A stretch of DNA of 64,000 bases from Thermoplasmatota archaeon (GTDB lineage Archaea > Thermoplasmatota > Thermoplasmata > UBA10834): contig JAHIRF010000005.1 of the NCBI GenBank assembly GCA_018818785.1, forward strand, positions 124,001 through 188,000, given 5' to 3'. Below are positions 1 to 64,000 of this stretch, in pieces. The position numbers were made by a program, and so were the translations under genes. A model generated the notes under the pieces. The model was not told the origin of the DNA and made no database searches. It was given only the letters and a program-made list of their open reading frames with translations. Position 1 is the first letter of the stretch. Each line of letters opens with the position of its first letter.

Positions 1-238
1 CATGGTCCCACTCCTGTTGAACGTAGACTTCCTTGCCGAGCACAGCAAGGGTCCTGAGTTCTCTTCGCGGTTCTATTGCCACATAAGGCGACCGGGTCGG
101 ACCAAAAACTTTCACCACTCTTCCGACCTCCCCCTTCAAGTTATCCCTCACGATGGTTCTTACATTCGGCGCGAACCGAGCTTTCACAATGAGCCTCCCG
201 TCGTGGGAAATATCCTGAACCACTCCGAGAAGTTGCAC
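1..238 (-). CDS. gar1: H/ACA RNP protein Gar1 (partial, 3' end outside window)
   Basis: This is the N-terminal 79 residues of an archaeal Gar1, a protein of the H/ACA guide RNP that makes pseudouridine in rRNA. The core pattern is visible: LIVKARFAP, then GEVGRVVKVFGPTRSPYVAI, which matches the conserved Gar1 strand ending in the GP..PYV motif. I place the start at GTG 238, just after a GGTGAG Shine-Dalgarno-like stretch; there is no ATG upstream in frame. The gene runs off the left edge. It is transcribed away from the phosphopantothenate synthetase gene, with an AT-rich promoter zone between them. Confidence 0.8.
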   Translation of the reverse strand, partial: MQLLGVVQDISHDGRLIVKARFAPNVRTIVRDNLKGEVGRVVKVFGPTRSPYVAIEPRRELRTLAVLGKEVYVQQEWDH

Positions 239-392
239 CGTCTCACCGAATCGTATATATAATTTGTGCCGAGCGCCCTATGTGTATAGTTATATATAAT
301 GTTTTTCTCAAGGTATTTAAGGTTTGAGCATATATCTGGGTCATACTGGAACCGGTCCCGTGCATGATCGATCGGCCTTGAGAAGGTTTACC
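239..392. promoter_or_regulatory. Divergent promoter region between gar1 and phosphopantothenate synthetase
   Basis: The spacer is very AT-rich, with several TATA-like runs (tatatataatt near 255-265 and ttatatataatg near 290-302) that could serve either direction. A second run, gtatttaagg near 313-322, lies between the latter and the plus-strand start. Which run serves which gene cannot be fixed from sequence alone. Confidence 0.5.
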
Positions 393-1139
393 ATGACGAA
401 TATTCCCAAGAGTCATCCTCGATACGATTCCCTGGTGCTCAGGGAGCGGCTCGTCGCAGGCTATAACGATGGTATAGTGGCTACACAAGGACTGATAGCA
501 CATGGGCGGGGAGAGATGTTCTACTACCTCCTCGGTGAGAGGACGACCAAGGAGGCTCGAACAGCAGAACGGGCCGCTGCTGCGCTCATGCTTCTGGCGA
601 AGAACCCTGTCATATCCGTCAACGGGAATGTCGCTGCGCTGTGCCCTGGCGAGGTCGTTCGTCTGGCGGAGGTGACCGGTGCGAAGATCGAGGTCGGCCT
701 CTTCCATAGGTCGGATCAGCGCGTTGCGAAGATACAGGCGGTTCTGGAAGATCATGGTGCGAAGGATGTGCTCGGCTTATTGCCCGATGCACGCATAGAT
801 GGCGTCGACAGCATGCGAGGGCTCTGCTGCGGTGACGGCATCCACTCTGCTGACGTCGTGCTCATACCGCTCGAGGATGGGGACCGTGCCGAGGCACTGT
901 CGAGGATGGGGAAGAAGACGATCGTCGTCGACCTGAATCCGCTGTCGCGGACTTCGCGGTCAGGAACTGTCGCAATCGTCGACGAAGTCACCAAAGCGCT
1001 ACCAGAGATATCTCTGTTCGCAGAGGAACTGGAAGATGATGCATCCGAGCAGGATCGCTTGCTGACGAATTATGATCGCGATGCCAATCTTCAAGCCGTG
1101 ATGAATGTCATGCAAGGCAACCTCGGCAAACTGGGCTGA
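393..1139 (+). CDS. 4-phosphopantoate--beta-alanine ligase (archaeal phosphopantothenate synthetase)
   Basis: This cytosolic enzyme joins 4-phosphopantoate and beta-alanine using ATP, the archaeal route to coenzyme A. The 248-residue length and the opening IPKSHPRYDSLVLRERL with AHGRGEMFYYLLGE are characteristic of the family (formerly DUF137). The ATG at 393 gives the canonical N-terminus; the frame is open further upstream to 324 but that stretch looks like leader sequence. Upstream, gar1 is divergent; downstream, a 149-base spacer precedes the adenosylhomocysteinase gene. Confidence 0.9.
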   Translation: MTNIPKSHPRYDSLVLRERLVAGYNDGIVATQGLIAHGRGEMFYYLLGERTTKEARTAERAAAALMLLAKNPVISVNGNVAALCPGEVVRLAEVTGAKIEVGLFHRSDQRVAKIQAVLEDHGAKDVLGLLPDARIDGVDSMRGLCCGDGIHSADVVLIPLEDGDRAEALSRMGKKTIVVDLNPLSRTSRSGTVAIVDEVTKALPEISLFAEELEDDASEQDRLLTNYDRDANLQAVMNVMQGNLGKLG

Positions 1140-1288
1140 TCCATTCTAGCCTTCGCCACCTGCGCGCAAGTGACGATGTAGATGACCGGTCGGATATTCT
1201 GCACACGATGCTTCTCTATTCATAGCGACTGAGATGTCGTGATTCGAAAACTGTTATCTACCATACAACCGATGCGATTCACGATATC

Positions 1289-2533
1289 ATGGCCAAGAAC
1301 GAGCTGGTCGAAAAGGGCGTACGCAGGATAGAATGGGCACGGGCGCATATGCCAGTGCTCGCGAAGATACGCGATAGGATGGTCAAGGAGCAGATCTTCG
1401 AGGGGCTCAAGGTCGCCATGGCCCTTCACACGGAGGCCAAGACTGCCGTGCTCGCATTGACGATACAAGAGGCGGGAGCGGAGGTCCGCCTGTCCAGCTG
1501 CAACCCTCTTTCGACCGACGATTCGGTCGCCGTCGCACTGAACGAGAAGTACGGGCTCGAGACCTATGCCAAGAAGGGGCAGAACAACAAGGACTACTAC
1601 GCCTCTCTCAACAAGGTGTTGGACATGAAGCCGGATTACGTCATCGACGATGGGGCCGATCTCATATTCCTGCTCCATACCAAGCGCAAGGAACTTCTTT
1701 CGAAGGTCAAGGGCGCGAACGAGGAGACCACCACCGGAGTGCTCCGCCTGAGGGCAATGGCACAACAGGGCGCGCTCAAGTTCCCAGTGATGTCCGTCAA
1801 CGACGCATATATGAAATACCTGTTCGACAACCGTTATGGCACTGGCCAGTCCACTATGGATGGCTTCATGGCCGCGACCAACCTGGTGATTGCTGGCAAG
1901 AACTTCGTGATCGCGGGCTACGGATGGTGCGGCCGCGGCATAGCCATGCGCGCGAAGGGCATGGGTGCAGATGTCACCATCTGCGAGGTGGACCCGATCC
2001 GGGCCATAGAGGCGAAATTGGACGGGTTCGCGGTAATGCCCATGAAGGACGCGGTGAAGAATGCCGATATACTGGTCTCGGCCACGGGCTGCAAGGACGT
2101 CGTGACGACTCAGGATATGAAGGCCATGAAGAATGGTTGCGTCCTTGCGAATTCTGGACATTTCGACAACGAGATCTCTAAGACCGATCTGATGAAACTG
2201 GCCAAATCGAAGAAGAAGGTCAGAGATTCGGTTGACGAGTATGTGTTGAAGAACGGCAAGCGACTCTACCTCCTTGCGGATGGCCGCCTGGTCAATCTCG
2301 CGGCTGGGCAGGGTCATCCCGCGGAGATCATGGATATGAGTTTCGCCATCCAAGCGCTGTGCCTGGAGTATCTGGACTTCAGCGCTCAGACACTGGAACC
2401 CGCGGTCTACGATGTGCCCGACCATCTCGACGATCTCGTCGCTCGGCTGAAACTTCAGACGGCGGGCATCAAGATCGACAAGCTGTCAAAGGAACAACAG
2501 CAATATGTCCGGAGCTGGAAGGAAGGTACATAA
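1289..2533 (+). CDS. ahcY: Adenosylhomocysteinase
   Basis: S-adenosylhomocysteine hydrolase splits the by-product of SAM-dependent methylation into adenosine and homocysteine, using tightly bound NAD. It has 414 residues, the shorter archaeal form. Visible motifs are ALHTEAKTAVL and SSCNPLSTDD near the N-terminus, VIAGYGWCGRGIAMRAKGMGA as the NAD-binding Rossmann loop around residues 208-228, NSGHFDNEI, and the C-terminal LAAGQGHPAEIMDMSFA. A PfkB kinase follows 66 bases downstream, and a link to adenosine salvage is plausible but not shown. Confidence 0.95.
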   Translation: MAKNELVEKGVRRIEWARAHMPVLAKIRDRMVKEQIFEGLKVAMALHTEAKTAVLALTIQEAGAEVRLSSCNPLSTDDSVAVALNEKYGLETYAKKGQNNKDYYASLNKVLDMKPDYVIDDGADLIFLLHTKRKELLSKVKGANEETTTGVLRLRAMAQQGALKFPVMSVNDAYMKYLFDNRYGTGQSTMDGFMAATNLVIAGKNFVIAGYGWCGRGIAMRAKGMGADVTICEVDPIRAIEAKLDGFAVMPMKDAVKNADILVSATGCKDVVTTQDMKAMKNGCVLANSGHFDNEISKTDLMKLAKSKKKVRDSVDEYVLKNGKRLYLLADGRLVNLAAGQGHPAEIMDMSFAIQALCLEYLDFSAQTLEPAVYDVPDHLDDLVARLKLQTAGIKIDKLSKEQQQYVRSWKEGT

Positions 2534-2599
2534 TAGTGCACCGCACCGGTCCGCGCAGGCCGTATCAGGACACTTATCGCCGTTAATCGGACTTGTCCC

Positions 2600-3577
2600 A
2601 TGAGATTTTTCAAGTATCTTGGGTACAATACGGGACACTCGGAGTGGCGGATCTTGCGGAAGAACAACTTCCTTGGCGTCTATGGACACACTGCTATCGA
2701 CATCATCTATTCCTCGGACGAATTCCCTCGACCTAACACCTGCGTGGAGCTGAAAGGTCGTAAGGAGCAGTATGGAGGTACTGGCGCGAATGTCGCCAGG
2801 ATCGCAGCATCTCTCGGGGTCCCGACCGCCCTCGCGAGCCACGTGGGGGATGATTTCCCGAAAGAGTTCATGGAATCGCTCCGTGAAGAAGGCGTCGACA
2901 CAGTGGACGTCGTCAAGGTCAGGGGCCAGAGGACCCCGTTCGTGATCATGATCTCCGACAAGGGGCACAACCAGATAGGCTTCGTCGAGCAAGGGGCCGT
3001 GCTCGAGTCGGAGAAGTTGCCGCTGCGGACACATACGGTGGACTCGTCGCAGTTCGTGCATGTGGGCACGGGTCGTCCAACCTACATGCTCAAAGTGGCC
3101 AGACGGGCGAAGCGTAAGAAACGGACTGTCTGCTTCGACCCCGCTCAGGAGCTGCACTACGTCTACACTCCAGAGACATTCAAGCAGGTGCTGGAGCAGA
3201 GCGACATCTTCTTCGCTAACTCCTCCGAGTTGGAGCGGGCGAAGGAGTATCTTAATCTGAAAGAAGATCCGGAGCTCCTGTCATATGTCAAGATGGTCAT
3301 CCATACGAAGGGTGCTGACGGTAGCAGGATACTCACAGCCGATGACGATCTGATTGTAGGTGCGATACCGCCTGACAAGGTGACGGATACGACGGGTGCG
3401 GGAGATGCCTTCCGCGCAGGGTTCTACGCGGGTCTCTCCAAATCCCTGCCTATAGAAGAATGTGCCTGGATCGGCGCATCCGTGGCTTCCTTTGTTGTCG
3501 AGAGCGTTGGTGCTCAGAGCGCGCTCCCTTCCTGGGACATGGTACAGAGAAGGGCTGCGCGGAGGAAGTACGTTTGA
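2600..3577 (+). CDS. PfkB-family carbohydrate or nucleoside kinase
   Basis: This is a ribokinase-fold kinase. The protein shows FLGVYGHTAID near residue 24, the sugar/nucleoside-binding segment GGTGANVARIAASLG, and the C-terminal PfkB signature DTTGAGDAFRAGF with the catalytic Asp in GAGD. Archaeal proteins of this look include nucleoside kinases, so adenosine, guanosine or inosine phosphorylation is a reasonable guess given the adenosylhomocysteinase neighbour, but the substrate cannot be read from sequence. The family usually begins just before FLGVYGH, so the TTG at 2654 is an alternative start to ATG 2600. Confidence 0.85.
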   Translation: MRFFKYLGYNTGHSEWRILRKNNFLGVYGHTAIDIIYSSDEFPRPNTCVELKGRKEQYGGTGANVARIAASLGVPTALASHVGDDFPKEFMESLREEGVDTVDVVKVRGQRTPFVIMISDKGHNQIGFVEQGAVLESEKLPLRTHTVDSSQFVHVGTGRPTYMLKVARRAKRKKRTVCFDPAQELHYVYTPETFKQVLEQSDIFFANSSELERAKEYLNLKEDPELLSYVKMVIHTKGADGSRILTADDDLIVGAIPPDKVTDTTGAGDAFRAGFYAGLSKSLPIEECAWIGASVASFVVESVGAQSALPSWDMVQRRAARRKYV

Positions 3578-4350
3578 GTGACGGGTCAGAGACAAGCACT
3601 GCTCAACCACTGGATGAGAAGATCATCGAACTTCTGCGCAAGGCGAAGAGGGTGAGCGTTCTCACAGGGGCGGGAGTTTCCGCGGAGAGCGGAATACCGA
3701 CTTTCAGGGGTGCTGGTGGTATCTGGGCGAAGTATGATTATAGAAAACTGGCGACTCCCGCGGGATTCGCCGAGGACCCGGAACTCGTGTGGGAATGGTA
3801 TCAACTCCGCCAGCGCGAGATAATGAAAGCGCGCCCCAATCGTGCGCATGAGGCGATCTCGCTGATGGAACGATACTATCCCGAGTTCACCGTGATTACT
3901 CAGAACATAGATGGTCTTCATCATCGTGCGGGGAATTCAACCGTCTTGGAGCTCCATGGCAACATATGGCGGATGAGGTGTGATCGCGACCATGCCCTCA
4001 TGGACATTTCAGAACCTCTGGATCATATACCGCCTATTTGCCAATGCGGCAGCATACTCCGTCCGGATGTGGTATGGTTCGGCGAATCGTTGCCGACAGA
4101 TGTCCTGGATGCTGCGTCGAGATCCGCATCCGAATGTGAAGTCATGTTCGTCGTGGGAACATCAGCTATTGTCTACCCGGCTGCAGCGCTCCCTGTACTC
4201 ACCAAGAATTCGGGAGGGTGCGTGATCGAGGTCAATCTCGAACCGACCGATGTGACTACCTACGCGGACGTGTCATTACGTGGGCGCGCGAGTGAAGTCT
4301 TGCCAGAACTCTGGACTGCGGTCGTTAATCCCGAAAGCTTTATCAAATGA
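3574..4350 (+). CDS. cobB: SIR2-family NAD-dependent protein deacylase, class III type
   Basis: This sirtuin has 258 residues. GAGVSAESGIPTFR at 32-45 binds NAD, QNIDGLH follows at 110-116, and the catalytic histidine is H128 in ELHGN. Y76 and R79 form the Y-x-x-R pair that in class III sirtuins recognises acidic acyl groups, so desuccinylase/demalonylase activity is likely. The zinc site looks reduced: C136 has Asp where the partner Cys of C-x-x-C would be (139), and the second pair is C156/C158. Start is TTG 3574, overlapping the TGA of the kinase gene, with GGAGG at 3561-3565 as ribosome binding site. Confidence 0.88.
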   Translation: MSDGSETSTAQPLDEKIIELLRKAKRVSVLTGAGVSAESGIPTFRGAGGIWAKYDYRKLATPAGFAEDPELVWEWYQLRQREIMKARPNRAHEAISLMERYYPEFTVITQNIDGLHHRAGNSTVLELHGNIWRMRCDRDHALMDISEPLDHIPPICQCGSILRPDVVWFGESLPTDVLDAASRSASECEVMFVVGTSAIVYPAAALPVLTKNSGGCVIEVNLEPTDVTTYADVSLRGRASEVLPELWTAVVNPESFIK

Positions 4351-4381
4351 CAGCCCATTATACTGCATTGGTGAGCACCAG

Positions 4382-4615
4382 ATGGCAGTGGGTTTTATAC
4401 TGATAAGCACCGCGCCAGCGAAGGAGCACGAGGTTTACAACGAATTACTGAAGGTCAAGGAAGTGGTCGAGCTGCACCCTCTCTTCGGAGAGTACGACCT
4501 GATTGCCAAGATCGAGGCCGAGGATTTCAACCTGCTAGGGCAGGTTGTGGTCGATAAGGTCCGTTCGATCCCGGGCGTCATAGACACCAAGACCTTGACA
4601 GGTATTAAGTTCTGA
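4382..4615 (+). CDS. Stand-alone Lrp/AsnC ligand-binding (RAM) domain protein
   Basis: A 77-residue protein consisting only of the alpha-beta ligand-binding domain of Lrp/AsnC regulators, without the DNA-binding helix-turn-helix. The pattern GFILISTAP, VVELHPLFGEYDLIAKIEA and VRSIPGVIDTKTLTGIKF is typical. Such proteins sense amino acids or modulate full-length Lrp partners. Start ATG 4382 follows GGTGAG at about 4370-4375. A second stand-alone RAM protein lies at 23606-23950. Confidence 0.85.
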   Translation: MAVGFILISTAPAKEHEVYNELLKVKEVVELHPLFGEYDLIAKIEAEDFNLLGQVVVDKVRSIPGVIDTKTLTGIKF

Positions 4616-4645
4616 ACTTCGATGCGGGATTCAAAGGTGAGCTAA

Positions 4646-4942
4646 ATGGAACTACTTGAGTTCATGACGGTACTACTGATGATATTCGGCCTGTTCATGC
4701 TGCTGGCGGGCGTGTTCACAGCATACTTTGGCAGCGGAAAGAGCAGAATCATCGGTGTAGTGCTCCTGGTCATAGGCCTGATCGTCGGAGTCTTGTGGGC
4801 GGTCATGTGCATTGACTCAGTCGCAGTAATTGATGTCAACCTGAGCAAGGTGATTTGGGACGCATTCCTGTATATCTTGGCAGGACTGATCGGAGCCCTC
4901 GCAGCGGTTGGCGTGTTCCTTCTTGCGATAATGAAGTCGTAA
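4646..4942 (+). CDS. Small hydrophobic membrane protein of unknown function
   Basis: This 98-residue protein has three predicted membrane segments: roughly residues 5-28, 34-58 and 72-95, with a short basic stretch GSGKSR after the first. GGTGAG at about 4635-4640 provides a good ribosome binding site. I do not recognise a family. It lies between the RAM-domain gene and purE on the same strand, but purE appears to have its own promoter. Confidence 0.65.
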   Translation: MELLEFMTVLLMIFGLFMLLAGVFTAYFGSGKSRIIGVVLLVIGLIVGVLWAVMCIDSVAVIDVNLSKVIWDAFLYILAGLIGALAAVGVFLLAIMKS

Positions 4943-4983
4943 GAACGCAAACCTTTTTCTACAAACTATTCTTCTACCTTTTG

Positions 4984-5448
4984 ATGAGTGTCCAGATAGT
5001 TCTTGGTAGCAAGAGCGATATGAAGGTGGCCGAGAAGGCGGTCTCAGTCCTCAAGGAACTGGGAATACCTTATCGGATCGCTGTGGCCAGCGCGCACAGG
5101 ACCCCGGAGCTGGTAGACCAGCTCGTGACCGAAGCCGATGCTGAAGTGTTCATCGCGATCGCGGGTCTGTCCGCAGCCCTGCCGGGTGTCATCGCATCTA
5201 AGACGGTGAGACCGGTCATAGGCGTCCCCGTCAGCGGGGCGATCAACCTCGATGCCATACTTTCCGTCGTTCAGATGCCCCCGGGCATACCAGTGGCCAG
5301 TGTCGGCCTGGATAGGGGAGAGAACGCGGCATTGCTCGCAGCATCAATACTTGCGCTGAGGGACGACAGAATCTTGACCGCGCTGAAGGCGTATCGTCAG
5401 AAGCTCAAGGACAAGGTCATCCAGGATTCCAAGGAAGTTGAGTTCTAG
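4984..5448 (+). CDS. purE: PurE, N5-carboxyaminoimidazole ribonucleotide mutase / AIR carboxylase
   Basis: PurE acts in de novo purine synthesis, forming 4-carboxy-5-aminoimidazole ribonucleotide. Of 154 residues, VLGSKSDMKVAEKA near the start and SAHRTP at 36-41, with the catalytic His38, identify it. The loop normally written AGG(A)AHLPG is here AGLSAALPG (60-68) and lacks the His. The chemical class (mutase or CO2-dependent carboxylase) is not resolved. The stop codon abuts the ATG of guaAb with no gap, so the two are co-translated in a purine cluster. Confidence 0.88.
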   Translation: MSVQIVLGSKSDMKVAEKAVSVLKELGIPYRIAVASAHRTPELVDQLVTEADAEVFIAIAGLSAALPGVIASKTVRPVIGVPVSGAINLDAILSVVQMPPGIPVASVGLDRGENAALLAASILALRDDRILTALKAYRQKLKDKVIQDSKEVEF

Positions 5449-6396
5449 ATGTTCGACGCACAGAAATTCATCGACCAGCAGATCGCCAAAGTGAAAGAGG
5501 ACGTTGAAGGCACGGCGATAATCGCAGCCTCCGGCGGAGTGGACAGCACGGTATGCGCGGGTATCGTCAGCAAGGCGATCGGCGACAGACTGCTCGCAGT
5601 CTATGTCGACACCGGTTTCATGCGCAAGGGCGAGAACGACTCGGTCGACAAGATGCTCTCTCGTCTGGGGGTCAACCACATCATTGTGGATGCCAGCGAC
5701 GAGTACTACGAAGCGTTGAAGGGCGTCACGGACCCGGAGCGGAAGAGGAAGATCATCGGCGAGAAGTTCATACGCGTATTCGAGCGTGAGGCGAAGAAGT
5801 TCGGCGCTGAGTACCTCGTGCAGGGAACCATCGCACCGGACTGGATCGAGAGCGGTGGCGGACTCAGGGACACCATCAAGTCCCATCACAACGTGGGTGG
5901 TCTCCCGGCCGATATGAACCTGAAATTGGTGGAACCACTCAGGGACCTCTACAAGGACGAGGTCCGGAAGGTCGCGCGCATGCTCAAGATCGAGGTCGCG
6001 GAGAAACAGCCTTTCCCGGGACCCGCGCTGGCGATAAGGGTTCTCGGTGAGCCAACGCGCGAATCCGTGGAGATCGTGCGCGAGGCATGTGCCATTACCG
6101 AGGAGGAGATCGAGAAAGCCGCAGCCGCTGGCAAGATGAAGCTGCCATGGCAATACTTCGCGGTCCTCCTCCCGATCAGGAGCGTCGGAGTGCAGGGCGA
6201 CATAAGAGCGTATGGTTACACGATAGCCGTACGCGCGGTGGATTCCGTGGATGCCATGTCCGCAGTATACTGCAAGATACCGCACGAGATCCTCGAGACA
6301 ATATCCACCAGGATATCGAACAAGATGAAGGACAAGGTCAACAGGGTCGTCTATGATATAACGGACAAGCCACCGGGCACAATAGAATGGGAGTGA
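5449..6396 (+). CDS. guaAb: GMP synthase subunit B (PP-loop ATPase)
   Basis: This is the XMP-adenylating subunit of the two-subunit archaeal GMP synthase. The P-loop SGGVDS is at 28-33; YVDTGFMRKGE, EYLVQGTIAPDWIES and the C-terminal IPHEILETISTRISN and GTIEWE are family hallmarks. It has 315 residues with no amidotransferase domain; the glutaminase partner is encoded 150 bases downstream under its own promoter. It is directly fused in translation to purE (zero-base gap). Confidence 0.95.
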   Translation: MFDAQKFIDQQIAKVKEDVEGTAIIAASGGVDSTVCAGIVSKAIGDRLLAVYVDTGFMRKGENDSVDKMLSRLGVNHIIVDASDEYYEALKGVTDPERKRKIIGEKFIRVFEREAKKFGAEYLVQGTIAPDWIESGGGLRDTIKSHHNVGGLPADMNLKLVEPLRDLYKDEVRKVARMLKIEVAEKQPFPGPALAIRVLGEPTRESVEIVREACAITEEEIEKAAAAGKMKLPWQYFAVLLPIRSVGVQGDIRAYGYTIAVRAVDSVDAMSAVYCKIPHEILETISTRISNKMKDKVNRVVYDITDKPPGTIEWE

Positions 6397-6518
6397 TTGT
6401 CCCCCAAAGGACCGGCAAGTCCGGGACCCTTCTCTTCGTTCTTTAAATACTCTTCATATTCCATCTCCCGCACTGGCTGCGGTCTTGCGAGCGCATTCTC
6501 TCGTTCCTCAGCAGAGGC

Positions 6519-6526
6519 TATATATC
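6519..6526 (+). promoter_or_regulatory. TATA box of guaAa
   Basis: TATATATC is centred about 25 bases before the ATG at 6547, which implies a leaderless transcript. The amidotransferase subunit can therefore be expressed independently of purE-guaAb. Confidence 0.65.
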
Positions 6527-6546
6527 TACTCCATGTTCCCTCCTTC

Positions 6547-7122
6547 ATGCGCATATTGGTCGTTGATAATGGCGGTCAATGGACACACCGGGAGTGGAGG
6601 GTGCTCAGGGATCTTGGCACCGAGTGCGAGATAATACCGAACACGACCCCGGTCGAGAACATCCATGCGGACGGCTTGGTCCTATCCGGTGGAGCGCCCC
6701 GCGTAGGCCTGAACCAGGAGAGCATGGGAAAGTGCGGGGATTACATTCAGAAGGCAGGCATACCCGTGCTCGGCATATGCGCAGGTCATCAATTCATGGC
6801 ATGGTTCCTCGGAGGCAAGGCCGGACCATCCAAGGTTCCAGAATTCGGCAAGACCATGGTTTCCATTGATGATGAGGACGACCTCTTCAAGGGGCTGCCC
6901 GACACATTAGTGGCATGGGAGTCTCACAACGACGAGGTGACGGAACTTCCTCCGGATTTCATCGCGCTGGCTCACTCTGACAATTGCCAGGTCCAGGCCA
7001 TGAGACACAAGACGAAGCCGCTTTTCGGCGTGCAGTTCCACCCCGAGGTAGAGCACACTGACAACGGATACGATATCTTCCAAGCTTTCGTCGATGTCTG
7101 TCAAGCACACAAGAAGGATTGA
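6547..7122 (+). CDS. guaAa: GMP synthase subunit A (glutamine amidotransferase)
   Basis: This class I amidotransferase of 191 residues releases ammonia from glutamine for subunit B. The catalytic triad is visible: Cys78 in GICAGHQ, His165 and Glu167 in FHPEVEH. I take ATG 6547 (MRILVVDNGGQW) as the start because a TATA box is centred 25 bases upstream; the frame is open further upstream but that would include the promoter. The TGA stop is immediately followed by the start of a small gene. Confidence 0.95.
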   Translation: MRILVVDNGGQWTHREWRVLRDLGTECEIIPNTTPVENIHADGLVLSGGAPRVGLNQESMGKCGDYIQKAGIPVLGICAGHQFMAWFLGGKAGPSKVPEFGKTMVSIDDEDDLFKGLPDTLVAWESHNDEVTELPPDFIALAHSDNCQVQAMRHKTKPLFGVQFHPEVEHTDNGYDIFQAFVDVCQAHKKD

Positions 7123-7350
7123 GTGATGGATCAAGAGGCGCTTGAGATTCTGAGAGAAGCCATCGAAACGAGGTTGAGAAGCGAATCGGTCGAGCGTTCT
7201 ATCGGTCGTACTGTCCGCAGGCGAGGCCTCGATTTTTCCGTATATATCGGCATGATGAGCGATATCAGAGACGTCGCGGGGTCCAGAAAAATCTCTTTGG
7301 ATGATGCTGCCGAAACCCTACTGGAAGAGGAATATCAGGATCGCGAGTAG
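7123..7350 (+). CDS. Small protein of unknown function
   Basis: A 75-residue, mostly helical, charged protein directly downstream of guaAa with no gap; GTG 7123 and ATG 7126 are alternative starts. I do not recognise a family. Its last 33 bases overlap the end of the convergent membrane-protein gene. Co-expression with guaAa is implied by spacing. Confidence 0.6.
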   Translation: MMDQEALEILREAIETRLRSESVERSIGRTVRRRGLDFSVYIGMMSDIRDVAGSRKISLDDAAETLLEEEYQDRE

Positions 7351-7737
7351 ACAGCACACTGCCAGTATCACACCGATCACGAACATCGCAAATGCCGTTT
7401 TCTTGTCCGATCCGAAGGCAATCGGCACTGGGCCGACCATCACGACCCCTCCATACTTGGTCTCCGCTGGGCGCGATATTCCTTTCCTAGCAGGATAGTC
7501 TCCTGCCTGTACGGTATCTATCTGACTCCTTACCATCACGAAGAACCCTGTCATGAAGCTCAGCACTATCAGTGCAGTCCCCAGCATGAACAGGCCACTT
7601 GAACCTGAGAATACTGGGAATATCAGAACGAGCGAGACCTCTCCTTCTCCAGACGCCACGGCTATGCCTATGATCGCCAATCCCGCGACGAACATGAGCA
7701 CTGGAATCATGATGCTCGTTCGCACCGTTGCTCCCAT
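7318..7737 (-). CDS. DUF131 / TIGR00304-family membrane protein
   Basis: This 139-residue protein has hydrophobic segments near residues 8-28, 30-62 and 115-139. Between them lies the diagnostic loop YGGVVMVGPVPIAFGSDKK, which typifies a small family of archaeal membrane proteins of unknown function. The gene converges on and overlaps the preceding small gene by 33 bases. Confidence 0.8.
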   Translation of the reverse strand: MGATVRTSIMIPVLMFVAGLAIIGIAVASGEGEVSLVLIFPVFSGSSGLFMLGTALIVLSFMTGFFVMVRSQIDTVQAGDYPARKGISRPAETKYGGVVMVGPVPIAFGSDKKTAFAMFVIGVILAVCCLLAILIFLFQ

Positions 7738-7845
7738 GTCGTTCTCCTGATGGTCAATGGCTCGCCCTGGACTATTTAACTTGCGGGAAGCCAGTCACGC
7801 AGAAGCCTTTTATTGACCCCTTGCGTTCCGGATTCGGGAACAGCA

Positions 7846-8793
7846 GTGGTCACACTAAGGGATCATCTCGTTGACATACTCGAATCGAAGGATTTCTCGG
7901 TCAGCGAGAAAGACGGTTACCTCTACGGCTCGAGGGATGATATCTCCGTCGTGGTCCTCGCTGCCAGTGATATGTTGATGGAGGATGTAGAGGATTTCAT
8001 CAGCAATGTATCAGATTTCCACGGCCGGAAGATAGTCGCGTCGCTGTCGAAAGCGGATGACGGGGTCCAGGGATTCCTGCAGAAGAGAGGGGTCCATTAT
8101 TGGGGGCGCGAGGAGCTCGAGCATGAGATAGGCAACCTGCAGCTCCAGACTGTCAGTGGCGGGATCGGCAAGAGCCTATTGGACGATATAATATCGGACG
8201 ACTTCCCCCAGAGACTATCGGAACCGCCCGAGCAATCAGTCCCGATCATCGTCGAGAGTGCAGGCGATCTGGCGGAACGGATCGTCAAGCCGAACTTCAT
8301 GCTGGAGGATATCAAACATCTGGCTCGACACGAGGTGCAGGGTTACAGATTCGACCTTGACCTGGTCCCTCATTATCTATTTCATTATGTGCTGAACCTG
8401 GAGGGCGGCAAACAGCGGGCAGGGATCGTCGCTGTAAACGCGTTGACGAGTCAGCTGGAGACCTGGCGTTGGGGTTTCGAACTCGTGGATTCGATCGATG
8501 CTCAGCACACGAAGCGGGAACCGAAGATCGACCAGGAGAAAGCAAACGAGTTGGCCCGAGAAGAGATCGCGAAGGAGTTCAGGTCGTTCACGGAAACGGT
8601 GAAGGATTACGGACATTCTGAGATAATAGAACGCAAGAGATCCTCCAAAGATCCGATGATGATAGATCCTAAGGGACTCGTGTATCTGCCTGTCTGGTGC
8701 ATCGAAGGCAAGAACGGCGCGATGATCGTGAATTCATCTAGCGGGAAGATCATCAGCGAGCACTTGCACGGTGCGGAGACTAGGCAAGGTTGA
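7846..8793 (+). CDS. Conserved archaeal protein of unknown function
   Basis: The product has about 315 residues and no membrane segments or signal peptide. The N-terminal 90 residues (VTLRDHLVDILESKDF, then ISVVVLAASDM and VHYWGREELEHEIG) vaguely recall a restriction-endonuclease-like fold, but I do not see a convincing catalytic set. The C-terminus (LVYLPVWCIEGKNGAMIVNS) looks like a beta-rich domain. I prefer GTG 7846 because a TATA-like CTTTTATTG lies at about 7807-7815; the earlier TTG at 7813 would fall inside it. The end meets the convergent nuclease gene with a 14-base overlap. Confidence 0.6.
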   Translation: MVTLRDHLVDILESKDFSVSEKDGYLYGSRDDISVVVLAASDMLMEDVEDFISNVSDFHGRKIVASLSKADDGVQGFLQKRGVHYWGREELEHEIGNLQLQTVSGGIGKSLLDDIISDDFPQRLSEPPEQSVPIIVESAGDLAERIVKPNFMLEDIKHLARHEVQGYRFDLDLVPHYLFHYVLNLEGGKQRAGIVAVNALTSQLETWRWGFELVDSIDAQHTKREPKIDQEKANELAREEIAKEFRSFTETVKDYGHSEIIERKRSSKDPMMIDPKGLVYLPVWCIEGKNGAMIVNSSSGKIISEHLHGAETRQG

Positions 8794-9244
8794 GCTTCCG
8801 GAATCGTTCCATTATGCCGAGCCAGTGGGACCCGCGCCAATACACCTTGCCGCAACCCCCGCACTTCCAGAACTTGTCGTTGCTCGCGAACGCCCCTTCG
8901 GGCACGGAACCATTCGCCTCCTCCTTAGGGAGGCTGACCAGCTCTCCGTTGCACTGCGTGCACCTTATAGTGTCCTCGCTGAACTTCAGACCGAACTTCT
9001 CGCGGACCACAGTCAATTGCGCCTCGAGGTCTTCGGTTTCTATCAGCATGGCTCCAGGTTCCTTGGACAGTTCCTTGTCTCTGGTCAGGACGAATCGGTT
9101 ATCGGCTCTCGCGGCTGCTGCGATCTGTTTATCATCCATCGTCTTGTCATAGATTGTATCGTATCCTAACATCCGGAGCCATTTCGCCAGGGATCCAAGC
9201 ATTTGATCCACGGCGAACGTCGGTTTCGGCACATCTTCGCTCAT
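8780..9244 (-). CDS. Mut7-C domain RNase-like protein with zinc ribbon
   Basis: This 154-residue protein starts FAVDQMLGSLAKWLRMLGYDT, the PIN-like Mut7-C fold (DUF82), with acidic residues in VDQ, DTIYD, DDKQ and LTRDKEL suited to metal-dependent RNA cleavage. The C-terminal half is a zinc ribbon with CTQC and CGGC pairs, followed by the usual YWRGSHW. Its ATG overlaps the TGA of the upstream reductase gene (ATGA, 9241-9244), so the two are translationally coupled, though no functional link is known. Confidence 0.85.
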   Translation of the reverse strand: MSEDVPKPTFAVDQMLGSLAKWLRMLGYDTIYDKTMDDKQIAAAARADNRFVLTRDKELSKEPGAMLIETEDLEAQLTVVREKFGLKFSEDTIRCTQCNGELVSLPKEEANGSVPEGAFASNDKFWKCGGCGKVYWRGSHWLGIMERFRKLNLA

Positions 9245-9882
9245 TTGACCACCTCATATCTCACGAGGACCCCGCTTCCGAGGACCTCTGCCCCCTTCAG
9301 TCTGAGTGGCACCATTTCCAGTGTTTCGGAAGCGCCATCTCCTCCAGCAGGGGTCGGCGCCCGCTCCCCCCCAATGATGATACTTCCTATGAATATGTTG
9401 ACCTCATCGGCCAGCCGATTTCTCAGGAATGACCATATGATGGTGGAGCCCCCTTCTACGAGCAACCTCTTGATGCCAATCCTCTCCAGGATCGGAATAA
9501 GGTTCGGTATGTCCACATCGTCCCTACCGCATCGGATGGTCTTTGCGTTCGGGAATGTCTTGGAGCATCCCTCGTTCGTGACGATGATCGTCTCCGCCTT
9601 CCCGTCGAAGACCAATGAATCAGATGGCGTCCTCCCGTTGGAATCGAGGACGATCCTGATGGGGTGTCTTGGGGTCTTGACGTACTTCTCCTTCACAGTC
9701 AGTTTAGGGTTGTCTGAGATGACCGTTTCCACCCCGACAAGTATGGCATCCGAGGAATTCCTCAGCATGTGCACCCTCTTCTTGTCCTCTTCGTTGGAGA
9801 TAGGGGTCTGCCTTCTGGTCTTCAATGCTATCTTGCCATCTGCAGACATTGCGCAGTTTATTGTAATCTGCAAGAGTACCAT
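9241..9882 (-). CDS. arfC: 2,5-diamino-6-(ribosylamino)-4(3H)-pyrimidinone 5'-phosphate reductase
   Basis: This RibD C-terminal-type reductase of 213 residues converts the ribosylamino to the ribitylamino pyrimidine in archaeal riboflavin (and F420) synthesis using NAD(P)H. INCAMSADGKIA, DAILVGVETVISDNPKLTV, RIVLDSNGRTP and LLVEGGSTIIWSFL are characteristic. It is the first gene of a two-gene unit with the Mut7-C protein. The promoter lies in the 164-base gap to the divergent PAC2 gene. Confidence 0.88.
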   Translation of the reverse strand: MVLLQITINCAMSADGKIALKTRRQTPISNEEDKKRVHMLRNSSDAILVGVETVISDNPKLTVKEKYVKTPRHPIRIVLDSNGRTPSDSLVFDGKAETIIVTNEGCSKTFPNAKTIRCGRDDVDIPNLIPILERIGIKRLLVEGGSTIIWSFLRNRLADEVNIFIGSIIIGGERAPTPAGGDGASETLEMVPLRLKGAEVLGSGVLVRYEVVK

Positions 9883-10015
9883 CTGGAAGAACCGTTCGCA
9901 CTGCTAATAACTTTTCGGGACAGAGGCCAGTGATCCCGAAGACGATCCCTCCGGTAGCCATGCGTCAACGGGGTCGGTGCACACACGGTTCCTGCCCAAG
10001 ACGCATTTCCCAACA

Positions 10016-10023
10016 CTTATAAG
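10016..10023 (+). promoter_or_regulatory. TATA box of the PAC2 gene
   Basis: CTTATAAG is centred about 27 bases upstream of ATG 10047, the distance expected for a leaderless archaeal transcript. Confidence 0.65.
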
Positions 10024-10046
10024 CGGACCATCTCATTTGGGCACCG

Positions 10047-10817
10047 ATGGACGGAGACGATATCAAGATATACGAGATCATGAAGAAGGACTTGCGAGGC
10101 GCGACCATCATAGATGGTTTTCCAAGCGTCGGCTTGGTGAGCTCCATCTCTGCTAATTACTTGATCAAAGTGCTGAAGATGGAACATATAGGAATCATGG
10201 ATTCACCACAGTTCCCGACCGTCTCCTTGATACGTGACGCACAACCGTTGAGCCCTGTCAGGATTTATGCCGGAGATAAGGGCCCACGTGGCGATCAGCT
10301 GGTGGCATTCATCTCTGAGTTCCAAGCCCCAGCGAACCTTGTCCGACCGATTTCAAGAGCGCTTGTGGATTGGGCCATCGAGCAGCGGTGCAAGATGATT
10401 GTGTCTCCCGAAGGGCTCGTGGTAGACCCCGAGATTCGGGACAGTGCGGACATCTCAGATGTTGTGTTCGGGATTGCAAGCACATTGCGTTCGCGCGAAC
10501 TGTTGAAAGAACATGGCATACGCCCGTTCGAGGAAGGCGTCATTTCCGGAGTCGCTGGAGTGCTCCTGAATGAAGGGCGGAAGAGGGATTTCGATGTCAT
10601 TACCATTCTCGCAGAAGCTCATCCAGACTTCCCCGATGCGAAGGCGGCTGCACTCGTGCTCGAAGCGATCGACAACATTCTCCTGGGCATTGATTTCGAT
10701 GCCAAGCCGCTCTTCGAAGAAGCGCAGCGGATCGAAACGCACATACGGGAGATTCAGAAGCAGGCCGTGGTCAAGAAGGACGATAAGCCCGCCGCGAGAC
10801 CGCCTATGTATGGCTAG
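10047..10817 (+). CDS. PAC2-family protein (proteasome assembly chaperone-like)
   Basis: A 256-residue soluble protein with the PAC2 pattern: ATIIDGFPSVGLVSSISANYLI near residue 18, FPTVSLIRDAQPLSPVRIYAG, and ISGVAGVLLNEGRKRDFDVITILAEAHPDFPDAKAAA in the C-terminal half. Eukaryotic relatives help assemble the 20S proteasome; the archaeal role is not settled. A basic, proline-rich tail (KKDDKPAARPPMYG) ends the protein. Its stop overlaps the convergent rtcA stop by four bases. Confidence 0.85.
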   Translation: MDGDDIKIYEIMKKDLRGATIIDGFPSVGLVSSISANYLIKVLKMEHIGIMDSPQFPTVSLIRDAQPLSPVRIYAGDKGPRGDQLVAFISEFQAPANLVRPISRALVDWAIEQRCKMIVSPEGLVVDPEIRDSADISDVVFGIASTLRSRELLKEHGIRPFEEGVISGVAGVLLNEGRKRDFDVITILAEAHPDFPDAKAAALVLEAIDNILLGIDFDAKPLFEEAQRIETHIREIQKQAVVKKDDKPAARPPMYG

Positions 10818-11830
10818 ACCGTGCTGATTCTGACGAGTCCGCCATCCTCGGAAGTGACGAACCTCCTTCCCAGGAATCTTTCTATAACCCAGATGTTGGT
10901 CTTCGCATGCTCTGTCAGCTCCTCGGCCAACATGGTCGACTCGCCATCCGCAAGAGCCATGTATGGTAGCAGTTGATCAAGTCCATGTTCATCCACAGTG
11001 GCCCCTGAATCGATGGTCTCCATCAGATCGATCGCGCAGGATTCACCGATCGTCTCGGCCCGCACACCCTTCTCTCCAAGAGTCGATTCACCCAATATCG
11101 AGTGCTCATACCTTGCAGCGAGGACTATCCCTGCACCGGTACTGCTCCCGGATGTGATCTGCGATTGCACCTTGACTCGATTGAAATTCACAAGGGATTT
11201 TAGGGCGGAGTGTTTCATCCTTGTGACCACATGTTCTGGGAGATTCTGTGCGAATGCGATTCCAAGGATATCCTTCAAGTCTCCTCTCGTGCCGAGATCC
11301 ACAGCGTGCAAGCCTCCAGATGGAGCGCAGGTGGCAATGATCGCCCCCCCACCTTCTGGATAGAATCCTCTCGATTCAATGTCGAGCTCACAGGAAACAC
11401 CGAATCTCTCTAGTTGTGGGATATGGACTTGGGCGACGTACTCTATGGGAGGAGACCATCGGACATCCGTGCCACCTCGGATTCTCATCCTTACAACGGA
11501 TTTAGAAATGGACGCTGGCAACAGACATGTCTGGAGGACAAGTGATACGCTACCTGCTGTACCGACATCGAATTCGAAATCCCCTCCGGTCAGCTGGCCT
11601 GGCTCGAAGGAGATCGCATTCGAGCCAACGTATAATCCTTCTACCTCGGCGTCGCAGAGTTCCGCGGCCGCTTCTATGCTGGTGAGATGCTGTGGTGACA
11701 GGCCAGGACTTGGACGGCCTGCTCGTATGTTCGAGACATGAACGCTCTTGCGCAGGACTGAGGCAAGCGAGACCGCCGTCCGCAGGATCTGTCCGCCACC
11801 CTCTCCATGAGATCCATCGATCTCGATCAT
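10814..11830 (-). CDS. rtcA: RNA 3'-terminal phosphate cyclase
   Basis: RtcA converts RNA 3'-phosphates to 2',3'-cyclic phosphates through an adenylated histidine. The 338-residue protein begins IDGSHGEGGGQILRTAVSLA, and shows RGGTDVRWSPPIEY, GFYPEGGG and the C-terminal DEHGLDQLLPYMALADG, which contains the nucleotide-accepting His. Its ATG overlaps the TGA of an MFS transporter (ATGA, 11827-11830), so both belong to one transcript; the pairing has no obvious biochemical reason. Confidence 0.95.
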   Translation of the reverse strand: MIEIDGSHGEGGGQILRTAVSLASVLRKSVHVSNIRAGRPSPGLSPQHLTSIEAAAELCDAEVEGLYVGSNAISFEPGQLTGGDFEFDVGTAGSVSLVLQTCLLPASISKSVVRMRIRGGTDVRWSPPIEYVAQVHIPQLERFGVSCELDIESRGFYPEGGGAIIATCAPSGGLHAVDLGTRGDLKDILGIAFAQNLPEHVVTRMKHSALKSLVNFNRVKVQSQITSGSSTGAGIVLAARYEHSILGESTLGEKGVRAETIGESCAIDLMETIDSGATVDEHGLDQLLPYMALADGESTMLAEELTEHAKTNIWVIERFLGRRFVTSEDGGLVRISTV

Positions 11831-13101
11831 GAGCTCTCAACCTTCTTCTTCGAGAACCTTTTTACGATCAAGTTCACGAGGAAGAACCACGTCATCATTA
11901 CAACTGCCAACCCAATCAGACCCGCTGCGAAATACAGCAGCCATTCAGGAGCGGACTCGTCCCCGCTGGCAACGATGATGGCGAGGCCCAACCCCTCGGC
12001 TACGAATGCGCCGAAACCTAGTGCGAAGGAATATAGTCCCATCGTTGCCCCATAACATGTGTCCTTGGATGAATCTGCCATCAATGCAAGGGCCGCGGGA
12101 ACGAACGCGCCGACTCCAAGGCCCATGATGCCTAAAGGAATCATGCCGAGCAGTTTGAATTCGATCTGCCCATCGACCATCTCATAGGCGTAGTCCGAGA
12201 AGAACAACATCATCACGACGATCCCGAATATGCTGAAGACACCGTAGGCCATGACTGGTATCCTACCGATCCTATCGGAAACCCTTCCCCAGAATGGTTG
12301 CAGGAGACAGAGCGCGACGCCAGCCGCCCCGAACATTATGCCTATGGTCGCCCCCGAAATATCCTCGCTTAGCATGATTCTCGGGAGGTATGTGATTGCG
12401 AGACCTAGCAGAACCGCGATTATGAGCCATATCGGGAACATCAGTCGGATCTCTCGAATCTTGAAGACGATCTTCAGACTCTGGAACCCTCCCAAATGAT
12501 CGTTTTTCTTTATCGCTCGTTCCTTCTTGACCAGTGATTGTAGTAGAGTGGCCGAAGCGGCGAGTAGCAGCGCGACGATGATGAATCCTGCGATCGGTCC
12601 AGCATAATCGATCATGAAACCGCCGACAACTGCGCCGACTATGTATCCGCTGAAAGTCGCGTAATCAAACCATCCCATCTGTCTGCCGCGATCACAACTG
12701 TCCGCATGGTCTGCGATCATCGCGATTGCGGGTGCGATTGTGGCGGCAGCCCCGATCCCGTGGATTCCGTGCAAGGCCGCCAGGTACCAGACGTTGTTCG
12801 ACAGGGTGTATAGGGTTACTATAATGGCCGCTAGCGCGGTCCCGAGGACGATTATCTTCTTGCGTCCAATCTTGTCGCTCAAGATCCCGAAGTAGTTGGC
12901 GGTCAGCATCTCCGCCAATGGATATGGGACAGCAATGATAGCCACATTGAGAAGCGCCTCGTAATCATTCTGGTACGGGACGTAACTCGCGATCAGCAGG
13001 AGGAGCGCTCCGAAAGCTGTTCTAAGGAAGAACGTGGAGAGATAAAGCACTCTGAGGTGCCAGGGAGTCCGTATCCCCTTTCTATTGGACATGCCGAACA
13101 T
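11827..13101 (-). CDS. Major facilitator superfamily transporter
   Basis: This 424-residue protein has about 12 membrane segments in two halves. The loop between segments 2 and 3 carries the MFS signature GILSDKIGRKK, repeated in the second half as GRVSDRIGRIP. Substrate cannot be deduced; drug or small-molecule efflux is the commonest role for this pattern. It is the promoter-proximal gene of a two-gene unit with rtcA. An alternative start is the ATG nine bases downstream. Confidence 0.88.
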   Translation of the reverse strand: MFGMSNRKGIRTPWHLRVLYLSTFFLRTAFGALLLLIASYVPYQNDYEALLNVAIIAVPYPLAEMLTANYFGILSDKIGRKKIIVLGTALAAIIVTLYTLSNNVWYLAALHGIHGIGAAATIAPAIAMIADHADSCDRGRQMGWFDYATFSGYIVGAVVGGFMIDYAGPIAGFIIVALLLAASATLLQSLVKKERAIKKNDHLGGFQSLKIVFKIREIRLMFPIWLIIAVLLGLAITYLPRIMLSEDISGATIGIMFGAAGVALCLLQPFWGRVSDRIGRIPVMAYGVFSIFGIVVMMLFFSDYAYEMVDGQIEFKLLGMIPLGIMGLGVGAFVPAALALMADSSKDTCYGATMGLYSFALGFGAFVAEGLGLAIIVASGDESAPEWLLYFAAGLIGLAVVMMTWFFLVNLIVKRFSKKKVESS

Positions 13102-13188
13102 CTGAACTGAGGTCAGCTGATGTAATTACTTAACACTTATGCAGAATGGCTGTAGCAATACCCTGGCCCCAAGGAACCCCTCAGAATG

Positions 13189-13198
13189 GTTTAAGTAA
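13189..13198 (+). promoter_or_regulatory. TATA-like box of the Na+/Ca2+ exchanger gene
   Basis: GTTTAAGTAA lies 39 bases before ATG 13232. With transcription expected about 25 bases downstream, it favours 13232 over the in-frame ATG at 13202 as the translation start. Confidence 0.45.
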
Positions 13199-13231
13199 CC
13201 GATGGACATAGTCCCGCATCGGGTCCAACGT

Positions 13232-14287
13232 ATGGCAGTCGAGGCAATCGGCGTCCTGGTACTAATCGCCTCCCTGATCGTGATTCTGATCAGCTGCGAG
13301 ATCTTCGTGAATGGCATCGAATGGCTCGGATGTCGGCTGGGGCTCGCGGAGACCGCCACCGGCAGCATTTTGGCCGCTATCGGGACCGCCATGCCCGAAA
13401 CGATAATCCCGATCATCGCGATCTTCTTCATGAGCAATGGTGCCGGCGAGGAGATCGGCGAAGGTGCGATTCTCGGGGCGCCGTTCATGCTCGGCACACT
13501 CGCCATGTTCATCGGCGGAGTGTCGATATGGTTAGCCTGCAGACGCGGGAAGCGCGGCAAGTGTCTCGTGCTGAAGGCGGGGCACGCCGAGCGGGATCTC
13601 AAGTTTTTCATGTCCATGTACTTGATTGCGCTCCTCACGGGCCTTCTTGGATTGCAGGATTCCTTCGATACCAAGTACATCAATTGGTGTGCTGCCGCAG
13701 TGCTTCTGCTCGCCTATGTACTCTATCTCCAGCGCACCCTGAGAGATGAGGCCGACATGAGCGAATCATCTTGCCCGACCCTTTACCTGGGACGCGCAGT
13801 CCGAAAGGCGCCTCCCAAAGGTATCGTCGGCATGTCGATGATTCTATTTCAGGTCACAGCTGCACTCGTCGGGATAATCATAGGCGCCAAATTCTTCGTA
13901 GATGAGGTGGACGCGATATCTGAATCCATCGGGATCTCACCGATAATACTCGCCTTCCTGATCGCACCAATCGCAACGGAATTGCCTGAGAAATTCAACA
14001 GTGTCATCTGGTACTGGCGCGAGAAGGACACGCTCGCCCTGGGGAACATAACCGGTGCAATGGTGTTCCAGAGCAGCATCCCGGTCAGCATCGGTCTCCT
14101 CTTCACCAAGTGGTCCCTGGAACCGATCAACATCGCGAGCATGGTCATAGCTCTCACGGCGGCGGGTTGGATATTATATTCGGTGACGGTCAAGAAGCGC
14201 GTGGAGTACAAGACTCTGATCGCTTCAGGATCCCTTTACATTCTGTACATCATACTCCTGTTGATGTTCCCTATTCATTCGTCTTAG
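13232..14287 (+). CDS. Sodium/calcium exchanger-family antiporter
   Basis: A membrane protein of about 351 residues with some ten hydrophobic segments arranged as two related halves. The conserved alpha-repeats are readable: TATGSILAAIGTAMPETIIPI in the first half and SPIILAFLIAPIATELPEKFNS in the second, each with the acidic residue that binds cations. This is the CaCA superfamily; Ca2+/Na+ or Ca2+/H+ exchange is likely. A palindrome covers its stop codon. A Kef-type antiporter follows on the same strand from a separate promoter. Confidence 0.85.
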   Translation: MAVEAIGVLVLIASLIVILISCEIFVNGIEWLGCRLGLAETATGSILAAIGTAMPETIIPIIAIFFMSNGAGEEIGEGAILGAPFMLGTLAMFIGGVSIWLACRRGKRGKCLVLKAGHAERDLKFFMSMYLIALLTGLLGLQDSFDTKYINWCAAAVLLLAYVLYLQRTLRDEADMSESSCPTLYLGRAVRKAPPKGIVGMSMILFQVTAALVGIIIGAKFFVDEVDAISESIGISPIILAFLIAPIATELPEKFNSVIWYWREKDTLALGNITGAMVFQSSIPVSIGLLFTKWSLEPINIASMVIALTAAGWILYSVTVKKRVEYKTLIASGSLYILYIILLLMFPIHSS

Positions 14288-14302
14288 TAGCTGAGCTACT
14301 AA
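14284..14302. repeat. 19-base perfect palindrome at the exchanger stop codon
   Basis: TTAGTAGCT-G-AGCTACTAA has 9-base arms around one central base and includes the TAG stop codon. No T-run follows, so it is not a classical terminator. It could be a protein-binding site for the downstream antiporter gene, whose TATA-like box begins about 40 bases further on, or an RNA hairpin protecting the 3' end. Confidence 0.5.
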
Positions 14303-14440
14303 ACGTTTGAACACCTGGCCAGACTGCGCTCCAGATAAGTTATAAGTACGCACCAGGCATATCCACGCCCGGATGGGATGCAGACCGATTCACTATGAAT
14401 TAGTTGGCATCTTCTTCTCAGAACGAGAAGGGAAGACGGG

Positions 14441-16243
14441 ATGAGTGCGGAGTCCGAGCTGCTGTTCCAGATGGGCGCCATCATGCTGCTTGCGTTCGTG
14501 GCTGCCACGCTCGCTGGCAAGCTGAACCAGTCGGTCATGATCGGATACATAGTGATAGGTATCTTCATCGGCCCGAAGATGAGCTTCGAAATCTTTGGGC
14601 TCGAATACCGTGGTTTCATAAGCGACACGAGCCTGATCGAGATACTGTCTTTTGTCGGGCTCGTGATGCTGATGTTCTTCGTCGGCCTGGAATTCTCCTT
14701 CTCCAAATTGAAGAAGACGCGCACGCCCGCGATAATCCTGGCCATCATCGATGTGAGCGTGGGGCTGTTCGTTGGATTCATATTCGCATCCTTCCTCGGG
14801 TGGCCATTGATCGATTCGATCTTCCTTGCTGGTGTCATAGCGATGAGCAGTTCCAGCATAGCCATGAAGGTGCTGTTCGATCTGAAGCGGATGTCCAGTC
14901 CGGAGGTGGAGTTCCTCATAGGTTTGGTCATAGTCGAGACGTTCATCGCGATGCTCATACTCGCTGTCGCGAGCGGCATGGTCGTCAGACCCGACAGCAA
15001 TCCGATGGAATATGGGCAGTTGCTCCTCGGCATGGCCGCGTTCTACGCCTTCTTCATATGGGTCGCGATGTGGGCCGTCCCCAGGGTCGTCTCGTTCTTC
15101 AACAGCATAGAGAACGACGAACTCTTCATACTGTTCGCGCTCGGAATAGTCTTCCTCACATCTGGGTTCGCCGCAGCGATGAACGTGCCTCCTATCATAG
15201 GGGCGTTCTTCATCGGGATGATACTCGCAGAGACGAATGTGTCCGCGCGTATCCGCTCGAAACTGGAGTCATTCAAGGACGCATTCGTGGCGATATTCTT
15301 CACCTCATTCGGGATGATGATCGACCCTGCGATGTTCTCCGATGTGATTTGGATGGTAGCCATCGCCATCCCGCTCGTGCTATTCTACGAGATATTCGTC
15401 ATATCTTCGGTCACATACTTCCTCGGTTTCTCGGCAAAGGCTGCCACAACAATCGGTACCAGTGCTACTGGAAGAGGCGTCGAGTCCATTCTGTTCGCTA
15501 GTGTGGGTAGCAATGTCCAAGGCGCGACCATGGGCTCCCTGCTCAATCCGTTCGCAGGCGCTTTCTGCTTCGGCATGAGCGCGGTCACTTCGGTGTTCGT
15601 TAAGCACTCGACGGCTCTGGCAAACGCTCTCTCGAAGGTGATTCCTGCCCCATTGAAATTCTCTGGCTCGGTCATATCCAGAACGCTCGGAAAGGCTGTG
15701 ATGCCCTCATCTATTCGGATATTCAAAGGCGCGAAGATAACTGGCGCACTCCTGCTGTCGTTTGTGATATTATGCACAATGATCCTGATGGTGAAGCCAC
15801 CTCTACACCTGCTGCTCGTGGGCTGCGGGATCATAATGACGTTCGTGATATACTTCGTGATAAGGTTCGAAGTGAAAGAGATTGTAAAACACGTGAATTA
15901 CTCCAACCTCGGGGTGAGGTCAGAGCGCAAGAGCGTTATCGTGGATCTGGTGTCGTGGTTGATATTCGGCTCTGTTCTCTCAGTCCTGATAGTGGTCTCC
16001 ATATGGACGTACATGTGGCAACTGTCCCTGGTAGTAGCCATCTCTTATCTGGTCGGTCTGTTCTATCTCATGTTTGCAGCGCACAAGCACCTGTACGCCG
16101 AACAAGCCGCATTCATCCCGCCCATATACATGATGCCTCGACATGAGATCAAGGAAGATGATGAGGGGAATGGCCACGCAAAACCTTTGCCGAAGGCGGT
16201 GTACGGCGTCGTGAAGACGCTTCCGAAGAACATGCGACTGTAG
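14441..16243 (+). CDS. CPA2-family monovalent cation:proton antiporter (Kef-type)
   Basis: This 600-residue integral membrane protein has about 12 segments of the Na+/H+ exchanger fold in its first 390 residues: LAGKLNQSVMIGYIVIGIFIGP, FVGLEFSFSKLK, MSSSSIAMKVLFD and NVPPIIGAFFIGMILAETN. The last 200 residues hold additional hydrophobic segments (about 450-495 and 510-550) rather than a cytosolic TrkA-N/TrkA-C domain, which is atypical of true Kef proteins. A TATA-like TTATAAGT at about 14340 serves it. Confidence 0.85.
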   Translation: MSAESELLFQMGAIMLLAFVAATLAGKLNQSVMIGYIVIGIFIGPKMSFEIFGLEYRGFISDTSLIEILSFVGLVMLMFFVGLEFSFSKLKKTRTPAIILAIIDVSVGLFVGFIFASFLGWPLIDSIFLAGVIAMSSSSIAMKVLFDLKRMSSPEVEFLIGLVIVETFIAMLILAVASGMVVRPDSNPMEYGQLLLGMAAFYAFFIWVAMWAVPRVVSFFNSIENDELFILFALGIVFLTSGFAAAMNVPPIIGAFFIGMILAETNVSARIRSKLESFKDAFVAIFFTSFGMMIDPAMFSDVIWMVAIAIPLVLFYEIFVISSVTYFLGFSAKAATTIGTSATGRGVESILFASVGSNVQGATMGSLLNPFAGAFCFGMSAVTSVFVKHSTALANALSKVIPAPLKFSGSVISRTLGKAVMPSSIRIFKGAKITGALLLSFVILCTMILMVKPPLHLLLVGCGIIMTFVIYFVIRFEVKEIVKHVNYSNLGVRSERKSVIVDLVSWLIFGSVLSVLIVVSIWTYMWQLSLVVAISYLVGLFYLMFAAHKHLYAEQAAFIPPIYMMPRHEIKEDDEGNGHAKPLPKAVYGVVKTLPKNMRL

Positions 16244-16377
16244 TAGCGCTCAGAGCGACACTTGGGTCGCTGATCATCCCTGATGAAAATTGCTCTCCGA
16301 AGACCGCATTTGGCCATCAAAGATGGTTTGGCCGAATATGATAATCATCATATCTTCTCCTGGTCAATCACCCTTCA

Positions 16378-16989
16378 ATGACCTGGAAGTCACAGGACGG
16401 CTATACTGCAGGGTTGTATAGCGGCGTTCTCGCGATCGTCACTTTCTGTGTGCTGTATCCAATTGCAGCTTACCAGGACCCAGACTATAGATTCCTTGAC
16501 AACTACCTGAGCGATCTTGGTGTAGGTCCAGGTGCATGGGCTTTCAACTCTGGACTTATCGTGACCGGTTCTCTCCTCGCGGTGTTCGCAATATTTGGGG
16601 TGTACCGAGCGATCGGAACTGGCATATGGTCCAAACTGGGCACGGCAGCACTCGCAATATCTGGTGCATTTCTGGTATGTATTGGAATATTCACCGAGGA
16701 TTTCGACGAGGTCCACACATTCTTCTCGTTCGCTTTTTTCATAACACTATTGATCACACTCGGGCTGATGTCCGTTGTCATGATCAGGACCAAGGCGCTA
16801 GGTTCCATAGGCACCGGTGCGTCGATAACTGCCTTCATGGCAGGGGCGGCGTTGATCCCGCTCGGGGCGAATCCATTCACGGAGACCATTGCTGTCTTGA
16901 TCATACTGGCATGGGGTTCTTTGATCACGGTCCTTATATTCCTGAAGGACCAGGTTCAGAGCTCCGGCGAACCACATCTACGCCGTTAA
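16378..16989 (+). CDS. DUF998-family membrane protein
   Basis: A 203-residue protein with six predicted membrane segments. DYRFLDNYLSDLGVGP after the first segment and the periodic hydrophobic pattern are typical of the DUF998 family, whose function is unknown. It lies alone between the cation antiporter and ornithine aminotransferase genes. Confidence 0.75.
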   Translation: MTWKSQDGYTAGLYSGVLAIVTFCVLYPIAAYQDPDYRFLDNYLSDLGVGPGAWAFNSGLIVTGSLLAVFAIFGVYRAIGTGIWSKLGTAALAISGAFLVCIGIFTEDFDEVHTFFSFAFFITLLITLGLMSVVMIRTKALGSIGTGASITAFMAGAALIPLGANPFTETIAVLIILAWGSLITVLIFLKDQVQSSGEPHLRR

Positions 16990-17076
16990 GTGTGCCCTAC
17001 AATCATTTTAAAACAGTAGTGCAATCAGCATCGCTAAGCAAGCCTGCATCACAGGCTGGAATAGAGGTCGAACGAA

Positions 17077-18282
17077 ATGAAAGCCAACGAGTACAGGGAA
17101 CTTGATGAGAAATATGGGGCGCACAACTACCACCCGTTGCCAGTCGTACTGTCCAAGGCAAAGGGCGTTTGGGTCTGGGATGTCGAGGGAAACAAGTACA
17201 TCGACATGCTGAGCTCATACTCCGCAATCAACCAGGGGCACCTTCATCCCAAGATTGTCGCAGCGGCTATCGAACAGCTCACAAGGATATCCCTCTCGTC
17301 GAGAGCGTTCTCGAACGACAGGATGGGGCCGTATCTGAAGAAGCTCTGCGAGATCAGCGGTATGGAGATGGCCTTGCCGATGAACACTGGCGCAGAGGCC
17401 GTGGAGACCGCGCTGAAACTCGCTCGCAGATGGGCATATCAGAAGATGGGGGTTCCAGAGAACAAGGGTGAGTTGATAGTATGCGAGAACAACTTCCATG
17501 GGAGAACCACGACCATCATCAGCTTTTCATCGGATCCAGGTTCCAAGAAGGGCTTTGGCCCTTACACGCCAGGCTTCGTGACCATTCCGTACAACGATAT
17601 CAAGAGCTTCGAGAATGCGATCACCCCGAACACGATCGGTATCATGGTCGAGCCGATCCAAGGCGAGGCCGGTATCAATGTGCCATCTCCTGGCTACCTG
17701 AAGGAGCTCAGAAGGATCTGCACCGAGAAAGGCATACTGCTCATAATCGATGAGATACAGACGGGGTTCGCCAGGACCGGCAAGATGTTCGCCTTCGAAC
17801 ACGACGGGATCAAGCCGGATATCCTCTGTGTCGGCAAGGCTCTCGGAGGAGGACTGTATCCTGTATCCGCCGCGCTCTCGTCCAGGGAGATAATGAGCAT
17901 GTTCACACCCGGGTCGCACGGTAGCACATTCGGAGGCAACCCGCTCGCATGCGCGATAGCAGAAGCCGCCCTGGATGTCCTTATCGAGGAGAAGCTGACT
18001 AAGAGATCCACGGAGATGGGCGAGTACTTCGTCAAGAAGTTGAAGGAAGTCAAGACCCCCAAGATCAAGGAGATCAGGGCAAGGGGGCTGCTCATCGGTG
18101 TAGAATTCCACCTCGGTGCAAAGGAGACTGTCAGGCCTATCTGCGAGAAGCTCATGCAGAACGGAGTTCTTGCGAAGGACACACATGAGAAGACCATCAG
18201 GTTCGCACCTCCGCTCACGATCACAACGGATGAGATCGACTGGGCGATGGAGCGGATCAAGAAGGTCTTCGAAGAATATTGA
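17077..18282 (+). CDS. rocD: Ornithine--oxo-acid aminotransferase
   Basis: A class III PLP-dependent aminotransferase of 401 residues. It begins NYHPLPVVLSKAKGVWVWDVEG, and has NTGAEAVETALKLARRW, NFHGRTTTIISFSSD, the DEIQTGFARTGKMFA segment and the PLP-binding lysine in CVGKALGGGLYPVSA. GSHGSTFGGNPLACA completes the pattern of ornithine delta-aminotransferase, which makes glutamate semialdehyde for proline synthesis or ornithine breakdown. Confidence 0.92.
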   Translation: MKANEYRELDEKYGAHNYHPLPVVLSKAKGVWVWDVEGNKYIDMLSSYSAINQGHLHPKIVAAAIEQLTRISLSSRAFSNDRMGPYLKKLCEISGMEMALPMNTGAEAVETALKLARRWAYQKMGVPENKGELIVCENNFHGRTTTIISFSSDPGSKKGFGPYTPGFVTIPYNDIKSFENAITPNTIGIMVEPIQGEAGINVPSPGYLKELRRICTEKGILLIIDEIQTGFARTGKMFAFEHDGIKPDILCVGKALGGGLYPVSAALSSREIMSMFTPGSHGSTFGGNPLACAIAEAALDVLIEEKLTKRSTEMGEYFVKKLKEVKTPKIKEIRARGLLIGVEFHLGAKETVRPICEKLMQNGVLAKDTHEKTIRFAPPLTITTDEIDWAMERIKKVFEEY

Positions 18283-18364
18283 TAAACATCACTGCACGGG
18301 GGATTTTGCATCCCCGTGGCAATCTTATTTTTCTTGGTTGCGTCATACCTCTACTGGGAGTCAT

Positions 18365-18781
18365 ATGGAAGTAATGCGGAATGGCAACCTGATATTTCTG
18401 CGTCTCGATCACGACGACGATATTCTGGCCAAGGTCCATGAGATCATCGCATCTGAAAAGTCGACGATGGTCTTCACAACCGGACTCGGTATGATACATG
18501 ATTTCGAGCTGGGGTACTTCGACAACGGGCAATATCTGAAGAAGCACTATGCTGAGCCACACGAGCTTCTCTCGGTCCAGGGCTCCGTATCTTCTGATGG
18601 AGAATCAAGGATCCATATTCACATCACAGTCGCAGACAAAGCACATGAGTCATTCGGAGGCCACCTACTATCTGGACGTGTCTGGATGAGCAATGAATTG
18701 GTGTTGTTGACAGTCGATGGTGTACGATCAAGACGAGAAATCGATCCAATCAGAAAGGTCGCAATCCTTCACTTTCCATGA
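18365..18781 (+). CDS. PPC (DUF296) domain DNA-binding-like protein
   Basis: This 138-residue protein is a single PPC domain, as found fused to AT-hooks in plants and alone in prokaryotes: NLIFLRLDHDDDILAKVHEIIASEK, FTTGLGMIHDFELGYFD, HELLSVQGSVSSDGESRIHIHITVADKAHESFGGHLLSG. The paired His residues of IHIHITVAD resemble a metal site known in the family. Prokaryotic function is unclear. I choose ATG 18365, which gives the usual domain length. Confidence 0.85.
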   Translation: MEVMRNGNLIFLRLDHDDDILAKVHEIIASEKSTMVFTTGLGMIHDFELGYFDNGQYLKKHYAEPHELLSVQGSVSSDGESRIHIHITVADKAHESFGGHLLSGRVWMSNELVLLTVDGVRSRREIDPIRKVAILHFP

Positions 18782-18793
18782 AGTGGATATTCG

Positions 18794-19747
18794 CTAGAGC
18801 AGATCCTTGACCATCAATATTTCTGTTGATTCGACCTCGAATCCTGCGGACTTGTACATGCCAAGAGCCTTCTCGTTCTCAGCATCGACCATCAGCAGGA
18901 CTCGTTTGGCTCCTTGAGACTTGAGCCAGTTCACACTATCGAGAAGGAGATTCCTACCCAACCCCTGCCTGCGATGTGATTGGACGACCCCCAGGATGGC
19001 TACCCATCCTTCTCTCACATCTCTTCCTTCGGTCTCAGGTTGCCTATCCTCACTCATAGCGAAGCCAACCGTTTTCCCATCGTCCACTGCGAACGTGACT
19101 GCAAACCTGTCGTTTGTGGCCTCGAAGAAATTCTTGAACCTGTCCATTGTGACGGGCGCGTAATTGAAATGATCCACAAACGATTCGTTTCGGACATCAA
19201 CAATTCTCGAGGAGAGATTTTCGATATCATCCTCGATGAGTATGTGCTCAATCCTAATGCCCTTCGGAAACACGGCCTCCTCCGGTTCGCAATTCCCTTT
19301 TCGAACTATTTCGTAATACCTTCGGACTTCACGGAAGCCCGAGTTCTCCAGCAATTTCTTCTTCCAGGAGTCAATCTGATAGCACGGTATCTGCGTCGCG
19401 GATACACCACGACCTACGAGATAATCGAGGGACTTCTCAAGAAGTGTTTCTTCGATTCCGTCGCATCTATGATTCCGCATGATCTCGATGTATAGATACG
19501 AATCTCTCAATCCATAGGCCAGTCTGGCCTGGTCCACAAATCCGTTTGCATGACCAACAGCTTCTCCATCGATGATTGCCAGCCAAGCCCCTTCCGGGTC
19601 GTAATCGCTATCGAGAAAAGTCTCCACTCTCATCTCATCTGGATTTACCATTCTTTGCGAGGGTAGACCTGCTCTTGAATCGTTAGAGATCTTCGCCATC
19701 GACTCGACGTCACTCTCGGTCGGATGTCGATATTCTATTTCGGGCAT
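18794..19747 (-). CDS. Tandem GNAT acetyltransferase (MshD-like architecture)
   Basis: A protein of about 317 residues with two GNAT folds. The first (about 1-150) is degenerate; the second (about 170-317) has the acetyl-CoA loop QSHRRQGLGRNLLLDSV and MVDAENEKALGMYKSAGFEV. The double layout resembles mycothiol synthase MshD, but the substrate here is unknown. A TATA-like AATATAATC at 19778-19786 suggests transcription begins near 19757, so ATG 19747 (MPEIEYR) is preferred over the upstream ATG 19774. Confidence 0.82.
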   Translation of the reverse strand: MPEIEYRHPTESDVESMAKISNDSRAGLPSQRMVNPDEMRVETFLDSDYDPEGAWLAIIDGEAVGHANGFVDQARLAYGLRDSYLYIEIMRNHRCDGIEETLLEKSLDYLVGRGVSATQIPCYQIDSWKKKLLENSGFREVRRYYEIVRKGNCEPEEAVFPKGIRIEHILIEDDIENLSSRIVDVRNESFVDHFNYAPVTMDRFKNFFEATNDRFAVTFAVDDGKTVGFAMSEDRQPETEGRDVREGWVAILGVVQSHRRQGLGRNLLLDSVNWLKSQGAKRVLLMVDAENEKALGMYKSAGFEVESTEILMVKDLL

Positions 19748-19845
19748 TATTCTCACCACGGATATGTGAGCCATTTGAATATAATCTTTTGAGGCCTCTT
19801 GTCCGGAGAATCAGGGAACCAATCTCAATTCTAAGGATGTAATCA

Positions 19846-20256
19846 TCAATCCAGGTCATCTCTGACAACTCGCCTTTTCTTTCCGCATTCCAGACAAGAA
19901 TCTCTATGGACACAGAGGGTTCCTCCGCACTCAGGGCATGTCCATCTTATTTTTTCACTCGCAACAAATTTCCTTATCCCATTTTCTTGAATATTTTCAA
20001 GGTTCTCGATCATGCTCATCCCATATCTGGTTCTGTATCTCTTATCCAATTGTTTCATTCTTCTACATGGGAATTTGTCGCATGTGAAACAGAATCTCGG
20101 CGTTTTCAGATTCATACACTTTCTAATAGTGCACTTAGAATGATGAGCCTTGTTCGGATTCTCATAATTACACCCTAGACATCTGTTCTTCTCTCTCTGA
20201 TGGCCCAGACAGATCGCACAATTCATCCCACATGGTGCGATTAGCTTCAGATTCAT
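19846..20256 (-). CDS. DUF3795-type cysteine-rich protein
   Basis: A 136-residue protein rich in Cys: CGMNCAICLG near the start, CLGC, CTIRKCMNLK, CFTCDKFPC and a C-terminal zinc ribbon (CPECGG ... CLECGKKRR). The N-terminal CGxNCxxC with spaced Cys pairs is typical of DUF3795, whose biochemical role is unknown but suggests metal binding. The local DNA is AT-richer than its neighbours. Confidence 0.75.
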   Translation of the reverse strand: MNLKLIAPCGMNCAICLGHQREKNRCLGCNYENPNKAHHSKCTIRKCMNLKTPRFCFTCDKFPCRRMKQLDKRYRTRYGMSMIENLENIQENGIRKFVASEKIRWTCPECGGTLCVHRDSCLECGKKRRVVRDDLD

Positions 20257-20336
20257 GACTACTCCTCCGCAGATTCAGTCAGCTATTCTCCAGTCAGTTC
20301 GAATAGACATTCCTATCGTCGGTCGAGAAGGGCGCC

Positions 20337-22415
20337 TCATGTTTGAGGCGGTGGGGCCTCCTCTCCCTTGTCGCCATTCTTCCTGATCATGGTCACGTAG
20401 AGCCCGATCAAGATCGCCGCACCCAATATTCCCCCTATCAGACCCATGATGAATCCTGACAAGCTGATGTCATCACCTTCAGAACTCGATTGGTTCTCAA
20501 CATCTCCAATTCTGTCCACCGTCTCATCAAGCAGGTCCTGGGTGATATTGAGCGACTCGCTAATGGAAGCCAAAGAGATCAGTAGTGCCTCTAGTTCCGC
20601 ATCAAACGCTGATTGATTGTCATCTGCACTGTCAAGGCCAACATATAGCTCCTGAATGTCATCTCGCACAGCAGCGAGGCCATCGGATAGTTCGTCGAGG
20701 GAGGCCTGTAGCGTTTCGAGATCGTCCTTGCTAGCATTCAGATCCGACCATATTATGGTCATGTCCGCGACGATCCTTCCGAGATCTTCTTCCAGAGCAA
20801 TCAGTTCAGTCCACAGCTCGGGTACTGGATTCTCGTAAGTGATCGTGATGCTTACACTGCGCGAGTTTCCTGAAATGTCCTCTGCGGTCACCATGATGGT
20901 GTTTTCGCCCTCCGAGAGCGCGAGGTTCATCGAGAATGCACCGGTCAGATCATCCACAGCTGCAATCAAGCCACCGATTGAGAGGGTTGCTCCAGGCTCT
21001 GTAGTCCCGGATACGGTGATGGTCGGTGTGTTGGTGGTGGCGCCCGAAATCGGCTCATCGACAGACAGTGCGGGAGGGGTGACATCCGGTGCTAGATAGG
21101 TATTGACTCCCGCTCTCTGGGTTATTCCATCATGCTGCAACCATATGGCGATGGTCGTTCCCGCACCACCTGAGGCGACATCCGGCAGCTCTCCCTGTCC
21201 CATGAACTCCTCGATGAGCTCTGGCTCACCCCAGCCAATACTGGTCGTATACAAATTCGCATAGACGCTGTAGCGGTAGCCATCGAACTGTGTCCAGACT
21301 GCCACTGCGCCCCCCTTATCATTGAGGGAAATCGCAGGAGTGCCGGCGTTATTGTCGTTCTTCTCAATCAGTTCCGCCGTGCCCCATCCTGAACTTGGAG
21401 TGTATCGATTCGCATGGATGTTGTTCCGTATACCATCCGATTGGGACCAAACGGTGATAGCGTTCCCGTCATCGTCCGTTCCGACGTCCCAGGCGAGGAC
21501 GTGTCCCGTATCATCATTCTCGACGAGCTCTGGTTCACCCCAACCATCTCCGGCGACGTACCTGCACGCCAATAGACTGGCGGTCGTGCCGATCAACTCC
21601 TGCCAGACGACGGTGGCATTACCTCCTTCATCCATGGCGATTCTCGGATTTCCCGCAGTCCCGTCATACACATCCTCTACGAGATGTGCGGTTCCCCACC
21701 CTTCACCGATTTTATATTCATTCGCCCAGGCCTCGTAAATGGGGCTAGCCCAGACCTTCCAGACCACCACGGCATTGCCCTTTCCGTCCATGGCTATCTG
21801 CGGGTAGCTGGGGTTCCCAGGGTAATCGTCTCCAATGATCTCCGTTGGTCCCCACCCCTCACCCTGGACGTACCTACTTGCGGTCACGTTGACGTGGTAA
21901 CTATCGAACTGCGTCCAGACTGCGATCATATTATCTTCTCCATCTGTCGCAACAGACGGGCGAACACCTGATGCGGATGAGGCATCCTGCACGACTTCAG
22001 GTGTACTCCAACCCATGCCTGGTCGGTACTGGCTCGAGTATATCCAATAGGGCCCCACATTCTGACTCCACACGATAGTCACATTGCCATTGGTGTCTGC
22101 AGCAATTGCAGGCGACTCGAGCAACTCCCACGAACCAAACTCGATGGTGCTTGCATCCGTCCATCCCTTGTCTGCGATGTACCTGCTTGTCATGACATTG
22201 ATCGTGCTGACGCCATCGTACTGTCCCCAGACAGCCATGCCATTTCCATTCCCATCAACGACCACACTGGGTGCAGTGCAATAACCTATACCATCGTCTA
22301 TCAATTCCGCTGTGCCCCAGTCGGATGCGACCTCCGCAGAGGATGGAACTGGTGTCATGAGCGTTCCACAGATTGTGATCAGAGCCAACATTGATACGAG
22401 CAACTTCCGACGCAT
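20337..22415 (-). CDS. Secreted, membrane-anchored repeat protein (probable beta-propeller plus Ig-like domain)
   Basis: The product has 692 residues with a signal peptide (MRRKLLVSMLALITICGTLM). Eight repeats of about 60 residues follow (roughly 30-480), each with a WG-x-E-L-I/V start, D-x-x-GNA-x-x-VW-x-Q and RY-x-x-G-x-GW end, suggesting an eight-bladed propeller. An Ig-like segment (SGATTNTPTITVSGTTEPGA) comes next, then a heptad-rich coiled coil and a C-terminal membrane helix with a basic stop (IRKNGDKG). It is therefore a surface protein facing outward. ATG 22415 follows GGGGAG; the frame stays open upstream through the tRNA gene. Confidence 0.85.
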   Translation of the reverse strand: MRRKLLVSMLALITICGTLMTPVPSSAEVASDWGTAELIDDGIGYCTAPSVVVDGNGNGMAVWGQYDGVSTINVMTSRYIADKGWTDASTIEFGSWELLESPAIAADTNGNVTIVWSQNVGPYWIYSSQYRPGMGWSTPEVVQDASSASGVRPSVATDGEDNMIAVWTQFDSYHVNVTASRYVQGEGWGPTEIIGDDYPGNPSYPQIAMDGKGNAVVVWKVWASPIYEAWANEYKIGEGWGTAHLVEDVYDGTAGNPRIAMDEGGNATVVWQELIGTTASLLACRYVAGDGWGEPELVENDDTGHVLAWDVGTDDDGNAITVWSQSDGIRNNIHANRYTPSSGWGTAELIEKNDNNAGTPAISLNDKGGAVAVWTQFDGYRYSVYANLYTTSIGWGEPELIEEFMGQGELPDVASGGAGTTIAIWLQHDGITQRAGVNTYLAPDVTPPALSVDEPISGATTNTPTITVSGTTEPGATLSIGGLIAAVDDLTGAFSMNLALSEGENTIMVTAEDISGNSRSVSITITYENPVPELWTELIALEEDLGRIVADMTIIWSDLNASKDDLETLQASLDELSDGLAAVRDDIQELYVGLDSADDNQSAFDAELEALLISLASISESLNITQDLLDETVDRIGDVENQSSSEGDDISLSGFIMGLIGGILGAAILIGLYVTMIRKNGDKGEEAPPPQT

Positions 22416-22511
22416 TGTCTCCCCATAAGGGCAATGGCTACACTGACTAAATCCCTTTGCAGGGCAACCCTGAAGACGAAATGAATTCTCTGGACGAAGA
22501 AGCATAGGAGT

Positions 22512-22582
22512 GCGGCTGCCGGGATTCGAACCCGGGCTTGAAGCTTGGGAAGCTTCAGTCCTAACCACTAGACTACAGCCGC
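22512..22582 (-). tRNA. tRNA-Gly (anticodon CCC)
   Basis: A 71-base cloverleaf: acceptor GCGGCTG paired with CAGCCGC, D arm GTCTAGTGGTTAGGAC, anticodon stem GAAGC/GCTTC with loop TTCCCAA, four-base variable loop, and T arm CCGGG-TTCGAAT-CCCGG. The CCC anticodon reads GGG glycine codons. No intron and no encoded CCA. A TTTAAA box lies about 30 bases upstream on the same strand (about 22611-22616). Confidence 0.95.
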
Positions 22583-22639
22583 TTGTATTGCACGAATGTG
22601 GCATTTTGATTTAAACATATCCGAGCGGAAGGCGGTCTA

Positions 22640-23341
22640 TTATGATTCGATAACGGACAGGAAATGGTAGCCGTCTCTCGAGACGATCTCCTTCGAATCC
22701 AACCTGATCGGGTATGAGAACATCGGTCCGTCCGTCACCACCGTGTGATACTCGCCGTTCTCTCCCGCTGCATCTATTCCTATGGCTTCTATCTCACTCA
22801 CGACGCTCGGTGTCAGTTCCTTTCCGAGGTAACTCTTATCCAAAACACCGTCCTTGACGGATACGATCCTGGCTTCGAAACCCATTGCGAAGAACTCGGC
22901 CAGCAGTTCTCGTCTGCCCATTTTCCAGAGCGGAAGAGCCGCCTTCATCCCCTTCTCCAATGTGACCCTCTCGACCCATTCCCTGTGACCTTCGAGGTCT
23001 ATGTCACCGAAGACACCGTGGGTTATCCCCAGCTTCTTCAGTTCATCCAGGGCATCTTTGAACTGCCCTTCGTACCCCTCCCAGGAGGCATTCCTGGTCA
23101 TCAGTGGGATCCCCATCGCTCTGGCTTGGCTGTCAATCACGGAGACGGGCAATCCATGCCCCCGCGACCTATCACCGGTCTCGATCAGCATGGTCAGAAG
23201 ATTTCTGGGCGATGCTCCGAGCTCGATGGCATGGAACAATGCGAGTGCGGAGTCCTTACCTCCGCTCCACGAACAAAAGAATGGTGTTTCGGGAACCAGC
23301 GTCTCTACTTCACGTTCTCGAGCTGGCTTATGATGTTCCAT
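22640..23341 (-). CDS. dph6: Diphthine--ammonia ligase
   Basis: This ATP-dependent amidase performs the last step of diphthamide formation on elongation factor 2. The 233-residue protein carries the PP-loop SWSGGKDSALALFHA near residue 24 and the family motifs GVFGDIDLEGHREWVERV and GIDAAGENGEYHTVVTDGPMF. Its start overlaps the end of the upstream UPF0147 gene by 37 bases; the start-proximal region has no later good start before the P-loop. Confidence 0.92.
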   Translation of the reverse strand: MEHHKPAREREVETLVPETPFFCSWSGGKDSALALFHAIELGASPRNLLTMLIETGDRSRGHGLPVSVIDSQARAMGIPLMTRNASWEGYEGQFKDALDELKKLGITHGVFGDIDLEGHREWVERVTLEKGMKAALPLWKMGRRELLAEFFAMGFEARIVSVKDGVLDKSYLGKELTPSVVSEIEAIGIDAAGENGEYHTVVTDGPMFSYPIRLDSKEIVSRDGYHFLSVIES

Positions 23342-23559
23342 ATGAGCGTCCGCCCGTGGAGGGGTATGTTCGGGTCATTGGCTAGTTCGTCGAGGATCAT
23401 GATCGCGCTCGCGCTCCTGATGTCCAAAGCCTCCTCTTTGTGCGACAGTCTCTCCTTTGCTTGTGTCGCACCGCGCCGGATGTTCCTCGGGACCGAGTTG
23501 TCCTCGGCCAGCTGGTCCAACACCTCCATGATCTGTCTAAGCTTTGTTTCCATATCCAT
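23305..23559 (-). CDS. UPF0147 family protein
   Basis: A helical protein of 84 residues: QIMEVLDQLAEDNSVPRNIRRGA, then DELANDPNIPLHGRTLIWNIISQLE, the signature of the archaeal UPF0147 family. Function unknown. I take ATG 23559, preceded by AGGTGAG; the GTG nine bases earlier lies within that ribosome binding site. It overlaps dph6, so the two are probably expressed together. Confidence 0.88.
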   Translation of the reverse strand: MDMETKLRQIMEVLDQLAEDNSVPRNIRRGATQAKERLSHKEEALDIRSASAIMILDELANDPNIPLHGRTLIWNIISQLENVK

Positions 23560-23605
23560 AGCGCTCACCTTCGAAAGTGATTATTAATGAGAAAGGCGGA
23601 GAAGA

Positions 23606-23950
23606 CTATTCCTTCTGCTCTTCCTCAACATCGACCTTGATCTTGCCTCTTTCCTTGAATGTGGTGACGACCATGAAGGTCTTGGTCTCCTTCACACCGT
23701 TTATGTCTGCGACATCGTCGACTATGAACTTCTTGAGTGCTCCATAATTAGGGAACCTTGCCTTCGCGAAGATATCCGTGTCTCCTGTGACCAGGAATAC
23801 ATCCTCGACATGGTCGAAGGACGCGATCTTCTCCGCGACATCGTCGGACCCCTTCGTGTCGATCTTGAAGCTGATCAGGGCCGTGACCTGTTCTTCTCCA
23901 TAGTACGTCGAGATGATCTCCTCGTACTCCTTCTTGTCTTTATCTTCCAT
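23606..23950 (-). CDS. Lrp/AsnC ligand-binding (RAM) domain protein
   Basis: A 114-residue protein with an acidic helical N-terminal extension (about 20 residues) followed by a RAM domain: VTALISFKIDTKG, SFDHVEDVFLVTGDTDIFAKARF and DINGVKETKTFMVVTTFKERGKI. There is no helix-turn-helix. It probably senses small ligands or partners with another Lrp protein. A GGGGGGCGAAG stretch precedes the ATG. Confidence 0.82.
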   Translation of the reverse strand: MEDKDKKEYEEIISTYYGEEQVTALISFKIDTKGSDDVAEKIASFDHVEDVFLVTGDTDIFAKARFPNYGALKKFIVDDVADINGVKETKTFMVVTTFKERGKIKVDVEEEQKE

Positions 23951-24089
23951 GTCTTCGCCCCCCGATCGAGGATGCCTCTATCCGCGTGGTGCGGTTATCC
24001 GAGCTCAGGCGCCCTTAGGGTCAACAAGAGCCTTATCCTCGGCATTCCCGGAAGGGACTGCTTTGATAAGGGTCGGTACGAGCCCGATG

Positions 24090-24260
24090 TTACAGGCGTG
24101 CGCCTTCGAATTCCTCTTGGAGGTCTATGATCACCTGTTCAAGGATCTCCTCCAAGCTGGCGCTCCTGTACTCTCTCATTCCACCAAGGTCACTCTGAAC
24201 TCTTGCAACATACGATGCGTTGCTCTTCAGAAACTCAACGTTGCACAAGGGCTCTTCCAT
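24090..24260 (-). CDS. Small protein of unknown function (56 residues)
   Basis: ATG 24260 opens a 56-codon frame ending at TAA 24090-24092, preceded by a strong GGGGTGA ribosome binding site eight bases upstream. The product begins MEEPLCNVEFLKSNASYV and has an acidic, probably helical second half with RSASLEEILEQ. A TATATA run near 24323 on the same strand could be its promoter. No family is recognised. Confidence 0.5.
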   Translation of the reverse strand: MEEPLCNVEFLKSNASYVARVQSDLGGMREYRSASLEEILEQVIIDLQEEFEGARL

Positions 24261-24633
24261 CCGTGTTCACCCCATCTGGCCCAGGCACCACCCGAGGCCA
24301 TGGTTAGCGCGCTGGTGCGCCATATATCCTCTATTATTTAGACCTTTCTTAAAATGCTTCCGGTCACCCGACTAGCCAGAAAGCGATCTGACGCGAGTCC
24401 AGGTCGGATGATGGGGCCGTCAGGCCTGATCCACCCCCCAAAAAACATGCCATCCCTGATTGGTTTACAATGTCCAAGTTCGACCAATGCCAGCAACCAA
24501 GTATTATATATCGCGGCGACCGTAATCCCCAAATCGATGAACTCGGCAGCCAATAGCCTTATCATAATTATAGGCTGATTCTTGCCCCCATTGCCGAGTT
24601 TGTATTAGAGGCCTTTTGGAGGGATTTGTTGTC
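24261..24633. other. Intergenic region with promoters for the small gene and ileS
   Basis: This 373-base gap holds a TATA-like run for the minus-strand gene near 24320-24330 and TATTATATAT at 24502-24511 for ileS, giving an ileS leader of about 100 bases. Within the leader, AGCCTTAT-cataatt-ATAGGCT (around 24552-24575) can form a short hairpin with one bulge. GGATGATGGGGCC/GGCCTGATCC (around 24404-24430) is a second hairpin. I see no convincing protein gene or known RNA gene. Confidence 0.4.
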
Positions 24634-27600
24634 ATGAAGAAGTACTACCGAGAACCTGCCGGCGAGACCTTTTCCGGCATAGAAGAGGAGGTTCTCTCTC
24701 TCTGGGAGCGGGAGGGCATGCTGCTCGAGGTCAGGGAGCGGATGCGCAACGGTATCCCGCTGTACTTCTGCGAAGGTCCGCCGACCGCTAAGAGCCCACC
24801 CCATTTCGGGGACGCGCTCACGCGCGCGGTTAAGGACGCGTTCCTCAGATTCCACATAATGAACGGTCGAAAGGTCCTGCCCTACATAGGTGGTTGGGAC
24901 TGTCATGGACTTCCAGTCGAGCTGGAGGTCGAGAGGTCTCTAGGGCTGGAGTGCAAGGAAGATATCGAGCGATACGGGATCGAACTCTTCAACGCACGAT
25001 GTCGCGAGAGCGTCCTCCGTTACAAGGGCGATTGGGAGGAGATGAGCCGTAGGGTCGGCTACTGGATCGATTTCGAGAACGCCTACATGACCATGTCTAA
25101 CGAGTACATTGAGAGTGTATGGTGGTCCGTCAAACAATTGCATTCGAAGGGATTGCTGGTCAAGGACAAACAGGTCGTCCCTTACTGCCCACGGTGCGGG
25201 ACCACCCTGAGCACGCACGAAGTGGCCTTGGGGTTCGGCGAGGTCGAGACCAGATTCGTCGTCGCCCGCTTCAGAATCGACACGTTAGATGCCAGCGCTC
25301 TGGTCTACACCGAGACACCATGGACCCTAGTGGCGAACGCCCTGCTCGCGGTCGATGGAAACCAACGATATGTGCTTATCGAATCATCGGGCGAGAGGTT
25401 ACTCCTGAGCGACCGTAGCTCGAGGGCATTGTTGCCTTCATGCAAGGTGCTTCGCACCTTCTCAGGCACGGAGCTGGTCGGTCTATCCTATGTTCCACCG
25501 TTCGATTACTCGGGGCGGCCCAGCGATTCGTTCAGGATCGTTCATTCCGACGAGGTCACCAAAGAGGAGGGCACCGGGATAATGCACGTGTGCCCTGCCT
25601 GCAGCTCGATAGATTTCGAGATATCAGCGGCCGAGGGACTCGAATTGTTCGATCCGGTCGACGATACCGCAAGGTTCACACAGAAGATCCCCGAACTCGC
25701 TGGCAAGTCGGTCACAGGTTCGAGCACCGAAGTGATACGAATGCTCGAGGGTTCAGGGTCGTTGTTCAAATGGGGTCTGATGAAACGGTCATCACCTTTC
25801 TGCTGGAGGTGTCAGACCCCGCTGATCTACAAGCTTAGGGACGCCTGGCTCATAAAGGCATCAGATGTGAAGGACGAGATGTCTCGATTGAACGAGAAGA
25901 TCCGATGGGTGCCTGAGACCTTCCAGGACCTCAGGTTCGGAAACTTCATCGCTGACGCCAAAGACTGGGCCGTTAGCCGGAGTCGGTACTGGGGGACTCC
26001 GCTGCCCATCTGGAGGTGCACGGAGGGCCACGAACATTGCGTGGGTTCGGTCCAGGAGCTAAGGGAGATGTCTGAGCTCCCGGTTCCAGATGGATTGGAC
26101 CTGCACCGTCCCTTCGTGGATGATATCACCCTGAGGTGCCCACAATGTGGCAAGAGCATGAAGCGTGAGGAATTCGTCCTTGACTGCTGGTACGATTCCG
26201 GGTGCGCGCCATTCGCTCAACATCACTACCCGTTCGAGAACAAGGATGCGTTCGATTCGCACAGGTCTTTGGATTTCATATCGGAATCGGTGGACCAGAC
26301 TCGTGGGTGGTTCTACACACAGCATGTGCTGAGCACCCTGCTGTTCGATGCCCCTGCGTTCACTTCCGTTCTGGTGATGGGCAACGTGCTAGGTGCCGAT
26401 GGGAAGAAGATGAGAAACGTGCACAAGAACACGGTATCGCCGTCAGAGGTGTTCTCATCCATCGGTGCGGATGCATCAAGATTCTATCTCTTGGGAAGCC
26501 CGACATGGGAATCCATTCAATTCTCAGAGGAGGATGTGAGGAAGACGATGGTCGGCACGCTCAAGACGCTCCTTAATGTCTACGCCTTCTACGCTTCCAA
26601 TGCCAACGCCTATGGTTACACTGGCCAGGATGCCGAAGCCAAGACACACGACCTGGACACGTGGATCCTCTCCAGATTGAACACTACCATAGTTGATGCC
26701 AGAAACGGGTTCGACGACCTCGAGGTCCATTGGGCGGTGAACTCTATCATGAAGTTCGTAGAGGATTTGAGTAATTGGTATGTTCGCAGATCCAGGCGCA
26801 GGTTCTGGGTCGATAGCGATCCGCTCGACCGCTTCTCCGCGCATTCCACGCTCCACGAATGCCTCATGACATTGTCCATGATAATGGCCCCGATCACACC
26901 TTTCTTCGCGGACTGGCTCTACAGAAATCTGAAAGGGGCAAAGGGGAGCGTGCATCTCGAGGACTATCCGGTCTCGGGCGAGGAACATTCCAACAGACCG
27001 CTCGAACTGCAGATGTCCGTTGTTCGGAGGGCGGTGGAAGCTGGCCGCCTGGCCCGTCAGAACGCTAACATCAAGCTGAGGCAGCCGCTAGAGGAGGTCG
27101 TGATAGCCGCCAGCAGAGACGATGTCTGGACGCTACGCAGATATGAGAAGATGATCTCCGAGGAACTGAATGTCAGATCTGTGAAGTGCATGGAATCTCG
27201 GGAGAGCATGGTGGAGTATGCCATATCGGCGAACCTCAGGACCCTTGGCCCGAGGTTCAAGGAAGGGGCCGAAGAGGTTTCGAAGCTGCTAGAGATGGTC
27301 GACGGCAGCGAACTGGTGAAGCATCTGAAGGCGAAGGGAAGGCTGCGCCTGGGAGGTTACGACCTCTACGAGGAGGATGTCATCATCAGCGAGACGCAGA
27401 AACCAGGATACACCCACGCATCGATGGATGACCTGCACGTCTACTTCTCGACCCAGATCAACACGAAGCTCAAGATGGACGGCCTGGCGAGAGAGGTCAT
27501 CAGGCGCGTCCAGCACATGCGCAAGGCGCAGGGCCTGGCCTTTGACGACCTAGTGGTCGTGGAGTATTCGGCCCATCCGGACATCGAAGCCGCTATCGTC

Positions 27601-27726
27601 GCCCACAAGTCGCGCCTGGAGACGGAGACGCATGCGAAATCCTATTCGAAGGCCACCTCACTCCAAGGGGCCAAGAAGTGGACGGTCAACAAGATGCCAC
27701 TAGAACTGGTGGTCAGGATACTTTGA
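24634..27726 (+). CDS. ileS: Isoleucyl-tRNA synthetase with divergent signature motifs
   Basis: A full-length class I synthetase of 1030 residues. The N-terminal region has PPTAKSPPHFGDALTRAVKD, so the HIGH motif is HFGD (57-60). It continues with GWDCHGLPVELEVE, the editing-domain TPWTL, zinc-type CPRCG and CPQCGK clusters, and DQTRGWFYTQH. The KMSKS loop reads KMRNV (592-596). The remainder matches the anticodon-binding region with WYVRRSRRRFWVD. Both ATP-site motifs are atypical, yet the protein is otherwise intact. Start ATG 24634 follows GGAGG at 24618-24622. The end overlaps a convergent GNAT gene by 14 bases. Confidence 0.9.
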   Translation: MKKYYREPAGETFSGIEEEVLSLWEREGMLLEVRERMRNGIPLYFCEGPPTAKSPPHFGDALTRAVKDAFLRFHIMNGRKVLPYIGGWDCHGLPVELEVERSLGLECKEDIERYGIELFNARCRESVLRYKGDWEEMSRRVGYWIDFENAYMTMSNEYIESVWWSVKQLHSKGLLVKDKQVVPYCPRCGTTLSTHEVALGFGEVETRFVVARFRIDTLDASALVYTETPWTLVANALLAVDGNQRYVLIESSGERLLLSDRSSRALLPSCKVLRTFSGTELVGLSYVPPFDYSGRPSDSFRIVHSDEVTKEEGTGIMHVCPACSSIDFEISAAEGLELFDPVDDTARFTQKIPELAGKSVTGSSTEVIRMLEGSGSLFKWGLMKRSSPFCWRCQTPLIYKLRDAWLIKASDVKDEMSRLNEKIRWVPETFQDLRFGNFIADAKDWAVSRSRYWGTPLPIWRCTEGHEHCVGSVQELREMSELPVPDGLDLHRPFVDDITLRCPQCGKSMKREEFVLDCWYDSGCAPFAQHHYPFENKDAFDSHRSLDFISESVDQTRGWFYTQHVLSTLLFDAPAFTSVLVMGNVLGADGKKMRNVHKNTVSPSEVFSSIGADASRFYLLGSPTWESIQFSEEDVRKTMVGTLKTLLNVYAFYASNANAYGYTGQDAEAKTHDLDTWILSRLNTTIVDARNGFDDLEVHWAVNSIMKFVEDLSNWYVRRSRRRFWVDSDPLDRFSAHSTLHECLMTLSMIMAPITPFFADWLYRNLKGAKGSVHLEDYPVSGEEHSNRPLELQMSVVRRAVEAGRLARQNANIKLRQPLEEVVIAASRDDVWTLRRYEKMISEELNVRSVKCMESRESMVEYAISANLRTLGPRFKEGAEEVSKLLEMVDGSELVKHLKAKGRLRLGGYDLYEEDVIISETQKPGYTHASMDDLHVYFSTQINTKLKMDGLAREVIRRVQHMRKAQGLAFDDLVVVEYSAHPDIEAAIVAHKSRLETETHAKSYSKATSLQGAKKWTVNKMPLELVVRIL

Positions 27727-28195
27727 CCCTCTTCTTCGGTCCCTTGGATATCGATTTCTCCATCATGTATGCGTGCTTCTTGGCGCCGTAATAATCTTTC
27801 GCCATGGTCTTCAGAACATACCCGTGTTTGAGGTATAGGCTGATGGCCGGGGTGTTCTCTATGCCGACCTCGAGGCCACACCGGCGAACCCCCAGGACAA
27901 TCATCTTTTTCTCGCATTCAATCAATAGGCGCGAAGCCAACCCCTTCTCGCGTCTGCCATCCAGGACTGCGATGGATGCGATGCGTCCTTCCCCGCACCT
28001 CTTCGAGAACATGCACATGGCTGCCCCTACGATCATCTGTTCATCGACCGCGACCAATGCGATGGTATCGTTCCTGACGATGAATGCGGTGACGGTCTCC
28101 TGCTCGAACCGTCTCTCATCGAAACATTCCGCCTCCAAGCGCATGATGCCTGGTAGGTCTTTCATGGTGGCGATCCTCACCTTCACAGATGGCAT
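27713..28195 (-). CDS. GNAT-family N-acetyltransferase (RimI-like)
   Basis: A 160-residue acetyltransferase: VRIATMKDLPGIMRLEAECFDERRF at the start, VGAAMCMFSKRCGEGRIASIAVL and the acetyl-CoA loop GRREKGLASRLLIECE, then LEVGIENTPAISLYLKHGYV. This spacing is close to archaeal RimI/Ard1 enzymes that modify protein N-termini, although the specificity is not certain. The preferred start is ATG 28195; the frame is open further upstream into the asnS promoter. Confidence 0.8.
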   Translation of the reverse strand: MPSVKVRIATMKDLPGIMRLEAECFDERRFEQETVTAFIVRNDTIALVAVDEQMIVGAAMCMFSKRCGEGRIASIAVLDGRREKGLASRLLIECEKKMIVLGVRRCGLEVGIENTPAISLYLKHGYVLKTMAKDYYGAKKHAYMMEKSISKGPKKRVKVS

Positions 28196-28236
28196 ACAAC
28201 ACTGCTTCGATATGTTCGTTGCGCTTCTTCCGAAGG

Positions 28237-28246
28237 GCTTATATTC
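28237..28246 (+). promoter_or_regulatory. TATA box of asnS
   Basis: GCTTATATTC is centred about 27 bases before ATG 28269, which fixes that ATG as the likely start of a leaderless message. Confidence 0.65.
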
Positions 28247-28268
28247 GCCATGGGACTTCAGCATCTGG

Positions 28269-29558
28269 ATGGTCTCCATAAAGAACGCCGTCTCAGAAAA
28301 AATGGTAGGCAAGACTGTCCAGGTACGTGGATGGGTCTACCGCACCAGGAGCAGCGGCGGTATCGCTTTCGTCGTCATGCGTGATTCGACGGGCATAGCC
28401 CAGGTCACTGTGAAGAAGGGTTCTGTCCCGGATGAGGACTTCGTCTCAGCCACCGATAACGGTATCGAGTCCTCGGCCATAGTCGAAGGGACCGTCGCGG
28501 AGGACAAGCGCGCACCGGGTGGCTATGAGATACGCGCAAGTCGGTTCATTCTGGTAGGAAAGGCCGAGCCGTTCCCAATCACTGAATATCAAAGCACCGA
28601 GCTTCTGCTGGACCTGAGGCATCTATGGATCCGATCCCGGGAACAAACCGCGATCATGAGGATCAAGGATTCGCTTCTAAGGGGAGCACGCAACTGGTTC
28701 CATGAGAACGATTACACCGAAGTGACACCCCCTATCATAACAGGGGTCGCTGCAGAGGACAGTACCAGCCTGTTCCAGATAAAGTACTTCGACAGGATAG
28801 CGTTCTTATCACAAAGTGCACAGTTCTATCTGGAATCGCTCATATTCTCGTGCGACAAGGTTTGGGCCCTCACCCCATCTTTCAGAGCGGAGAAGTCGAG
28901 AACCCCCAGACATTTGGCGGAATTCTGGCATCTCGAGATGGAAGCAGCCTGGCTGACGAACGAGGAGAACATGCAGGTGCAGGAGCAGATGGTGACCGCC
29001 ATGCTGCACAATGTGGCGGACGAATGTCCCGACGAGCTCGCGATGTTCAAGCGTGACCCAGCGGCCCTGAAGAAGATCGTGCCACCGTTCGATAGAATGC
29101 CTTACGGAGAGGCCATGCAGTACCTGCAAGGCAAAGGGTTCGACATGTCCTGGGGAGACGACCTGGGCGCAGTCGAAGAGCGCGAGCTGACCAAGGATCG
29201 CACCATCCCGATGTTCGTGGTGAACTATCCGAAGGAGCTCAAACCGTTCTACATGAAGGAAAACCCGGATGACCCGCGCACATACAAGAACAGCGACTTG
29301 CTGGCGCCGGAAGGCTTCGGCGAGATCATCGGCGGCAGCGAGAGAGAGACGGACAACGAACTCATCCTCGAGAGATTGCGTGAGAAGGGCGAACCCTTGG
29401 AGAACTACAGCTGGTATCTGGATCTCAGAAGGTACGGGTCGGTCCCGCACTCCGGGTTCGGTCTGGGAACGGAGAGGATCGTAACATGGATATGCGGTCT
29501 AGATCACATCCGCGACGCGATACCATTCCCGCGCACAGTGTCCAGGGTGTTCCCCTAG
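28269..29558 (+). CDS. asnS: Asparaginyl-tRNA synthetase
   Basis: A class IIb synthetase of 429 residues. It has an N-terminal OB-fold (VQVRGWVYRTRSSGGIAFVVMRDSTG), LLLDLRHLWIRS, motif 2 in TPSFRAEKSRTPRHLAEFWHLE, and motif 3 in SGFGLGTERIVTWICGLDHIRDAIPFPRT. WYLDLRRYGSVPHSGFGLG separates AsnRS from AspRS. The organism therefore appears to charge tRNA-Asn directly. Confidence 0.92.
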   Translation: MVSIKNAVSEKMVGKTVQVRGWVYRTRSSGGIAFVVMRDSTGIAQVTVKKGSVPDEDFVSATDNGIESSAIVEGTVAEDKRAPGGYEIRASRFILVGKAEPFPITEYQSTELLLDLRHLWIRSREQTAIMRIKDSLLRGARNWFHENDYTEVTPPIITGVAAEDSTSLFQIKYFDRIAFLSQSAQFYLESLIFSCDKVWALTPSFRAEKSRTPRHLAEFWHLEMEAAWLTNEENMQVQEQMVTAMLHNVADECPDELAMFKRDPAALKKIVPPFDRMPYGEAMQYLQGKGFDMSWGDDLGAVEERELTKDRTIPMFVVNYPKELKPFYMKENPDDPRTYKNSDLLAPEGFGEIIGGSERETDNELILERLREKGEPLENYSWYLDLRRYGSVPHSGFGLGTERIVTWICGLDHIRDAIPFPRTVSRVFP

Positions 29559-29570
29559 AACACCTTCGGA

Positions 29571-30638
29571 TCAGAGTCCTGCCATCTTGGCGCAGTAATC
29601 TGCATAGATCCTTGCTGCCTTCGCGACGTCCTCGACCTTGATCCATTCGTCTGGAATGTGACACGACGTCGGATCGCCAGGTCCGCATATCATGAGCTTG
29701 TCATTGGCTGACTTGAACATCACCATCTCGGTGGCGTAGGGCACCGCGAGCACCTTCGTGTCCGGCCCTATGACCTCCTTTAAGGTCGTGACAGCTTCTA
29801 TCGAAGGGTCAGTTCCGACAGGGTCGAGTTCGTGAAGTATCTTGATCTCGTATCCGTCATCGCCTATCCTCTTCCTCACCTCGTCAAGCACGGCCGAGGT
29901 GTTCATCTCCGGAGGATATCTGACATCCACCTCGACGACGCACTCCGCCGGTATCACGTTCGTCGCCGTGCCTCCTCTTATGACGTCCACGGTGAGGGTC
30001 ATATGCTCGACCGGGTCCTCTGGAGGTATCTGGAGGTCCTTCATCTTCTGCAGGAGATCCACCATCTTGACTATCGCATTCTCGCCGAGGTGCGGCATGC
30101 TCGCATGCGCAGACTTCCCATCCGTGCATATCTCGAATTGTACCAGTCCCTTCTCCCGTATGACTATGTCGAAGTCAGTGGCCTCGGTGACCATCACAGC
30201 CGGAGCGTTCTTCACCGCGGGGTCGATCGAAGCCGCGGCTGCGCCTGCCATCGAAGTCTCCTCATCGGTCGTGAAGCACAGCGAGAACGGTGTCTTCGCC
30301 TTGACCATCTCCTCTGCCGCTAGCAGCATGGCCACACAGCCGCCCTTCATGTCCCCCGTACCGCGACCGTAGAGGACGCCATCGATCATCTCTCCCTGCT
30401 TCTTCGTCCATCCAGTAGTGCCTATAGGGACGGTATCTAGATGACCTGACAACATCACGCCGTTCTCCATGAACTGGCCTATCATCGCTGGGTTGTCTTT
30501 GGAGCCGTAGTTCCTGACATGCATCCCCAGCTCCTTCATCACCTTCGTCACATAGTTCGTGACTGGCTGCATGGAATCGTTCTCCGCCGATCTGATCAGT
30601 ACTAGTTCTGTGAGCATCTTCTCCGCTTTGCTTATCAA
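29571..30638 (-). CDS. M20-family peptidase / deacylase (ArgE-DapE-like)
   Basis: A di-zinc hydrolase of 355 residues: LSGHLDTVP with the first metal ligand His, GRGTGDMKGGCVAML with bridging Asp, TTDEETSMAG with catalytic Glu, and the C-terminal ATEMVMFKS and CGPGDPTSCHIPDEW. The dimerisation domain lies in the middle. Likely substrates are N-acyl amino acids or dipeptides. It starts with TTG 30638, four bases after the stop of the M42 peptidase, so it is the third gene of a gcvT-M42-M20 operon. Confidence 0.88.
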   Translation of the reverse strand: MISKAEKMLTELVLIRSAENDSMQPVTNYVTKVMKELGMHVRNYGSKDNPAMIGQFMENGVMLSGHLDTVPIGTTGWTKKQGEMIDGVLYGRGTGDMKGGCVAMLLAAEEMVKAKTPFSLCFTTDEETSMAGAAAASIDPAVKNAPAVMVTEATDFDIVIREKGLVQFEICTDGKSAHASMPHLGENAIVKMVDLLQKMKDLQIPPEDPVEHMTLTVDVIRGGTATNVIPAECVVEVDVRYPPEMNTSAVLDEVRKRIGDDGYEIKILHELDPVGTDPSIEAVTTLKEVIGPDTKVLAVPYATEMVMFKSANDKLMICGPGDPTSCHIPDEWIKVEDVAKAARIYADYCAKMAGL

Positions 30639-30642
30639 AGTA

Positions 30643-31680
30643 TCACCGTGTCTTCTTGCCCGCGATCCGTTCGGATATCGCCACGATCAGCCTGGATAGG
30701 TTTTGCAGGTCCTTTAGGCTGGCGCATTCGGTCGGAGAATGCGTGTACCTCATAGGTATCCCGAGGGGCATCATGAGCGCGCCGAAATCTTGCATGACCG
30801 CGCCATCCGTAGCTCCCCCGCCTGTGCCATATTGCAGAGGTATCTTCTTCTCCTTGGCGACCGCCTCGATCATCTTGCGCAGCCTAGGGGATGCGATGGC
30901 AGCGTGATCCAGCATCCTCAGCGCAGGTCCGCTGCCAAGCAATATCCTTTCATAGGCGTCGCCCTGCATCGGTCCGTCCGTGGTCGTCATCGTATCGACG
31001 GCGAATACATAGTCGGGCCTCATCGAGAAACCCACGACCTTGGCCCCCTTGAGCCCTATCTCCTCCTGCACGCTCCAGACGAATACGAGCTTGACTGGCA
31101 GCTTCCTCTTCCTGAGGATATCGATCGCGTCCAAGAGGATGGCGCAACCCGCGCGGTTGTCTATGCCGCGCGCGCATATGAGGTCTCTTCCGATGTATGA
31201 CACATCCTTCTTGAAGACCATCGGGTCCAGGATCCTTATCCCGAGCTTCTCCGTCTCCTTCCTGCTCCTGGTTCCGACATCGACCCTGACGTCCTCCCAG
31301 CTGACGGCCTTCTTCTTATCGTCACTCTCGGTCATCAGGTGAGGGGGTTTCAGACCGATCACCCCGTTCACGGTCCCCTTCTCGGTCTTGATCTCGACCA
31401 CCCTGCCGACGAGTGTGCGGTCGTCTATCCCACCGATCTTGCGTATCCTTATGGACCCGTCGTTCTCGAGCTTGCTGACGATGAGCCCGAGTTCGTCCAT
31501 GTGCGCTATGAGCACGACCTTGGGACCAGTGTCCCCGATGGTGCAGATCAAATTCCCTATGTTGTCCTCCTCGGTCTTCAGCCCCATCGCTTCGACCTTG
31601 GACCTGATGAACTCCCTTATCTCGTCCTCGAACCCGGACACCCCGGGCACGTGAATCATCTCTTCCAGTAACTCCTTCAT
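30643..31680 (-). CDS. M42-family aminopeptidase (TET-like)
   Basis: A 345-residue metallopeptidase: VPGVSGFEDEIREFI at the start, VVLIAHMDELGLIVSKLE with the first ligand His, RGIDNRAGCAILLDAID, VWSVQEEIGLKGAK with catalytic Glu, and GGGATDGAVM with the C-terminal ligand region THSPTECA. Family members form large tetrahedral complexes that trim peptides from the proteasome. The start overlaps the gcvT stop by four bases. Confidence 0.9.
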   Translation of the reverse strand: MKELLEEMIHVPGVSGFEDEIREFIRSKVEAMGLKTEEDNIGNLICTIGDTGPKVVLIAHMDELGLIVSKLENDGSIRIRKIGGIDDRTLVGRVVEIKTEKGTVNGVIGLKPPHLMTESDDKKKAVSWEDVRVDVGTRSRKETEKLGIRILDPMVFKKDVSYIGRDLICARGIDNRAGCAILLDAIDILRKRKLPVKLVFVWSVQEEIGLKGAKVVGFSMRPDYVFAVDTMTTTDGPMQGDAYERILLGSGPALRMLDHAAIASPRLRKMIEAVAKEKKIPLQYGTGGGATDGAVMQDFGALMMPLGIPMRYTHSPTECASLKDLQNLSRLIVAISERIAGKKTR

Positions 31681-32834
31681 TCTAAGCCCCCCTTGACGAA
31701 CGGTGGCTTGACCACCTCTGCGGATACTAGCGTGTCCCGCACCTTAATCTCGGCCTTCGTGCCGACCTTGGACATCCCGATGGGAACATATCCCATGGCG
31801 ATGCCCTTCCTGAGCACCGGGGACAGCGTACCGCTCGTGACCCTGCCCACCTTGCTCCCATCCATCATGATATCGTAACCGTGTCTGGGTATACCCCTGT
31901 CCGTGGCCATCATGCAGACCAGCTTGTCGTAGTCCTTAGAGGCCTTCTGCTCCTCCAGCACGCTCTTGCCGAGGAAATCGTGCTTCCAATCGACGACCCA
32001 CGAAGGCCCGGTCTGAAGGCTCGTCTGAGCCCCCTCGAAATCTGTGCCGGACAACAGCAGCGCCTTCTCGAGTCTGAGCGTGTCCCTCGCGCCCAGACCG
32101 ATCGGCTCGACCCCGAACGCCTTGCCCCTCTCGAGCACTGCTCTCCATACATCCACGGCATCTGCGTTCTCGCATATGATCTCGAAACCGTCCTCTCCAG
32201 TGTAACCGGTCCTTGAGACGAGCGCCTTTATCCCATCTCCAGGGCCGTTGCGATACTCCCTTCCCTTCAGGAGTTCGGTCTCGGGTTCCGAGCCACGCGT
32301 CTGGATACGGTCCAGCCGCGCGAACGCCGCCCAGAAGAAACCGACCTTCGACAGGTCGACAGTGGTCAGGCTGGCGAGCACATCCTTCGCGGTAGGTCCC
32401 TGGACCGCGATGGCTGCCAGATCCATGGACATATCCACGAGCTCCTGGCTCTTGAGATGGCTATCGACCCACTTCCTCATCTTCGAGGTCGTCGCCGCGT
32501 TCGGAACCATGAAGTATTCGTCAGGTCCGAGGGGCGTGGCGATCGTATCGTCCAATATGTGCCCGTGTTCGTCCAGCAGATGTGAGTAAACGCATTTGCC
32601 CTGTGGGGCTCTCCGTACATCGTTCGTCATGAGCGTGTCGATGAGATCGCCGACACCCTCACCTCTGATTATAAAATCCCCCATGTGGGACACATCGAAG
32701 GCACCACATGATTTTCGAACCGTCAAGTGCTCCTCGATGACTGACCTGTACTGGATGGGCATCTCCCATCCGGCGAACCAGACCATCTTCCCTCCGAGCG
32801 CGACATGTTCGCCGTGAAGAGGCGTCCTGTTCAT
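31677..32834 (-). CDS. gcvT: Glycine cleavage system T protein (aminomethyltransferase)
   Basis: GcvT moves the methylene group from the lipoyl-bound aminomethyl to tetrahydrofolate or its archaeal analogue. The 385-residue protein begins TPLHGEHVALGGKMVWFAGWEMPIQY, has FDVSHMGDFIIRGEGV, and RTGYTGEDGFEII with GLGARDTLRLEKALLL. No gcvH or gcvP is in the window. It is first in a three-gene overlapping operon with two peptidases, an association that suggests amino-acid catabolism. Confidence 0.93.
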   Translation of the reverse strand: MNRTPLHGEHVALGGKMVWFAGWEMPIQYRSVIEEHLTVRKSCGAFDVSHMGDFIIRGEGVGDLIDTLMTNDVRRAPQGKCVYSHLLDEHGHILDDTIATPLGPDEYFMVPNAATTSKMRKWVDSHLKSQELVDMSMDLAAIAVQGPTAKDVLASLTTVDLSKVGFFWAAFARLDRIQTRGSEPETELLKGREYRNGPGDGIKALVSRTGYTGEDGFEIICENADAVDVWRAVLERGKAFGVEPIGLGARDTLRLEKALLLSGTDFEGAQTSLQTGPSWVVDWKHDFLGKSVLEEQKASKDYDKLVCMMATDRGIPRHGYDIMMDGSKVGRVTSGTLSPVLRKGIAMGYVPIGMSKVGTKAEIKVRDTLVSAEVVKPPFVKGGLE

Positions 32835-32904
32835 GCAACGGAATCGGACTAGTTATGCAAAAGCTTTGGGAACATAATCAAAAGATTCGCCAGATAAACG
32901 ACCC

Positions 32905-33474
32905 TCAACGATATTGGTCGATCAGCTTCATCATGTCCTTCTCGAGGCCGACGCTCATGGCTGGAGCCTCGATCACCTCTACGTTCCTCTCAAGAAGCGC
33001 CAGCTCCTTCTCGCTGAAGGCGTCGGGGCTTATCGGTATCAGGACCACGGACTTGCTCTGCATGACCTGTTCGTTTATGTGCTCGGCGAACCTGAGCACC
33101 TGCTGGAACCCGTTGTTTATGACAAGGTACTCGAGCCCGTCAACGATGACGACGCACCTCTCGTACCTCTCGATGAACGAAGAGATCATGGTCGCGAGTG
33201 TGCCTATGCTAGTAGGGTTGTGATGGTCCTTGCCTGGGGTGTGGCTCAACCACAGGATGCGCGTGTCGCCCAAGTCGAAAGCCTCCTTGACTTTCTCAGG
33301 GTACTGACGGGTGACGCATAATCCCGGAATGCTCTCAGAAATCGCGTTTTCAAACAGCCTGTAGGATAGGAAAGGCTTCCGCTCCCTGACTACGTAACAC
33401 ATTCCCGCTTCGGGACGGATCAGCTCCATCTGGCTGGAGTTCTTCTCCTCCGAACCGATGTCCTTGTCCTCCAC
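32905..33474 (-). CDS. DUF835 domain protein
   Basis: A 189-residue soluble protein dominated by a DUF835 domain: CYVVRERKPFLSYRLFENAI, TRILWLSHTPG, then CVVIVDGLEYLVINNGFQQVLRFAEHINEQVMQSKSVVLIPISPDAF, a RecA-like core pattern without a P-loop. DUF835 is common in Thermoplasmatota and often linked to signalling. Start is GTG 33474; TATATAAATA lies near 33505-33515. It follows cdc6 on the same strand. Confidence 0.8.
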   Translation of the reverse strand: MEDKDIGSEEKNSSQMELIRPEAGMCYVVRERKPFLSYRLFENAISESIPGLCVTRQYPEKVKEAFDLGDTRILWLSHTPGKDHHNPTSIGTLATMISSFIERYERCVVIVDGLEYLVINNGFQQVLRFAEHINEQVMQSKSVVLIPISPDAFSEKELALLERNVEVIEAPAMSVGLEKDMMKLIDQYR

Positions 33475-33542
33475 GATGTGTGTGACTGAAACGGCCCTAT
33501 TTATATATTGGCATTCCTGGCAATTTAACCGCTCGGTAATCG

Positions 33543-34712
33543 TCAGATAGATTCATCTAGCATCTGCGAAACCTTCTGCTGAAGAACCTTCGCCGGGATG
33601 TCTAGAAGGGTTATGACTGTCGTCTTTCCAGATATGCCTAGCCCACTCTTCTTGGCGCTCACGACGCCGAGCGTGTCAAGATCCTTCATCAATGTCCAGA
33701 ACGCGGTGTGTGCCCGCGGCTTCTCGTCGTACTCCTCGCACGCGACGCTATAGGCCGATTCCGCGTCCTTGGTCGTTATGTATGCCTTGCCCTTGGATGC
33801 CCTCGCGATCCCAAGGAGCGTGAGCTTCTGATGCTTATCGAGGCAGCTCAACTTCGATTCGGTTATGGAGCTGTAAGCCTCGGCCTTAGCTCCCCTTACG
33901 TGCTCCACATTGATCATGCCCTGCCTTTCCTCATCGGCCAGCATGCCTGCCTTCTCCAGGATCTCGATAGCGAATCTAGCATCACCCCATTCGGAGGAAA
34001 CCTCTGCCATGAGGTCGACGGAATCATCGTCCACGGAACCTTCGTGCAGCGCGAGTTCGGCTCTCTGGGCTATTATGTCCCTCAGCTCCTCGCAGGTGTA
34101 TTTCCCGAACTCGACCACATTGGTCCGCTTGAATGTGCTGGCAGATGCTGGATCGATCATATCGAAGATGTTCTTCTGCGATATCAGTATGACCGAAACG
34201 AGTGGTCTGGAGTCGACCTTCTCTTCGCCGAACCGCGTGAGTTTGTATATTATGTCCGGGCCGGCCTTCTTCAGGAGCACGTCGGCTTCATCGAGGGCCA
34301 CGACCAGATGTATTTTGCGCTTCTCGAGATCCTTCCTGAGGATGCTGAGCATCTCAGTTATGCTGAAACCTCTGTCAGGGAAGTTGGGCTGGAAGTGGTT
34401 CACTATCTGCAGGACCACGGCGGATTCGCTGTTCCTCTGCCTGCAGTTGACGATGGTCCAATCGATTGCCACTTGCTTCTTCTCGCCGTGCTCCTTGAGA
34501 TCCATGCAGAATCTCTTGGCAGTGGCCGTCTTGCCGGTTCCAACGCTGCCCATGAGCATGGCGTTCTGCGAGGCATTCTCCTCGAAGACGGGCCTGAAGA
34601 GCATGACCAGTTTCCGCATATGCGTCTCTCTGTGCACGAGTTTGGGCGGAACGTAGTCGAACGACAGAGTACGTTGATCCTTGAAAACGCTCTTACCAAT
34701 AGATTCCCACAT
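33543..34712 (-). CDS. cdc6: Orc1/Cdc6-type DNA replication initiator
   Basis: An AAA+ ATPase of 389 residues with Walker A GSVGTGKT (55-62), Walker B ALDEAD (139-144), a sensor-like SVILISQKN, and a C-terminal winged helix (about 300-389, with RAHTAFWTLMKDLDTLGVVSAKKSG). It binds origin recognition boxes and loads MCM. The adjoining 117-base intergenic region shows no clear origin repeats by eye. The gene is divergent from a small helical protein gene. Confidence 0.92.
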   Translation of the reverse strand: MWESIGKSVFKDQRTLSFDYVPPKLVHRETHMRKLVMLFRPVFEENASQNAMLMGSVGTGKTATAKRFCMDLKEHGEKKQVAIDWTIVNCRQRNSESAVVLQIVNHFQPNFPDRGFSITEMLSILRKDLEKRKIHLVVALDEADVLLKKAGPDIIYKLTRFGEEKVDSRPLVSVILISQKNIFDMIDPASASTFKRTNVVEFGKYTCEELRDIIAQRAELALHEGSVDDDSVDLMAEVSSEWGDARFAIEILEKAGMLADEERQGMINVEHVRGAKAEAYSSITESKLSCLDKHQKLTLLGIARASKGKAYITTKDAESAYSVACEEYDEKPRAHTAFWTLMKDLDTLGVVSAKKSGLGISGKTTVITLLDIPAKVLQQKVSQMLDESI

Positions 34713-34829
34713 CTGACTCCGCCTGAGGACTCGGCTGGCTATCTACTTCGCCGTATTTTAAAGGATTCGCGCCGATGAGCTCAGGCAAATGATTTTATGC
34801 CAATACGTCGGTCGAAGGGCGGTGTGAGG

Positions 34830-35177
34830 ATGGCTTCGGAAGAGGATATCATCAGTTCGGTGCTGAAGGGCACGAAATCAATGCTGCAGTCGGAGACGCT
34901 CATCGTCGATGCTGTCCAGGAGCTCGTGAAGGACGAGATCAAGAGGCACATGAGGGCGAAACTCGACGCGGACCCTGCGTTGAGAGCGGAGCTGAAGAAA
35001 GCCATCGAGGAGATGCTCGAGGCGAAGCTCCACGAAGCATATGCTCTGCTGAAGATCGGCAAGTGCGGTGCTAAACTCGGCATCTCCATGGTGCCTCCAG
35101 AGATGCGGAAGGAGATAGGGCACGAGCTGGCATCGATTTTTGAGAAGGAAATGTCGAAGATGCTCGAACAGGAATGA
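34830..35177 (+). CDS. Helical protein of unknown function
   Basis: A 115-residue, charged, almost all-helical protein (SEEDIISSVLKGTKSMLQSE, VKDEIKRHMRAKLDADPALRAELKKAIEEMLEAK). I do not recognise the family. I prefer ATG 34830, because the TATA-like GATTTTATG at about 34790-34798 would otherwise overlap the ATG at 34797. It is divergent from cdc6 and followed by the stalk protein genes on the opposite strand. Confidence 0.55.
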   Translation: MASEEDIISSVLKGTKSMLQSETLIVDAVQELVKDEIKRHMRAKLDADPALRAELKKAIEEMLEAKLHEAYALLKIGKCGAKLGISMVPPEMRKEIGHELASIFEKEMSKMLEQE

Positions 35178-35293
35178 GCTCGTAGGACGTGCGCACAGCT
35201 GCAACTCTGCCCGATATAGGATGACGACCCATCCAAAACAGATGGATTAAGGGGTTCAAAGAAGAGGTTTGAAAGAACAGTAGAAAGGTGGTT

Positions 35294-35599
35294 TCAGCCG
35301 AAGAGCGCGCTGAGACCAGCTGCTGCCTCTTCCTCAGAGACTCCCTTTTCCTCTTTCTCTTCTTTCTTATCTTCCTTCTTCTCCGCGGATCCCGCAGCTG
35401 GCGCCGCAGCGGCCACAGGTGCAGCGACTGCAGTTGCGATCGCTTCGTCTATGTCGACACCATCGAGGGCCGCGGTCAAAGCCTTGACGCGTGTCGCGTC
35501 TGGCGTGACACCGGCGGCCTTCAGGACGCTCGTTATGCTCTCTTCGGTCACCGGCTTCTTCGCCGCGTGCAGGACCATCGCGCTGTACACATACTCCAT
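35294..35599 (-). CDS. rpl12: Ribosomal stalk protein P1 (archaeal L12)
   Basis: The 101-residue archaeal P1: N-terminal helical dimerisation domain [22 protein letters not shown], an Ala-rich hinge, a Lys/Glu-rich linker and the C-terminal [13 protein letters not shown] that recruits elongation factors. Last gene of the L1-P0-P1 unit, 21 bases after P0. Confidence 0.95.
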
Positions 35600-35620
35600 T
35601 CTTCTGCCTCCTTACATCGA

Positions 35621-36631
35621 TTATCCGAATAGTGCCCCGAGGCCGGCCGCAGCCTCATCCTCAGAGACCTTCTCTTCCTTCTTGTCCTCTTTCTTCTCTT
35701 CCTTCTTGCCACCATCGGACTTCGGCTCTGATGGCTTGGGGACTGCGCTCAGAATGCCCTTGAGTTCGTCGTCCAGCCCCTCAGTGGAGACCTTGGACGC
35801 GAGGGACAACATCTGGGCGTTCGCCTTCGACAACATTAGCTTGATAGTCTCCTCGTTCGCGATGCTCGCGTTGACCGCGAGGTTCAACGCGTTCATGTGT
35901 GCCTTCGAAAGCATCGGCCTGATAGACACAGTAGTCGGGAAGGATACGAAGACCGCCAGGTTGAGGGCGCCGGCCGCAGCCTGCAGCACATTTGAAAGGT
36001 ATGCATCATAATCAATCGCGAGGACATCCTTGCCGTATACGGTGCCATTCTCGTAGGCCGCGTGAAGACTGAGACCAACAGTCATGGGGTATATCTCGAG
36101 CTTCGAGAGGACGAGCGCGACATCCCTGGATATCGTCTCGCCCTTCTTCACCAGCACCTTGTCCTTCTTGATGACCACTTTCCCACGCTCGATCGCCGCA
36201 GGAAGTCCCGCCTTCTGCAGGTCTCCCACGATCGGACCGGGTTTGAATGGCGTGTCGCCAGCCTTGATCTCGATGTCCTCGGGGGATATCTCTCCTCCCT
36301 TCGCTGGCATCTTGGTCTTGGTGGCGTCCAACTGCCTGAACAATTTGAATGGGTTGAGCGAAGATATGACCACCGCACACTGACCGTCGACCACGTCGGT
36401 GAGCGTCTCGACCCCCTTGATCTGTTTCCCCACATCCTGCAGGGCGAGCTTCATCAGGGAGTTCTTTAGCATCATTATCTCAGCTGAGTCACGCAGGTTC
36501 GCCCTGATCGTCTGGAACGCAGGCGCAGGGACTCCGTGGATATCGACTACACCGATGACCTTCCCCTTGGCTATCCTTGAGGATAGTTCGGCGACGGCCT
36601 GCTTCTTCTGCCCTGCAACGTGCGCCGTCAT
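35621..36631 (-). CDS. rpl10: Ribosomal protein P0 (uL10)
   Basis: The 336-residue archaeal P0 anchors P1 dimers to 23S rRNA. The N-terminal rRNA-binding domain (VIGVVDIHGVPAPAFQTIRANLR, NSLMKLALQDVG), the insertion domain and the charged tail are visible. The last residues EDEAAAGLGALFG share the factor-binding peptide of P1. It starts two bases after the L1 stop. Confidence 0.95.
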   Translation of the reverse strand: MTAHVAGQKKQAVAELSSRIAKGKVIGVVDIHGVPAPAFQTIRANLRDSAEIMMLKNSLMKLALQDVGKQIKGVETLTDVVDGQCAVVISSLNPFKLFRQLDATKTKMPAKGGEISPEDIEIKAGDTPFKPGPIVGDLQKAGLPAAIERGKVVIKKDKVLVKKGETISRDVALVLSKLEIYPMTVGLSLHAAYENGTVYGKDVLAIDYDAYLSNVLQAAAGALNLAVFVSFPTTVSIRPMLSKAHMNALNLAVNASIANEETIKLMLSKANAQMLSLASKVSTEGLDDELKGILSAVPKPSEPKSDGGKKEEKKEDKKEEKVSEDEAAAGLGALFG

Positions 36632-36632
36632 C

Positions 36633-37271
36633 TCATATCACCTTGAATGATGGGCCCATGGTTGTCTTGACATAGGCCGACCGGATGTTCATCTTACCCC
36701 TCTCCAGCTTGGATGTCAGCCTCTTGATTACCGCATCGAGGTTCTCGGCTAGCTGCTCGGGAGTCATCTCCTTCGTCCCGATCGGCAGATGGAAGGTCTT
36801 CTTGTCCTTCGTCCTGACGGTGACGCTCACCTTCAACTTCTCGATGATCGATTTCGGGTCCGAGCCTGGCGGGATCGGCTTCGGCATCTTGCCCCTGGGG
36901 GCGAGGATTACGCCCAGCCTCTTACCGATCGTGGGCATCAGAGGCGCTTCAGCGACGAAGAAATCGTTCGTCCTGGCGAACTTCTTCGCCTTGGTCTTGT
37001 CCTTGGCTATCTCTTCGATCTCCTCAGGTTGTACGATGGCATCGGCAATCCCTTTTGCCTTCACGGCCATCTCAGAACCGCCGAAGACGCCGACCTTGAT
37101 CTCTCTCCCACGTCCGTGTGGGAGCATGATCTCCTCTTGGATCCTGTTCTTCGGGTTGCTGAGGTCAATGTCCTTGAGGTTGACCGCGAGTTCGACCGAT
37201 TCTATAAAATTTCTTTTCTTGGACTCGGCCTGGAGCTTCTTCATGATTTCAATCAGATGTTGGTCTACCAC
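36633..37271 (-). CDS. rpl1: Ribosomal protein L1 (uL1)
   Basis: A 212-residue uL1 with the archaeal pattern FIESVELAVNLKDIDLSNPKNRIQEEIMLPHG and GKRLGVILAPRGKMPKP. L1 forms the ribosomal L1 stalk and in many archaea represses its own operon. The start is GTG 37271. A TATAAA-containing element on the minus strand near 37350 could be its promoter. Confidence 0.95.
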   Translation of the reverse strand: MVDQHLIEIMKKLQAESKKRNFIESVELAVNLKDIDLSNPKNRIQEEIMLPHGRGREIKVGVFGGSEMAVKAKGIADAIVQPEEIEEIAKDKTKAKKFARTNDFFVAEAPLMPTIGKRLGVILAPRGKMPKPIPPGSDPKSIIEKLKVSVTVRTKDKKTFHLPIGTKEMTPEQLAENLDAVIKRLTSKLERGKMNIRSAYVKTTMGPSFKVI

Positions 37272-37474
37272 TGTGAACCCTCCGCTGTAGTCCCTGCGAG
37301 CACGAAAGCTCTCCTACATGCCTAGGGAAATGAGCGAATGACGAATTGGTTTATAAGTCTTTCGCGTCTCCAATGCCGTCATCTGGTGACTGGCTAGGAG
37401 CTGCCTGCGCCCCTCATGGCACCATCAGGCAAATGATTTAACGCTGCCGGGGCAATGCATGACATGCCTCAGGG

Positions 37475-38887
37475 GTGAGCAGGTTGGTTCGGAGGATAGT
37501 GATAGTCGGCGCTGGTTGCGGTGGAGGTACGGCCGCCCAGTTCGCTAGGAAAACGGACCGTGTAGCCGAGATTACAATGATAGAGCGAGAGAACTACCCT
37601 CAGTATTCTCGCTGCGGCTTGCCCTATGGCATATCCGGGGTCATACCCGAACTGACCAACCTGATCGAGGCACCCGAGGAACGATTGAAGAAGAACAGGA
37701 TCGGTGTCATGCTCGGCACCGAGGTCACATCCGTGGATCCGGGGTCCAAGGTGGTCCACGCCAGGAAGGCAGACGGTGCAGAGGTCGAGCTTCCTTATGA
37801 CAGCCTGGTCCTGGCGACAGGCGCGATGGCTTGGGTGCCCAACATCAAGGGTGCGTTCAAGGACGGCAGCAAGGAGTTGAAGCAAGGTGTATTCGTGCTT
37901 CGGACGATCGAGGATGCCAGAGGGATACAATCCCTGGCGTCCAAGGGCAAGCGCGCAGTGGTCGTTGGCGCTGGCCTGGTCGGTTTGGAGGTGGCAGAGG
38001 CCCTCATGGTGCGTGGATGCAAGGTGACCATAATCGAGTACCTCTCAAACTGCATACTCGCGATGGTCGATGATGACATGGCCCAGATGATGGCCGATGC
38101 TATCAGGGGACATGATGTGAAGATGTTCAACGAGTACGAGGTCACCGAGATACTGGGCGATGACCGCGCGAACTGCGTCGTCGCAGTTGACCGCAAGACC
38201 AAAGAGGAGCGGACCTTCTACGCCGATTTGATCGTCATAGCTACCGGCCAGAGGGGAGAGACGATGCTGGCCAAGCAGGTCGGGTGCGATGTCGGGAACA
38301 CCAAGCAGATCGTTGTGGATGACAGGTGCGAGACATGCATGAAAGACGTCTTCTCCGTGGGCGACTGCACAGAGTATCCTGATCTGATAACGGGGACGCC
38401 GACCGTGAGCGGGCTGGGCACGATAGCCGTCAAGATGGCCATGGTGGCTGGCATCAATGCCGCGGGAGGGGACGAGAGGTTGCCGAAAGGTTTCCTGCAG
38501 ACGAGGGCCACGGAGCCTTTCGGATGTCAGGTGGCTGCAGTAGGGCCCACCTCCGCGCAGCTGGAACAGCACGGTATCAAGCCAATCATCGGGAAGGTTC
38601 GAGGGTTCACGCTGCCGGATTACTTCCCAGGCAGGAAGGAGATCTATGTGAAGGTCCTCGCACACCCGGACGATGGAAAGATACTCGGCGCTCAGATCGT
38701 CGGTGAGGATAGGGTCCACATGCGGGTGAACGCGTATGCGGTCGCGCTACAGGCGGGCATGACGGTGCACGAGTTCGCGCAGCTGGAGACCGCCTATTGT
38801 CCTCCGGCGGCACCTACCATGGATGTGATCACGATCGCATGCGAGGCGGTCAGGCTGAAGCTCGCCAGAGGCGCAGCTAAGAATTGA
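37475..38887 (+). CDS. FAD/NAD-linked disulfide reductase family (CoA-disulfide reductase / NADH oxidase type)
   Basis: A flavoprotein of 470 residues with an N-terminal FAD motif VIVGAGCGGGTAAQFAR, the redox Cys in YSRCGLPYGISG, an NAD motif VVVGAGLVGLEVAEAL, and FSVGDCTEYP near the C-terminal FAD contact. This is the single-Cys group that includes CoA-disulfide reductase, NADH oxidase and persulfide reductase. Start is GTG 37475 or TTG 37484. It lies on the plus strand inside an otherwise minus-strand ribosomal cluster. Confidence 0.88.
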   Translation: MSRLVRRIVIVGAGCGGGTAAQFARKTDRVAEITMIERENYPQYSRCGLPYGISGVIPELTNLIEAPEERLKKNRIGVMLGTEVTSVDPGSKVVHARKADGAEVELPYDSLVLATGAMAWVPNIKGAFKDGSKELKQGVFVLRTIEDARGIQSLASKGKRAVVVGAGLVGLEVAEALMVRGCKVTIIEYLSNCILAMVDDDMAQMMADAIRGHDVKMFNEYEVTEILGDDRANCVVAVDRKTKEERTFYADLIVIATGQRGETMLAKQVGCDVGNTKQIVVDDRCETCMKDVFSVGDCTEYPDLITGTPTVSGLGTIAVKMAMVAGINAAGGDERLPKGFLQTRATEPFGCQVAAVGPTSAQLEQHGIKPIIGKVRGFTLPDYFPGRKEIYVKVLAHPDDGKILGAQIVGEDRVHMRVNAYAVALQAGMTVHEFAQLETAYCPPAAPTMDVITIACEAVRLKLARGAAKN

Positions 38888-38912
38888 CAGTCTCCGCACG
38901 AGTCAGGTCGTA

Positions 38913-39395
38913 TTAGAAAACGCCCGCGTAGCCGCCCGCGTCCATTTCCTTGATGACGTCCTTGGGCTCCTTACCATCCACGGTCACACCCATGGATGTA
39001 CAGGTCCCGACGACCTCTCTGAACCTGGACCTCTTATCCTTGCCCAGCATCGAGTCCTTCTTCATCTCTGCGATCTTCAGAGCCTGCTGGATGCTCAGGT
39101 TCCCGACCTTGGTCGACTTGGGGCTACCGCTCCCCTTCTCGATCTTGATCTCCTTCAAGATCAGCGCAGTCGTGGGCGGCGTACCAACCTTGATCTCAAA
39201 CCCCTTCGTCTTGGGATCTACGGTGAGTGTGATTGGCACCTTCATGCCTGCGAAAGCCTTCGTCTTCTCGTTTATTGCGTTTACTACCTGTATCACGTTG
39301 ACTCCCATTGGACCGAGTGCCGGACCAAGTGGTGGTCCAGGTGTTGCCTTTCCCCCGTCCACTAGGACTTCGAGTTTCTCTACCATTGAGCTCAC
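38913..39395 (-). CDS. rpl11: Ribosomal protein L11 (uL11)
   Basis: This 160-residue uL11 has the N-terminal GGKATPGPPLGPALGPMGVNV loop and C-terminal rRNA-binding domain with MKKDSMLGKDKRSRFREVVGTC. It binds the GTPase-associated region of 23S rRNA. Its start overlaps the end of the spt5 gene by four bases. Confidence 0.96.
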   Translation of the reverse strand: MSSMVEKLEVLVDGGKATPGPPLGPALGPMGVNVIQVVNAINEKTKAFAGMKVPITLTVDPKTKGFEIKVGTPPTTALILKEIKIEKGSGSPKSTKVGNLSIQQALKIAEMKKDSMLGKDKRSRFREVVGTCTSMGVTVDGKEPKDVIKEMDAGGYAGVF

Positions 39396-40309
39396 TTCTC
39401 CTTTTCAAGAACTCGGACGTGGTCTCCCCGTATAGTCACCGGGATCGGGACCATCGCCTCGAATAGTTCGACAGTTATCTCTTCCTTGTTCTGATCGATC
39501 TGCTGGACCCTGGCCTTCTCACCCTTGAACGGTCCAGCTATGAGTTCGACTATGTCTCCTTCGACTATGCCGGCCACTATGGGCTTCGGCGTCAGGAAGT
39601 GCTCGATCTCGGCGAAGGTGGTCTCTCCCTTGACCATGCCCCTCGTGCGCCTGACACCCTTCACCACTTCCCTGAGACCGTCCGTGTTCATCGCCTCGAC
39701 GAAGACGTAGCCTCGGATCGTCGCCGGTGATAGGATTGCGAACACTCCCATCGGCTTCGGCTTCGCCCTGCTGGCGATGGAGTCCGCGACCGTCTTCTCG
39801 TGACCTATTGATGTCTTGACCGCCAGGATAGATTGTCTGGCAGTGGCCTGTATGGTGACGACATCGCTGATGCCGGGATCATCCTTGATCGCCGCGCTGA
39901 TCAGCACGGTCACCTTGTCTCCGAACCTAGCACCAGAAGGCGAGTTGATCTTCAAGGTGAGGTTCTTCTCCTCACCAGGCATGATGTCGAATGAGGCCTC
40001 GTTGGTATGGTCGGCTGATGGCGTGTTCTCCCAGACAACCCCGACCGCGTCGTAGAGCTTGACGAACCATTCAGGTGAGCCCTCCTCGGTCGCGGAGAAT
40101 ACGGTGTCGACCTTCAATGAGACCGAATGTGTCTGCCCATCGTCTAGGATCTTCAGGCTCATCTCGCACTCGGTCGAATCGCCAGACGGGACCGACCTGT
40201 TGGTCTCCCCTTGGATAACGAACTGCAAGCTCTTCGAGCCAGACGGTGCAGGGTGGTCCGCTTCCTTCTTCGGCTCCTGCTTCTTTGAATTTACATCAAA
40301 CAATCCCAA
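39392..40309 (-). CDS. spt5: Transcription elongation factor Spt5 with an N-terminal Ig-like extension
   Basis: The C-terminal 150 residues are a normal archaeal Spt5/NusG: NGN domain from about 156 (QSILAVKTSIGHEKTVADS, IRGYVFVEAMN) and KOW motif at about 250-275 (GDIVELIAGPFKGEKARVQQID). Archaeal Spt5 proteins are usually about 150 residues; this one has 305. The extra 25-155 segment is beta-rich (VIQGETNRSVPSGDSTECEM, PGEEKNLTLKINSPSGARFGD), like NEW3-type Ig-like domains. The gene sits in the standard secE-spt5-L11 order. Confidence 0.92.
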   Translation of the reverse strand: MGLFDVNSKKQEPKKEADHPAPSGSKSLQFVIQGETNRSVPSGDSTECEMSLKILDDGQTHSVSLKVDTVFSATEEGSPEWFVKLYDAVGVVWENTPSADHTNEASFDIMPGEEKNLTLKINSPSGARFGDKVTVLISAAIKDDPGISDVVTIQATARQSILAVKTSIGHEKTVADSIASRAKPKPMGVFAILSPATIRGYVFVEAMNTDGLREVVKGVRRTRGMVKGETTFAEIEHFLTPKPIVAGIVEGDIVELIAGPFKGEKARVQQIDQNKEEITVELFEAMVPIPVTIRGDHVRVLEKEK

Positions 40310-40342
40310 AATAATCCCTCATATCTCCATAGTGCTGAAACC

Positions 40343-40582
40343 TCAGCTGAACGCCTTGATGATCATGTCGGAACCGTATTCGAAGATCCAATAGATCAGG
40401 AATCCAAGCCCTCCGATCAGAGCCAGCCCTATGGCTACGGTCTGAGTGACCTTGATGTACTCCTCGCCCGTCGGTTTGCGCGCCATCTTCAACACTCTGC
40501 CGTACTTGCCTTTCCCGACGTGCTTGGTCTTCTCCTCGATCTTCCTCTGAAGATTCCAGGATTTGTCAACTATGTCTGCCAT
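40343..40582 (-). CDS. secE: Preprotein translocase subunit SecE (Sec61 gamma)
   Basis: A 79-residue protein with a basic amphipathic N-terminal region (KARKPTGEEYIKVTQTVAIG pattern) and a single C-terminal membrane helix (GLALIGGLGFLIYWIFEYG). It clamps SecY in the translocon. It is placed between ftsZ and spt5, the usual archaeal order. Confidence 0.92.
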   Translation of the reverse strand: MADIVDKSWNLQRKIEEKTKHVGKGKYGRVLKMARKPTGEEYIKVTQTVAIGLALIGGLGFLIYWIFEYGSDMIIKAFS

Positions 40583-40604
40583 TTTGTTCCTGTCCTGTTA
40601 GTAC

Positions 40605-41708
40605 CTACTTGATGAAGTCCAGCCCCATCGCCTCGTTCTTCCTGTTCTTCTTGGGGCCCAGGATGTGCCTGGACTTCACTCCGGTTATGACGACCATGAC
40701 CCTAATCGTCCTCTCGAGGGTCTCGTCGACGGCCGCACCCCAGATGATCCTCGCGCCTGGGCTGATCTTCGACTGGATGACTTCGGCGACCTGTTCGGCT
40801 TCGCTCACGGTCATGTCGGAACCTCCCGTGACGTTGACGAGCGCTGCGGTCGCTTCGGATATGTCCAGCTCTATCAACGGTGAGTTGATGGCTTCGGTGA
40901 CTGCCGCGACTGCCCTGTCGTCGTCGTCCGATTCGCCTAGCCCTATCATGGCGACTCCGCCAGCCTTCATGACTGTCTTGATATCGTTGAAATCCAGATT
41001 TACCAGTCCGGGCTTGGTGACAATCTCCGTGATGCCCTTTATGGATCTCATGAGGACCTCGTCCGCCACCTTGAACGCCGCGTTCAGGGATAGCTTGGGG
41101 ACGATCTCCAGGAGCTTATCGTTTGGTATCACGATGACAGTGTCCGCGACGCTCCTCAGCCGGTCCAGTCCCCATTCCGCGTTCTCGGCCCTTATCGAGC
41201 CTTCCGCCTGGAACGGGTATGTGCATATTGCGATCGTGAGCGCTCCGCACTCCTTCGCCACCTGAGCGACGAATGGTGCAGAACCTGTCCCGGTACCACC
41301 ACCGAGACCGCATGTGACGAATACTATATCGGCTCCGACGACGGACTTCTTGATCTCTTCCTCCGCCTCCCTGGCAGCCTCCTCACCGACCTGTGGCAAG
41401 GCGCCTGCCCCGAGCCCTCTAGTGACACGCCTTCCGAGAAGTATCTTGTGTGGCGCGCGCGTCATAAGGAGATGCTGTGCGTCTGTGTTCGCAGCGTACA
41501 GCTCGGCTCCGATGATGCCTGCCTCAGCAAGCCTGTTTATCGTGTTGGAGCCGCCTCCACCGCATCCGAAGATCCTAATGGTGGTCTTCAGACCTTGGAG
41601 TATCTTCTGCAGCTCCTCATCTTCCGCCGTGAAGGATTGGAAACCTTCCGGCCTCTTCATCTGCTCTTCTTCAATTGCTGTGAGGGCACTGTCGACGAGG
41701 GACTTCAT
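40605..41708 (-). CDS. ftsZ1: Cell division protein FtsZ (FtsZ1-type, copy A)
   Basis: A tubulin-family GTPase of 367 residues. [13 protein letters not shown] and the G-box [18 protein letters not shown] bind GTP, NLDFNDI in the T7 loop supplies the catalytic Asp, and [11 protein letters not shown] and [12 protein letters not shown] follow FtsZ1 usage. Start ATG 41708 follows GGAGG. It is immediately downstream of a second FtsZ1-type gene (about 65% similar by eye) and upstream of secE; a third FtsZ is at 61749. Confidence 0.94.
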
Positions 41709-41835
41709 CTCGGGCCTCCGTGGCGTTGTACACGTATAGTGAACGTGACAAAGTGGCAACGGCGAGCCAAGCTCACCGGTTGATTGGACCGTAGCTGATT
41801 AGGTATCTTAAACGTTTCGGAGATGCTTTGGAGCG

Positions 41836-42957
41836 TCAGCGGACCAGATCCACCTCGCCGATGCCCTTGTATCTCTTCTCCGCCTGCTTCCCTAGAATCT
41901 GCGACGACTTGACTCCAGTAGCCACTAACATGACCCGGATGGTCTTGTCCAAGGCAGGGTCGACAGCCGCTCCCCATATGATGCGAGCGTTCGGTCCCAC
42001 CCTCGCCTGTATCTCCTCCGCGGCGCGCTGCGCCTCGGATATCGTCATATCCGTTCCACCTATGACATCGATGAGCACGCCATTAGCCTCGCTTATATCG
42101 ACATCGAGGAGCGGTGAGTTGATCGCTTGTTCTATCGCTTCCATGATCCTATCGTCACCTGGGGCGTCCGATTCCCCTAGACCGATCATGGCCACTCCTG
42201 CACCCTTCATTATGGTCTTGACATCGTTGAAGTCGAGGTTCACCAGACCTGGTCTGGTTATGACCTCGGTGAGTCCCTTTATGGACCTCATCAGTACCTC
42301 ATCCGCGACCTTGAACGCCGCGTTGAGCGAGAGTCTTGGGACGACCTCGAGTAACTTGTCGTTGGGGATGACTATGACGGTGTCAGCGGAATCCCTGAGC
42401 TTGTCCAGCCCCCATTCCGCGTTCTCCATTCTCATCTTGCCCTCTCCCTTGAACGGGAGCGTGGCGACAGCGATCGTGAGTGCGCCCATCTCCTTGGCCA
42501 TGCGCGCCACTACGGATGCCGCACCTGTTCCGGTGCCGCCACCGAGACCGCAGGTGATGAAGCAGATGTGTGTGTCCGCAAGGATCTTCTTGAGTTCATC
42601 CTCCGCCTCTCTGGCCGCCTCTTCGCCTATCTGTGGGAGTGCGCCTGCGCCCAGTCCTCTCGTGACTCTGCGGCCTAGGAGGATCTTGTGCGGTACCCTG
42701 AGGACGAGGAGGTGTTGAGCATCCGTGTTAGCTGCGTACAGCTCCGCGCCTACGATACCTTCATCATGTATCCTGGCAACGGTGTTGGTTCCACCTCCAC
42801 CAACACCTATGATCTTGATGTTAGTTTTGAGGCTCCGCAATATCTGCTCGAGCTCTGCGTCCACCCTTTGATCCTGGTCCAGCATCCCTGCTTCGGTGAT
42901 ACCAGTCCCAGGGCCTGACTCTCTTGCGATTGCGTCTTCGACGAGTGATCTCATCAT
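41836..42957 (-). CDS. ftsZ1: Cell division protein FtsZ (FtsZ1-type, copy B)
   Basis: A 373-residue paralogue of the next gene, with VGGGGTNTVARIHD, GGGTGTGAASVVARMAKE, T7 loop NLDFNDV and TGVKSSQILGKQ. The two copies are in tandem with 127 bases between them, indicating a local duplication. The N-terminal 35 residues differ most. It is divergent from the acylphosphatase gene; the 204-base gap should hold both promoters. Confidence 0.94.
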   Translation of the reverse strand: MMRSLVEDAIARESGPGTGITEAGMLDQDQRVDAELEQILRSLKTNIKIIGVGGGGTNTVARIHDEGIVGAELYAANTDAQHLLVLRVPHKILLGRRVTRGLGAGALPQIGEEAAREAEDELKKILADTHICFITCGLGGGTGTGAASVVARMAKEMGALTIAVATLPFKGEGKMRMENAEWGLDKLRDSADTVIVIPNDKLLEVVPRLSLNAAFKVADEVLMRSIKGLTEVITRPGLVNLDFNDVKTIMKGAGVAMIGLGESDAPGDDRIMEAIEQAINSPLLDVDISEANGVLIDVIGGTDMTISEAQRAAEEIQARVGPNARIIWGAAVDPALDKTIRVMLVATGVKSSQILGKQAEKRYKGIGEVDLVR

Positions 42958-43161
42958 GTTTGTTCACCCCTATCAGAGGCGATAGCGCATATCTCGCTAC
43001 GCCACTGGCTAGTGCATCCCACGCGCGCGTCGCGTATACGATAAAATCGCAATGTGAGTATAAAAAATGTTCGCACACTGACAGAATCGCGGGATCGCCC
43101 CTCCTCTCTCATCATCCAATCACGCGCAATCTTTTTCCCGGGATACATAGATTCCATCAGA

Positions 43162-43437
43162 GTGGAGATACGCGCACACGTCATCTTCGAAGGGCTCGTG
43201 CAGGGAGTGTTCTTCAGAGCGAACGCTCAGAGATTCGCGCAAAACCATGGATTGACTGGTTGGGTCAGGAACATGCCCGATGGACGTGTGGAGGCCGTGT
43301 TCGAGGGCGATGAGGGATCGGTCGATGCTGCGATAGAGTGGTGCTCTAACAAGCAGCCGCATGCGCGGGTCGATCGGAGCACGGTCGATAGATCAGAAGC
43401 GACCGATGAGTATGATGATTTCTCGATCGCGCATTGA
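43162..43437 (+). CDS. acyP: Acylphosphatase
   Basis: A 91-residue protein with the acylphosphatase signature GLVQGVFFRANAQRFAQNHGLTGWVRN, including the catalytic Arg and Asn, and MPDGRVEAVFEGDEGSV. It hydrolyses acyl phosphates such as 1,3-bisphosphoglycerate. Start GTG 43162 gives the canonical EIRAHVIFEG opening; upstream codons in frame look non-coding. Confidence 0.9.
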   Translation: MEIRAHVIFEGLVQGVFFRANAQRFAQNHGLTGWVRNMPDGRVEAVFEGDEGSVDAAIEWCSNKQPHARVDRSTVDRSEATDEYDDFSIAH

Positions 43438-43443
43438 ACCAGG

Positions 43444-44631
43444 TCACTTCACGATGATTATCGATGCTAGCGCAACCGCGGCGACAGTCATGCAGATGGA
43501 TGGGTCGGCCCCGACCACGAGCACTGCGATCAGGATCGCTATCCCGACACACTTTCCCGCGCTCAGGTAGAATTCCCTGAGGAGCACACCCTTCTTCTTG
43601 AAACGCTCCAGCTTGTCGACCAGCATAGTGAATAGGAACGATGGTATCATTGCGATCCAGAAGTACGCCAGACTCATGGCGGACAGGTACTCTCCTGGTC
43701 CGTTCGAATAAGCTGCGTACAAGGTGCTGATGGCCCCGAAGGCCGCTCCTATCCTGACTATCGAGACCCTGTCCTTCAGACGGTCCGACAGATAGCCTAA
43801 CGCCACGGTGGTCACCGCTCCCCAGAATGCGAACAGCGCGAGATAGCCGCTGAGAGTCACCTCGGATTTCGCGAACTCGAAGCTTATCAGGGGCACCAGC
43901 ACCCAGAATATCCCGTCCTGTATCCCCTCGGCGAATAGGGATGATTTGAGTCTCCAGCTCACACCTTTCATGTCCAAGTCCACGTGCAGTTTCCCCACCA
44001 GGTTGACCTTCATCGACTGGAGCAGTTCAGGTATGATGATCCGTTCCCTCAGCTCTTTGAATACGCCGAAGCCGGAGACGTAGACCAAGTTGCATGTTAC
44101 GATGATGGCAGCAATAGCGAAGAGGACCTGGTAGGAGCCGATTCCTATGATGAGTCCGCCCGCGAGCGGAGCCGTGGTCGACACCAGCGGGAATATGAGG
44201 AAATATGCGCCCACTCCCGCACCCCTCTTCTTCCTCGATGTTATGTGCATTATGAGCGCGTTGTACGGCACCCAGAACGTGGCCATATATGTCCCGAAGA
44301 ATATCGGAGGTATCAGTATCAGGTACCATCCCTTCAGGAACATGAGCAGGATGTAGTATGCGACGAGACAAACGAGCGCGGTCTCGATGGATGCAGGAAA
44401 ACTGCGCATGATCGGTCTGGCCGCGAACGCTATCAAAGCGGTCGTCATGACCACGCTGACGAGGATGAATAGGGCGCATTGCTGATAGTCCGCCCCGCCT
44501 TTGTAGAGATAGATCAGAGCGAAGGCATTCGCCATCGTGTTGGATATGGCGACGAGTGTCTGCAGGATGATGAGCGAACCATGCCTATGAGACATCTCCA
44601 GAATGTAGTGTTTGAATTGAGAGCCCTGCAT
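43444..44631 (-). CDS. MFS-type transporter
   Basis: This 395-residue protein has about 11-12 membrane segments. There are short conserved loops: ITSRKKRGAGVGAYF between early segments and GYLSDRLKDRVSIVR in the second half, the latter close to the MFS loop pattern. No substrate clue. Its stop lies seven bases from the convergent acyP stop. Confidence 0.8.
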   Translation of the reverse strand: MQGSQFKHYILEMSHRHGSLIILQTLVAISNTMANAFALIYLYKGGADYQQCALFILVSVVMTTALIAFAARPIMRSFPASIETALVCLVAYYILLMFLKGWYLILIPPIFFGTYMATFWVPYNALIMHITSRKKRGAGVGAYFLIFPLVSTTAPLAGGLIIGIGSYQVLFAIAAIIVTCNLVYVSGFGVFKELRERIIIPELLQSMKVNLVGKLHVDLDMKGVSWRLKSSLFAEGIQDGIFWVLVPLISFEFAKSEVTLSGYLALFAFWGAVTTVALGYLSDRLKDRVSIVRIGAAFGAISTLYAAYSNGPGEYLSAMSLAYFWIAMIPSFLFTMLVDKLERFKKKGVLLREFYLSAGKCVGIAILIAVLVVGADPSICMTVAAVALASIIIVK

Positions 44632-44703
44632 GATATCCTTTCCGTCATCTGCCCTTCGGTATTTGTCGCATACACAAATCAGTCTTTCTATTGCAACCCC
44701 GCA

Positions 44704-45546
44704 TCATGCGAATGCTTTGCCATATACCGCACGGGGGACATCGTGGTGTATCTTGTGGGCCGCCTCCTCACTCATGATCCCCTTCTCCATGAGGGCCTTC
44801 GTCCGCTTGGGCACCGTTCCGATCGCGAGGACCGCGCCGGGTCGTGACGGGTCGTCCAGGAAGTCCGTCTCGAGCATGAACCGATCTCCTTTGGACAGCG
44901 CCACCTGAACCGCTGATTTCCCTGCTAGGACCGATGGCACGAGTCCGAAGTTCTCGTCCTCTTGGACCAGGGGTGGCGAATAGTGCTTGACCACGCGGCC
45001 AGGTTCGAGGCCGACGGATTCCGCCATGTGAGCCAGTTCCTTCATAGATTCGGGCGTTGCCCCTTCCGTATGCAGCACGATCGCGCAACCTGTGCGCCTG
45101 GCAACTTGCATTCCGTGACGCAGGATATCGTTCGAGGCGCTCCAGACCTCCTCGCCGACTGGAAAATGGGGTCGTCCCACCTCGCCTATCGCAATGGCTC
45201 TGCCATCTGCCACATATTCCGCGGCTATATCCATGCCTTCCATCATGATCTGTTTGGCCGTCTCGAGCCCGTATCTCCTCTGGAAGCTCAGGAGCTCCAC
45301 GGGATATGGTCCGACCGTAGCGTACGCGTGCAGCGAAGTCTCTTTGTTGACTCTGTCCTTGATGTTCACGGTCACATCGAAGGCGGTCCTGAAATCATCC
45401 GCCTTGGATATCTCGACGTGGTCGTATGGAAGATGTGAGATTATCAGGTGGGTGCCGCCGAGCTTCTCGAACTCCCTCGCCGAATCCACATTTCTTCCCT
45501 TGATCGGTTCCAGATGGACGTGGTTATCCAATATCGGTATGGACAT
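44704..45546 (-). CDS. TatD-like metal-dependent hydrolase (COG1099 type)
   Basis: A 280-residue TIM-barrel hydrolase: PILDNHVHLEP near the start supplies the H-x-H metal ligands, EVGRPHFPV and VLHTEGATPESMKELA supply further ligands, and RFMLETDFLDDPSRPG contains the C-terminal Asp. Substrate unknown; nuclease or amidohydrolase activity is possible. Confidence 0.82.
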   Translation of the reverse strand: MSIPILDNHVHLEPIKGRNVDSAREFEKLGGTHLIISHLPYDHVEISKADDFRTAFDVTVNIKDRVNKETSLHAYATVGPYPVELLSFQRRYGLETAKQIMMEGMDIAAEYVADGRAIAIGEVGRPHFPVGEEVWSASNDILRHGMQVARRTGCAIVLHTEGATPESMKELAHMAESVGLEPGRVVKHYSPPLVQEDENFGLVPSVLAGKSAVQVALSKGDRFMLETDFLDDPSRPGAVLAIGTVPKRTKALMEKGIMSEEAAHKIHHDVPRAVYGKAFA

Positions 45547-45731
45547 GGGTGTAAGTTCTCGGTCACTTGAAGAGTCACGCAGATTTCAATTCTTCTGTTC
45601 TCTTATCAACAGCGACTTCGACATCCTCAGGCCTCCAGACATATGCAACTTATTTATCAGCACACTCCGTTCCCATCTCCTGCAGTCGGCCAGGCTAGCC
45701 TGCTGCGTTCGGGCATCAGAGGTGTTCTTGG

Positions 45732-47384
45732 ATGGGAGATAACGGCGCGTCCTCAAGTGGTCAAGGCATATTCCTCAGAGAGACCACTGGCCTGGTCCGA
45801 GAGATGAAGTGGCACGACGCCCTTTTCATCAACCTGCTCAACATGAGTGTAGGGGTCGGCGTTGCCTATGTCATATTCCTCGGCCCAGGAATATTCCCAG
45901 GAGCGAATGTCACACTTGGTCTGGTTCTGTGCGCGATCGGCTGCTTCTTCGGGATGTACTGTTTTTCAGCGCTCACGGCCGCGATGCCGCGCAGCGGCGG
46001 CGACTATGTCTTCGTCAGCAGAGTCCTCCATCCGTCCATCGGGTTCGGCTCCAGCTGGATGTGGGTCTTCTGGAACGTCGTCTGGTGCGCCATCCTCGGG
46101 ACGTGGGTCGTGACCTGGGGTCTCAGAGACCTCTTCGGAATGCTGGGTGTCGTGAACAACGATCCGAACCTGCTCGACTGGGCCGACAGGCTGAGCCAGC
46201 CGGACCATCCGATCACTTTCACGCTCACTGCAATGGTCGTCATACTGTCCGGCGTGATGTTGGCACTGGGAACCAAGTTATACCTGAGGGTGCAGGCAGT
46301 CTGTGCGATAATCGGCCTTATCATGCTGGTCGTGGTCGCGGCCATTTTCCTCACGACCTCAAATCAGGAATTCTCATCGACCTGGGACCAATACGCAACC
46401 GGTCAAGGCGCTGCGGACTATAGTGAGACCGTCGCGGATGCCGCCTATGATTCTCCATGGTACAATTACAGTGACTGGCAGTTGACCCTTGCCATCCTGC
46501 CGATAGGGTTATGGTCCCTTGCATATCCGTACTTCACGTCGTTCGTGGGCGGCGAACTGAAGACTCCAAGAAGGACCGCATTAATCGGCAACATGGGTGC
46601 GTTGGTCATCGGCGCGGCATTCATAATCGGGCTATGGTCGATAATCACGAACACGTTGGGAGATACGTTCATACAGGGTACCTACGCCCAGTTCTACGAA
46701 TATGGCTCGACGAGCTACGGGATGCCGAGCGTATGGTTCGACTTCCACGCCGGCATCGCTTCGAAGAGCAGCGCAGCGGTCTATATCATCGGTATAGGGA
46801 TGGTCGCATGGCTGCTCATGTACCCGGCCCTGGCATGCATCGGCCAGACAAGGGCGGCGCTGGCATGGTCCATGGATAGGATAGTGCCGTCGTGGTTCGG
46901 GAAGGTGAGCGAGAGATGGAATTCGCCTTTGAACGCGATCGTCTTCTTCACCACGATCAACATGATATACCTGGCATTCTACGCGAGATTCTCTGACTAC
47001 CAGGGCGGTTTCACCGCGGTGCTCGGCCAAGCGCTCGCGACATTCACGCTCGTCGGTTTTGCCGCCATACTCCTGCCATACAGGAAGAAGACGAGGAAGA
47101 TATACGAATCCTCAGGGATGAATCACAAGATATTCGGAGTGCCGTTGATCACCATCTCCGGCATAATATGGGTCGCATTCCTGTCGGTGAGCATCTGGTA
47201 CTTCATGATCGACCCCAACCTCGGAGCGACTGATTATTGGAGTCCCGTGACCAGATACTTCTCGCTCTATCTCACGGTGGCGATATTCTTTGCGGGGTTC
47301 GCGCTTTATTGGGTGTCGAGATGGTATAGGAAGAAACACGGCGTGAACATCGACCTTGCCTTCGAACAGCTCCCACCCGAATGA
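45732..47384 (+). CDS. APC-family amino acid permease
   Basis: A 550-residue membrane protein with about 12 segments. The N-terminus TTGLVREMKWHDALFINLLNM and GANVTLGLVLCAIGCFFGMY, AMPRSGGDYVFVSRVLHPSIGF and FTSFVGGELKTPRRTALIG follow the amino acid/polyamine permease pattern. A 75-residue extracellular loop around residues 210-250 is unusual in length. The substrate is not determinable. Confidence 0.88.
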   Translation: MGDNGASSSGQGIFLRETTGLVREMKWHDALFINLLNMSVGVGVAYVIFLGPGIFPGANVTLGLVLCAIGCFFGMYCFSALTAAMPRSGGDYVFVSRVLHPSIGFGSSWMWVFWNVVWCAILGTWVVTWGLRDLFGMLGVVNNDPNLLDWADRLSQPDHPITFTLTAMVVILSGVMLALGTKLYLRVQAVCAIIGLIMLVVVAAIFLTTSNQEFSSTWDQYATGQGAADYSETVADAAYDSPWYNYSDWQLTLAILPIGLWSLAYPYFTSFVGGELKTPRRTALIGNMGALVIGAAFIIGLWSIITNTLGDTFIQGTYAQFYEYGSTSYGMPSVWFDFHAGIASKSSAAVYIIGIGMVAWLLMYPALACIGQTRAALAWSMDRIVPSWFGKVSERWNSPLNAIVFFTTINMIYLAFYARFSDYQGGFTAVLGQALATFTLVGFAAILLPYRKKTRKIYESSGMNHKIFGVPLITISGIIWVAFLSVSIWYFMIDPNLGATDYWSPVTRYFSLYLTVAIFFAGFALYWVSRWYRKKHGVNIDLAFEQLPPE

Positions 47385-47411
47385 TCTGCTCTCCGAGGAT
47401 AAGGGCACCCT

Positions 47412-48479
47412 CTAGTACATGTTCAAGTATCGCTTGAGCGCGGCAAGCGCTACGACCGTTATCCATTGGTCTTTCTCGGGGTTCGGTCGCTCGGATACAT
47501 GCCAGAAACCTTCCTTCGTCCTTGCAGCCAGAAGCCATCGTATGGGCTTCTCCATTCGCGGGTCCTCCGGGCCATATCCGTTCCATGTTAGGATGTCCAG
47601 GGCCGACAGTCCGCTCCCGAGGTATGTCGGATACTTGAATCTGGTCCAATTCTTCTCGGATTGGTAGAACGATGCGTGATAATTGCGTTTGAAGAACCGG
47701 TCGAGTATGAAGTCGATACCTCTGCGCACAGCCGCTGATTTGTGAAGGAGTTTGTGGTATGTGAGTCCCCTGATGGCCATGACCGTGCTCCAGATGCAGC
47801 TGGGTATGTCGTCATAGTCCTTCGGATCATATGCCGGCGCATCCTCACTTTCGACAAGGTCCATGAACCCACGTTTCTTCAAGCATCTATATTTCGGCCG
47901 ATACCACATATCTTGGATGTATGGGATATTCCACCCACCATCCTGCCTCTGCATGCTCAGGATCCATCGAATCAGTCTCTGGGTCCTTGGATCGTCAAAC
48001 AGGCCGAATTGTTGCATGTTCCTAACTGCGAAACCGTTGTAATACGGGAGCGGGAAGGCATTGGTCCACGGTCCAGAAATATATCCTTCCTTGGTCTGCC
48101 ATCCGAAGACCTTCTCAAACGATGCTCGGACATGCCCCTCATCGATGTTGGTTATGTAATCTCCGAGGGTGTATTGGTTTCTAAGGATTGTCACATATGT
48201 CCATCCGATGGGAGGTCCTGGCCCCCTCTCCTCCTCAAATCGTTTCTGTCTTGATATCGGCCATGTGCCGTCCGCGCTCTGTTTGCTCAGGAGACGCAGC
48301 TTCGCAGGATATTCAGCGCACTCTCTGTTCGTCTGCTTCATCATGGAGTCCTCATCCCCCTTCTCCATGATGACCCTTAGAAGCCAGTGTTTGACCGGAG
48401 GAGAAGATATCTGAAGCAGCTTCCTCGAAGAGTCTTCGACAACTTTGTTGATTTCAGCGCGCATCTTCGAATCCACCAA
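47412..48479 (-). CDS. Squalene-cyclase/prenyltransferase-repeat protein, copy 1
   Basis: A 355-residue protein made of alpha-alpha toroid repeats. SADGTWPISRQKR, QRQDGGWNIPYIQD and RTKEGFWHVSERPNPEKDQWIT correspond to the QW-like repeats of terpene cyclases and protein prenyltransferases. A DXDD catalytic motif is not evident, so it may bind rather than cyclise a substrate. There is no signal peptide. It is 57 bases downstream of a close paralogue. Confidence 0.7.
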   Translation of the reverse strand: MVDSKMRAEINKVVEDSSRKLLQISSPPVKHWLLRVIMEKGDEDSMMKQTNRECAEYPAKLRLLSKQSADGTWPISRQKRFEEERGPGPPIGWTYVTILRNQYTLGDYITNIDEGHVRASFEKVFGWQTKEGYISGPWTNAFPLPYYNGFAVRNMQQFGLFDDPRTQRLIRWILSMQRQDGGWNIPYIQDMWYRPKYRCLKKRGFMDLVESEDAPAYDPKDYDDIPSCIWSTVMAIRGLTYHKLLHKSAAVRRGIDFILDRFFKRNYHASFYQSEKNWTRFKYPTYLGSGLSALDILTWNGYGPEDPRMEKPIRWLLAARTKEGFWHVSERPNPEKDQWITVVALAALKRYLNMY

Positions 48480-48536
48480 TGCATCGTGTGATTTGAAAGG
48501 TTTTGGATCAGCACGAATTCTGCACGTCGCGCATGA

Positions 48537-49592
48537 TCAATACATGTCTGCGTATCGAGAGAGTGTACTGATGGCTATCTCCGTTATCCACTGATTCTTC
48601 TCGGGATCCGGCCTCTCGGACCTGTACCAGAATCCATCCTTAGACCTCATCTTCAGAAGCCATCTCACTGCCTTTTCCATGCGCTCATCCTCTGGACCGT
48701 ATCCTAATATGGCCAGGATTTCTAGAGCCGAGAGCCCGCTGCCGAGATATGTTGGGTACTTCAATGTCGTCCAGTTCGTCTCAGACTGCAGTAATGTCGA
48801 GTGATAGTTCCTCTTGAAGAAGCCATCCATGAGAAAATCGGCGCCTCTCAGGACCGCCCTCCTCTTCATCATGTCTGGGTTCCAGACGGCCCCTCTTATG
48901 ACGGCGAGTGTGCTCCACAGGCAGCTTGGAATATGTCTGTACTCATCGGGGTCGTAAGATGGCCGGTCCTCGCTCTCAACCAGTTTCATAAAATTCTTCA
49001 TCTTCATGTGGACATACTCTGGTCGGTAGCGCACATCCTGCAGATACGGAATGTTCCATCCACCATCATGCCGTTGCATGCTCAACAGCCATTTCATGAG
49101 CTTGTCCACTCTCGGGTCGTCCCGCAATCCGAACTCAAGAGAGTTCCTAAGTGCCAATCCGTTGTAGTGCGGTATCGGAAATGCGTCAGTGGTTGGGCCA
49201 GGAATGTACCCTTCCTTGACCTGCCAGCCAAGCATCTTCTCGAAAGAAGCTCGCACATTACCCTCGTCGATCTTGGCAACATACTCCCCGAGCATCAACT
49301 GGTTCCTCAACATGGTGGTGTATGTCCACCCGATTGGCGGCCCAGGCCCGCGCTCCTCCTCCATCCTCCTCAATCTCGATATCGGCCATGTGCCGTCTTC
49401 ACGCAGCGAATCGAGTAGATGCAGTCTAGGAGGGTATGTCTCACATTCTTTGATTGTCTGCTTGAGGACTGGGTCGTCAGAGTCCTTCTTCATCACGTCG
49501 GAAAGGAGCCAAAATCTCACCGGAGGAATCGATATCTGAAGGAGCTTCCTTGCAGACTCGTCCACCGTTCTTCGAATCTCTGTCAACATCAC
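48537..49592 (-). CDS. Squalene-cyclase/prenyltransferase-repeat protein, copy 2
   Basis: A 351-residue paralogue of the adjacent gene, aligned along its entire length: SRKLLQIS.PPV..WLL near the start, EERGPGPPIGWTY, QRHDGGWNIPYLQD, KYPTYLGSGLSALEIL and DGFWYRSERPDPEKNQWITE. The conserved WNIPY and GSGLSAL segments are candidates for a shared pocket. The pair arose by tandem duplication and is probably one transcript. Confidence 0.7.
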   Translation of the reverse strand: MMLTEIRRTVDESARKLLQISIPPVRFWLLSDVMKKDSDDPVLKQTIKECETYPPRLHLLDSLREDGTWPISRLRRMEEERGPGPPIGWTYTTMLRNQLMLGEYVAKIDEGNVRASFEKMLGWQVKEGYIPGPTTDAFPIPHYNGLALRNSLEFGLRDDPRVDKLMKWLLSMQRHDGGWNIPYLQDVRYRPEYVHMKMKNFMKLVESEDRPSYDPDEYRHIPSCLWSTLAVIRGAVWNPDMMKRRAVLRGADFLMDGFFKRNYHSTLLQSETNWTTLKYPTYLGSGLSALEILAILGYGPEDERMEKAVRWLLKMRSKDGFWYRSERPDPEKNQWITEIAISTLSRYADMY

Positions 49593-49678
49593 TGTGCCGG
49601 GAGGTCAATGTCTTTGTAGGAAATCTCTTTTTCGTAGATCGAGTCCGACGCAGTGATTTTCCTAATTCAGCTCCACGA

Positions 49679-49975
49679 TCATGATTGAAGTCCACATTCC
49701 ACCGCAAACTTGAAGCCCTTCCCCTCTTCTTCTTGAACCTTCTTGTAGAAGTCGCAATTCATGCATACGATCACCTTGGGCACGAACGATCCCGTGGGTT
49801 CTCCTCCACAGAGAGTGCCGGCGACCGCCCAGCATATCCTTCCACCATTCTTCCCATGGTTCATTCCATCCGATCGAGAGTACGTGCACGCTGGACATAC
49901 TCCGCGTTCGGATACCTTGGCTCCTCCAGGGAATCGCTGGCAATCTTTGAACTCCCAACAGTTCTGCACTCCCAT
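49679..49975 (-). CDS. Cys-rich protein with two-CW-type motifs
   Basis: A 98-residue protein beginning QNCWEFKDCQRFPGG, with CPAC, RICWAVAGTLCGG and CMNCDFYKKVQEEE. Two C-W pairs with surrounding cysteines recall the small two-CW family, often found near redox or signalling proteins. Start ATG 49975 follows GGTGAGG. The frame remains open upstream but without plausible coding. Confidence 0.65.
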   Translation of the reverse strand: MGVQNCWEFKDCQRFPGGAKVSERGVCPACTYSRSDGMNHGKNGGRICWAVAGTLCGGEPTGSFVPKVIVCMNCDFYKKVQEEEGKGFKFAVECGLQS

Positions 49976-50113
49976 TTCCTCACCACTCCCAAACGTGCTT
50001 CGGATAGAGCACGGTCCGGAGCATGGAATGACGGTACATTTCTGATAAGTCTTGCCATGAATCGGTCTGGAATGCGAAAGCATTGATACGCCATCTGAGA
50101 GCCATAGAACGGC

Positions 50114-50476
50114 ATGCCGAGTTATCCCAACAAGACTATCAAGAAGGAGCTCGGGAGTTTCAAGCGCAAGGGTGATATGCCTTCGGGCATCAAGCAGTAC
50201 ACGCTTCACAAGATCTTGCCTAGCATCCGCGCAGAGAAGTCGAATGACAAGAATGAAAGACTTCACGGCACGGAGAAATCGAGAACCAAGATCATGAGGG
50301 CATTCGACCACGAAGCGGGAGCGTCTGCTTTGATGGACGGATGGAGGGTTCATTACGATATGATTCGGACTCATCAAACGCTCGTCATGACACCAGCCGA
50401 AGCCGCTGATATTCCGTCATTGCCAGGCTTCAAGTGGTATGAACTAATAAAGCTGGCTAGCAGGCAAAGCTCTTGA
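50114..50476 (+). pseudogene. Remnant of an IS transposase (C-terminal part)
   Basis: The last 70 residues (NERLHGTEKSRTKIMRAF, ALMDGWRVHYDMIRTHQTLVMTPAEAADI) align with the end of the transposase at 53734-54669 (IERFHNTLKDRVKILRGF, LDGFVIQYNFLRRHTSLKGMTPAERAGI). The catalytic domain and zinc ribbon are absent, so this is a decayed copy of a related IS. A degenerate inverted motif TAGTGCGATTCAATAGTG at about 50514-50531 may be the relic of its right end. Confidence 0.7.
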
Positions 50477-50551
50477 ATATCAGAAAATGAAATTTAGAGG
50501 CAAAAATCATATATAGTGCGATTCAATAGTGGGTAACATAAAATCCCCAGT

Positions 50552-51262
50552 ATGACCCTTCTCTTCACGAAAAGGGGAATGCTGGGTTCCACTTCTTCAA
50601 TCATAATCTCCTGGAGGAATGATAAATCGGACGCTATCATATTCATTGATGGAAACAATTTCTATCACAACTCACGATCAATGGGAATTAAGCCTGGGAG
50701 CATAGATTTCGATAAGCTCATCAATTTCATCTGTTTAGAGTTCAAATGCAATAGAAAGCAAGTTCGTTACTACAATTCTGAACCAGATATTTCGGATGGA
50801 ACGAAGAAATATTACGGTGCTCAGAAATTCTTCAGCGAACTAAAAAAGCTCGGTTTTATCGTTCAGACGAGAAAACTCCAGAAGCAATCAAACGAAAAAG
50901 AGATCAATGCAAGGATTAAGGTCATTGATGACGAGGAATATTGTCCTATATGCAGACCACTTGTTGAGAATGCATGTATTCAATGCGTGGGTCGATTCAG
51001 CAAAAAGGAAAAGGGCATTGATGTTTGGATAGCCATTGATATGCTAAATCTTTGTCTGTTGCGTAATGAATGCGATATGTGTATATTAGTGTCGGGTGAT
51101 GGTGATTTTGTTCCCGCCCTGGATATTATCAAGGGATCTGGCAAGGAGGTTGCATCCACATCCGTATACCATGGATATTCGAATCTCCTGAGAGAGAAAC
51201 ATAGATTCAAGACAATAACAGAACAGGAACTCGAAGGACTCTTGAAACAAGATCGTTTTTGA
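50552..51262 (+). CDS. NYN-domain (PIN-like nuclease) protein
   Basis: A 236-residue protein with DAIIFIDGNNFYHNSR (about 26-41), the first acidic site of the NYN fold, a Cys-rich insertion (CPICRPLVENACIQC) that could bind zinc, KGIDVWIAIDMLN, and CILVSGDGDFVPALDII, containing the conserved SGDGDF. NYN proteins cleave RNA and sometimes act as toxins. AT-rich and low in the local codon style, it may be acquired. It borders the left end of the mobile island. Confidence 0.82.
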   Translation: MTLLFTKRGMLGSTSSIIISWRNDKSDAIIFIDGNNFYHNSRSMGIKPGSIDFDKLINFICLEFKCNRKQVRYYNSEPDISDGTKKYYGAQKFFSELKKLGFIVQTRKLQKQSNEKEINARIKVIDDEEYCPICRPLVENACIQCVGRFSKKEKGIDVWIAIDMLNLCLLRNECDMCILVSGDGDFVPALDIIKGSGKEVASTSVYHGYSNLLREKHRFKTITEQELEGLLKQDRF

Positions 51263-51344
51263 CTAATGCACTCAGACTCGCCACCATCCGAAGATTTACA
51301 GCGGAAAACGTCAGACGGAAACCACCCGTTAATTAGACAGAACC

Positions 51345-51353
51345 GAGACCAAG
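51345..51353. repeat. Left 9-base direct repeat (target-site duplication)
   Basis: GAGACCAAG lies flush against the left terminal inverted repeat and is repeated flush against the right one at 61249-61257. This is the signature expected of transposition. IS6-type elements usually make 8-base duplications; the ninth base may be real or a coincidence. Confidence 0.8.
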
Positions 51354-51372
51354 GGCATTGTTGCATTAAGTA
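51354..51372 (+). repeat. Left terminal inverted repeat of the island
   Basis: GGCATTGTTGCATTAAGTA, identical over 19 bases to the complement of the right end. GTCTCCGAAATG at 51386-51397 and TCTGACGATT at 51402-51411 recur in inverted form near the right end and may be additional transposase contacts. Confidence 0.8.
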
Positions 51373-51459
51373 TGATTCAGTAGATGTCTCCGAAATGCTT
51401 GTCTGACGATTCATATGGCCAGTCGTCGGAATATTGTGAGCCCTCATCATGTCACATTC

Positions 51460-52062
51460 TCATTTCAGAGGAACTAGTAGCCACCGATCATGATTAAGGA
51501 AGGGCACGAAGATGTTGCCACCGCTGTCTCTGTTGGCCAAATACGTATGAATCCCGATTTGGTTCAAGGACAGATGCATGAATCGTTCTATGTAGAATTC
51601 CCAGGGTCTCTCCGATGTCGTCCTTGGTTCCTTTTCCAGGAGCTTTAGGGCGGTCTCAGAGCAGTCTTGCAGGTATTTCATGAAGATTGGCCAACCTTCT
51701 TGTCCAAATCCATCTCCCTTTTCTTTGCTGCCCTCTTCTCCAGTATAATCATCACCCGGTTTTCCATGTGCTCCGAAATGTGGTGACGGATCGCTGATGC
51801 CCTTCAATCTTTCTTCGAGCTCGATTCTGATTTCTGCAATATCTGAATCGACCCCATAAAACCTCAATCTGATCTCTGGAGTTTTCGGTTCCAAGACTGG
51901 GCATTCTTCTCTTAGAAAATGCCATCTCATGTCCTGCCTACGCTCTTGCGCACGTTCCTTTACCTCATTCACATAGTTTTTCACAAAGCCAAGCAGGACT
52001 CTATCGAAATCCCCCGCATTTCTCAGATGGATATTTACCTCAACCCACTTGTATTCACTCAT
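51460..52062 (-). CDS. Stand-alone SpaB-C-like (lantibiotic/thiopeptide dehydratase C-terminal) protein
   Basis: A 200-residue protein. YKWVEVNIHLRNAGDFDRVLLGFVKNYV, MRWHFLREE, EIRLRFYG and MHLSLNQIGI follow the layout of the thiopeptide-type domain (W-x-x-x-x-L..., dRWfFiRy, pHlRLRf, HLxLNRLG) found at the end of lantibiotic dehydratases, where it acts as the elimination domain. I see no partner glutamylation domain or precursor peptide. Start ATG 52062 follows AGGTGG. It lies 79 bases downstream of the toxin gene and may share its transcript. The identification is by pattern only. Confidence 0.45.
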   Translation of the reverse strand: MSEYKWVEVNIHLRNAGDFDRVLLGFVKNYVNEVKERAQERRQDMRWHFLREECPVLEPKTPEIRLRFYGVDSDIAEIRIELEERLKGISDPSPHFGAHGKPGDDYTGEEGSKEKGDGFGQEGWPIFMKYLQDCSETALKLLEKEPRTTSERPWEFYIERFMHLSLNQIGIHTYLANRDSGGNIFVPFLNHDRWLLVPLK

Positions 52063-52141
52063 TTGAACCACCTACGGTCATGAATGCGTCTGCTGATAGA
52101 TTATCATTCTTATCTGGGCCAGTCAAATCTGAACGCGGCAC

Positions 52142-52519
52142 TCAACATTCTTCAGGCCAAGGTGTCGATGTTATTCCCTGCATCTTGCGCATTTCCTTAT
52201 GGTTCCCAACCCACCAGCAAATTATCGTATTCTTGGGAACCTCATTGCAGGGGCATCTATGCTTGGTCTGATGAATAGTCCCTATGCATTCCCAGCAGAG
52301 AGTCACGATTATTCGGAGGTCTTTTAGGACCTTTATCTCCCTATCGCCAGCCAGGCCCGCAGTGAGTGGGTAAGTGAAGTGTTTTGGATTCTCAAGAACC
52401 TTCTTCAATTTCTTCTCGATAGCGCTACGCGCTATGGGGTCACCAATACATTTGAGACATTCCTTGAATTTTGGATGAAAAAGAAAAGATGGTGGTTCAT
52501 TCGGACTCAAAGACTTCAC
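52142..52519 (-). CDS. RelE/ParE-superfamily toxin-like protein
   Basis: A 125-residue protein. HPKFKECLKCIGDPIARSAIEKKLKKVLENPKHFTYPLTAGLAGDREIKVLKDLRIIVTLCWECIGTIH resembles the RelE core: two N-terminal helices, a P-L-x-x-x-L-x-G-x-R-x-x-x-V segment, and a strand with R-I-I. It has an unusual Cys-rich C-terminus (HRCPCNE, ICWWVGNHKEM). Start is GTG 52519, overlapping the antitoxin gene by 23 bases. The RelE fold acts on ribosome-bound mRNA; activity here is inferred. Confidence 0.6.
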   Translation of the reverse strand: MKSLSPNEPPSFLFHPKFKECLKCIGDPIARSAIEKKLKKVLENPKHFTYPLTAGLAGDREIKVLKDLRIIVTLCWECIGTIHQTKHRCPCNEVPKNTIICWWVGNHKEMRKMQGITSTPWPEEC

Positions 52520-53183
52520 TCCATGTCAGGAGTTCCTTTGCCTTAAATGGTGTCTCCAGCGTTTCTCTGATCTCTGGGTATCTGTATGAGAACATGAGAT
52601 CCAGAGTTCGTATCCATTCTTTAGGAATCTCAAATTCGTAACTGACATCCCGCAGCTTGATCGGATTGAGCAATGGGGTACCATCTGGTATGTCGTCTAT
52701 CTTTGCCGTCGAGTCTCTATAGGGAACTTGGCATCTGTGACTCAGATCCCTCAATTCCCTACCAGTATACTCTCCAAGATGGTGAATCCAACCACTTAGA
52801 TGGTCGATTATTGGGGCGTTCTCTCCCGAATCAATGAACTCAGACATCTGGGAGACAAGCTCTTTCCCTTCCTTTGTTATCGCCTCGATAGCTTTGTTCT
52901 GACCTTTTAACTCTACGAATCCAATCTGGTTAAAGAGGTCAAGGTCCTTGACAATCTCAGCACTCATCGGTCCATGTGTCCATTTAAAGAATTGGTAATT
53001 GATTCCTTTTATCCGCTTTACCTGAGCATCGTACTGATTGAAAAACGCGGTCTTCTGAATTTTCCATTTATCCAAAGTGCCATATTCAGAAAGCCCATTC
53101 ATTGTGTACAATAACAGCACTTTGTTTATAATCTCATCAACCTCTGCGAGGTCGTCCATCTCACCCTGCTCGACGCTTATCAT
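52497..53183 (-). CDS. Panacea/SocA-like (DUF4065) antitoxin domain protein
   Basis: A 228-residue protein. DKWKIQKTAFFNQYDAQVKRIKGINYQFFKWTHGPMSAEIVKDLDLFNQIGFVEL matches the Panacea pattern, in which a KLQKLLYF-like helix is followed by a Y-x-x-GP-x-S segment and a strand. Panacea proteins neutralise diverse toxins encoded next to them. It is upstream of the toxin with a 23-base overlap, as in a type II module. A TATA-like CATATTATAC lies near 53250. Confidence 0.7.
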   Translation of the reverse strand: MISVEQGEMDDLAEVDEIINKVLLLYTMNGLSEYGTLDKWKIQKTAFFNQYDAQVKRIKGINYQFFKWTHGPMSAEIVKDLDLFNQIGFVELKGQNKAIEAITKEGKELVSQMSEFIDSGENAPIIDHLSGWIHHLGEYTGRELRDLSHRCQVPYRDSTAKIDDIPDGTPLLNPIKLRDVSYEFEIPKEWIRTLDLMFSYRYPEIRETLETPFKAKELLTWSEVFESE

Positions 53184-53527
53184 TCCTATCCGTCCAAACG
53201 ACTATCTATTCCATCAAATTCTCACTTTCACGGGTGCCAATGTTAGCTAGTATAATATGATTTTGATATGTCATTCAGCGATATTAAGCTTGCCGACTGA
53301 CGCATTCATAATGATTTCATACCGGGATTTTTTGTATGCTGGCTAACAAATTCTAGAAATGAGAACGCGGCTCAAATCATTCGATAGACTGAAACGACTT
53401 GTTTTCGACGACCCCACACTTCAGCTCGGGCTAGAGGATTTCGGCCTGGCTGGGGATAGCTACTTATACAACACGCACCAATTAGGGTATATTGAGGGTG
53501 CAAATAACCCCTCTTGGATGGGACGGT
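53184..53527. other. Intergenic region upstream of the antitoxin and the IS
   Basis: This 344-base gap holds the antitoxin promoter (TATTATAC near 53250, minus strand) and a plus-strand TATA-like ACTTATACAA near 53461-53470, upstream of the small IS-associated gene. GTTAGC (about 53240) and GCTAAC (about 53342) form a loose inverted pair. Frames open here lack coding character. I could not find the left end of the internal IS. Confidence 0.4.
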
Positions 53528-53662
53528 ATGGAAGTAACGATACCCGATGCCGACATAGTGATCGAGGCCGGAGTAACGGAAGATGGCCGGATATACGGCC
53601 TCAAGAAGTACGCTGGCCGTACGGTCAAGATTGTCGTGCTAGAGGAGAAACGGAAGAAGTAA
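53528..53662 (+). CDS. Small DUF2080-like transposase-associated protein
   Basis: A 44-residue frame encodes MEVTIPDADIVIEAGV, then GRIYGLKKYAGRTVKIVVLE and a basic tail. The G-R-x-Y-x-x-K-x-x-G-x-x-V-x-V-V-L-x-E pattern resembles DUF2080 proteins, usually encoded just upstream of archaeal transposases. Their role is unknown; an AbrB-like DNA-binding fold is plausible. A GC-rich hairpin separates it from the transposase. Confidence 0.55.
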   Translation: MEVTIPDADIVIEAGVTEDGRIYGLKKYAGRTVKIVVLEEKRKK

Positions 53663-53685
53663 ATCGACACCAAACAACAATGGGT

Positions 53686-53718
53686 GACTGGGCCGGAGGT
53701 TGCCGCCTCCGCCCAGTC
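53686..53718 (+). repeat. GC-rich hairpin between the two IS genes
   Basis: GACTGGGCcGGAGG (53686-53699) pairs with CCTCCGCCCAGTC (53706-53718) with one bulged C and a six-base loop. It could attenuate transcription or translation of the transposase, whose ribosome binding site GGGAGG (53719-53724) starts directly after the stem. Confidence 0.65.
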
Positions 53719-53733
53719 GGGAGGCCCGATACC

Positions 53734-54669
53734 TTGAATATCAGACCCCCAGAGAATCACATCAAGCTTGAACCGAATAAGACTTTCGCAGGTAGGACCG
53801 AAACTGGTCATGTAGGATGCAAGTTCTGCAAGAGCCACCAGGTCGTCAAGAATGGCAAGCGTGGCGATAAGCAGCTCTACAAGTGCAAATCATGTGGCAA
53901 GCAATTCGTAGACAATGAATGCTTTCCGAGGATGCGCACCAGTGCACGAGCAATCTCCGTCGCTCTCGAAGCCTATTTCGATGGTCTCTCACTCGCTAAG
54001 GTCGTCAATCTTCTGAGGCGCGTGTATGGAATCACCATAAACAGGGCGACAGTCTGGAGGTGGATTCAGAAGTACGTTCCTTTGGTCAAGAAGATGATGG
54101 GCCAGTTCACCGCCAATGCAACTAGTTCATGGCACGCAGATGAGACTGCAGTGAAGATCAAGGGAAATATCCATTGGTTCTGGGATGGCATCGATTATGA
54201 TACGCGCTTCATCGTGATGGGTTTGCTCACTCGAAGACGTTCTGTCTCTAACGCTCGCAAGTTCTTCATTGGAGCCAAGGCACAAGTGGGCGGAAAGGCT
54301 CCTGGAGTCATAGTGACTGATGGCTGTGGCTCCTATCGGAAGGGTGTCACAAAGGCGTTCTGGAGAAAGGTCCAGCTTGGAGAATGCACTCTTATCCAGA
54401 AAGCTGGGTTAAGGGCTAGGTTGGGTAAGCTCTCCAACAATGTGATCGAACGATTCCACAACACCCTCAAAGACCGTGTCAAGATTCTAAGAGGATTCGG
54501 GAGTCGAGGTGGCGCATCAACTGCCCTTGACGGATTCGTGATTCAGTATAACTTTCTTCGAAGGCATACCTCATTGAAAGGTATGACTCCTGCAGAAAGG
54601 GCTGGAATCAGACTACCGACCGTGATGGGATGGGGCGACCTCATACAGTGGTCTCTGAAGCGTTCATAG
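53734..54669 (+). CDS. tnp: DDE transposase with N-terminal zinc ribbon (IS6/IS240-like)
   Basis: A 311-residue transposase. CKFCKSHQVVKNGKRGDKQLYKCKSCGKQF (about 29-58) is a zinc ribbon; a helix-turn-helix follows (SLAKVVNLLRRVYGITINRATVWRWI). The DDE triad is readable as WHADETAVKIKG, IVTDGCGSYRKG and NNVIERFHNTLKDR. The C-terminus ends in RHTSLKGMTPAERAGI. I place the start at TTG 53734 behind GGGAGG, because upstream codons cover the hairpin and the small gene in other frames. No frameshift or stop is seen, so it may be active. Confidence 0.85.
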   Translation: MNIRPPENHIKLEPNKTFAGRTETGHVGCKFCKSHQVVKNGKRGDKQLYKCKSCGKQFVDNECFPRMRTSARAISVALEAYFDGLSLAKVVNLLRRVYGITINRATVWRWIQKYVPLVKKMMGQFTANATSSWHADETAVKIKGNIHWFWDGIDYDTRFIVMGLLTRRRSVSNARKFFIGAKAQVGGKAPGVIVTDGCGSYRKGVTKAFWRKVQLGECTLIQKAGLRARLGKLSNNVIERFHNTLKDRVKILRGFGSRGGASTALDGFVIQYNFLRRHTSLKGMTPAERAGIRLPTVMGWGDLIQWSLKRS

Positions 54670-54686
54670 TGCAATAGTGCAGATAC

Positions 54687-55559
54687 TCACTTAGGTTTTC
54701 TGAAATGCATCATGTTGTGATGTTGATGGTTTATTCTGTATGCATATGGGTATCCGAAAGGGAACAATGGCTTGACGGGCTGGAGCAACACAACGGTCCC
54801 TGAGAACTCGTAACCAATCTTCTCCATCATTGGCACTATGTCTGCCTGGACGCATTTCTCCTTCTTCTTCACCGTGAAGTCGCTCATTATGAGAGTGCAA
54901 TATCTACCGTTCCTAAGCCTGGAGAAGGTCTTCGACATGATGTCCGAGAGAGACTGAATGAACCCACTGTACTCATCGATATTGCCCAAGTCGTTCTTTC
55001 TGTCAGTGTAGCAGGCTACACCTTCTCTCGCCCCCATGCGATACAGTTTCCCATTGTGCTGTCGTATCCCCTTTCCATTGTTCTTGAGGATGTTATGGTA
55101 GGGCGGAGAGGTCACCACGTAGTCGACCATTGGCACATTATCGAGTTTCTTCAGGGAGTCGCCGATGATATACTCGTATTCTTCTAGATCTCTCGACCTC
55201 AGTCTCTTCTGGGCAATCTTCTTGTAGTCTGCATTTATGTCAATTCCTATTGCTTTTCGTCCTACCTGGTTGGAGGCAAGCAGTGTCGTTCCGCTCCCAG
55301 CGAACGGGTCAAGCACCGTCATCCCTTTCTTTGTGAACAACTCGACAAGTCTTTGAATATCCCTGACGAGAAATGGTGCGGGATGACTGTAGGCTTCCTT
55401 GTCGTCTGCGCAGCCAACAGATTGCCAGAAGCTGCCGGATAGTAGGAGCCAGTCACGTCCTGACAGATTGTTCAGCTTATTCCTAATATCATATTTGCCA
55501 GGCTTGTTCTCCTCCGACAGGGGCTTCCTCGGGTTCTTCTTCTCGGTTGTACTCTTCAT
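54687..55559 (-). CDS. DNA methyltransferase (N4-cytosine/N6-adenine type)
   Basis: A 290-residue enzyme. SHPAPF (about 58-63) precedes the SAM-binding motif DPFAGSGTT (84-92) and GIDINADYKKIAQKRL, then the catalytic motif TSPPY (150-154). The order, SAM motif before SPPY, is that of the gamma class. Its ATG overlaps the TGA of the large methyltransferase (ATGA, 55556-55559), so both are made together. The target site is unknown. Confidence 0.87.
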   Translation of the reverse strand: MKSTTEKKNPRKPLSEENKPGKYDIRNKLNNLSGRDWLLLSGSFWQSVGCADDKEAYSHPAPFLVRDIQRLVELFTKKGMTVLDPFAGSGTTLLASNQVGRKAIGIDINADYKKIAQKRLRSRDLEEYEYIIGDSLKKLDNVPMVDYVVTSPPYHNILKNNGKGIRQHNGKLYRMGAREGVACYTDRKNDLGNIDEYSGFIQSLSDIMSKTFSRLRNGRYCTLIMSDFTVKKKEKCVQADIVPMMEKIGYEFSGTVVLLQPVKPLFPFGYPYAYRINHQHHNMMHFRKPK

Positions 55560-58000
55560 TTCAATTCCTTTGCCGTTCGTGTGATTTCCTTGATGGTTGG
55601 CTCGGAGAACCCTGCTAGACGCTCAACATCTCTATATGTTAGGTATCTCCAACTGTTTTCCTCGAATGCTCTGACGAACAGAGGGTCACAAACCCTCTTC
55701 AATTCCGATTCCCGAGCTATGGGTATTACCATGAACTTGGGAATTGTCTTCTCCGTGTTGGATGCTCTTTGAATGGCTGATGTGAATCCAGTGGAGTTCT
55801 CAACCTCGAAAACGCATTCTATGGACGCCCCATCTTCTGATAGCCAGAGGACATCAATCATCTCTATTCGTTCCAGTTTCAATGATTCATAGCTGCCACT
55901 GAGGGTAGATAGGTCCACAAATGTCGAAAGGTCACGAAGAGGCTTGTTGAAATCGTAGAATTCGGGCTGCTCTCGTTTTCCCACGAATACCGAGAATCCG
56001 TTCTTCCTTCCTGCGGCACAGAGCAAGCTAATGATGCGGCTGTGTTCACCAACCGTTTTCACCACCACATCCTTTATCTTCCAAAATCCACCAGCTCGAG
56101 AGGCGTACTTCTCCAATACCTTGACGATGCCACGTGGGTCGGGAGTGAGGCCATTTGGGTATGTCTGGAAGAGTTCTCCGATGACATCGTCAAGTCTCAC
56201 AGAAACTCTTCTTCTGAGTATGGACAGAACTAATTCCTCCACACGGTCTTGAAGTGGTCTGTCTGGGTAGTTAATGTGGCTCTGCGGTTCTCTGAACCAC
56301 CATATGTCGCCAGAACCGTCGAATTCGTTCGGCATCACTACGAATGTGCCCTCCTCCCCAGCCTCTCGTCTCAGAACTCTTTCAATTTCCTGGCTGTAGT
56401 CTCTCGGATGGATGTATCCTGCTTGGATCATCTCTGGAATCAACCCCGCAACAATGAACGTGTATGGTGTAGGTTCGTTTCGAATCGCGATTATCTCTAT
56501 GGCTTTCTGCACAATGAAATGCTCTAGACCAGACTGGTCATCGGTAAAATCCACATCCCTGCGTTTGACACATCGTATGTAGAAGTCGGCTCCAGACGTT
56601 CCATACGGATTAGAGACGTTGGATTCACCCGACCTACGATTGTATTGGTGTGTCACTTTGTCGAATCTAAATCCCGCTATCTTGACTGCATTCACAAAGT
56701 CGTTCCATTCGCGGATCTTCTTGTGGTGGAATGTCACCACCAAGTAGCCATCATCCTTGAGCACTTGATGCATTTGCTTGAACGCATTCGCCATTCTCGT
56801 TCTGTACTGCTCTCTACTAGCTAGACCCTCCTTTATCGTAATCTCAGAACTGAGATCGGGCGCGTATTTCTTATCCACTTCCTTGAGCCAGACGAGCCAT
56901 ATCAGACTCAGGTCAAGATAGAAGACCAATCCTGCGTATGGAGGGTCCGTGATTATGAAGTCGATGCTTTTCTCTTTAACGTACTTTGATAAATCCGCCA
57001 CATCCAGTGTCCCATAGTTAATGTCCTTGCTCCCGTCGATTTTCTTCTTGACGTTGAGACATGAGACAGATATGTCTTTCTTCAACCTCTTCTTGGCGTC
57101 AATCATTGCTGAGCGAACACTTTGTTTACCCAGGCATGCCCTCTCGAAGATGATTAGAGGGTTCTGTTCAAGGGATTTGCTTCGTATCATATAGTCGGCT
57201 CTTCCCCAACTCCCTGAGAAATCTCTTTGGGATGCCTTGCTTCTGGGAACCACCATCTTGAATGTAAGATGGAGTGTCTGGATGAATCCATACAGCAACT
57301 GATGACGAATATCTCTGTCGTCGACCTTGAGTATCTTGTCGAATATTGATGAGAGCAAGTACAGGTTCCTCCTTGTCCAGAGGAACTCGAAACTGTCCCC
57401 ACCCACATCTAGGATGAATTTGTGAGTAATGGATGGTGTGGTGGGAAACTTATCCTTTGGATACTTGAATGGTATATCGATGCTCAGCATCTGAATCGCT
57501 TTCTCTCTGTCAACATCCTCCGCCGGAAGCCGATATTTCTTGCCCGAATTCGTTTCTAGGCACACTTCGTCAACGTTTCCAGATTTCCATCTGTAATTGT
57601 ATACATGAGTGCCCTGGCCCTGATGGAGTCTCATGTAGTGCTCCTTGTACACCAAATCCGATTCTATCGCTTCCTTGATTCTCAGGAACTCTTCCACGAA
57701 TCTTGGCTCATCGAAATTCGTGTCGAACACCTCTATCGTGAACGATGTGATTGGATTCAAGTCGAAGCACAGTGCTCTCCTTCGTGCAATGACCGTCTCA
57801 AATGCGGACATTGCGCTGCCAGCAAAAGGATCAAGCACCAAGCCACCAGGTGGGCAGTAGCATTCAACATATCTCCGCCAGATATTGTGAGGTTTCTTCC
57901 CCCAGTACTTCATTGCGGTGTACATCGGAGGACGAACATCTTCAACGAGAGCGTAATTGATGTGCGTCACTGCGAAATCAGTTTCCTGCTGCCCAATCAA
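55556..58000 (-). CDS. Large DNA methyltransferase with nuclease-like C-terminal domain
   Basis: An 814-residue protein. KYWGKKPHNIWRRY and LDPFAGSAMSAFE (about 56-68) form the SAM site, and FIITDPPYAGLVFY (about 345-358) the catalytic DPPY, resembling DUF1156-type methylases. The region after 480 is not methylase-like. Residues about 710-790 (IDVLWLSEDG, IECVFEVENSTGFTSAIQRASN, KFMVIP) look like a PD-(D/E)XK nuclease core in which E-x-E replaces E-x-K. TTG 58000 overlaps the RHH stop. It may be a type IIG-like or BREX/DISARM-like modification enzyme; nuclease activity is inferred. Confidence 0.8.
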   Translation of the reverse strand: MIGQQETDFAVTHINYALVEDVRPPMYTAMKYWGKKPHNIWRRYVECYCPPGGLVLDPFAGSAMSAFETVIARRRALCFDLNPITSFTIEVFDTNFDEPRFVEEFLRIKEAIESDLVYKEHYMRLHQGQGTHVYNYRWKSGNVDEVCLETNSGKKYRLPAEDVDREKAIQMLSIDIPFKYPKDKFPTTPSITHKFILDVGGDSFEFLWTRRNLYLLSSIFDKILKVDDRDIRHQLLYGFIQTLHLTFKMVVPRSKASQRDFSGSWGRADYMIRSKSLEQNPLIIFERACLGKQSVRSAMIDAKKRLKKDISVSCLNVKKKIDGSKDINYGTLDVADLSKYVKEKSIDFIITDPPYAGLVFYLDLSLIWLVWLKEVDKKYAPDLSSEITIKEGLASREQYRTRMANAFKQMHQVLKDDGYLVVTFHHKKIREWNDFVNAVKIAGFRFDKVTHQYNRRSGESNVSNPYGTSGADFYIRCVKRRDVDFTDDQSGLEHFIVQKAIEIIAIRNEPTPYTFIVAGLIPEMIQAGYIHPRDYSQEIERVLRREAGEEGTFVVMPNEFDGSGDIWWFREPQSHINYPDRPLQDRVEELVLSILRRRVSVRLDDVIGELFQTYPNGLTPDPRGIVKVLEKYASRAGGFWKIKDVVVKTVGEHSRIISLLCAAGRKNGFSVFVGKREQPEFYDFNKPLRDLSTFVDLSTLSGSYESLKLERIEMIDVLWLSEDGASIECVFEVENSTGFTSAIQRASNTEKTIPKFMVIPIARESELKRVCDPLFVRAFEENSWRYLTYRDVERLAGFSEPTIKEITRTAKELK

Positions 58001-58143
58001 TTCTTGCCACCTCTCTGTATCCAGTTGAGGATGGCCTCTTCGACCGCAGCCTTGATGTCGCCCTTCTTAAAACCGCCAGACCGTTTGTAGATCTCGTCAC
58101 GCAGAGCTTTGTCGACCTCGTGGGAAATCTCAACCTTGGTCAA
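57997..58143 (-). CDS. Ribbon-helix-helix regulator-like small protein
   Basis: The 48-residue product reads TKVEISHEVDKALRDEIYKR, then SGGFKKGDIKAAVEEAILNWIQ. This is a short beta-strand followed by two helices, as in CopG/Arc-type dimers. The start is TTG 58143 and its TGA overlaps the TTG of the large methyltransferase. It is first in a three-gene operon and directly behind five tandem 8-base repeats, so it is probably an autorepressor controlling methyltransferase levels. Confidence 0.65.
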   Translation of the reverse strand: MTKVEISHEVDKALRDEIYKRSGGFKKGDIKAAVEEAILNWIQRGGKN

Positions 58144-58156
58144 GTTATCGCAGATG

Positions 58157-58196
58157 TATGCACGTAAGTACTTATGTACTTTGGTACTTTAGTTCC
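58157..58196. promoter_or_regulatory. Five tandem 8-base repeats upstream of the RHH-methyltransferase operon
   Basis: The plus strand reads TATGCACG TAAGTACT TATGTACT TTGGTACT TTAGTTCC, with exact 8-base periodicity and consensus TaxGTACT. RHH proteins often bind tandem direct repeats of this type. The array starts 14 bases before the RHH start codon and covers the expected core-promoter zone, so occupancy would block transcription. Confidence 0.7.
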
Positions 58197-58257
58197 TAAG
58201 TGTCTGTAACCGGAGCCCTGCGCGTTGATGGGTGTGTTACCGAAGGTAGGACACATC

Positions 58258-58740
58258 TCATCTTCGTGGCTGGTAAACCTTCTTATGATAACCATTTCGT
58301 CTGAAGAGCTTATATGCTCGCGTGTAGACGTTTCGCCAATCACCCTTGCTCAGGTCCTTGTAGTGACAATTGAGGCCCCGTCTCGTCTTTGAAGCGATAT
58401 AGTCTAGACAGCGATGACCATAGGCGATTCTCACATAATCGGTTGCAGTTTCTGGGCGAATTCCTATCGAGCCGACAAAACCGTCAATCATGTCGCGTAT
58501 CCCCTCAGGAGAATGCCAATAATCGAGGTCACGATGGTCTGGGCCAAATTTCTTTGCGTTCTTGTCCATTCTTCTATGAACGCTCGTTCCGTCAGTATCC
58601 TCGTATATCACTCCGTTCTTCACGAGGCGTTTCTCATCAAAATCTAGATGATAGTCCAGAGATGGCACCATTTCCACCCGGAGGCATAGATGCCCCTTCG
58701 GCCTATTGATGATATTGCAGATCCCATCTGTTAGAGTCAA
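58258..58740 (-). CDS. Unknown protein, island cargo A
   Basis: A 160-residue soluble protein I do not recognise. The centre has RMDKNAKKFGPDHRDLDYWHSPEGIRDMIDGFVGSIG with clustered His and Asp residues, and the C-terminus is basic (TRRGLNCHYKDLSKGDWRNVYTRAYKLFRR). The start is TTG 58740, overlapping the upstream TGA, so it is coupled to the next gene. Confidence 0.55.
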   Translation of the reverse strand: MTLTDGICNIINRPKGHLCLRVEMVPSLDYHLDFDEKRLVKNGVIYEDTDGTSVHRRMDKNAKKFGPDHRDLDYWHSPEGIRDMIDGFVGSIGIRPETATDYVRIAYGHRCLDYIASKTRRGLNCHYKDLSKGDWRNVYTRAYKLFRRNGYHKKVYQPRR

Positions 58741-59300
58741 GAACTCCGAGGTTCCCGCTCTTTCTCCCGCTTTCCAACAATTTTCATCAGCTGAGGGATG
58801 TCCTTCTCCACCCTGGCCGATAGCTTTTCAATTGCCTTCATTACAGGTCTGATTTCAAATGTCGAATTCAAGAATACGACGGTCATCGTGGGAGCATCGA
58901 AGAAGCCAAAATGAGGTGCATTGAGGGGCAGCATCGTGTGCTTCTGGAAATTCACTCCCCCTCTCCTGAAGCCAGGGTTGGCCTTCATCCACTTGTCGAG
59001 CCTTTCGTCGAAGTGGTCGAAATGGTCCCTCATCTTGCGTGAGTTCAACGGGGATGTTTCGAGGATGGAGAATCGCGACTTCAGATGCCTTGCCCTTTCT
59101 TGGCACCTTTCCGATTTGTTAGGTGGCCAGAATGATCTAGAAATACCTGCGGATGAACGGAGCAAAGCCTTCAGACAGAACCAGACCCGATCAGCATCTC
59201 GAACAGCAATGCTGCACAACAGACCGCGATAAGCCATCTTGGCGTGCAGACAATCGTCTTCCAGTGAGTACTCGAAACCAAGAATCTCCATATCCTCCAT
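58737..59300 (-). CDS. Unknown protein, island cargo B
   Basis: A protein of about 187 residues, no recognised family. The start ATG 59300 follows AGGTGA with a four-base gap; the in-frame ATG at 59333 is weaker. SFWPPNKSERCQERARHLK and FRRGGVNFQKHTMLPLNAPHFGFFDAPTMTVVFLNS are its most distinctive parts. It overlaps cargo A by four bases. Confidence 0.5.
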   Translation of the reverse strand: MEDMEILGFEYSLEDDCLHAKMAYRGLLCSIAVRDADRVWFCLKALLRSSAGISRSFWPPNKSERCQERARHLKSRFSILETSPLNSRKMRDHFDHFDERLDKWMKANPGFRRGGVNFQKHTMLPLNAPHFGFFDAPTMTVVFLNSTFEIRPVMKAIEKLSARVEKDIPQLMKIVGKREKEREPRSS

Positions 59301-59553
59301 GCGGTCACCTAATGATGATATGGGATGTCCCATCTCTTAGGATGTATGATTCTGGGCTTCTTCCTTTGGACAAGATCGGGCCTTGGCTCTCCATCGCTTC
59401 CTAGCGGAATCATGGTCATACAACTGAGAACCCTCTCGATTGTCATATGGTTTTGGGCTGCATGTAGGCTACAGGATTGGGCTGTACTATCGGCTACCCG
59501 CAGTCAATACACTTATATGTGCCACTTGAGTAGAATGCATCCAAGGGAATACC

Positions 59554-59769
59554 GTGAAGTCATACGAAAGAGCAAGGAGCGCCGAAGGGAAGAAGAGAGA
59601 GCCGTACTGCGCCAAGGTGAGCATCGTCGAAACCCAGATGCGAAACATGTGGCCGGATGCGTACTTGATGCCCAGAGAAGCGTACTTGATACACCTGCGC
59701 ATCCTGATTAGCGAGATGACTGCGTTGATAAAGGCGACCGAGGCTGAGATCAAACGAGTAGAAAACTGA
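59554..59769 (+). CDS. Possible small helical protein
   Basis: A 71-residue frame from GTG 59554, helical and basic (KSYERARSAEGKKREPYCAKVSIVE, LRILISEMTALIKATEAEIKRVEN). A TATA-like CTTATATG lies near 59511-59518. A competing frame from ATG 59537 gives MHPREYREVIRKSKERRREEE; which is used is unclear. There is no recognisable family. Confidence 0.3.
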   Translation: MKSYERARSAEGKKREPYCAKVSIVETQMRNMWPDAYLMPREAYLIHLRILISEMTALIKATEAEIKRVEN

Positions 59770-59776
59770 TTGGTGG

Positions 59777-60460
59777 TTACTCGGAATCTGAAGGAGGCAA
59801 CGAATACAGTTCCTTATCTACCATCTTGTTGAACTCCAGCTGAGCATTGCGCGCCTCCTTATACGTCTCATTCGCATCCAATGAAGACATACCTGCGAAG
59901 AGGATTAGCACGGACCCAACGACAATCGCTGCAATCTGAAAGCTATCTCCCACCAGAGAGTATGCCAGTATTAAGAATCCCATGCCTAACAGACATATCA
60001 TCGCACGGAGGACCAGCGAGGAACACTTGTCTTCGGCAGTCCATCCCTCAGTGTAGAGTGTTGACACCTTCTCACACTCCCCGAACTTGCTGGTCAGCTC
60101 TTCTGTCAATTCCTTGAGTTGGCCATGCTCTTCGGGCGTAGGGGGCGTCTTCTCAATAAGCGCTTTGACTGCATTGAGGACTTCTGATGTGTCCTGGTCC
60201 TCAGTCATTGCCTTAATGAGACTTTTCCGAATCTCCGCAAATTCAGGGTTTCGCTTCAGGATGTTATCGATCTGTTGAACCGATTTCGTGAGGTACGTGA
60301 GGAAGAACTGATTGACAAGTCTTGAGCGCATAGCTACGTGTTGGTCCCTCCCTTCTTTTCGGAACCTCTCCGCATGAGATCGCAGGTGAACGAAGAGCGC
60401 CACCAACGCGCCCCCACCGACCAAACACGCGGCTCCAATCGCAACAAAATCATCGGCCAT
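59777..60460 (-). CDS. Membrane protein of unknown function, candidate partner of the upstream gene
   Basis: A 227-residue protein with an N-terminal membrane helix (about 6-25), a helical cytoplasmic-looking middle, and two helices near 148-168 and 172-190. No family is recognised. It follows the Panacea-like gene with nine bases between them, so the two form a likely pair; a membrane-acting toxin is one speculative possibility. Confidence 0.6.
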   Translation of the reverse strand: MADDFVAIGAACLVGGGALVALFVHLRSHAERFRKEGRDQHVAMRSRLVNQFFLTYLTKSVQQIDNILKRNPEFAEIRKSLIKAMTEDQDTSEVLNAVKALIEKTPPTPEEHGQLKELTEELTSKFGECEKVSTLYTEGWTAEDKCSSLVLRAMICLLGMGFLILAYSLVGDSFQIAAIVVGSVLILFAGMSSLDANETYKEARNAQLEFNKMVDKELYSLPPSDSE

Positions 60461-60469
60461 AGTCTCTCC

Positions 60470-61099
60470 CTATTCAACTGGCGGTCCTTCGTACTCGGAC
60501 TCCTTCGCAAATGATGGATAGTGCTCGTACACGTGCGTTATCAAATCATGAATGGGCATCATATTGTACTGTATCTTGATGTCTACGAGCCCCTGTCTCA
60601 AGCGCGGTTCAAGCGAATCGTAAGCCATCCTTGCTCGTTCAAAACCTTCAGGAGTCAGGCTATAGACTTCACTCCCGAAGCCTGAGGTAATCTGGATGAG
60701 CCCTTTCCTAATCAGGTCTGAGAAGTCATTCCAAGCACCGTCTGAATACGGCCCGTACTTGTATGGTCGAAATGAGTAGAACCCTTTGACATCTTTGAAT
60801 CGCATCAAGAAGAGAAACAGTTCCTTCATGAGCCGTGTCTTCCCCGCAATCGGTTCGTTGTATCGCTGCCTCCTTCCACCCGCGAAGAGAAGCATCAGTA
60901 TCCAGTCTTCTAGTCGAGTAGGAATCTCGCTAATAGTGGCTTTCCTCTCTTCCCAGGGCATCCCTAGCATTTCCCGAATCGCTCCCTTTCGAGAGCCATT
61001 ATACCATTTGTGCCATTTAAGCCTAGGCCACTTCTGAGGGTGCTCATCACCATCACCCGACTTGTGACAGAACTGGCAGGACCAGGTTCGTTCATTCAT
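60470..61099 (-). CDS. Panacea-like winged-helix protein with N-terminal zinc-finger-like motif
   Basis: A 209-residue protein. CQFCHKSGDGDEH near the N-terminus may bind zinc. The middle, AGKTRLMKELFLFLMRFKDV then FRPYKYGPYSDGAWNDFSDLIRKGLIQ, resembles the Panacea core (K-x-x-L-x-K-x-x-F, Y-x-x-GP-x-S, and GLI strand), ending in a Y-x-L-T-x-x-G-x-x-x-A turn. This is weaker than the 52497 protein. It is nine bases upstream of a membrane protein gene. Confidence 0.5.
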   Translation of the reverse strand: MNERTWSCQFCHKSGDGDEHPQKWPRLKWHKWYNGSRKGAIREMLGMPWEERKATISEIPTRLEDWILMLLFAGGRRQRYNEPIAGKTRLMKELFLFLMRFKDVKGFYSFRPYKYGPYSDGAWNDFSDLIRKGLIQITSGFGSEVYSLTPEGFERARMAYDSLEPRLRQGLVDIKIQYNMMPIHDLITHVYEHYPSFAKESEYEGPPVE

Positions 61100-61229
61100 A
61101 TCCGAGGTCTATCCAATCAAAAAGGCACGATTCCCAGGCTCAAAGTGAGTCTGACGCCCTGAAGGTGCCCATTTCGGAGACCTCTGAAATCGTCAGAATC
61201 TCGTCTGACTGGACTACCCAGATTCATCC

Positions 61230-61248
61230 TACTTAATGCAACAATGCC
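61230..61248 (-). repeat. Right terminal inverted repeat of the island
   Basis: The minus strand reads GGCATTGTTGCATTAAGTA inward from 61248, identical to the left end. The inverted subterminal matches are AATCGTCAGA at 61188-61197 and CATTTCGGAGAC at 61170-61181. Confidence 0.8.
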
Positions 61249-61257
61249 GAGACCAAG
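61249..61257. repeat. Right 9-base direct repeat (target-site duplication)
   Basis: GAGACCAAG, the same sequence as at 51345-51353, abuts the right terminal repeat and lies five bases before the promoter palindrome of the downstream RHH gene. Confidence 0.8.
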
Positions 61258-61261
61258 AAAG

Positions 61262-61285
61262 GTATAAATACTCACGAGTTTATAC
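61262..61285 (+). promoter_or_regulatory. TATA box within a 7-base inverted repeat, promoter of the RHH-ftsZ2 genes
   Basis: GTATAAA (61262-61268) and TTTATAC (61279-61285) are perfect inverted arms spaced ten bases apart. The first contains the TATA box TATAAATA. Transcription would start near 61290, giving a leader of about 50 bases. The symmetric arms are a plausible operator for the encoded RHH protein. Confidence 0.6.
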
Positions 61286-61338
61286 TGACATTTGTCTGAC
61301 AATTCGAGCAATATCGTCCGACGCCGGGAGACTTCCAA

Positions 61339-61653
61339 ATGGTCGAGTCAGAGCGTGTCACGATAAGACTACCGAATGAGCGCGTCCAGGCGCTCCAGGC
61401 TCTAGTGGATCAGGGGAAGTTCTCCACGCTCTCCGACGCGATCAGAGCCGCGATAGACAAGTTCGTCGAGAGCGAATTCACACCAGAATATATAGAGAAG
61501 GTAACAGTCGAGCTGCCTAAGGGCAATGTCGTGAACCTGAAGCAGCTGGTTCAGGACGGCGACTCCGTTTCTGTAGACGACGCCATCAGAAACGCTGTGC
61601 GCGAATACATACGCAAGAGATTGTCACAAGCGATGCAAGAACTCGAAAGGTGA
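61339..61653 (+). CDS. Tandem ribbon-helix-helix regulator (CdrS-like), adjacent to ftsZ2
   Basis: A 104-residue protein of two RHH units: RVTIRLPNERVQALQALVDQGKFSTLSDAIRAAIDKFVE (about 6-45) and KVTVELPKGNVVNLKQLVQDGDSVSVDDAIRNAVREYIRK (about 53-95). The polypeptide could bind DNA as an intramolecular dimer. In haloarchaea a related short RHH protein, CdrS, controls ftsZ2, so this neighbour arrangement fits a division regulator. That role is inferred from family and position. Confidence 0.75.
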   Translation: MVESERVTIRLPNERVQALQALVDQGKFSTLSDAIRAAIDKFVESEFTPEYIEKVTVELPKGNVVNLKQLVQDGDSVSVDDAIRNAVREYIRKRLSQAMQELER

Positions 61654-61748
61654 CGATCCACAAACCGAGCGCAGAGGATGGGAAGCAGATGGCCACGCAC
61701 GCATGTATGCATGAGCGAACGCCCTCTTCAGGGAGGTGCAATTAGCGC

Positions 61749-62798
61749 ATGCTCAACAAGTTGATCCAGGATGCCCTCGAGACGGAGCGCGACTTCGAGG
61801 TACATCTTGCTCCGAAGATATGCGTCGTGGGCTGCGGTGGCGGCGGTTCGAACAGTGTGCACAGGATCAATAGAGTAGCGCTGGAAGGTGTCGACACCAT
61901 CGCTATCAACACGGACAAGTTCCACTTGGCCAGGACCGATGCGAAGAAAAGGCTGCTCATAGGCGAGCATGCGACATTCGGATATGGCACGGGCGGAGAC
62001 CCCGATATAGGCGAGAAGGTAGCGTATGACGCGATGGACAAGATAGAGGCGCTGGTGCGCCAATACGATATCGTGTTCGTCACGGCTGGCATGGGCGGCG
62101 GAACGGGCACGGGAGTCGCGCCAGTCGTAGCAGAGGCTGCGCGAAGACACGGCGCGATATCAGTCGCACTCGTGACGATACCCTTCGATATCGAGAAAGG
62201 GAGGTTGCGCGTCGCGTTCAACGGGATCGCGAAGCTGAGGGAGAGCGCTCACAGCACGATCATACTAGACAACAACCGTCTGTTGAAGATCGCGCCCAAG
62301 TTGCCGATCGAACAGGCGTTCATGGTGATGGACCAGCTCATCGTCGAGGTCGTCAAGGGTGTGACCGAAACGGTGTGCGAGACCAGCATGATCAATCTGG
62401 ACTTCGCAGACTTCAGGAGCCTGATGCTCAAGGGTGGCGCGTCCACCGTGCTCTACGGTGAGAGCGAGGACGCTCAGAAGGTGGTCGCAGAGGCGATCAG
62501 CAACCCACTACTGGATATCGACTTCGAAGGCGCCACAGGCGCGATGATCCATCTCACCGGTGGTCCGTCGCTATCCCTGCGGAAGGCGTACGAAGTCTTC
62601 AACGGTATCACGAACAAACTCGGAGATTGCGCCCACATCAAACTGGGCGCAAGAATAGATCCGGACATAGGCCAGAGCATCAAGCTGATGGCGATAGTCA
62701 CCGGCGTCCGGACACCCGAAGATACGGACGCGTTCAGGCTCCCAGAAATAGACGGGCTGATCAGCGCCCGGATCGCCATGGCAAACGTGTTAGGATGA
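61749..62798 (+). CDS. ftsZ2: Cell division protein FtsZ (FtsZ2-type)
   Basis: A 349-residue tubulin-like GTPase: [13 protein letters not shown], the G-box GGGTGTG (106-112), and the T7 loop NLDFAD (206-211). It has FtsZ2 traits: ILDNNRLLKIAPKLPIEQAFMVMDQLIVEVVKGVTET and GATGAMIHLTGGPSLSLRKA. It is clearly distinct from the FtsZ1-type pair at 40605-42957. Ribosome binding site GGGAGGTG precedes ATG 61749. The C-terminal tail is short. Confidence 0.93.
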   Translation: MLNKLIQDALETERDFEVHLAPKICVVGCGGGGSNSVHRINRVALEGVDTIAINTDKFHLARTDAKKRLLIGEHATFGYGTGGDPDIGEKVAYDAMDKIEALVRQYDIVFVTAGMGGGTGTGVAPVVAEAARRHGAISVALVTIPFDIEKGRLRVAFNGIAKLRESAHSTIILDNNRLLKIAPKLPIEQAFMVMDQLIVEVVKGVTETVCETSMINLDFADFRSLMLKGGASTVLYGESEDAQKVVAEAISNPLLDIDFEGATGAMIHLTGGPSLSLRKAYEVFNGITNKLGDCAHIKLGARIDPDIGQSIKLMAIVTGVRTPEDTDAFRLPEIDGLISARIAMANVLG

Positions 62799-62830
62799 TA
62801 TCCTCCCCCACATATACAACAACAAAAAAT

Positions 62831-62859
62831 GCGCCCCCTACCGTAACTTTGGGGGGCGC
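62831..62859. terminator. Bidirectional terminator hairpin between ftsZ2 and trmJ
   Basis: GCGCCCCC (62831-62838) pairs with GGGGGCGC (62852-62859) around a 13-base loop. AACAAAAAAT precedes and GATTTTTCC follows, so a T-run lies downstream in each direction. It separates two convergent genes. Confidence 0.7.
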
Positions 62860-62881
62860 CACAGATTTTTCCGGAAATCAA

Positions 62882-63658
62882 TCATGATTCAAGCTCAGTC
62901 TTCGCATCATCCTTCTTGGCCTTGGACGAGGTCTTCCTGGGCCTCTTCTTGGGCAGCTCTCCATGGGTCGCCTCCTTTATGGCATTGTCCAGGACCCCCA
63001 TGAGCGAATGGAATTCCCAGGTCGATGGGACCGCTCTCGACACGATCCGCCTGAACATGACCTTCGTCTTCCCCTTCTTGTGCTCGGGCCAATCGATGCA
63101 GTCGAGGAGCATGGCGAAGTATTCGTGCAGTTTCTCAGTCTCCATCTCGGAGGCCAGTTGCGGTTCCCATCTCTCCACACCTGTTGCGAAGAGCTCGTAG
63201 AACACTATCGCCGCGGCATGGCTGATGTTGAGGATAGTGTATGCCGGATTCGCTGGAATAGTGATGAGGAAGTCGCAACGCCTGAGGAGTTCCTTGTCGA
63301 GTCCGAAATCCTCTCGACCGAAAAGGATCGCGATGGTGCCATCGAACTCCTTGATCTTCTGCGAGAATTCCTTCGGAGTCATCGAGATCCTCGCGAAATG
63401 CTTCTCGTTGCAGGTATCGATTCCAGAAGTGGCAGCCACGAAATCAACACCCTGGAGCGCCTCCTCGTCGGTGAACACTCTCTTCGCGTTCTTGAGGATG
63501 TCCGTGGCGTGCATCGCGCGCTTGATCGCCTCCTCGCCTATGGCGCAAGGTCTGACGAGCACCAATTCCTCGAGCCCGAAGTTCTTCATGGACCGCGCGA
63601 TCGCCCCGACGTTGCCGTCGTGCAACGGTTCTACCAGTACTACCCTGAAGTGCGGCAC
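62882..63658 (-). CDS. trmJ: tRNA (cytidine/uridine-2'-O-)-methyltransferase TrmJ-like
   Basis: A SPOUT methyltransferase of 258 residues: RVVLVEPLHDGNVGAIARSMKNFGLEELVLV, LFGREDFGLDKELLRRCDFLITIPANPAYTILNISHAAAIVFYELF. The knot motifs including GREDFGL and the NISHA segment match TrmJ, which makes 2'-O-methyl at tRNA position 32. The C-terminal tail is Lys-rich (KKRPRKTSSKAKKDDAK). Confidence 0.9.
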   Translation of the reverse strand: MPHFRVVLVEPLHDGNVGAIARSMKNFGLEELVLVRPCAIGEEAIKRAMHATDILKNAKRVFTDEEALQGVDFVAATSGIDTCNEKHFARISMTPKEFSQKIKEFDGTIAILFGREDFGLDKELLRRCDFLITIPANPAYTILNISHAAAIVFYELFATGVERWEPQLASEMETEKLHEYFAMLLDCIDWPEHKKGKTKVMFRRIVSRAVPSTWEFHSLMGVLDNAIKEATHGELPKKRPRKTSSKAKKDDAKTELES

Positions 63659-63681
63659 GGCATCACGACAGATGCCCTAGG

Positions 63682-63689
63682 TATTTAAC
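63682..63689 (+). promoter_or_regulatory. TATA box of truA
   Basis: TATTTAAC is centred about 26 bases before GTG 63711, indicating a leaderless message. Confidence 0.6.
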
Positions 63690-63710
63690 TCTGTAGCAGA
63701 TAATCTGGGC

Positions 63711-64000
63711 GTGAGCGGCGAAGAGGAGATACGGGTCGCGCTTAAGGTCGCATACGATGGCACGAACTACTTCGGCTTCCAGAGGCAGCCGGGCAGAGTG
63801 ACCGTCGAGGGAGCACTTGTGACAGCGCTCGACAAGGTGGGTGCAATCAGCTCGCCGAGGGAGTGCGGGTACCGAAGTTCCAGTCGCACGGACCGGGGCG
63901 TGAGCGCCCTCGGGAACGTCATCTCCTTCCGCACGTCATTCCCGCTGCGGTCCATATGCTCAGCGATCAACTCTGAGCTGGAGGACATATGGGCGTATTC
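63711..64000 (+). CDS. truA: tRNA pseudouridine synthase TruA (partial, 3' end outside window)
   Basis: The first 96 residues are present. KVAYDGTNYFGFQRQPGRVTVEGAL is the TruA opening and SSRTDRGVSALGNVISF carries the catalytic Asp in RTDRGVSA. TruA makes pseudouridine at tRNA positions 38-40. Start GTG 63711 is supported by the TATA box. The gene is divergent from trmJ, with 52 bases between them. Confidence 0.88.
   Translation, partial: MSGEEEIRVALKVAYDGTNYFGFQRQPGRVTVEGALVTALDKVGAISSPRECGYRSSSRTDRGVSALGNVISFRTSFPLRSICSAINSELEDIWAY

Follow-up and report, generated by a model that had tools for sequence, protein, structure and literature searches.

The question raised by the 9.9-kb interval at positions 51354–61248 of the DNA analysed here (the window: 64,000 nt of assembly GCA_018818785.1, contig JAHIRF010000005.1, positions 124,001–188,000 of the forward strand, from a Thermoplasmatota archaeon of UBA10834) is what kind of mobile element it represents and how its insertion site was chosen.

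Ends, transposase and passenger genes

The initial annotation proposed a mobile island bounded by perfect 19-base inverted repeats and a flush 9-base direct repeat. The 19-bp end GGCATTGTTGCATTAAGTA is indeed found exactly at both extremities and nowhere else in the window, even when three mismatches are allowed (chance expectation 0.03; two copies reached in 0/100 shuffles), and the 9-bp target duplication (TSD) GAGACCAAG abuts both ends (Table 1). The terminal inverted repeat (TIR) can be followed over 23 nt at 96%; the shared motifs described just inside the ends correspond to a real subterminal inverted pair (51382–51397 and 61170–61185). The tip GGCATTGTTGC agrees with the IS6 consensus, in which the TIR is short and has a GG tip and a cTGTt core (PMC7986276). 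In the whole 1.97-Mb genome the 19-bp end has two copies only, both bounding the interval, and the element is present once. The suspicion that the ends might be widespread genomic repeats is excluded, as this pair is all the genome contains.

The element codes a transposase that scores 141 bits against the NCBIfam profile NF033587 (cut-off 125) and whose DDE triad is invariant across its aligned relatives. This gene, which the initial annotation overlooked, is the only full-length transposase copy in the genome, and no TIRs of its own were found around it. A composite or pseudo-compound transposon with two flanking IS copies is ruled out by the single, internal full-length transposase and the one pair of ends in the genome. 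Assignment to the Mutator superfamily (p-MULT) does not hold (IS256 model, 24.7 bits against a cut-off of 150; ISH6, 15.3 against 240), and no Tn7-type TnsA/B/C or TnsD/TniQ was found among the Pfam/NCBIfam matches of the ten main island ORFs.

The TIR, the TSD and the internal IS6-family transposase, together with the empty site of a same-genus genome (see below), bear out the earlier view of a cargo-carrying archaeal transposon with IS6-like ends. The interval is one transposon coding an IS6-family DDE transposase and about ten passenger genes. Regarding the cargo previously claimed, the two methyltransferases are solid, whereas the toxin-antitoxin assignment is weak, its ParE-like and SocA/Panacea matches both lying under the Pfam cut-off. 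The DNA methyltransferases suggest a defensive cargo.

Table 1. Features of the element and of its flanks (positions in the window)
Feature	Positions	Strand	Basis
Element 1, an older IS6-like element occupying the same site, with a transposase fragment at 50114–50476 and the end ...AGACAGAACC; interrupted by the NYN gene	50114..51344	+	
Left TSD GAGACCAAG, 9 bp	51345..51353	.	repeat match; one 9-nt copy here in G001
Left TIR, 19 bp, IS6-like GG tip and TGTT core	51354..51372	+	exact repeat search
Subterminal repeat GTCTCCGAAATG of the left end, with GTCTGAC palindrome at end position 48	51382..51407	+	
Passenger, weak Lant_dehydr_C match	51460..52071	-	
Passenger, very weak ParE-like match	52142..52519	-	E=0.12, under Pfam cut-off
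Passenger, weak SocA/Panacea match	52497..53183	-	E=0.0018, under Pfam cut-off
IS6-family DDE transposase carrying a zinc ribbon; conserved from about 53794 onwards	53359..54669	+	NF033587 match
Possible 44-aa ORF, upstream of the transposase and without family match	53528..53662	+	
Passenger, N4/N6 DNA methyltransferase	54687..55559	-	
Passenger, large DNA methyltransferase, PglX/type II-like	55556..58000	-	
Passenger, small ribbon-helix-helix ORF, weak RHH_6 match	57997..58143	-	
Passenger, no assigned function	58258..58740	-	
Passenger, no assigned function	58737..59333	-	
Passenger, no assigned function	59777..60460	-	
Passenger, candidate defence protein, PDC-M19A/type I specificity-like	60470..61099	-	
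Right subterminal region: inverted GTCTCCGAAATG copy and two GTCAGAC palindromes	61149..61209	-	
Right TIR	61230..61248	-	exact repeat search
Right TSD copy, 9 bp, directly upstream of the presumed BRE	61249..61257	.	
Target promoter: presumed BRE (AAAGG) and TATA box TATAAATA; TATA start 14 nt from the element end	61258..61270	+	
Two GTCNGAC palindromes at a distance of 22 nt, putative operator	61294..61322	+	
Host target gene, CdrS-like ribbon-helix-helix (rhh) regulator	61339..61653	+	
Host ftsZ, downstream of the rhh gene	61749..62798	+	

The insertion site and its occupation in relatives

From one end of the element to the downstream TATA box of the CdrS-like rhh-ftsZ operon the distance is exactly 14 nt, and the duplicated 9 bp lie just outside the presumed BRE of this cdrS-ftsZ promoter. 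Both the promoter touching the right side of the element and promoter targeting itself had been missed in the initial annotation. An empty site with the NYN and rhh genes joined by a single 9-mer had been predicted for close relatives. A gap-free empty site with the single 9-mer is present in the same-genus genome G001, but there CAGGTCTAA joins the rhh gene to the older IS6-like element 1, not to the NYN gene. Element 1 encoded a SWIM-clade transposase, and the NYN gene looks like a later insertion into it; its remnant, which touches the left side of the 9.9-kb element, had also gone unnoticed.

Ends at the same 14-nt position in front of the same gene are found in G001, G003, G005, G007, G008, G009, G010 (two contigs), bin4 and Hel0.bin85, related ends occupy the cdrS site in most relatives, and the end-plus-TATA arrangement is unique to this site among the 20 genomes searched. 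G014 has a tandem array of elements with CAGGTCTAG spacers, two related genera carry different elements at the same insertion point, a very similar right end is found at the cdrS site of the g3 genomes, and element 1 is common to g1 and G014. The cdrS-site elements of other genera are mostly without a recognisable IS6 transposase, implying elements that are non-autonomous, decayed or mobilised in trans.

Related elements in Thermoplasmatota

A survey of Thermoplasmatota genomes, all of them MAGs, yielded more cargo-carrying elements (1.7–9.8 kb) with related transposases. That many such elements exist had not been seen by the initial annotation. At most transposase loci no TIR and TSD pair could be called automatically, and many loci are cut by contig ends. 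Nineteen surveyed elements have an exact repeat, and the TSD is 9 bp long in 13 of them and 8 bp in six (G030 and G044b were counted in the survey although they have no exact TSD); its two copies are identical inside an element and differ between genomes.

The spacing to the TATA box was first noticed by eye and afterwards tested on new loci. A TATA box is found 13–15 nt from one end in 15/16 non-redundant cellular elements (null mean 1.6, maximum 8 in 50,000 draws); the cellular element G224 has none at the right distance. The other TIR-bounded cargo elements score 96 for a TATA at about 14 nt (null 58.3 ± 3.5, 0/20,000), and all five elements of newly fetched families, called by TIR and TSD only, obey the rule (score 35; null 21.7 ± 2.0, 0/20,000). 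A pattern scan of the transposase loci gave 22 matches against 0 in the control. The AA (BRE) and TATA signals are position-specific at insertion sites, random intergenic positions of the same loci are without the spacing signal, and every site examined leaves the promoter intact. Two elements were called among relatives on viral contigs, neither with a TATA signal, and the plasmid search returned only distant bacterial IS6 matches (<60% identity).

The targets are cdrS, ftsZ, smc, thermosome, hsp20, dnaK and tbp, among them important host genes for cell division, chromosome segregation and chaperones, and transposase clade largely follows target. The ftsZ-directed transposases form a single clade (99/94), those directed to hsp20 and dnaK group together (100/98) and the smc-directed ones need one change on the tree; the thermosome-directed transposases, and likewise the two cdrS ones, are not one clade. 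Within each of G180, G092 and G144, separate targets are occupied by elements of separate clades. Close relatives of the window transposase are found in other TIR-bounded elements at TATA boxes (G150, G044b, G030). The palindrome GTCNGAC is present in the target promoters of cdrS, ftsZ (f10), smc and G150 and also, at constant positions, in many ends within the window's family, compared to about 2–3% of random 130-mers. It was rejected as a universal end motif, being common in this family with scattered cases elsewhere.

Proposed mechanism and alternatives

What the sequence shows (the boundaries and TSD, the transposase and the empty site, a fixed spacing before recurrent targets, tandem arrays and the clade-target match) makes it highly probable that the interval is a single cargo transposon of a promoter-homing Thermoplasmatota family, apparently previously unrecognised, that places an end ~14 bp upstream of the TATA box in particular host promoters and leaves the gene itself intact. 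Its IS6-family DDE transposase would recognise the 19-bp ends and join the 9.9-kb unit to target DNA through a 9-bp staggered cut, the duplicated 8–9 bp of family members falling just outside the BRE. The promoter remains whole and the insertion site is regenerated, so that later arrivals can insert between an earlier element and the promoter and tandem arrays can grow. The transposase may locate its target through contact with the TBP/TFB complex bound at the promoter, and gene specificity may come from a promoter-bound regulator or from promoter DNA, e.g. CdrS at GTCNGAC sites. For the general proposal we see an even chance: that Thermoplasmatota single-transposase cargo transposons dock at particular genes on the archaeal pre-initiation complex, TBP-TFB at BRE/TATA, that different transposase clades are dedicated to division/segregation (cdrS, ftsZ, smc) or heat-shock promoters, and that some ends bear the palindrome to which the target's own regulator binds.

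Target choice by a sequence-specific regulator, a CdrS-like protein on GTCNGAC bridging ends and promoter in place of TBP/TFB, would explain the enrichment of the palindrome in target promoters and ends; it is somewhat unlikely, considering that most f10 ends do not carry the palindrome and that the TATA spacing holds at thermosome and hsp20 promoters devoid of it. It is also unlikely, to a slightly greater degree, that the island was moved by another enzyme, such as a SWIM-type IS6-like transposase acting in trans, the internal transposase being a passenger. Several cdrS-site elements without transposase and the enzyme once encoded by element 1 at the same point fit this possibility, whereas the intact internal gene, sole full-length one in the genome and without TIRs of its own, and the position of its close relatives in TIR-bounded elements at TATA boxes suggest that the window copy moved by its own transposase.

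Ordinary, loosely AT-biased targeting, the promoter-proximal position reflecting selection against insertions into genes, is consistent with the little intergenic space of compact archaeal genomes and with promoters intact at every site. It is improbable nonetheless, because selection would tolerate any position upstream of the BRE and yet the peak is at 14 nt, the same few genes recur following transposase clade rather than host, and random intergenic positions of the same loci give no signal. Least probable is that one old insertion per locus in a common ancestor was inherited vertically, with shared position due to orthology instead of repeated homing: the similar g3 right ends, the sharing of element 1 and the grouping of smc and ftsZ transposases by locus agree with it, and some individual cases may be vertical, but TSD pairs identical within an element yet genome-specific would not outlast long divergence, and the empty site in G001, the stacked elements with repeated 9-mers in G014 and the different elements at one point in two related genera speak against it.

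Relation to known systems

The promoter-homing transposon invites comparison with Tn7, which uses a safe site next to an essential gene, downstream of glmS (attTn7), and requires several Tns proteins including a dedicated target selector. A safe site by an important gene, possible tandem stacking and defence-type cargo are common to both; the element described here differs in having one transposase and in its site, which lies upstream of promoters. Tn7-like transposons carry defence genes as cargo (PMC8649781).

Members of the IS6/IS26 family are mostly 700–1760 bp long with 8-bp repeats, only ISDsp3 has a passenger gene, and other cargo moves between two IS copies (PMC7986276). The window element resembles them in its IS6-family DDE transposase above cut-off, its ends with GG tip and TGTT core and its direct target repeats. 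It differs in its size and gene content, 9.9 kb and about ten genes within one TIR pair (1.7–9.8 kb in relatives), in the 9-bp repeat and in the fixed promoter position. Transposition in the IS6 family is replicative, by way of cointegrates, or targeted and conservative.

Fixed-distance insertion upstream of promoters, here 14 nt to an archaeal TATA box, is shared with TnGBS, ISLre2 and ISKra4 (p-MULT 3 and 4), DDE elements that insert 15–17 bp upstream of promoters, some with large cargo, and for which contact with the transcription initiation complex was proposed (PMC3942029). TnGBS-type elements are bacterial, use the sigma-A -35 box and a Mutator-superfamily transposase and are not tied to particular genes (PMC3942029), in contrast to the archaeal TATA/BRE, the IS6-family transposase and the same few target genes found here. 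As far as cited in PMC3942029, Ty3 of yeast integrates beside promoters of RNA polymerase III genes by TFIIIB tethering, an analogue, through general transcription factors, of the mechanism proposed here; Ty3 is, however, a eukaryotic LTR retrotransposon with RNA polymerase III targets. Searches of the accessible literature found no description of TATA-directed or SWIM-containing archaeal transposons.

Significance

IS6-family transposases can accompany large passenger loads inside one pair of ends. If the fixed-distance rule holds in experiments, it would define promoter-docking transposition in archaea by a single transposase, a counterpart of yeast Ty3 and bacterial TnGBS. The promoters of division and chaperone genes would then be landing sites, how an archaeal transposase reads a promoter would become directly testable, and such an enzyme may offer a tool to place DNA beside a chosen archaeal promoter. 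It would also account for the way in which islands bearing defence-like genes gain entry to compact archaeal genomes with no gene disrupted.

Island boundaries, gene content and empty site

Both repeats described for the island in the initial annotation, the 19-bp inverted one and the 9-bp direct one flush with it, were recovered at exactly those positions (see table). The end repeats extend to 23 nt and are accompanied by a second, subterminal pair. They are not dispersed genomic repeats: the rest of the window and of the 1.97-Mb genome has no further copy of the 19-bp end. The island has ten main ORFs. One codes for an IS6-family DDE transposase (NF033587, 141 bits vs. a cut-off of 125; DDE_Tnp_IS240 match) with a zinc ribbon, which is the sole full-length copy in the genome and for which no terminal inverted repeats (TIRs) of its own were found. 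The announced methyltransferase genes correspond to two neighbouring DNA methyltransferase genes, and one more gene is similar to candidate defence models; the matches for the announced toxin-antitoxin genes are weak and under cut-offs.

To the right of the island come, in order, the 9-mer, AAAGG, TATAAATA, a ribbon-helix-helix gene (rhh) and ftsZ. The rhh product is CdrS-like (62 bits, under the halophile model's cut-off of 100); CdrS is an archaeal cell-division regulator and the cdrS-ftsZ2 pair is kept across archaea (PMC7439475). Downstream of the TATA box there are two GTCNGAC palindromes spaced by 22 nt, which are kept in relatives. The motif is also present, at fixed positions, in both island ends. 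To the left, the 9-mer abuts an older IS6-like element at its end, AGACAGAACC. In G001, a genome of the same genus, this end, one 9-nt unit CAGGTCTAA and AAAGGTATAAATA form a gap-free junction. A relative with a single 9-mer thus exists as proposed, but its left partner is the older IS6-like end and not the NYN gene. This empty site indicates that the island entered the window by insertion, with duplication of the 9-mer. The transposase frame of the older element continues to the element end in G001; the NYN segment therefore appears to have entered this element later.

Coordinates and features of the island, its surroundings and related elements (window positions unless a locus is named)
Feature	Location	Description
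Squalene-hopene cyclase/prenyltransferase-like gene	48537-49592	near the site; two copies near the site in G014
Older IS6-like element, remnant	50114-51344	transposase a fragment; interrupted by NYN-domain gene (50552-51262)
Island	51354-61248	9.9 kb; 9-mers at 51345-51353 and 61249-61257
GTCNGAC palindromes	61294-61322	putative CdrS operator
CdrS-like rhh gene	61339-61653 (+)	ftsZ downstream
Second copy of older element's end	L008/L082 (G000:C3:60813-60878)	other contig; adjoins permease gene; DUF3800-like gene alongside; no transposase adjacent
Tandem array of IS6-ended modules	L078 (G014:C17) 8956-12000	same 9-mer between modules; cargo includes clostripain-like peptidase and repeat protein; no transposase
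IS6-like element upstream of ftsZ	L113/L114 (G044:C1:2897921-2902130)	4.2 kb; 8-bp target-site duplication; SWIM-like N-terminus; directly upstream of ftsZ; host from another family of the class
G342 element	L285 1858-11654	9.8 kb; Eco57I-type restriction-modification enzyme and TIR-domain protein (a separate meaning of TIR)
G250 cargo		methyltransferase and Panacea
G150 cargo		methyltransferase with Mrr domain
G217 cargo		type I-like methylase
G452 cargo		SIR2-like

Spacing of insertions relative to the TATA box

IS6-like transposases were searched across the class and elements were called by TIR and target-site duplication (TSD), G030 and G044b being admitted on TIRs though without exact TSD. 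Many loci could not be given bounds and element counts refer to loci with callable ends; hosts checked by name are MAGs. The survey yielded further single-unit elements of 1.7-7.4 kb, and in nearly every surveyed element a TATA box lies ~14 nt from one end. This rule was noticed first, tested afterwards, and then on newly fetched loci. Scoring the consensus YTTAWATA at offset 12-16 on the better-scoring side of each element gave a sum of 96 vs. 58.3 +/- 3.5 at random positions of the same loci (0/20,000); the signal peaks sharply at 14. Two more elements of the Thermoplasmatota family f10 fit, one from a newly fetched genome with tandem ends, as do all five elements from other families of the phylum called by TIR and TSD only (35 vs. 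21.7 +/- 2.0; 0/20,000). Among non-redundant cellular elements, 15 of 16 score at least 6/8 at offset 13-15 (null mean 1.6, maximum 8, in 50,000 draws). The exceptions to the rule are G224 and two viral-contig elements. Note that the IS6-like elements of IMG/VR contigs L305 and L307 have 8-bp TSDs and no clear TATA box at the site. The aligned sites read 8-9-bp TSD, N, AA, NN, TATA, so that the duplicated bases lie immediately outside the presumed BRE.

The orthologous rhh gene has an IS6-like end 14 nt ahead of its TATA box in G001, G003, G005, G007, G008, G009, G010 (two contigs), bin4 and Hel0.bin85; four further loci (G004, G006, G011, L091) have no such end at this promoter. The combination of a GGCATTGTT-type end and a TATA box occurs at the rhh promoter only (20 genomes searched). 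Several elements are stacked in G014 with spacers AAGGTCTAG and CAGGTCTAG, the pattern that would be expected from serial insertion at a regenerated site.

Target genes and transposase clades

The elements target smc (nine genomes), ftsZ (six in f10 and one in G044), cdrS-ftsZ, thermosome (three), hsp20, dnaK and tbp, besides a few unknown genes; for representatives of the main types the identity comes from family models. The ftsZ-directed transposases of f10 form a single clade (support 99/94), a single change on the tree accounts for those directed to smc, and those directed to hsp20 and dnaK group at 100/98; neither thermosome nor cdrS targeting forms a single clade on this tree. Genomes G180 and G092 each carry one smc and one ftsZ element, and G144 one smc and one hsp20 element, all from the matching clades; target choice within f10 thus goes with the transposase. 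TSD pairs are the same within an element and differ between genomes, which argues for repeated insertions rather than a single old inherited event.

Cargo, relation to known systems and proposed mechanism

Passengers are often DNA methyltransferases or other defence-like proteins (the island, G250, G150, G217, G342, G452). Defence cargo is likewise found in Tn7-like elements (PMC8649781). The G342 element is nearly island-sized, has GGCATTGTT tips likewise and lies upstream of a thermosome gene. IS6 elements of the literature are short, with 8-bp repeats and a passenger gene in only one (PMC7986276). Judged from its sequence, the island works like a homing cargo transposon; by membership it has an IS6-family transposase and departs from two defining IS6 features, the size without cargo and the 8-bp repeat. 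In bacteria, TnGBS, ISLre2 and ISKra4 insert 15-17 bp upstream of sigma-A promoters (PMC3942029); their transposases are of Mutator type and unrelated to the IS6-family enzyme of the island. For the archaeal ISH6 family the same work notes only a preference for AT-rich sites. The literature searched, which takes in few subscription journals, yielded no description of archaeal elements directed to TATA boxes.

The boundaries, duplication, spacing, stacked insertions and clade-linked targets are read from the sequences. In the mechanism proposed, the DDE transposase would contact the promoter-bound TBP/TFB complex, strand transfer would be steered to just upstream of the BRE so that the promoter is kept whole, and a regulator or the promoter DNA would confer gene specificity. 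In the window's family many ends have GTCNGAC palindromes at fixed positions, which makes the CdrS-like protein a candidate for this specificity; most f10 ends are devoid of the palindrome, which counts against it. The palindromes shared by the island and the putative operator suggest that the island may be subject to host cell-division control.
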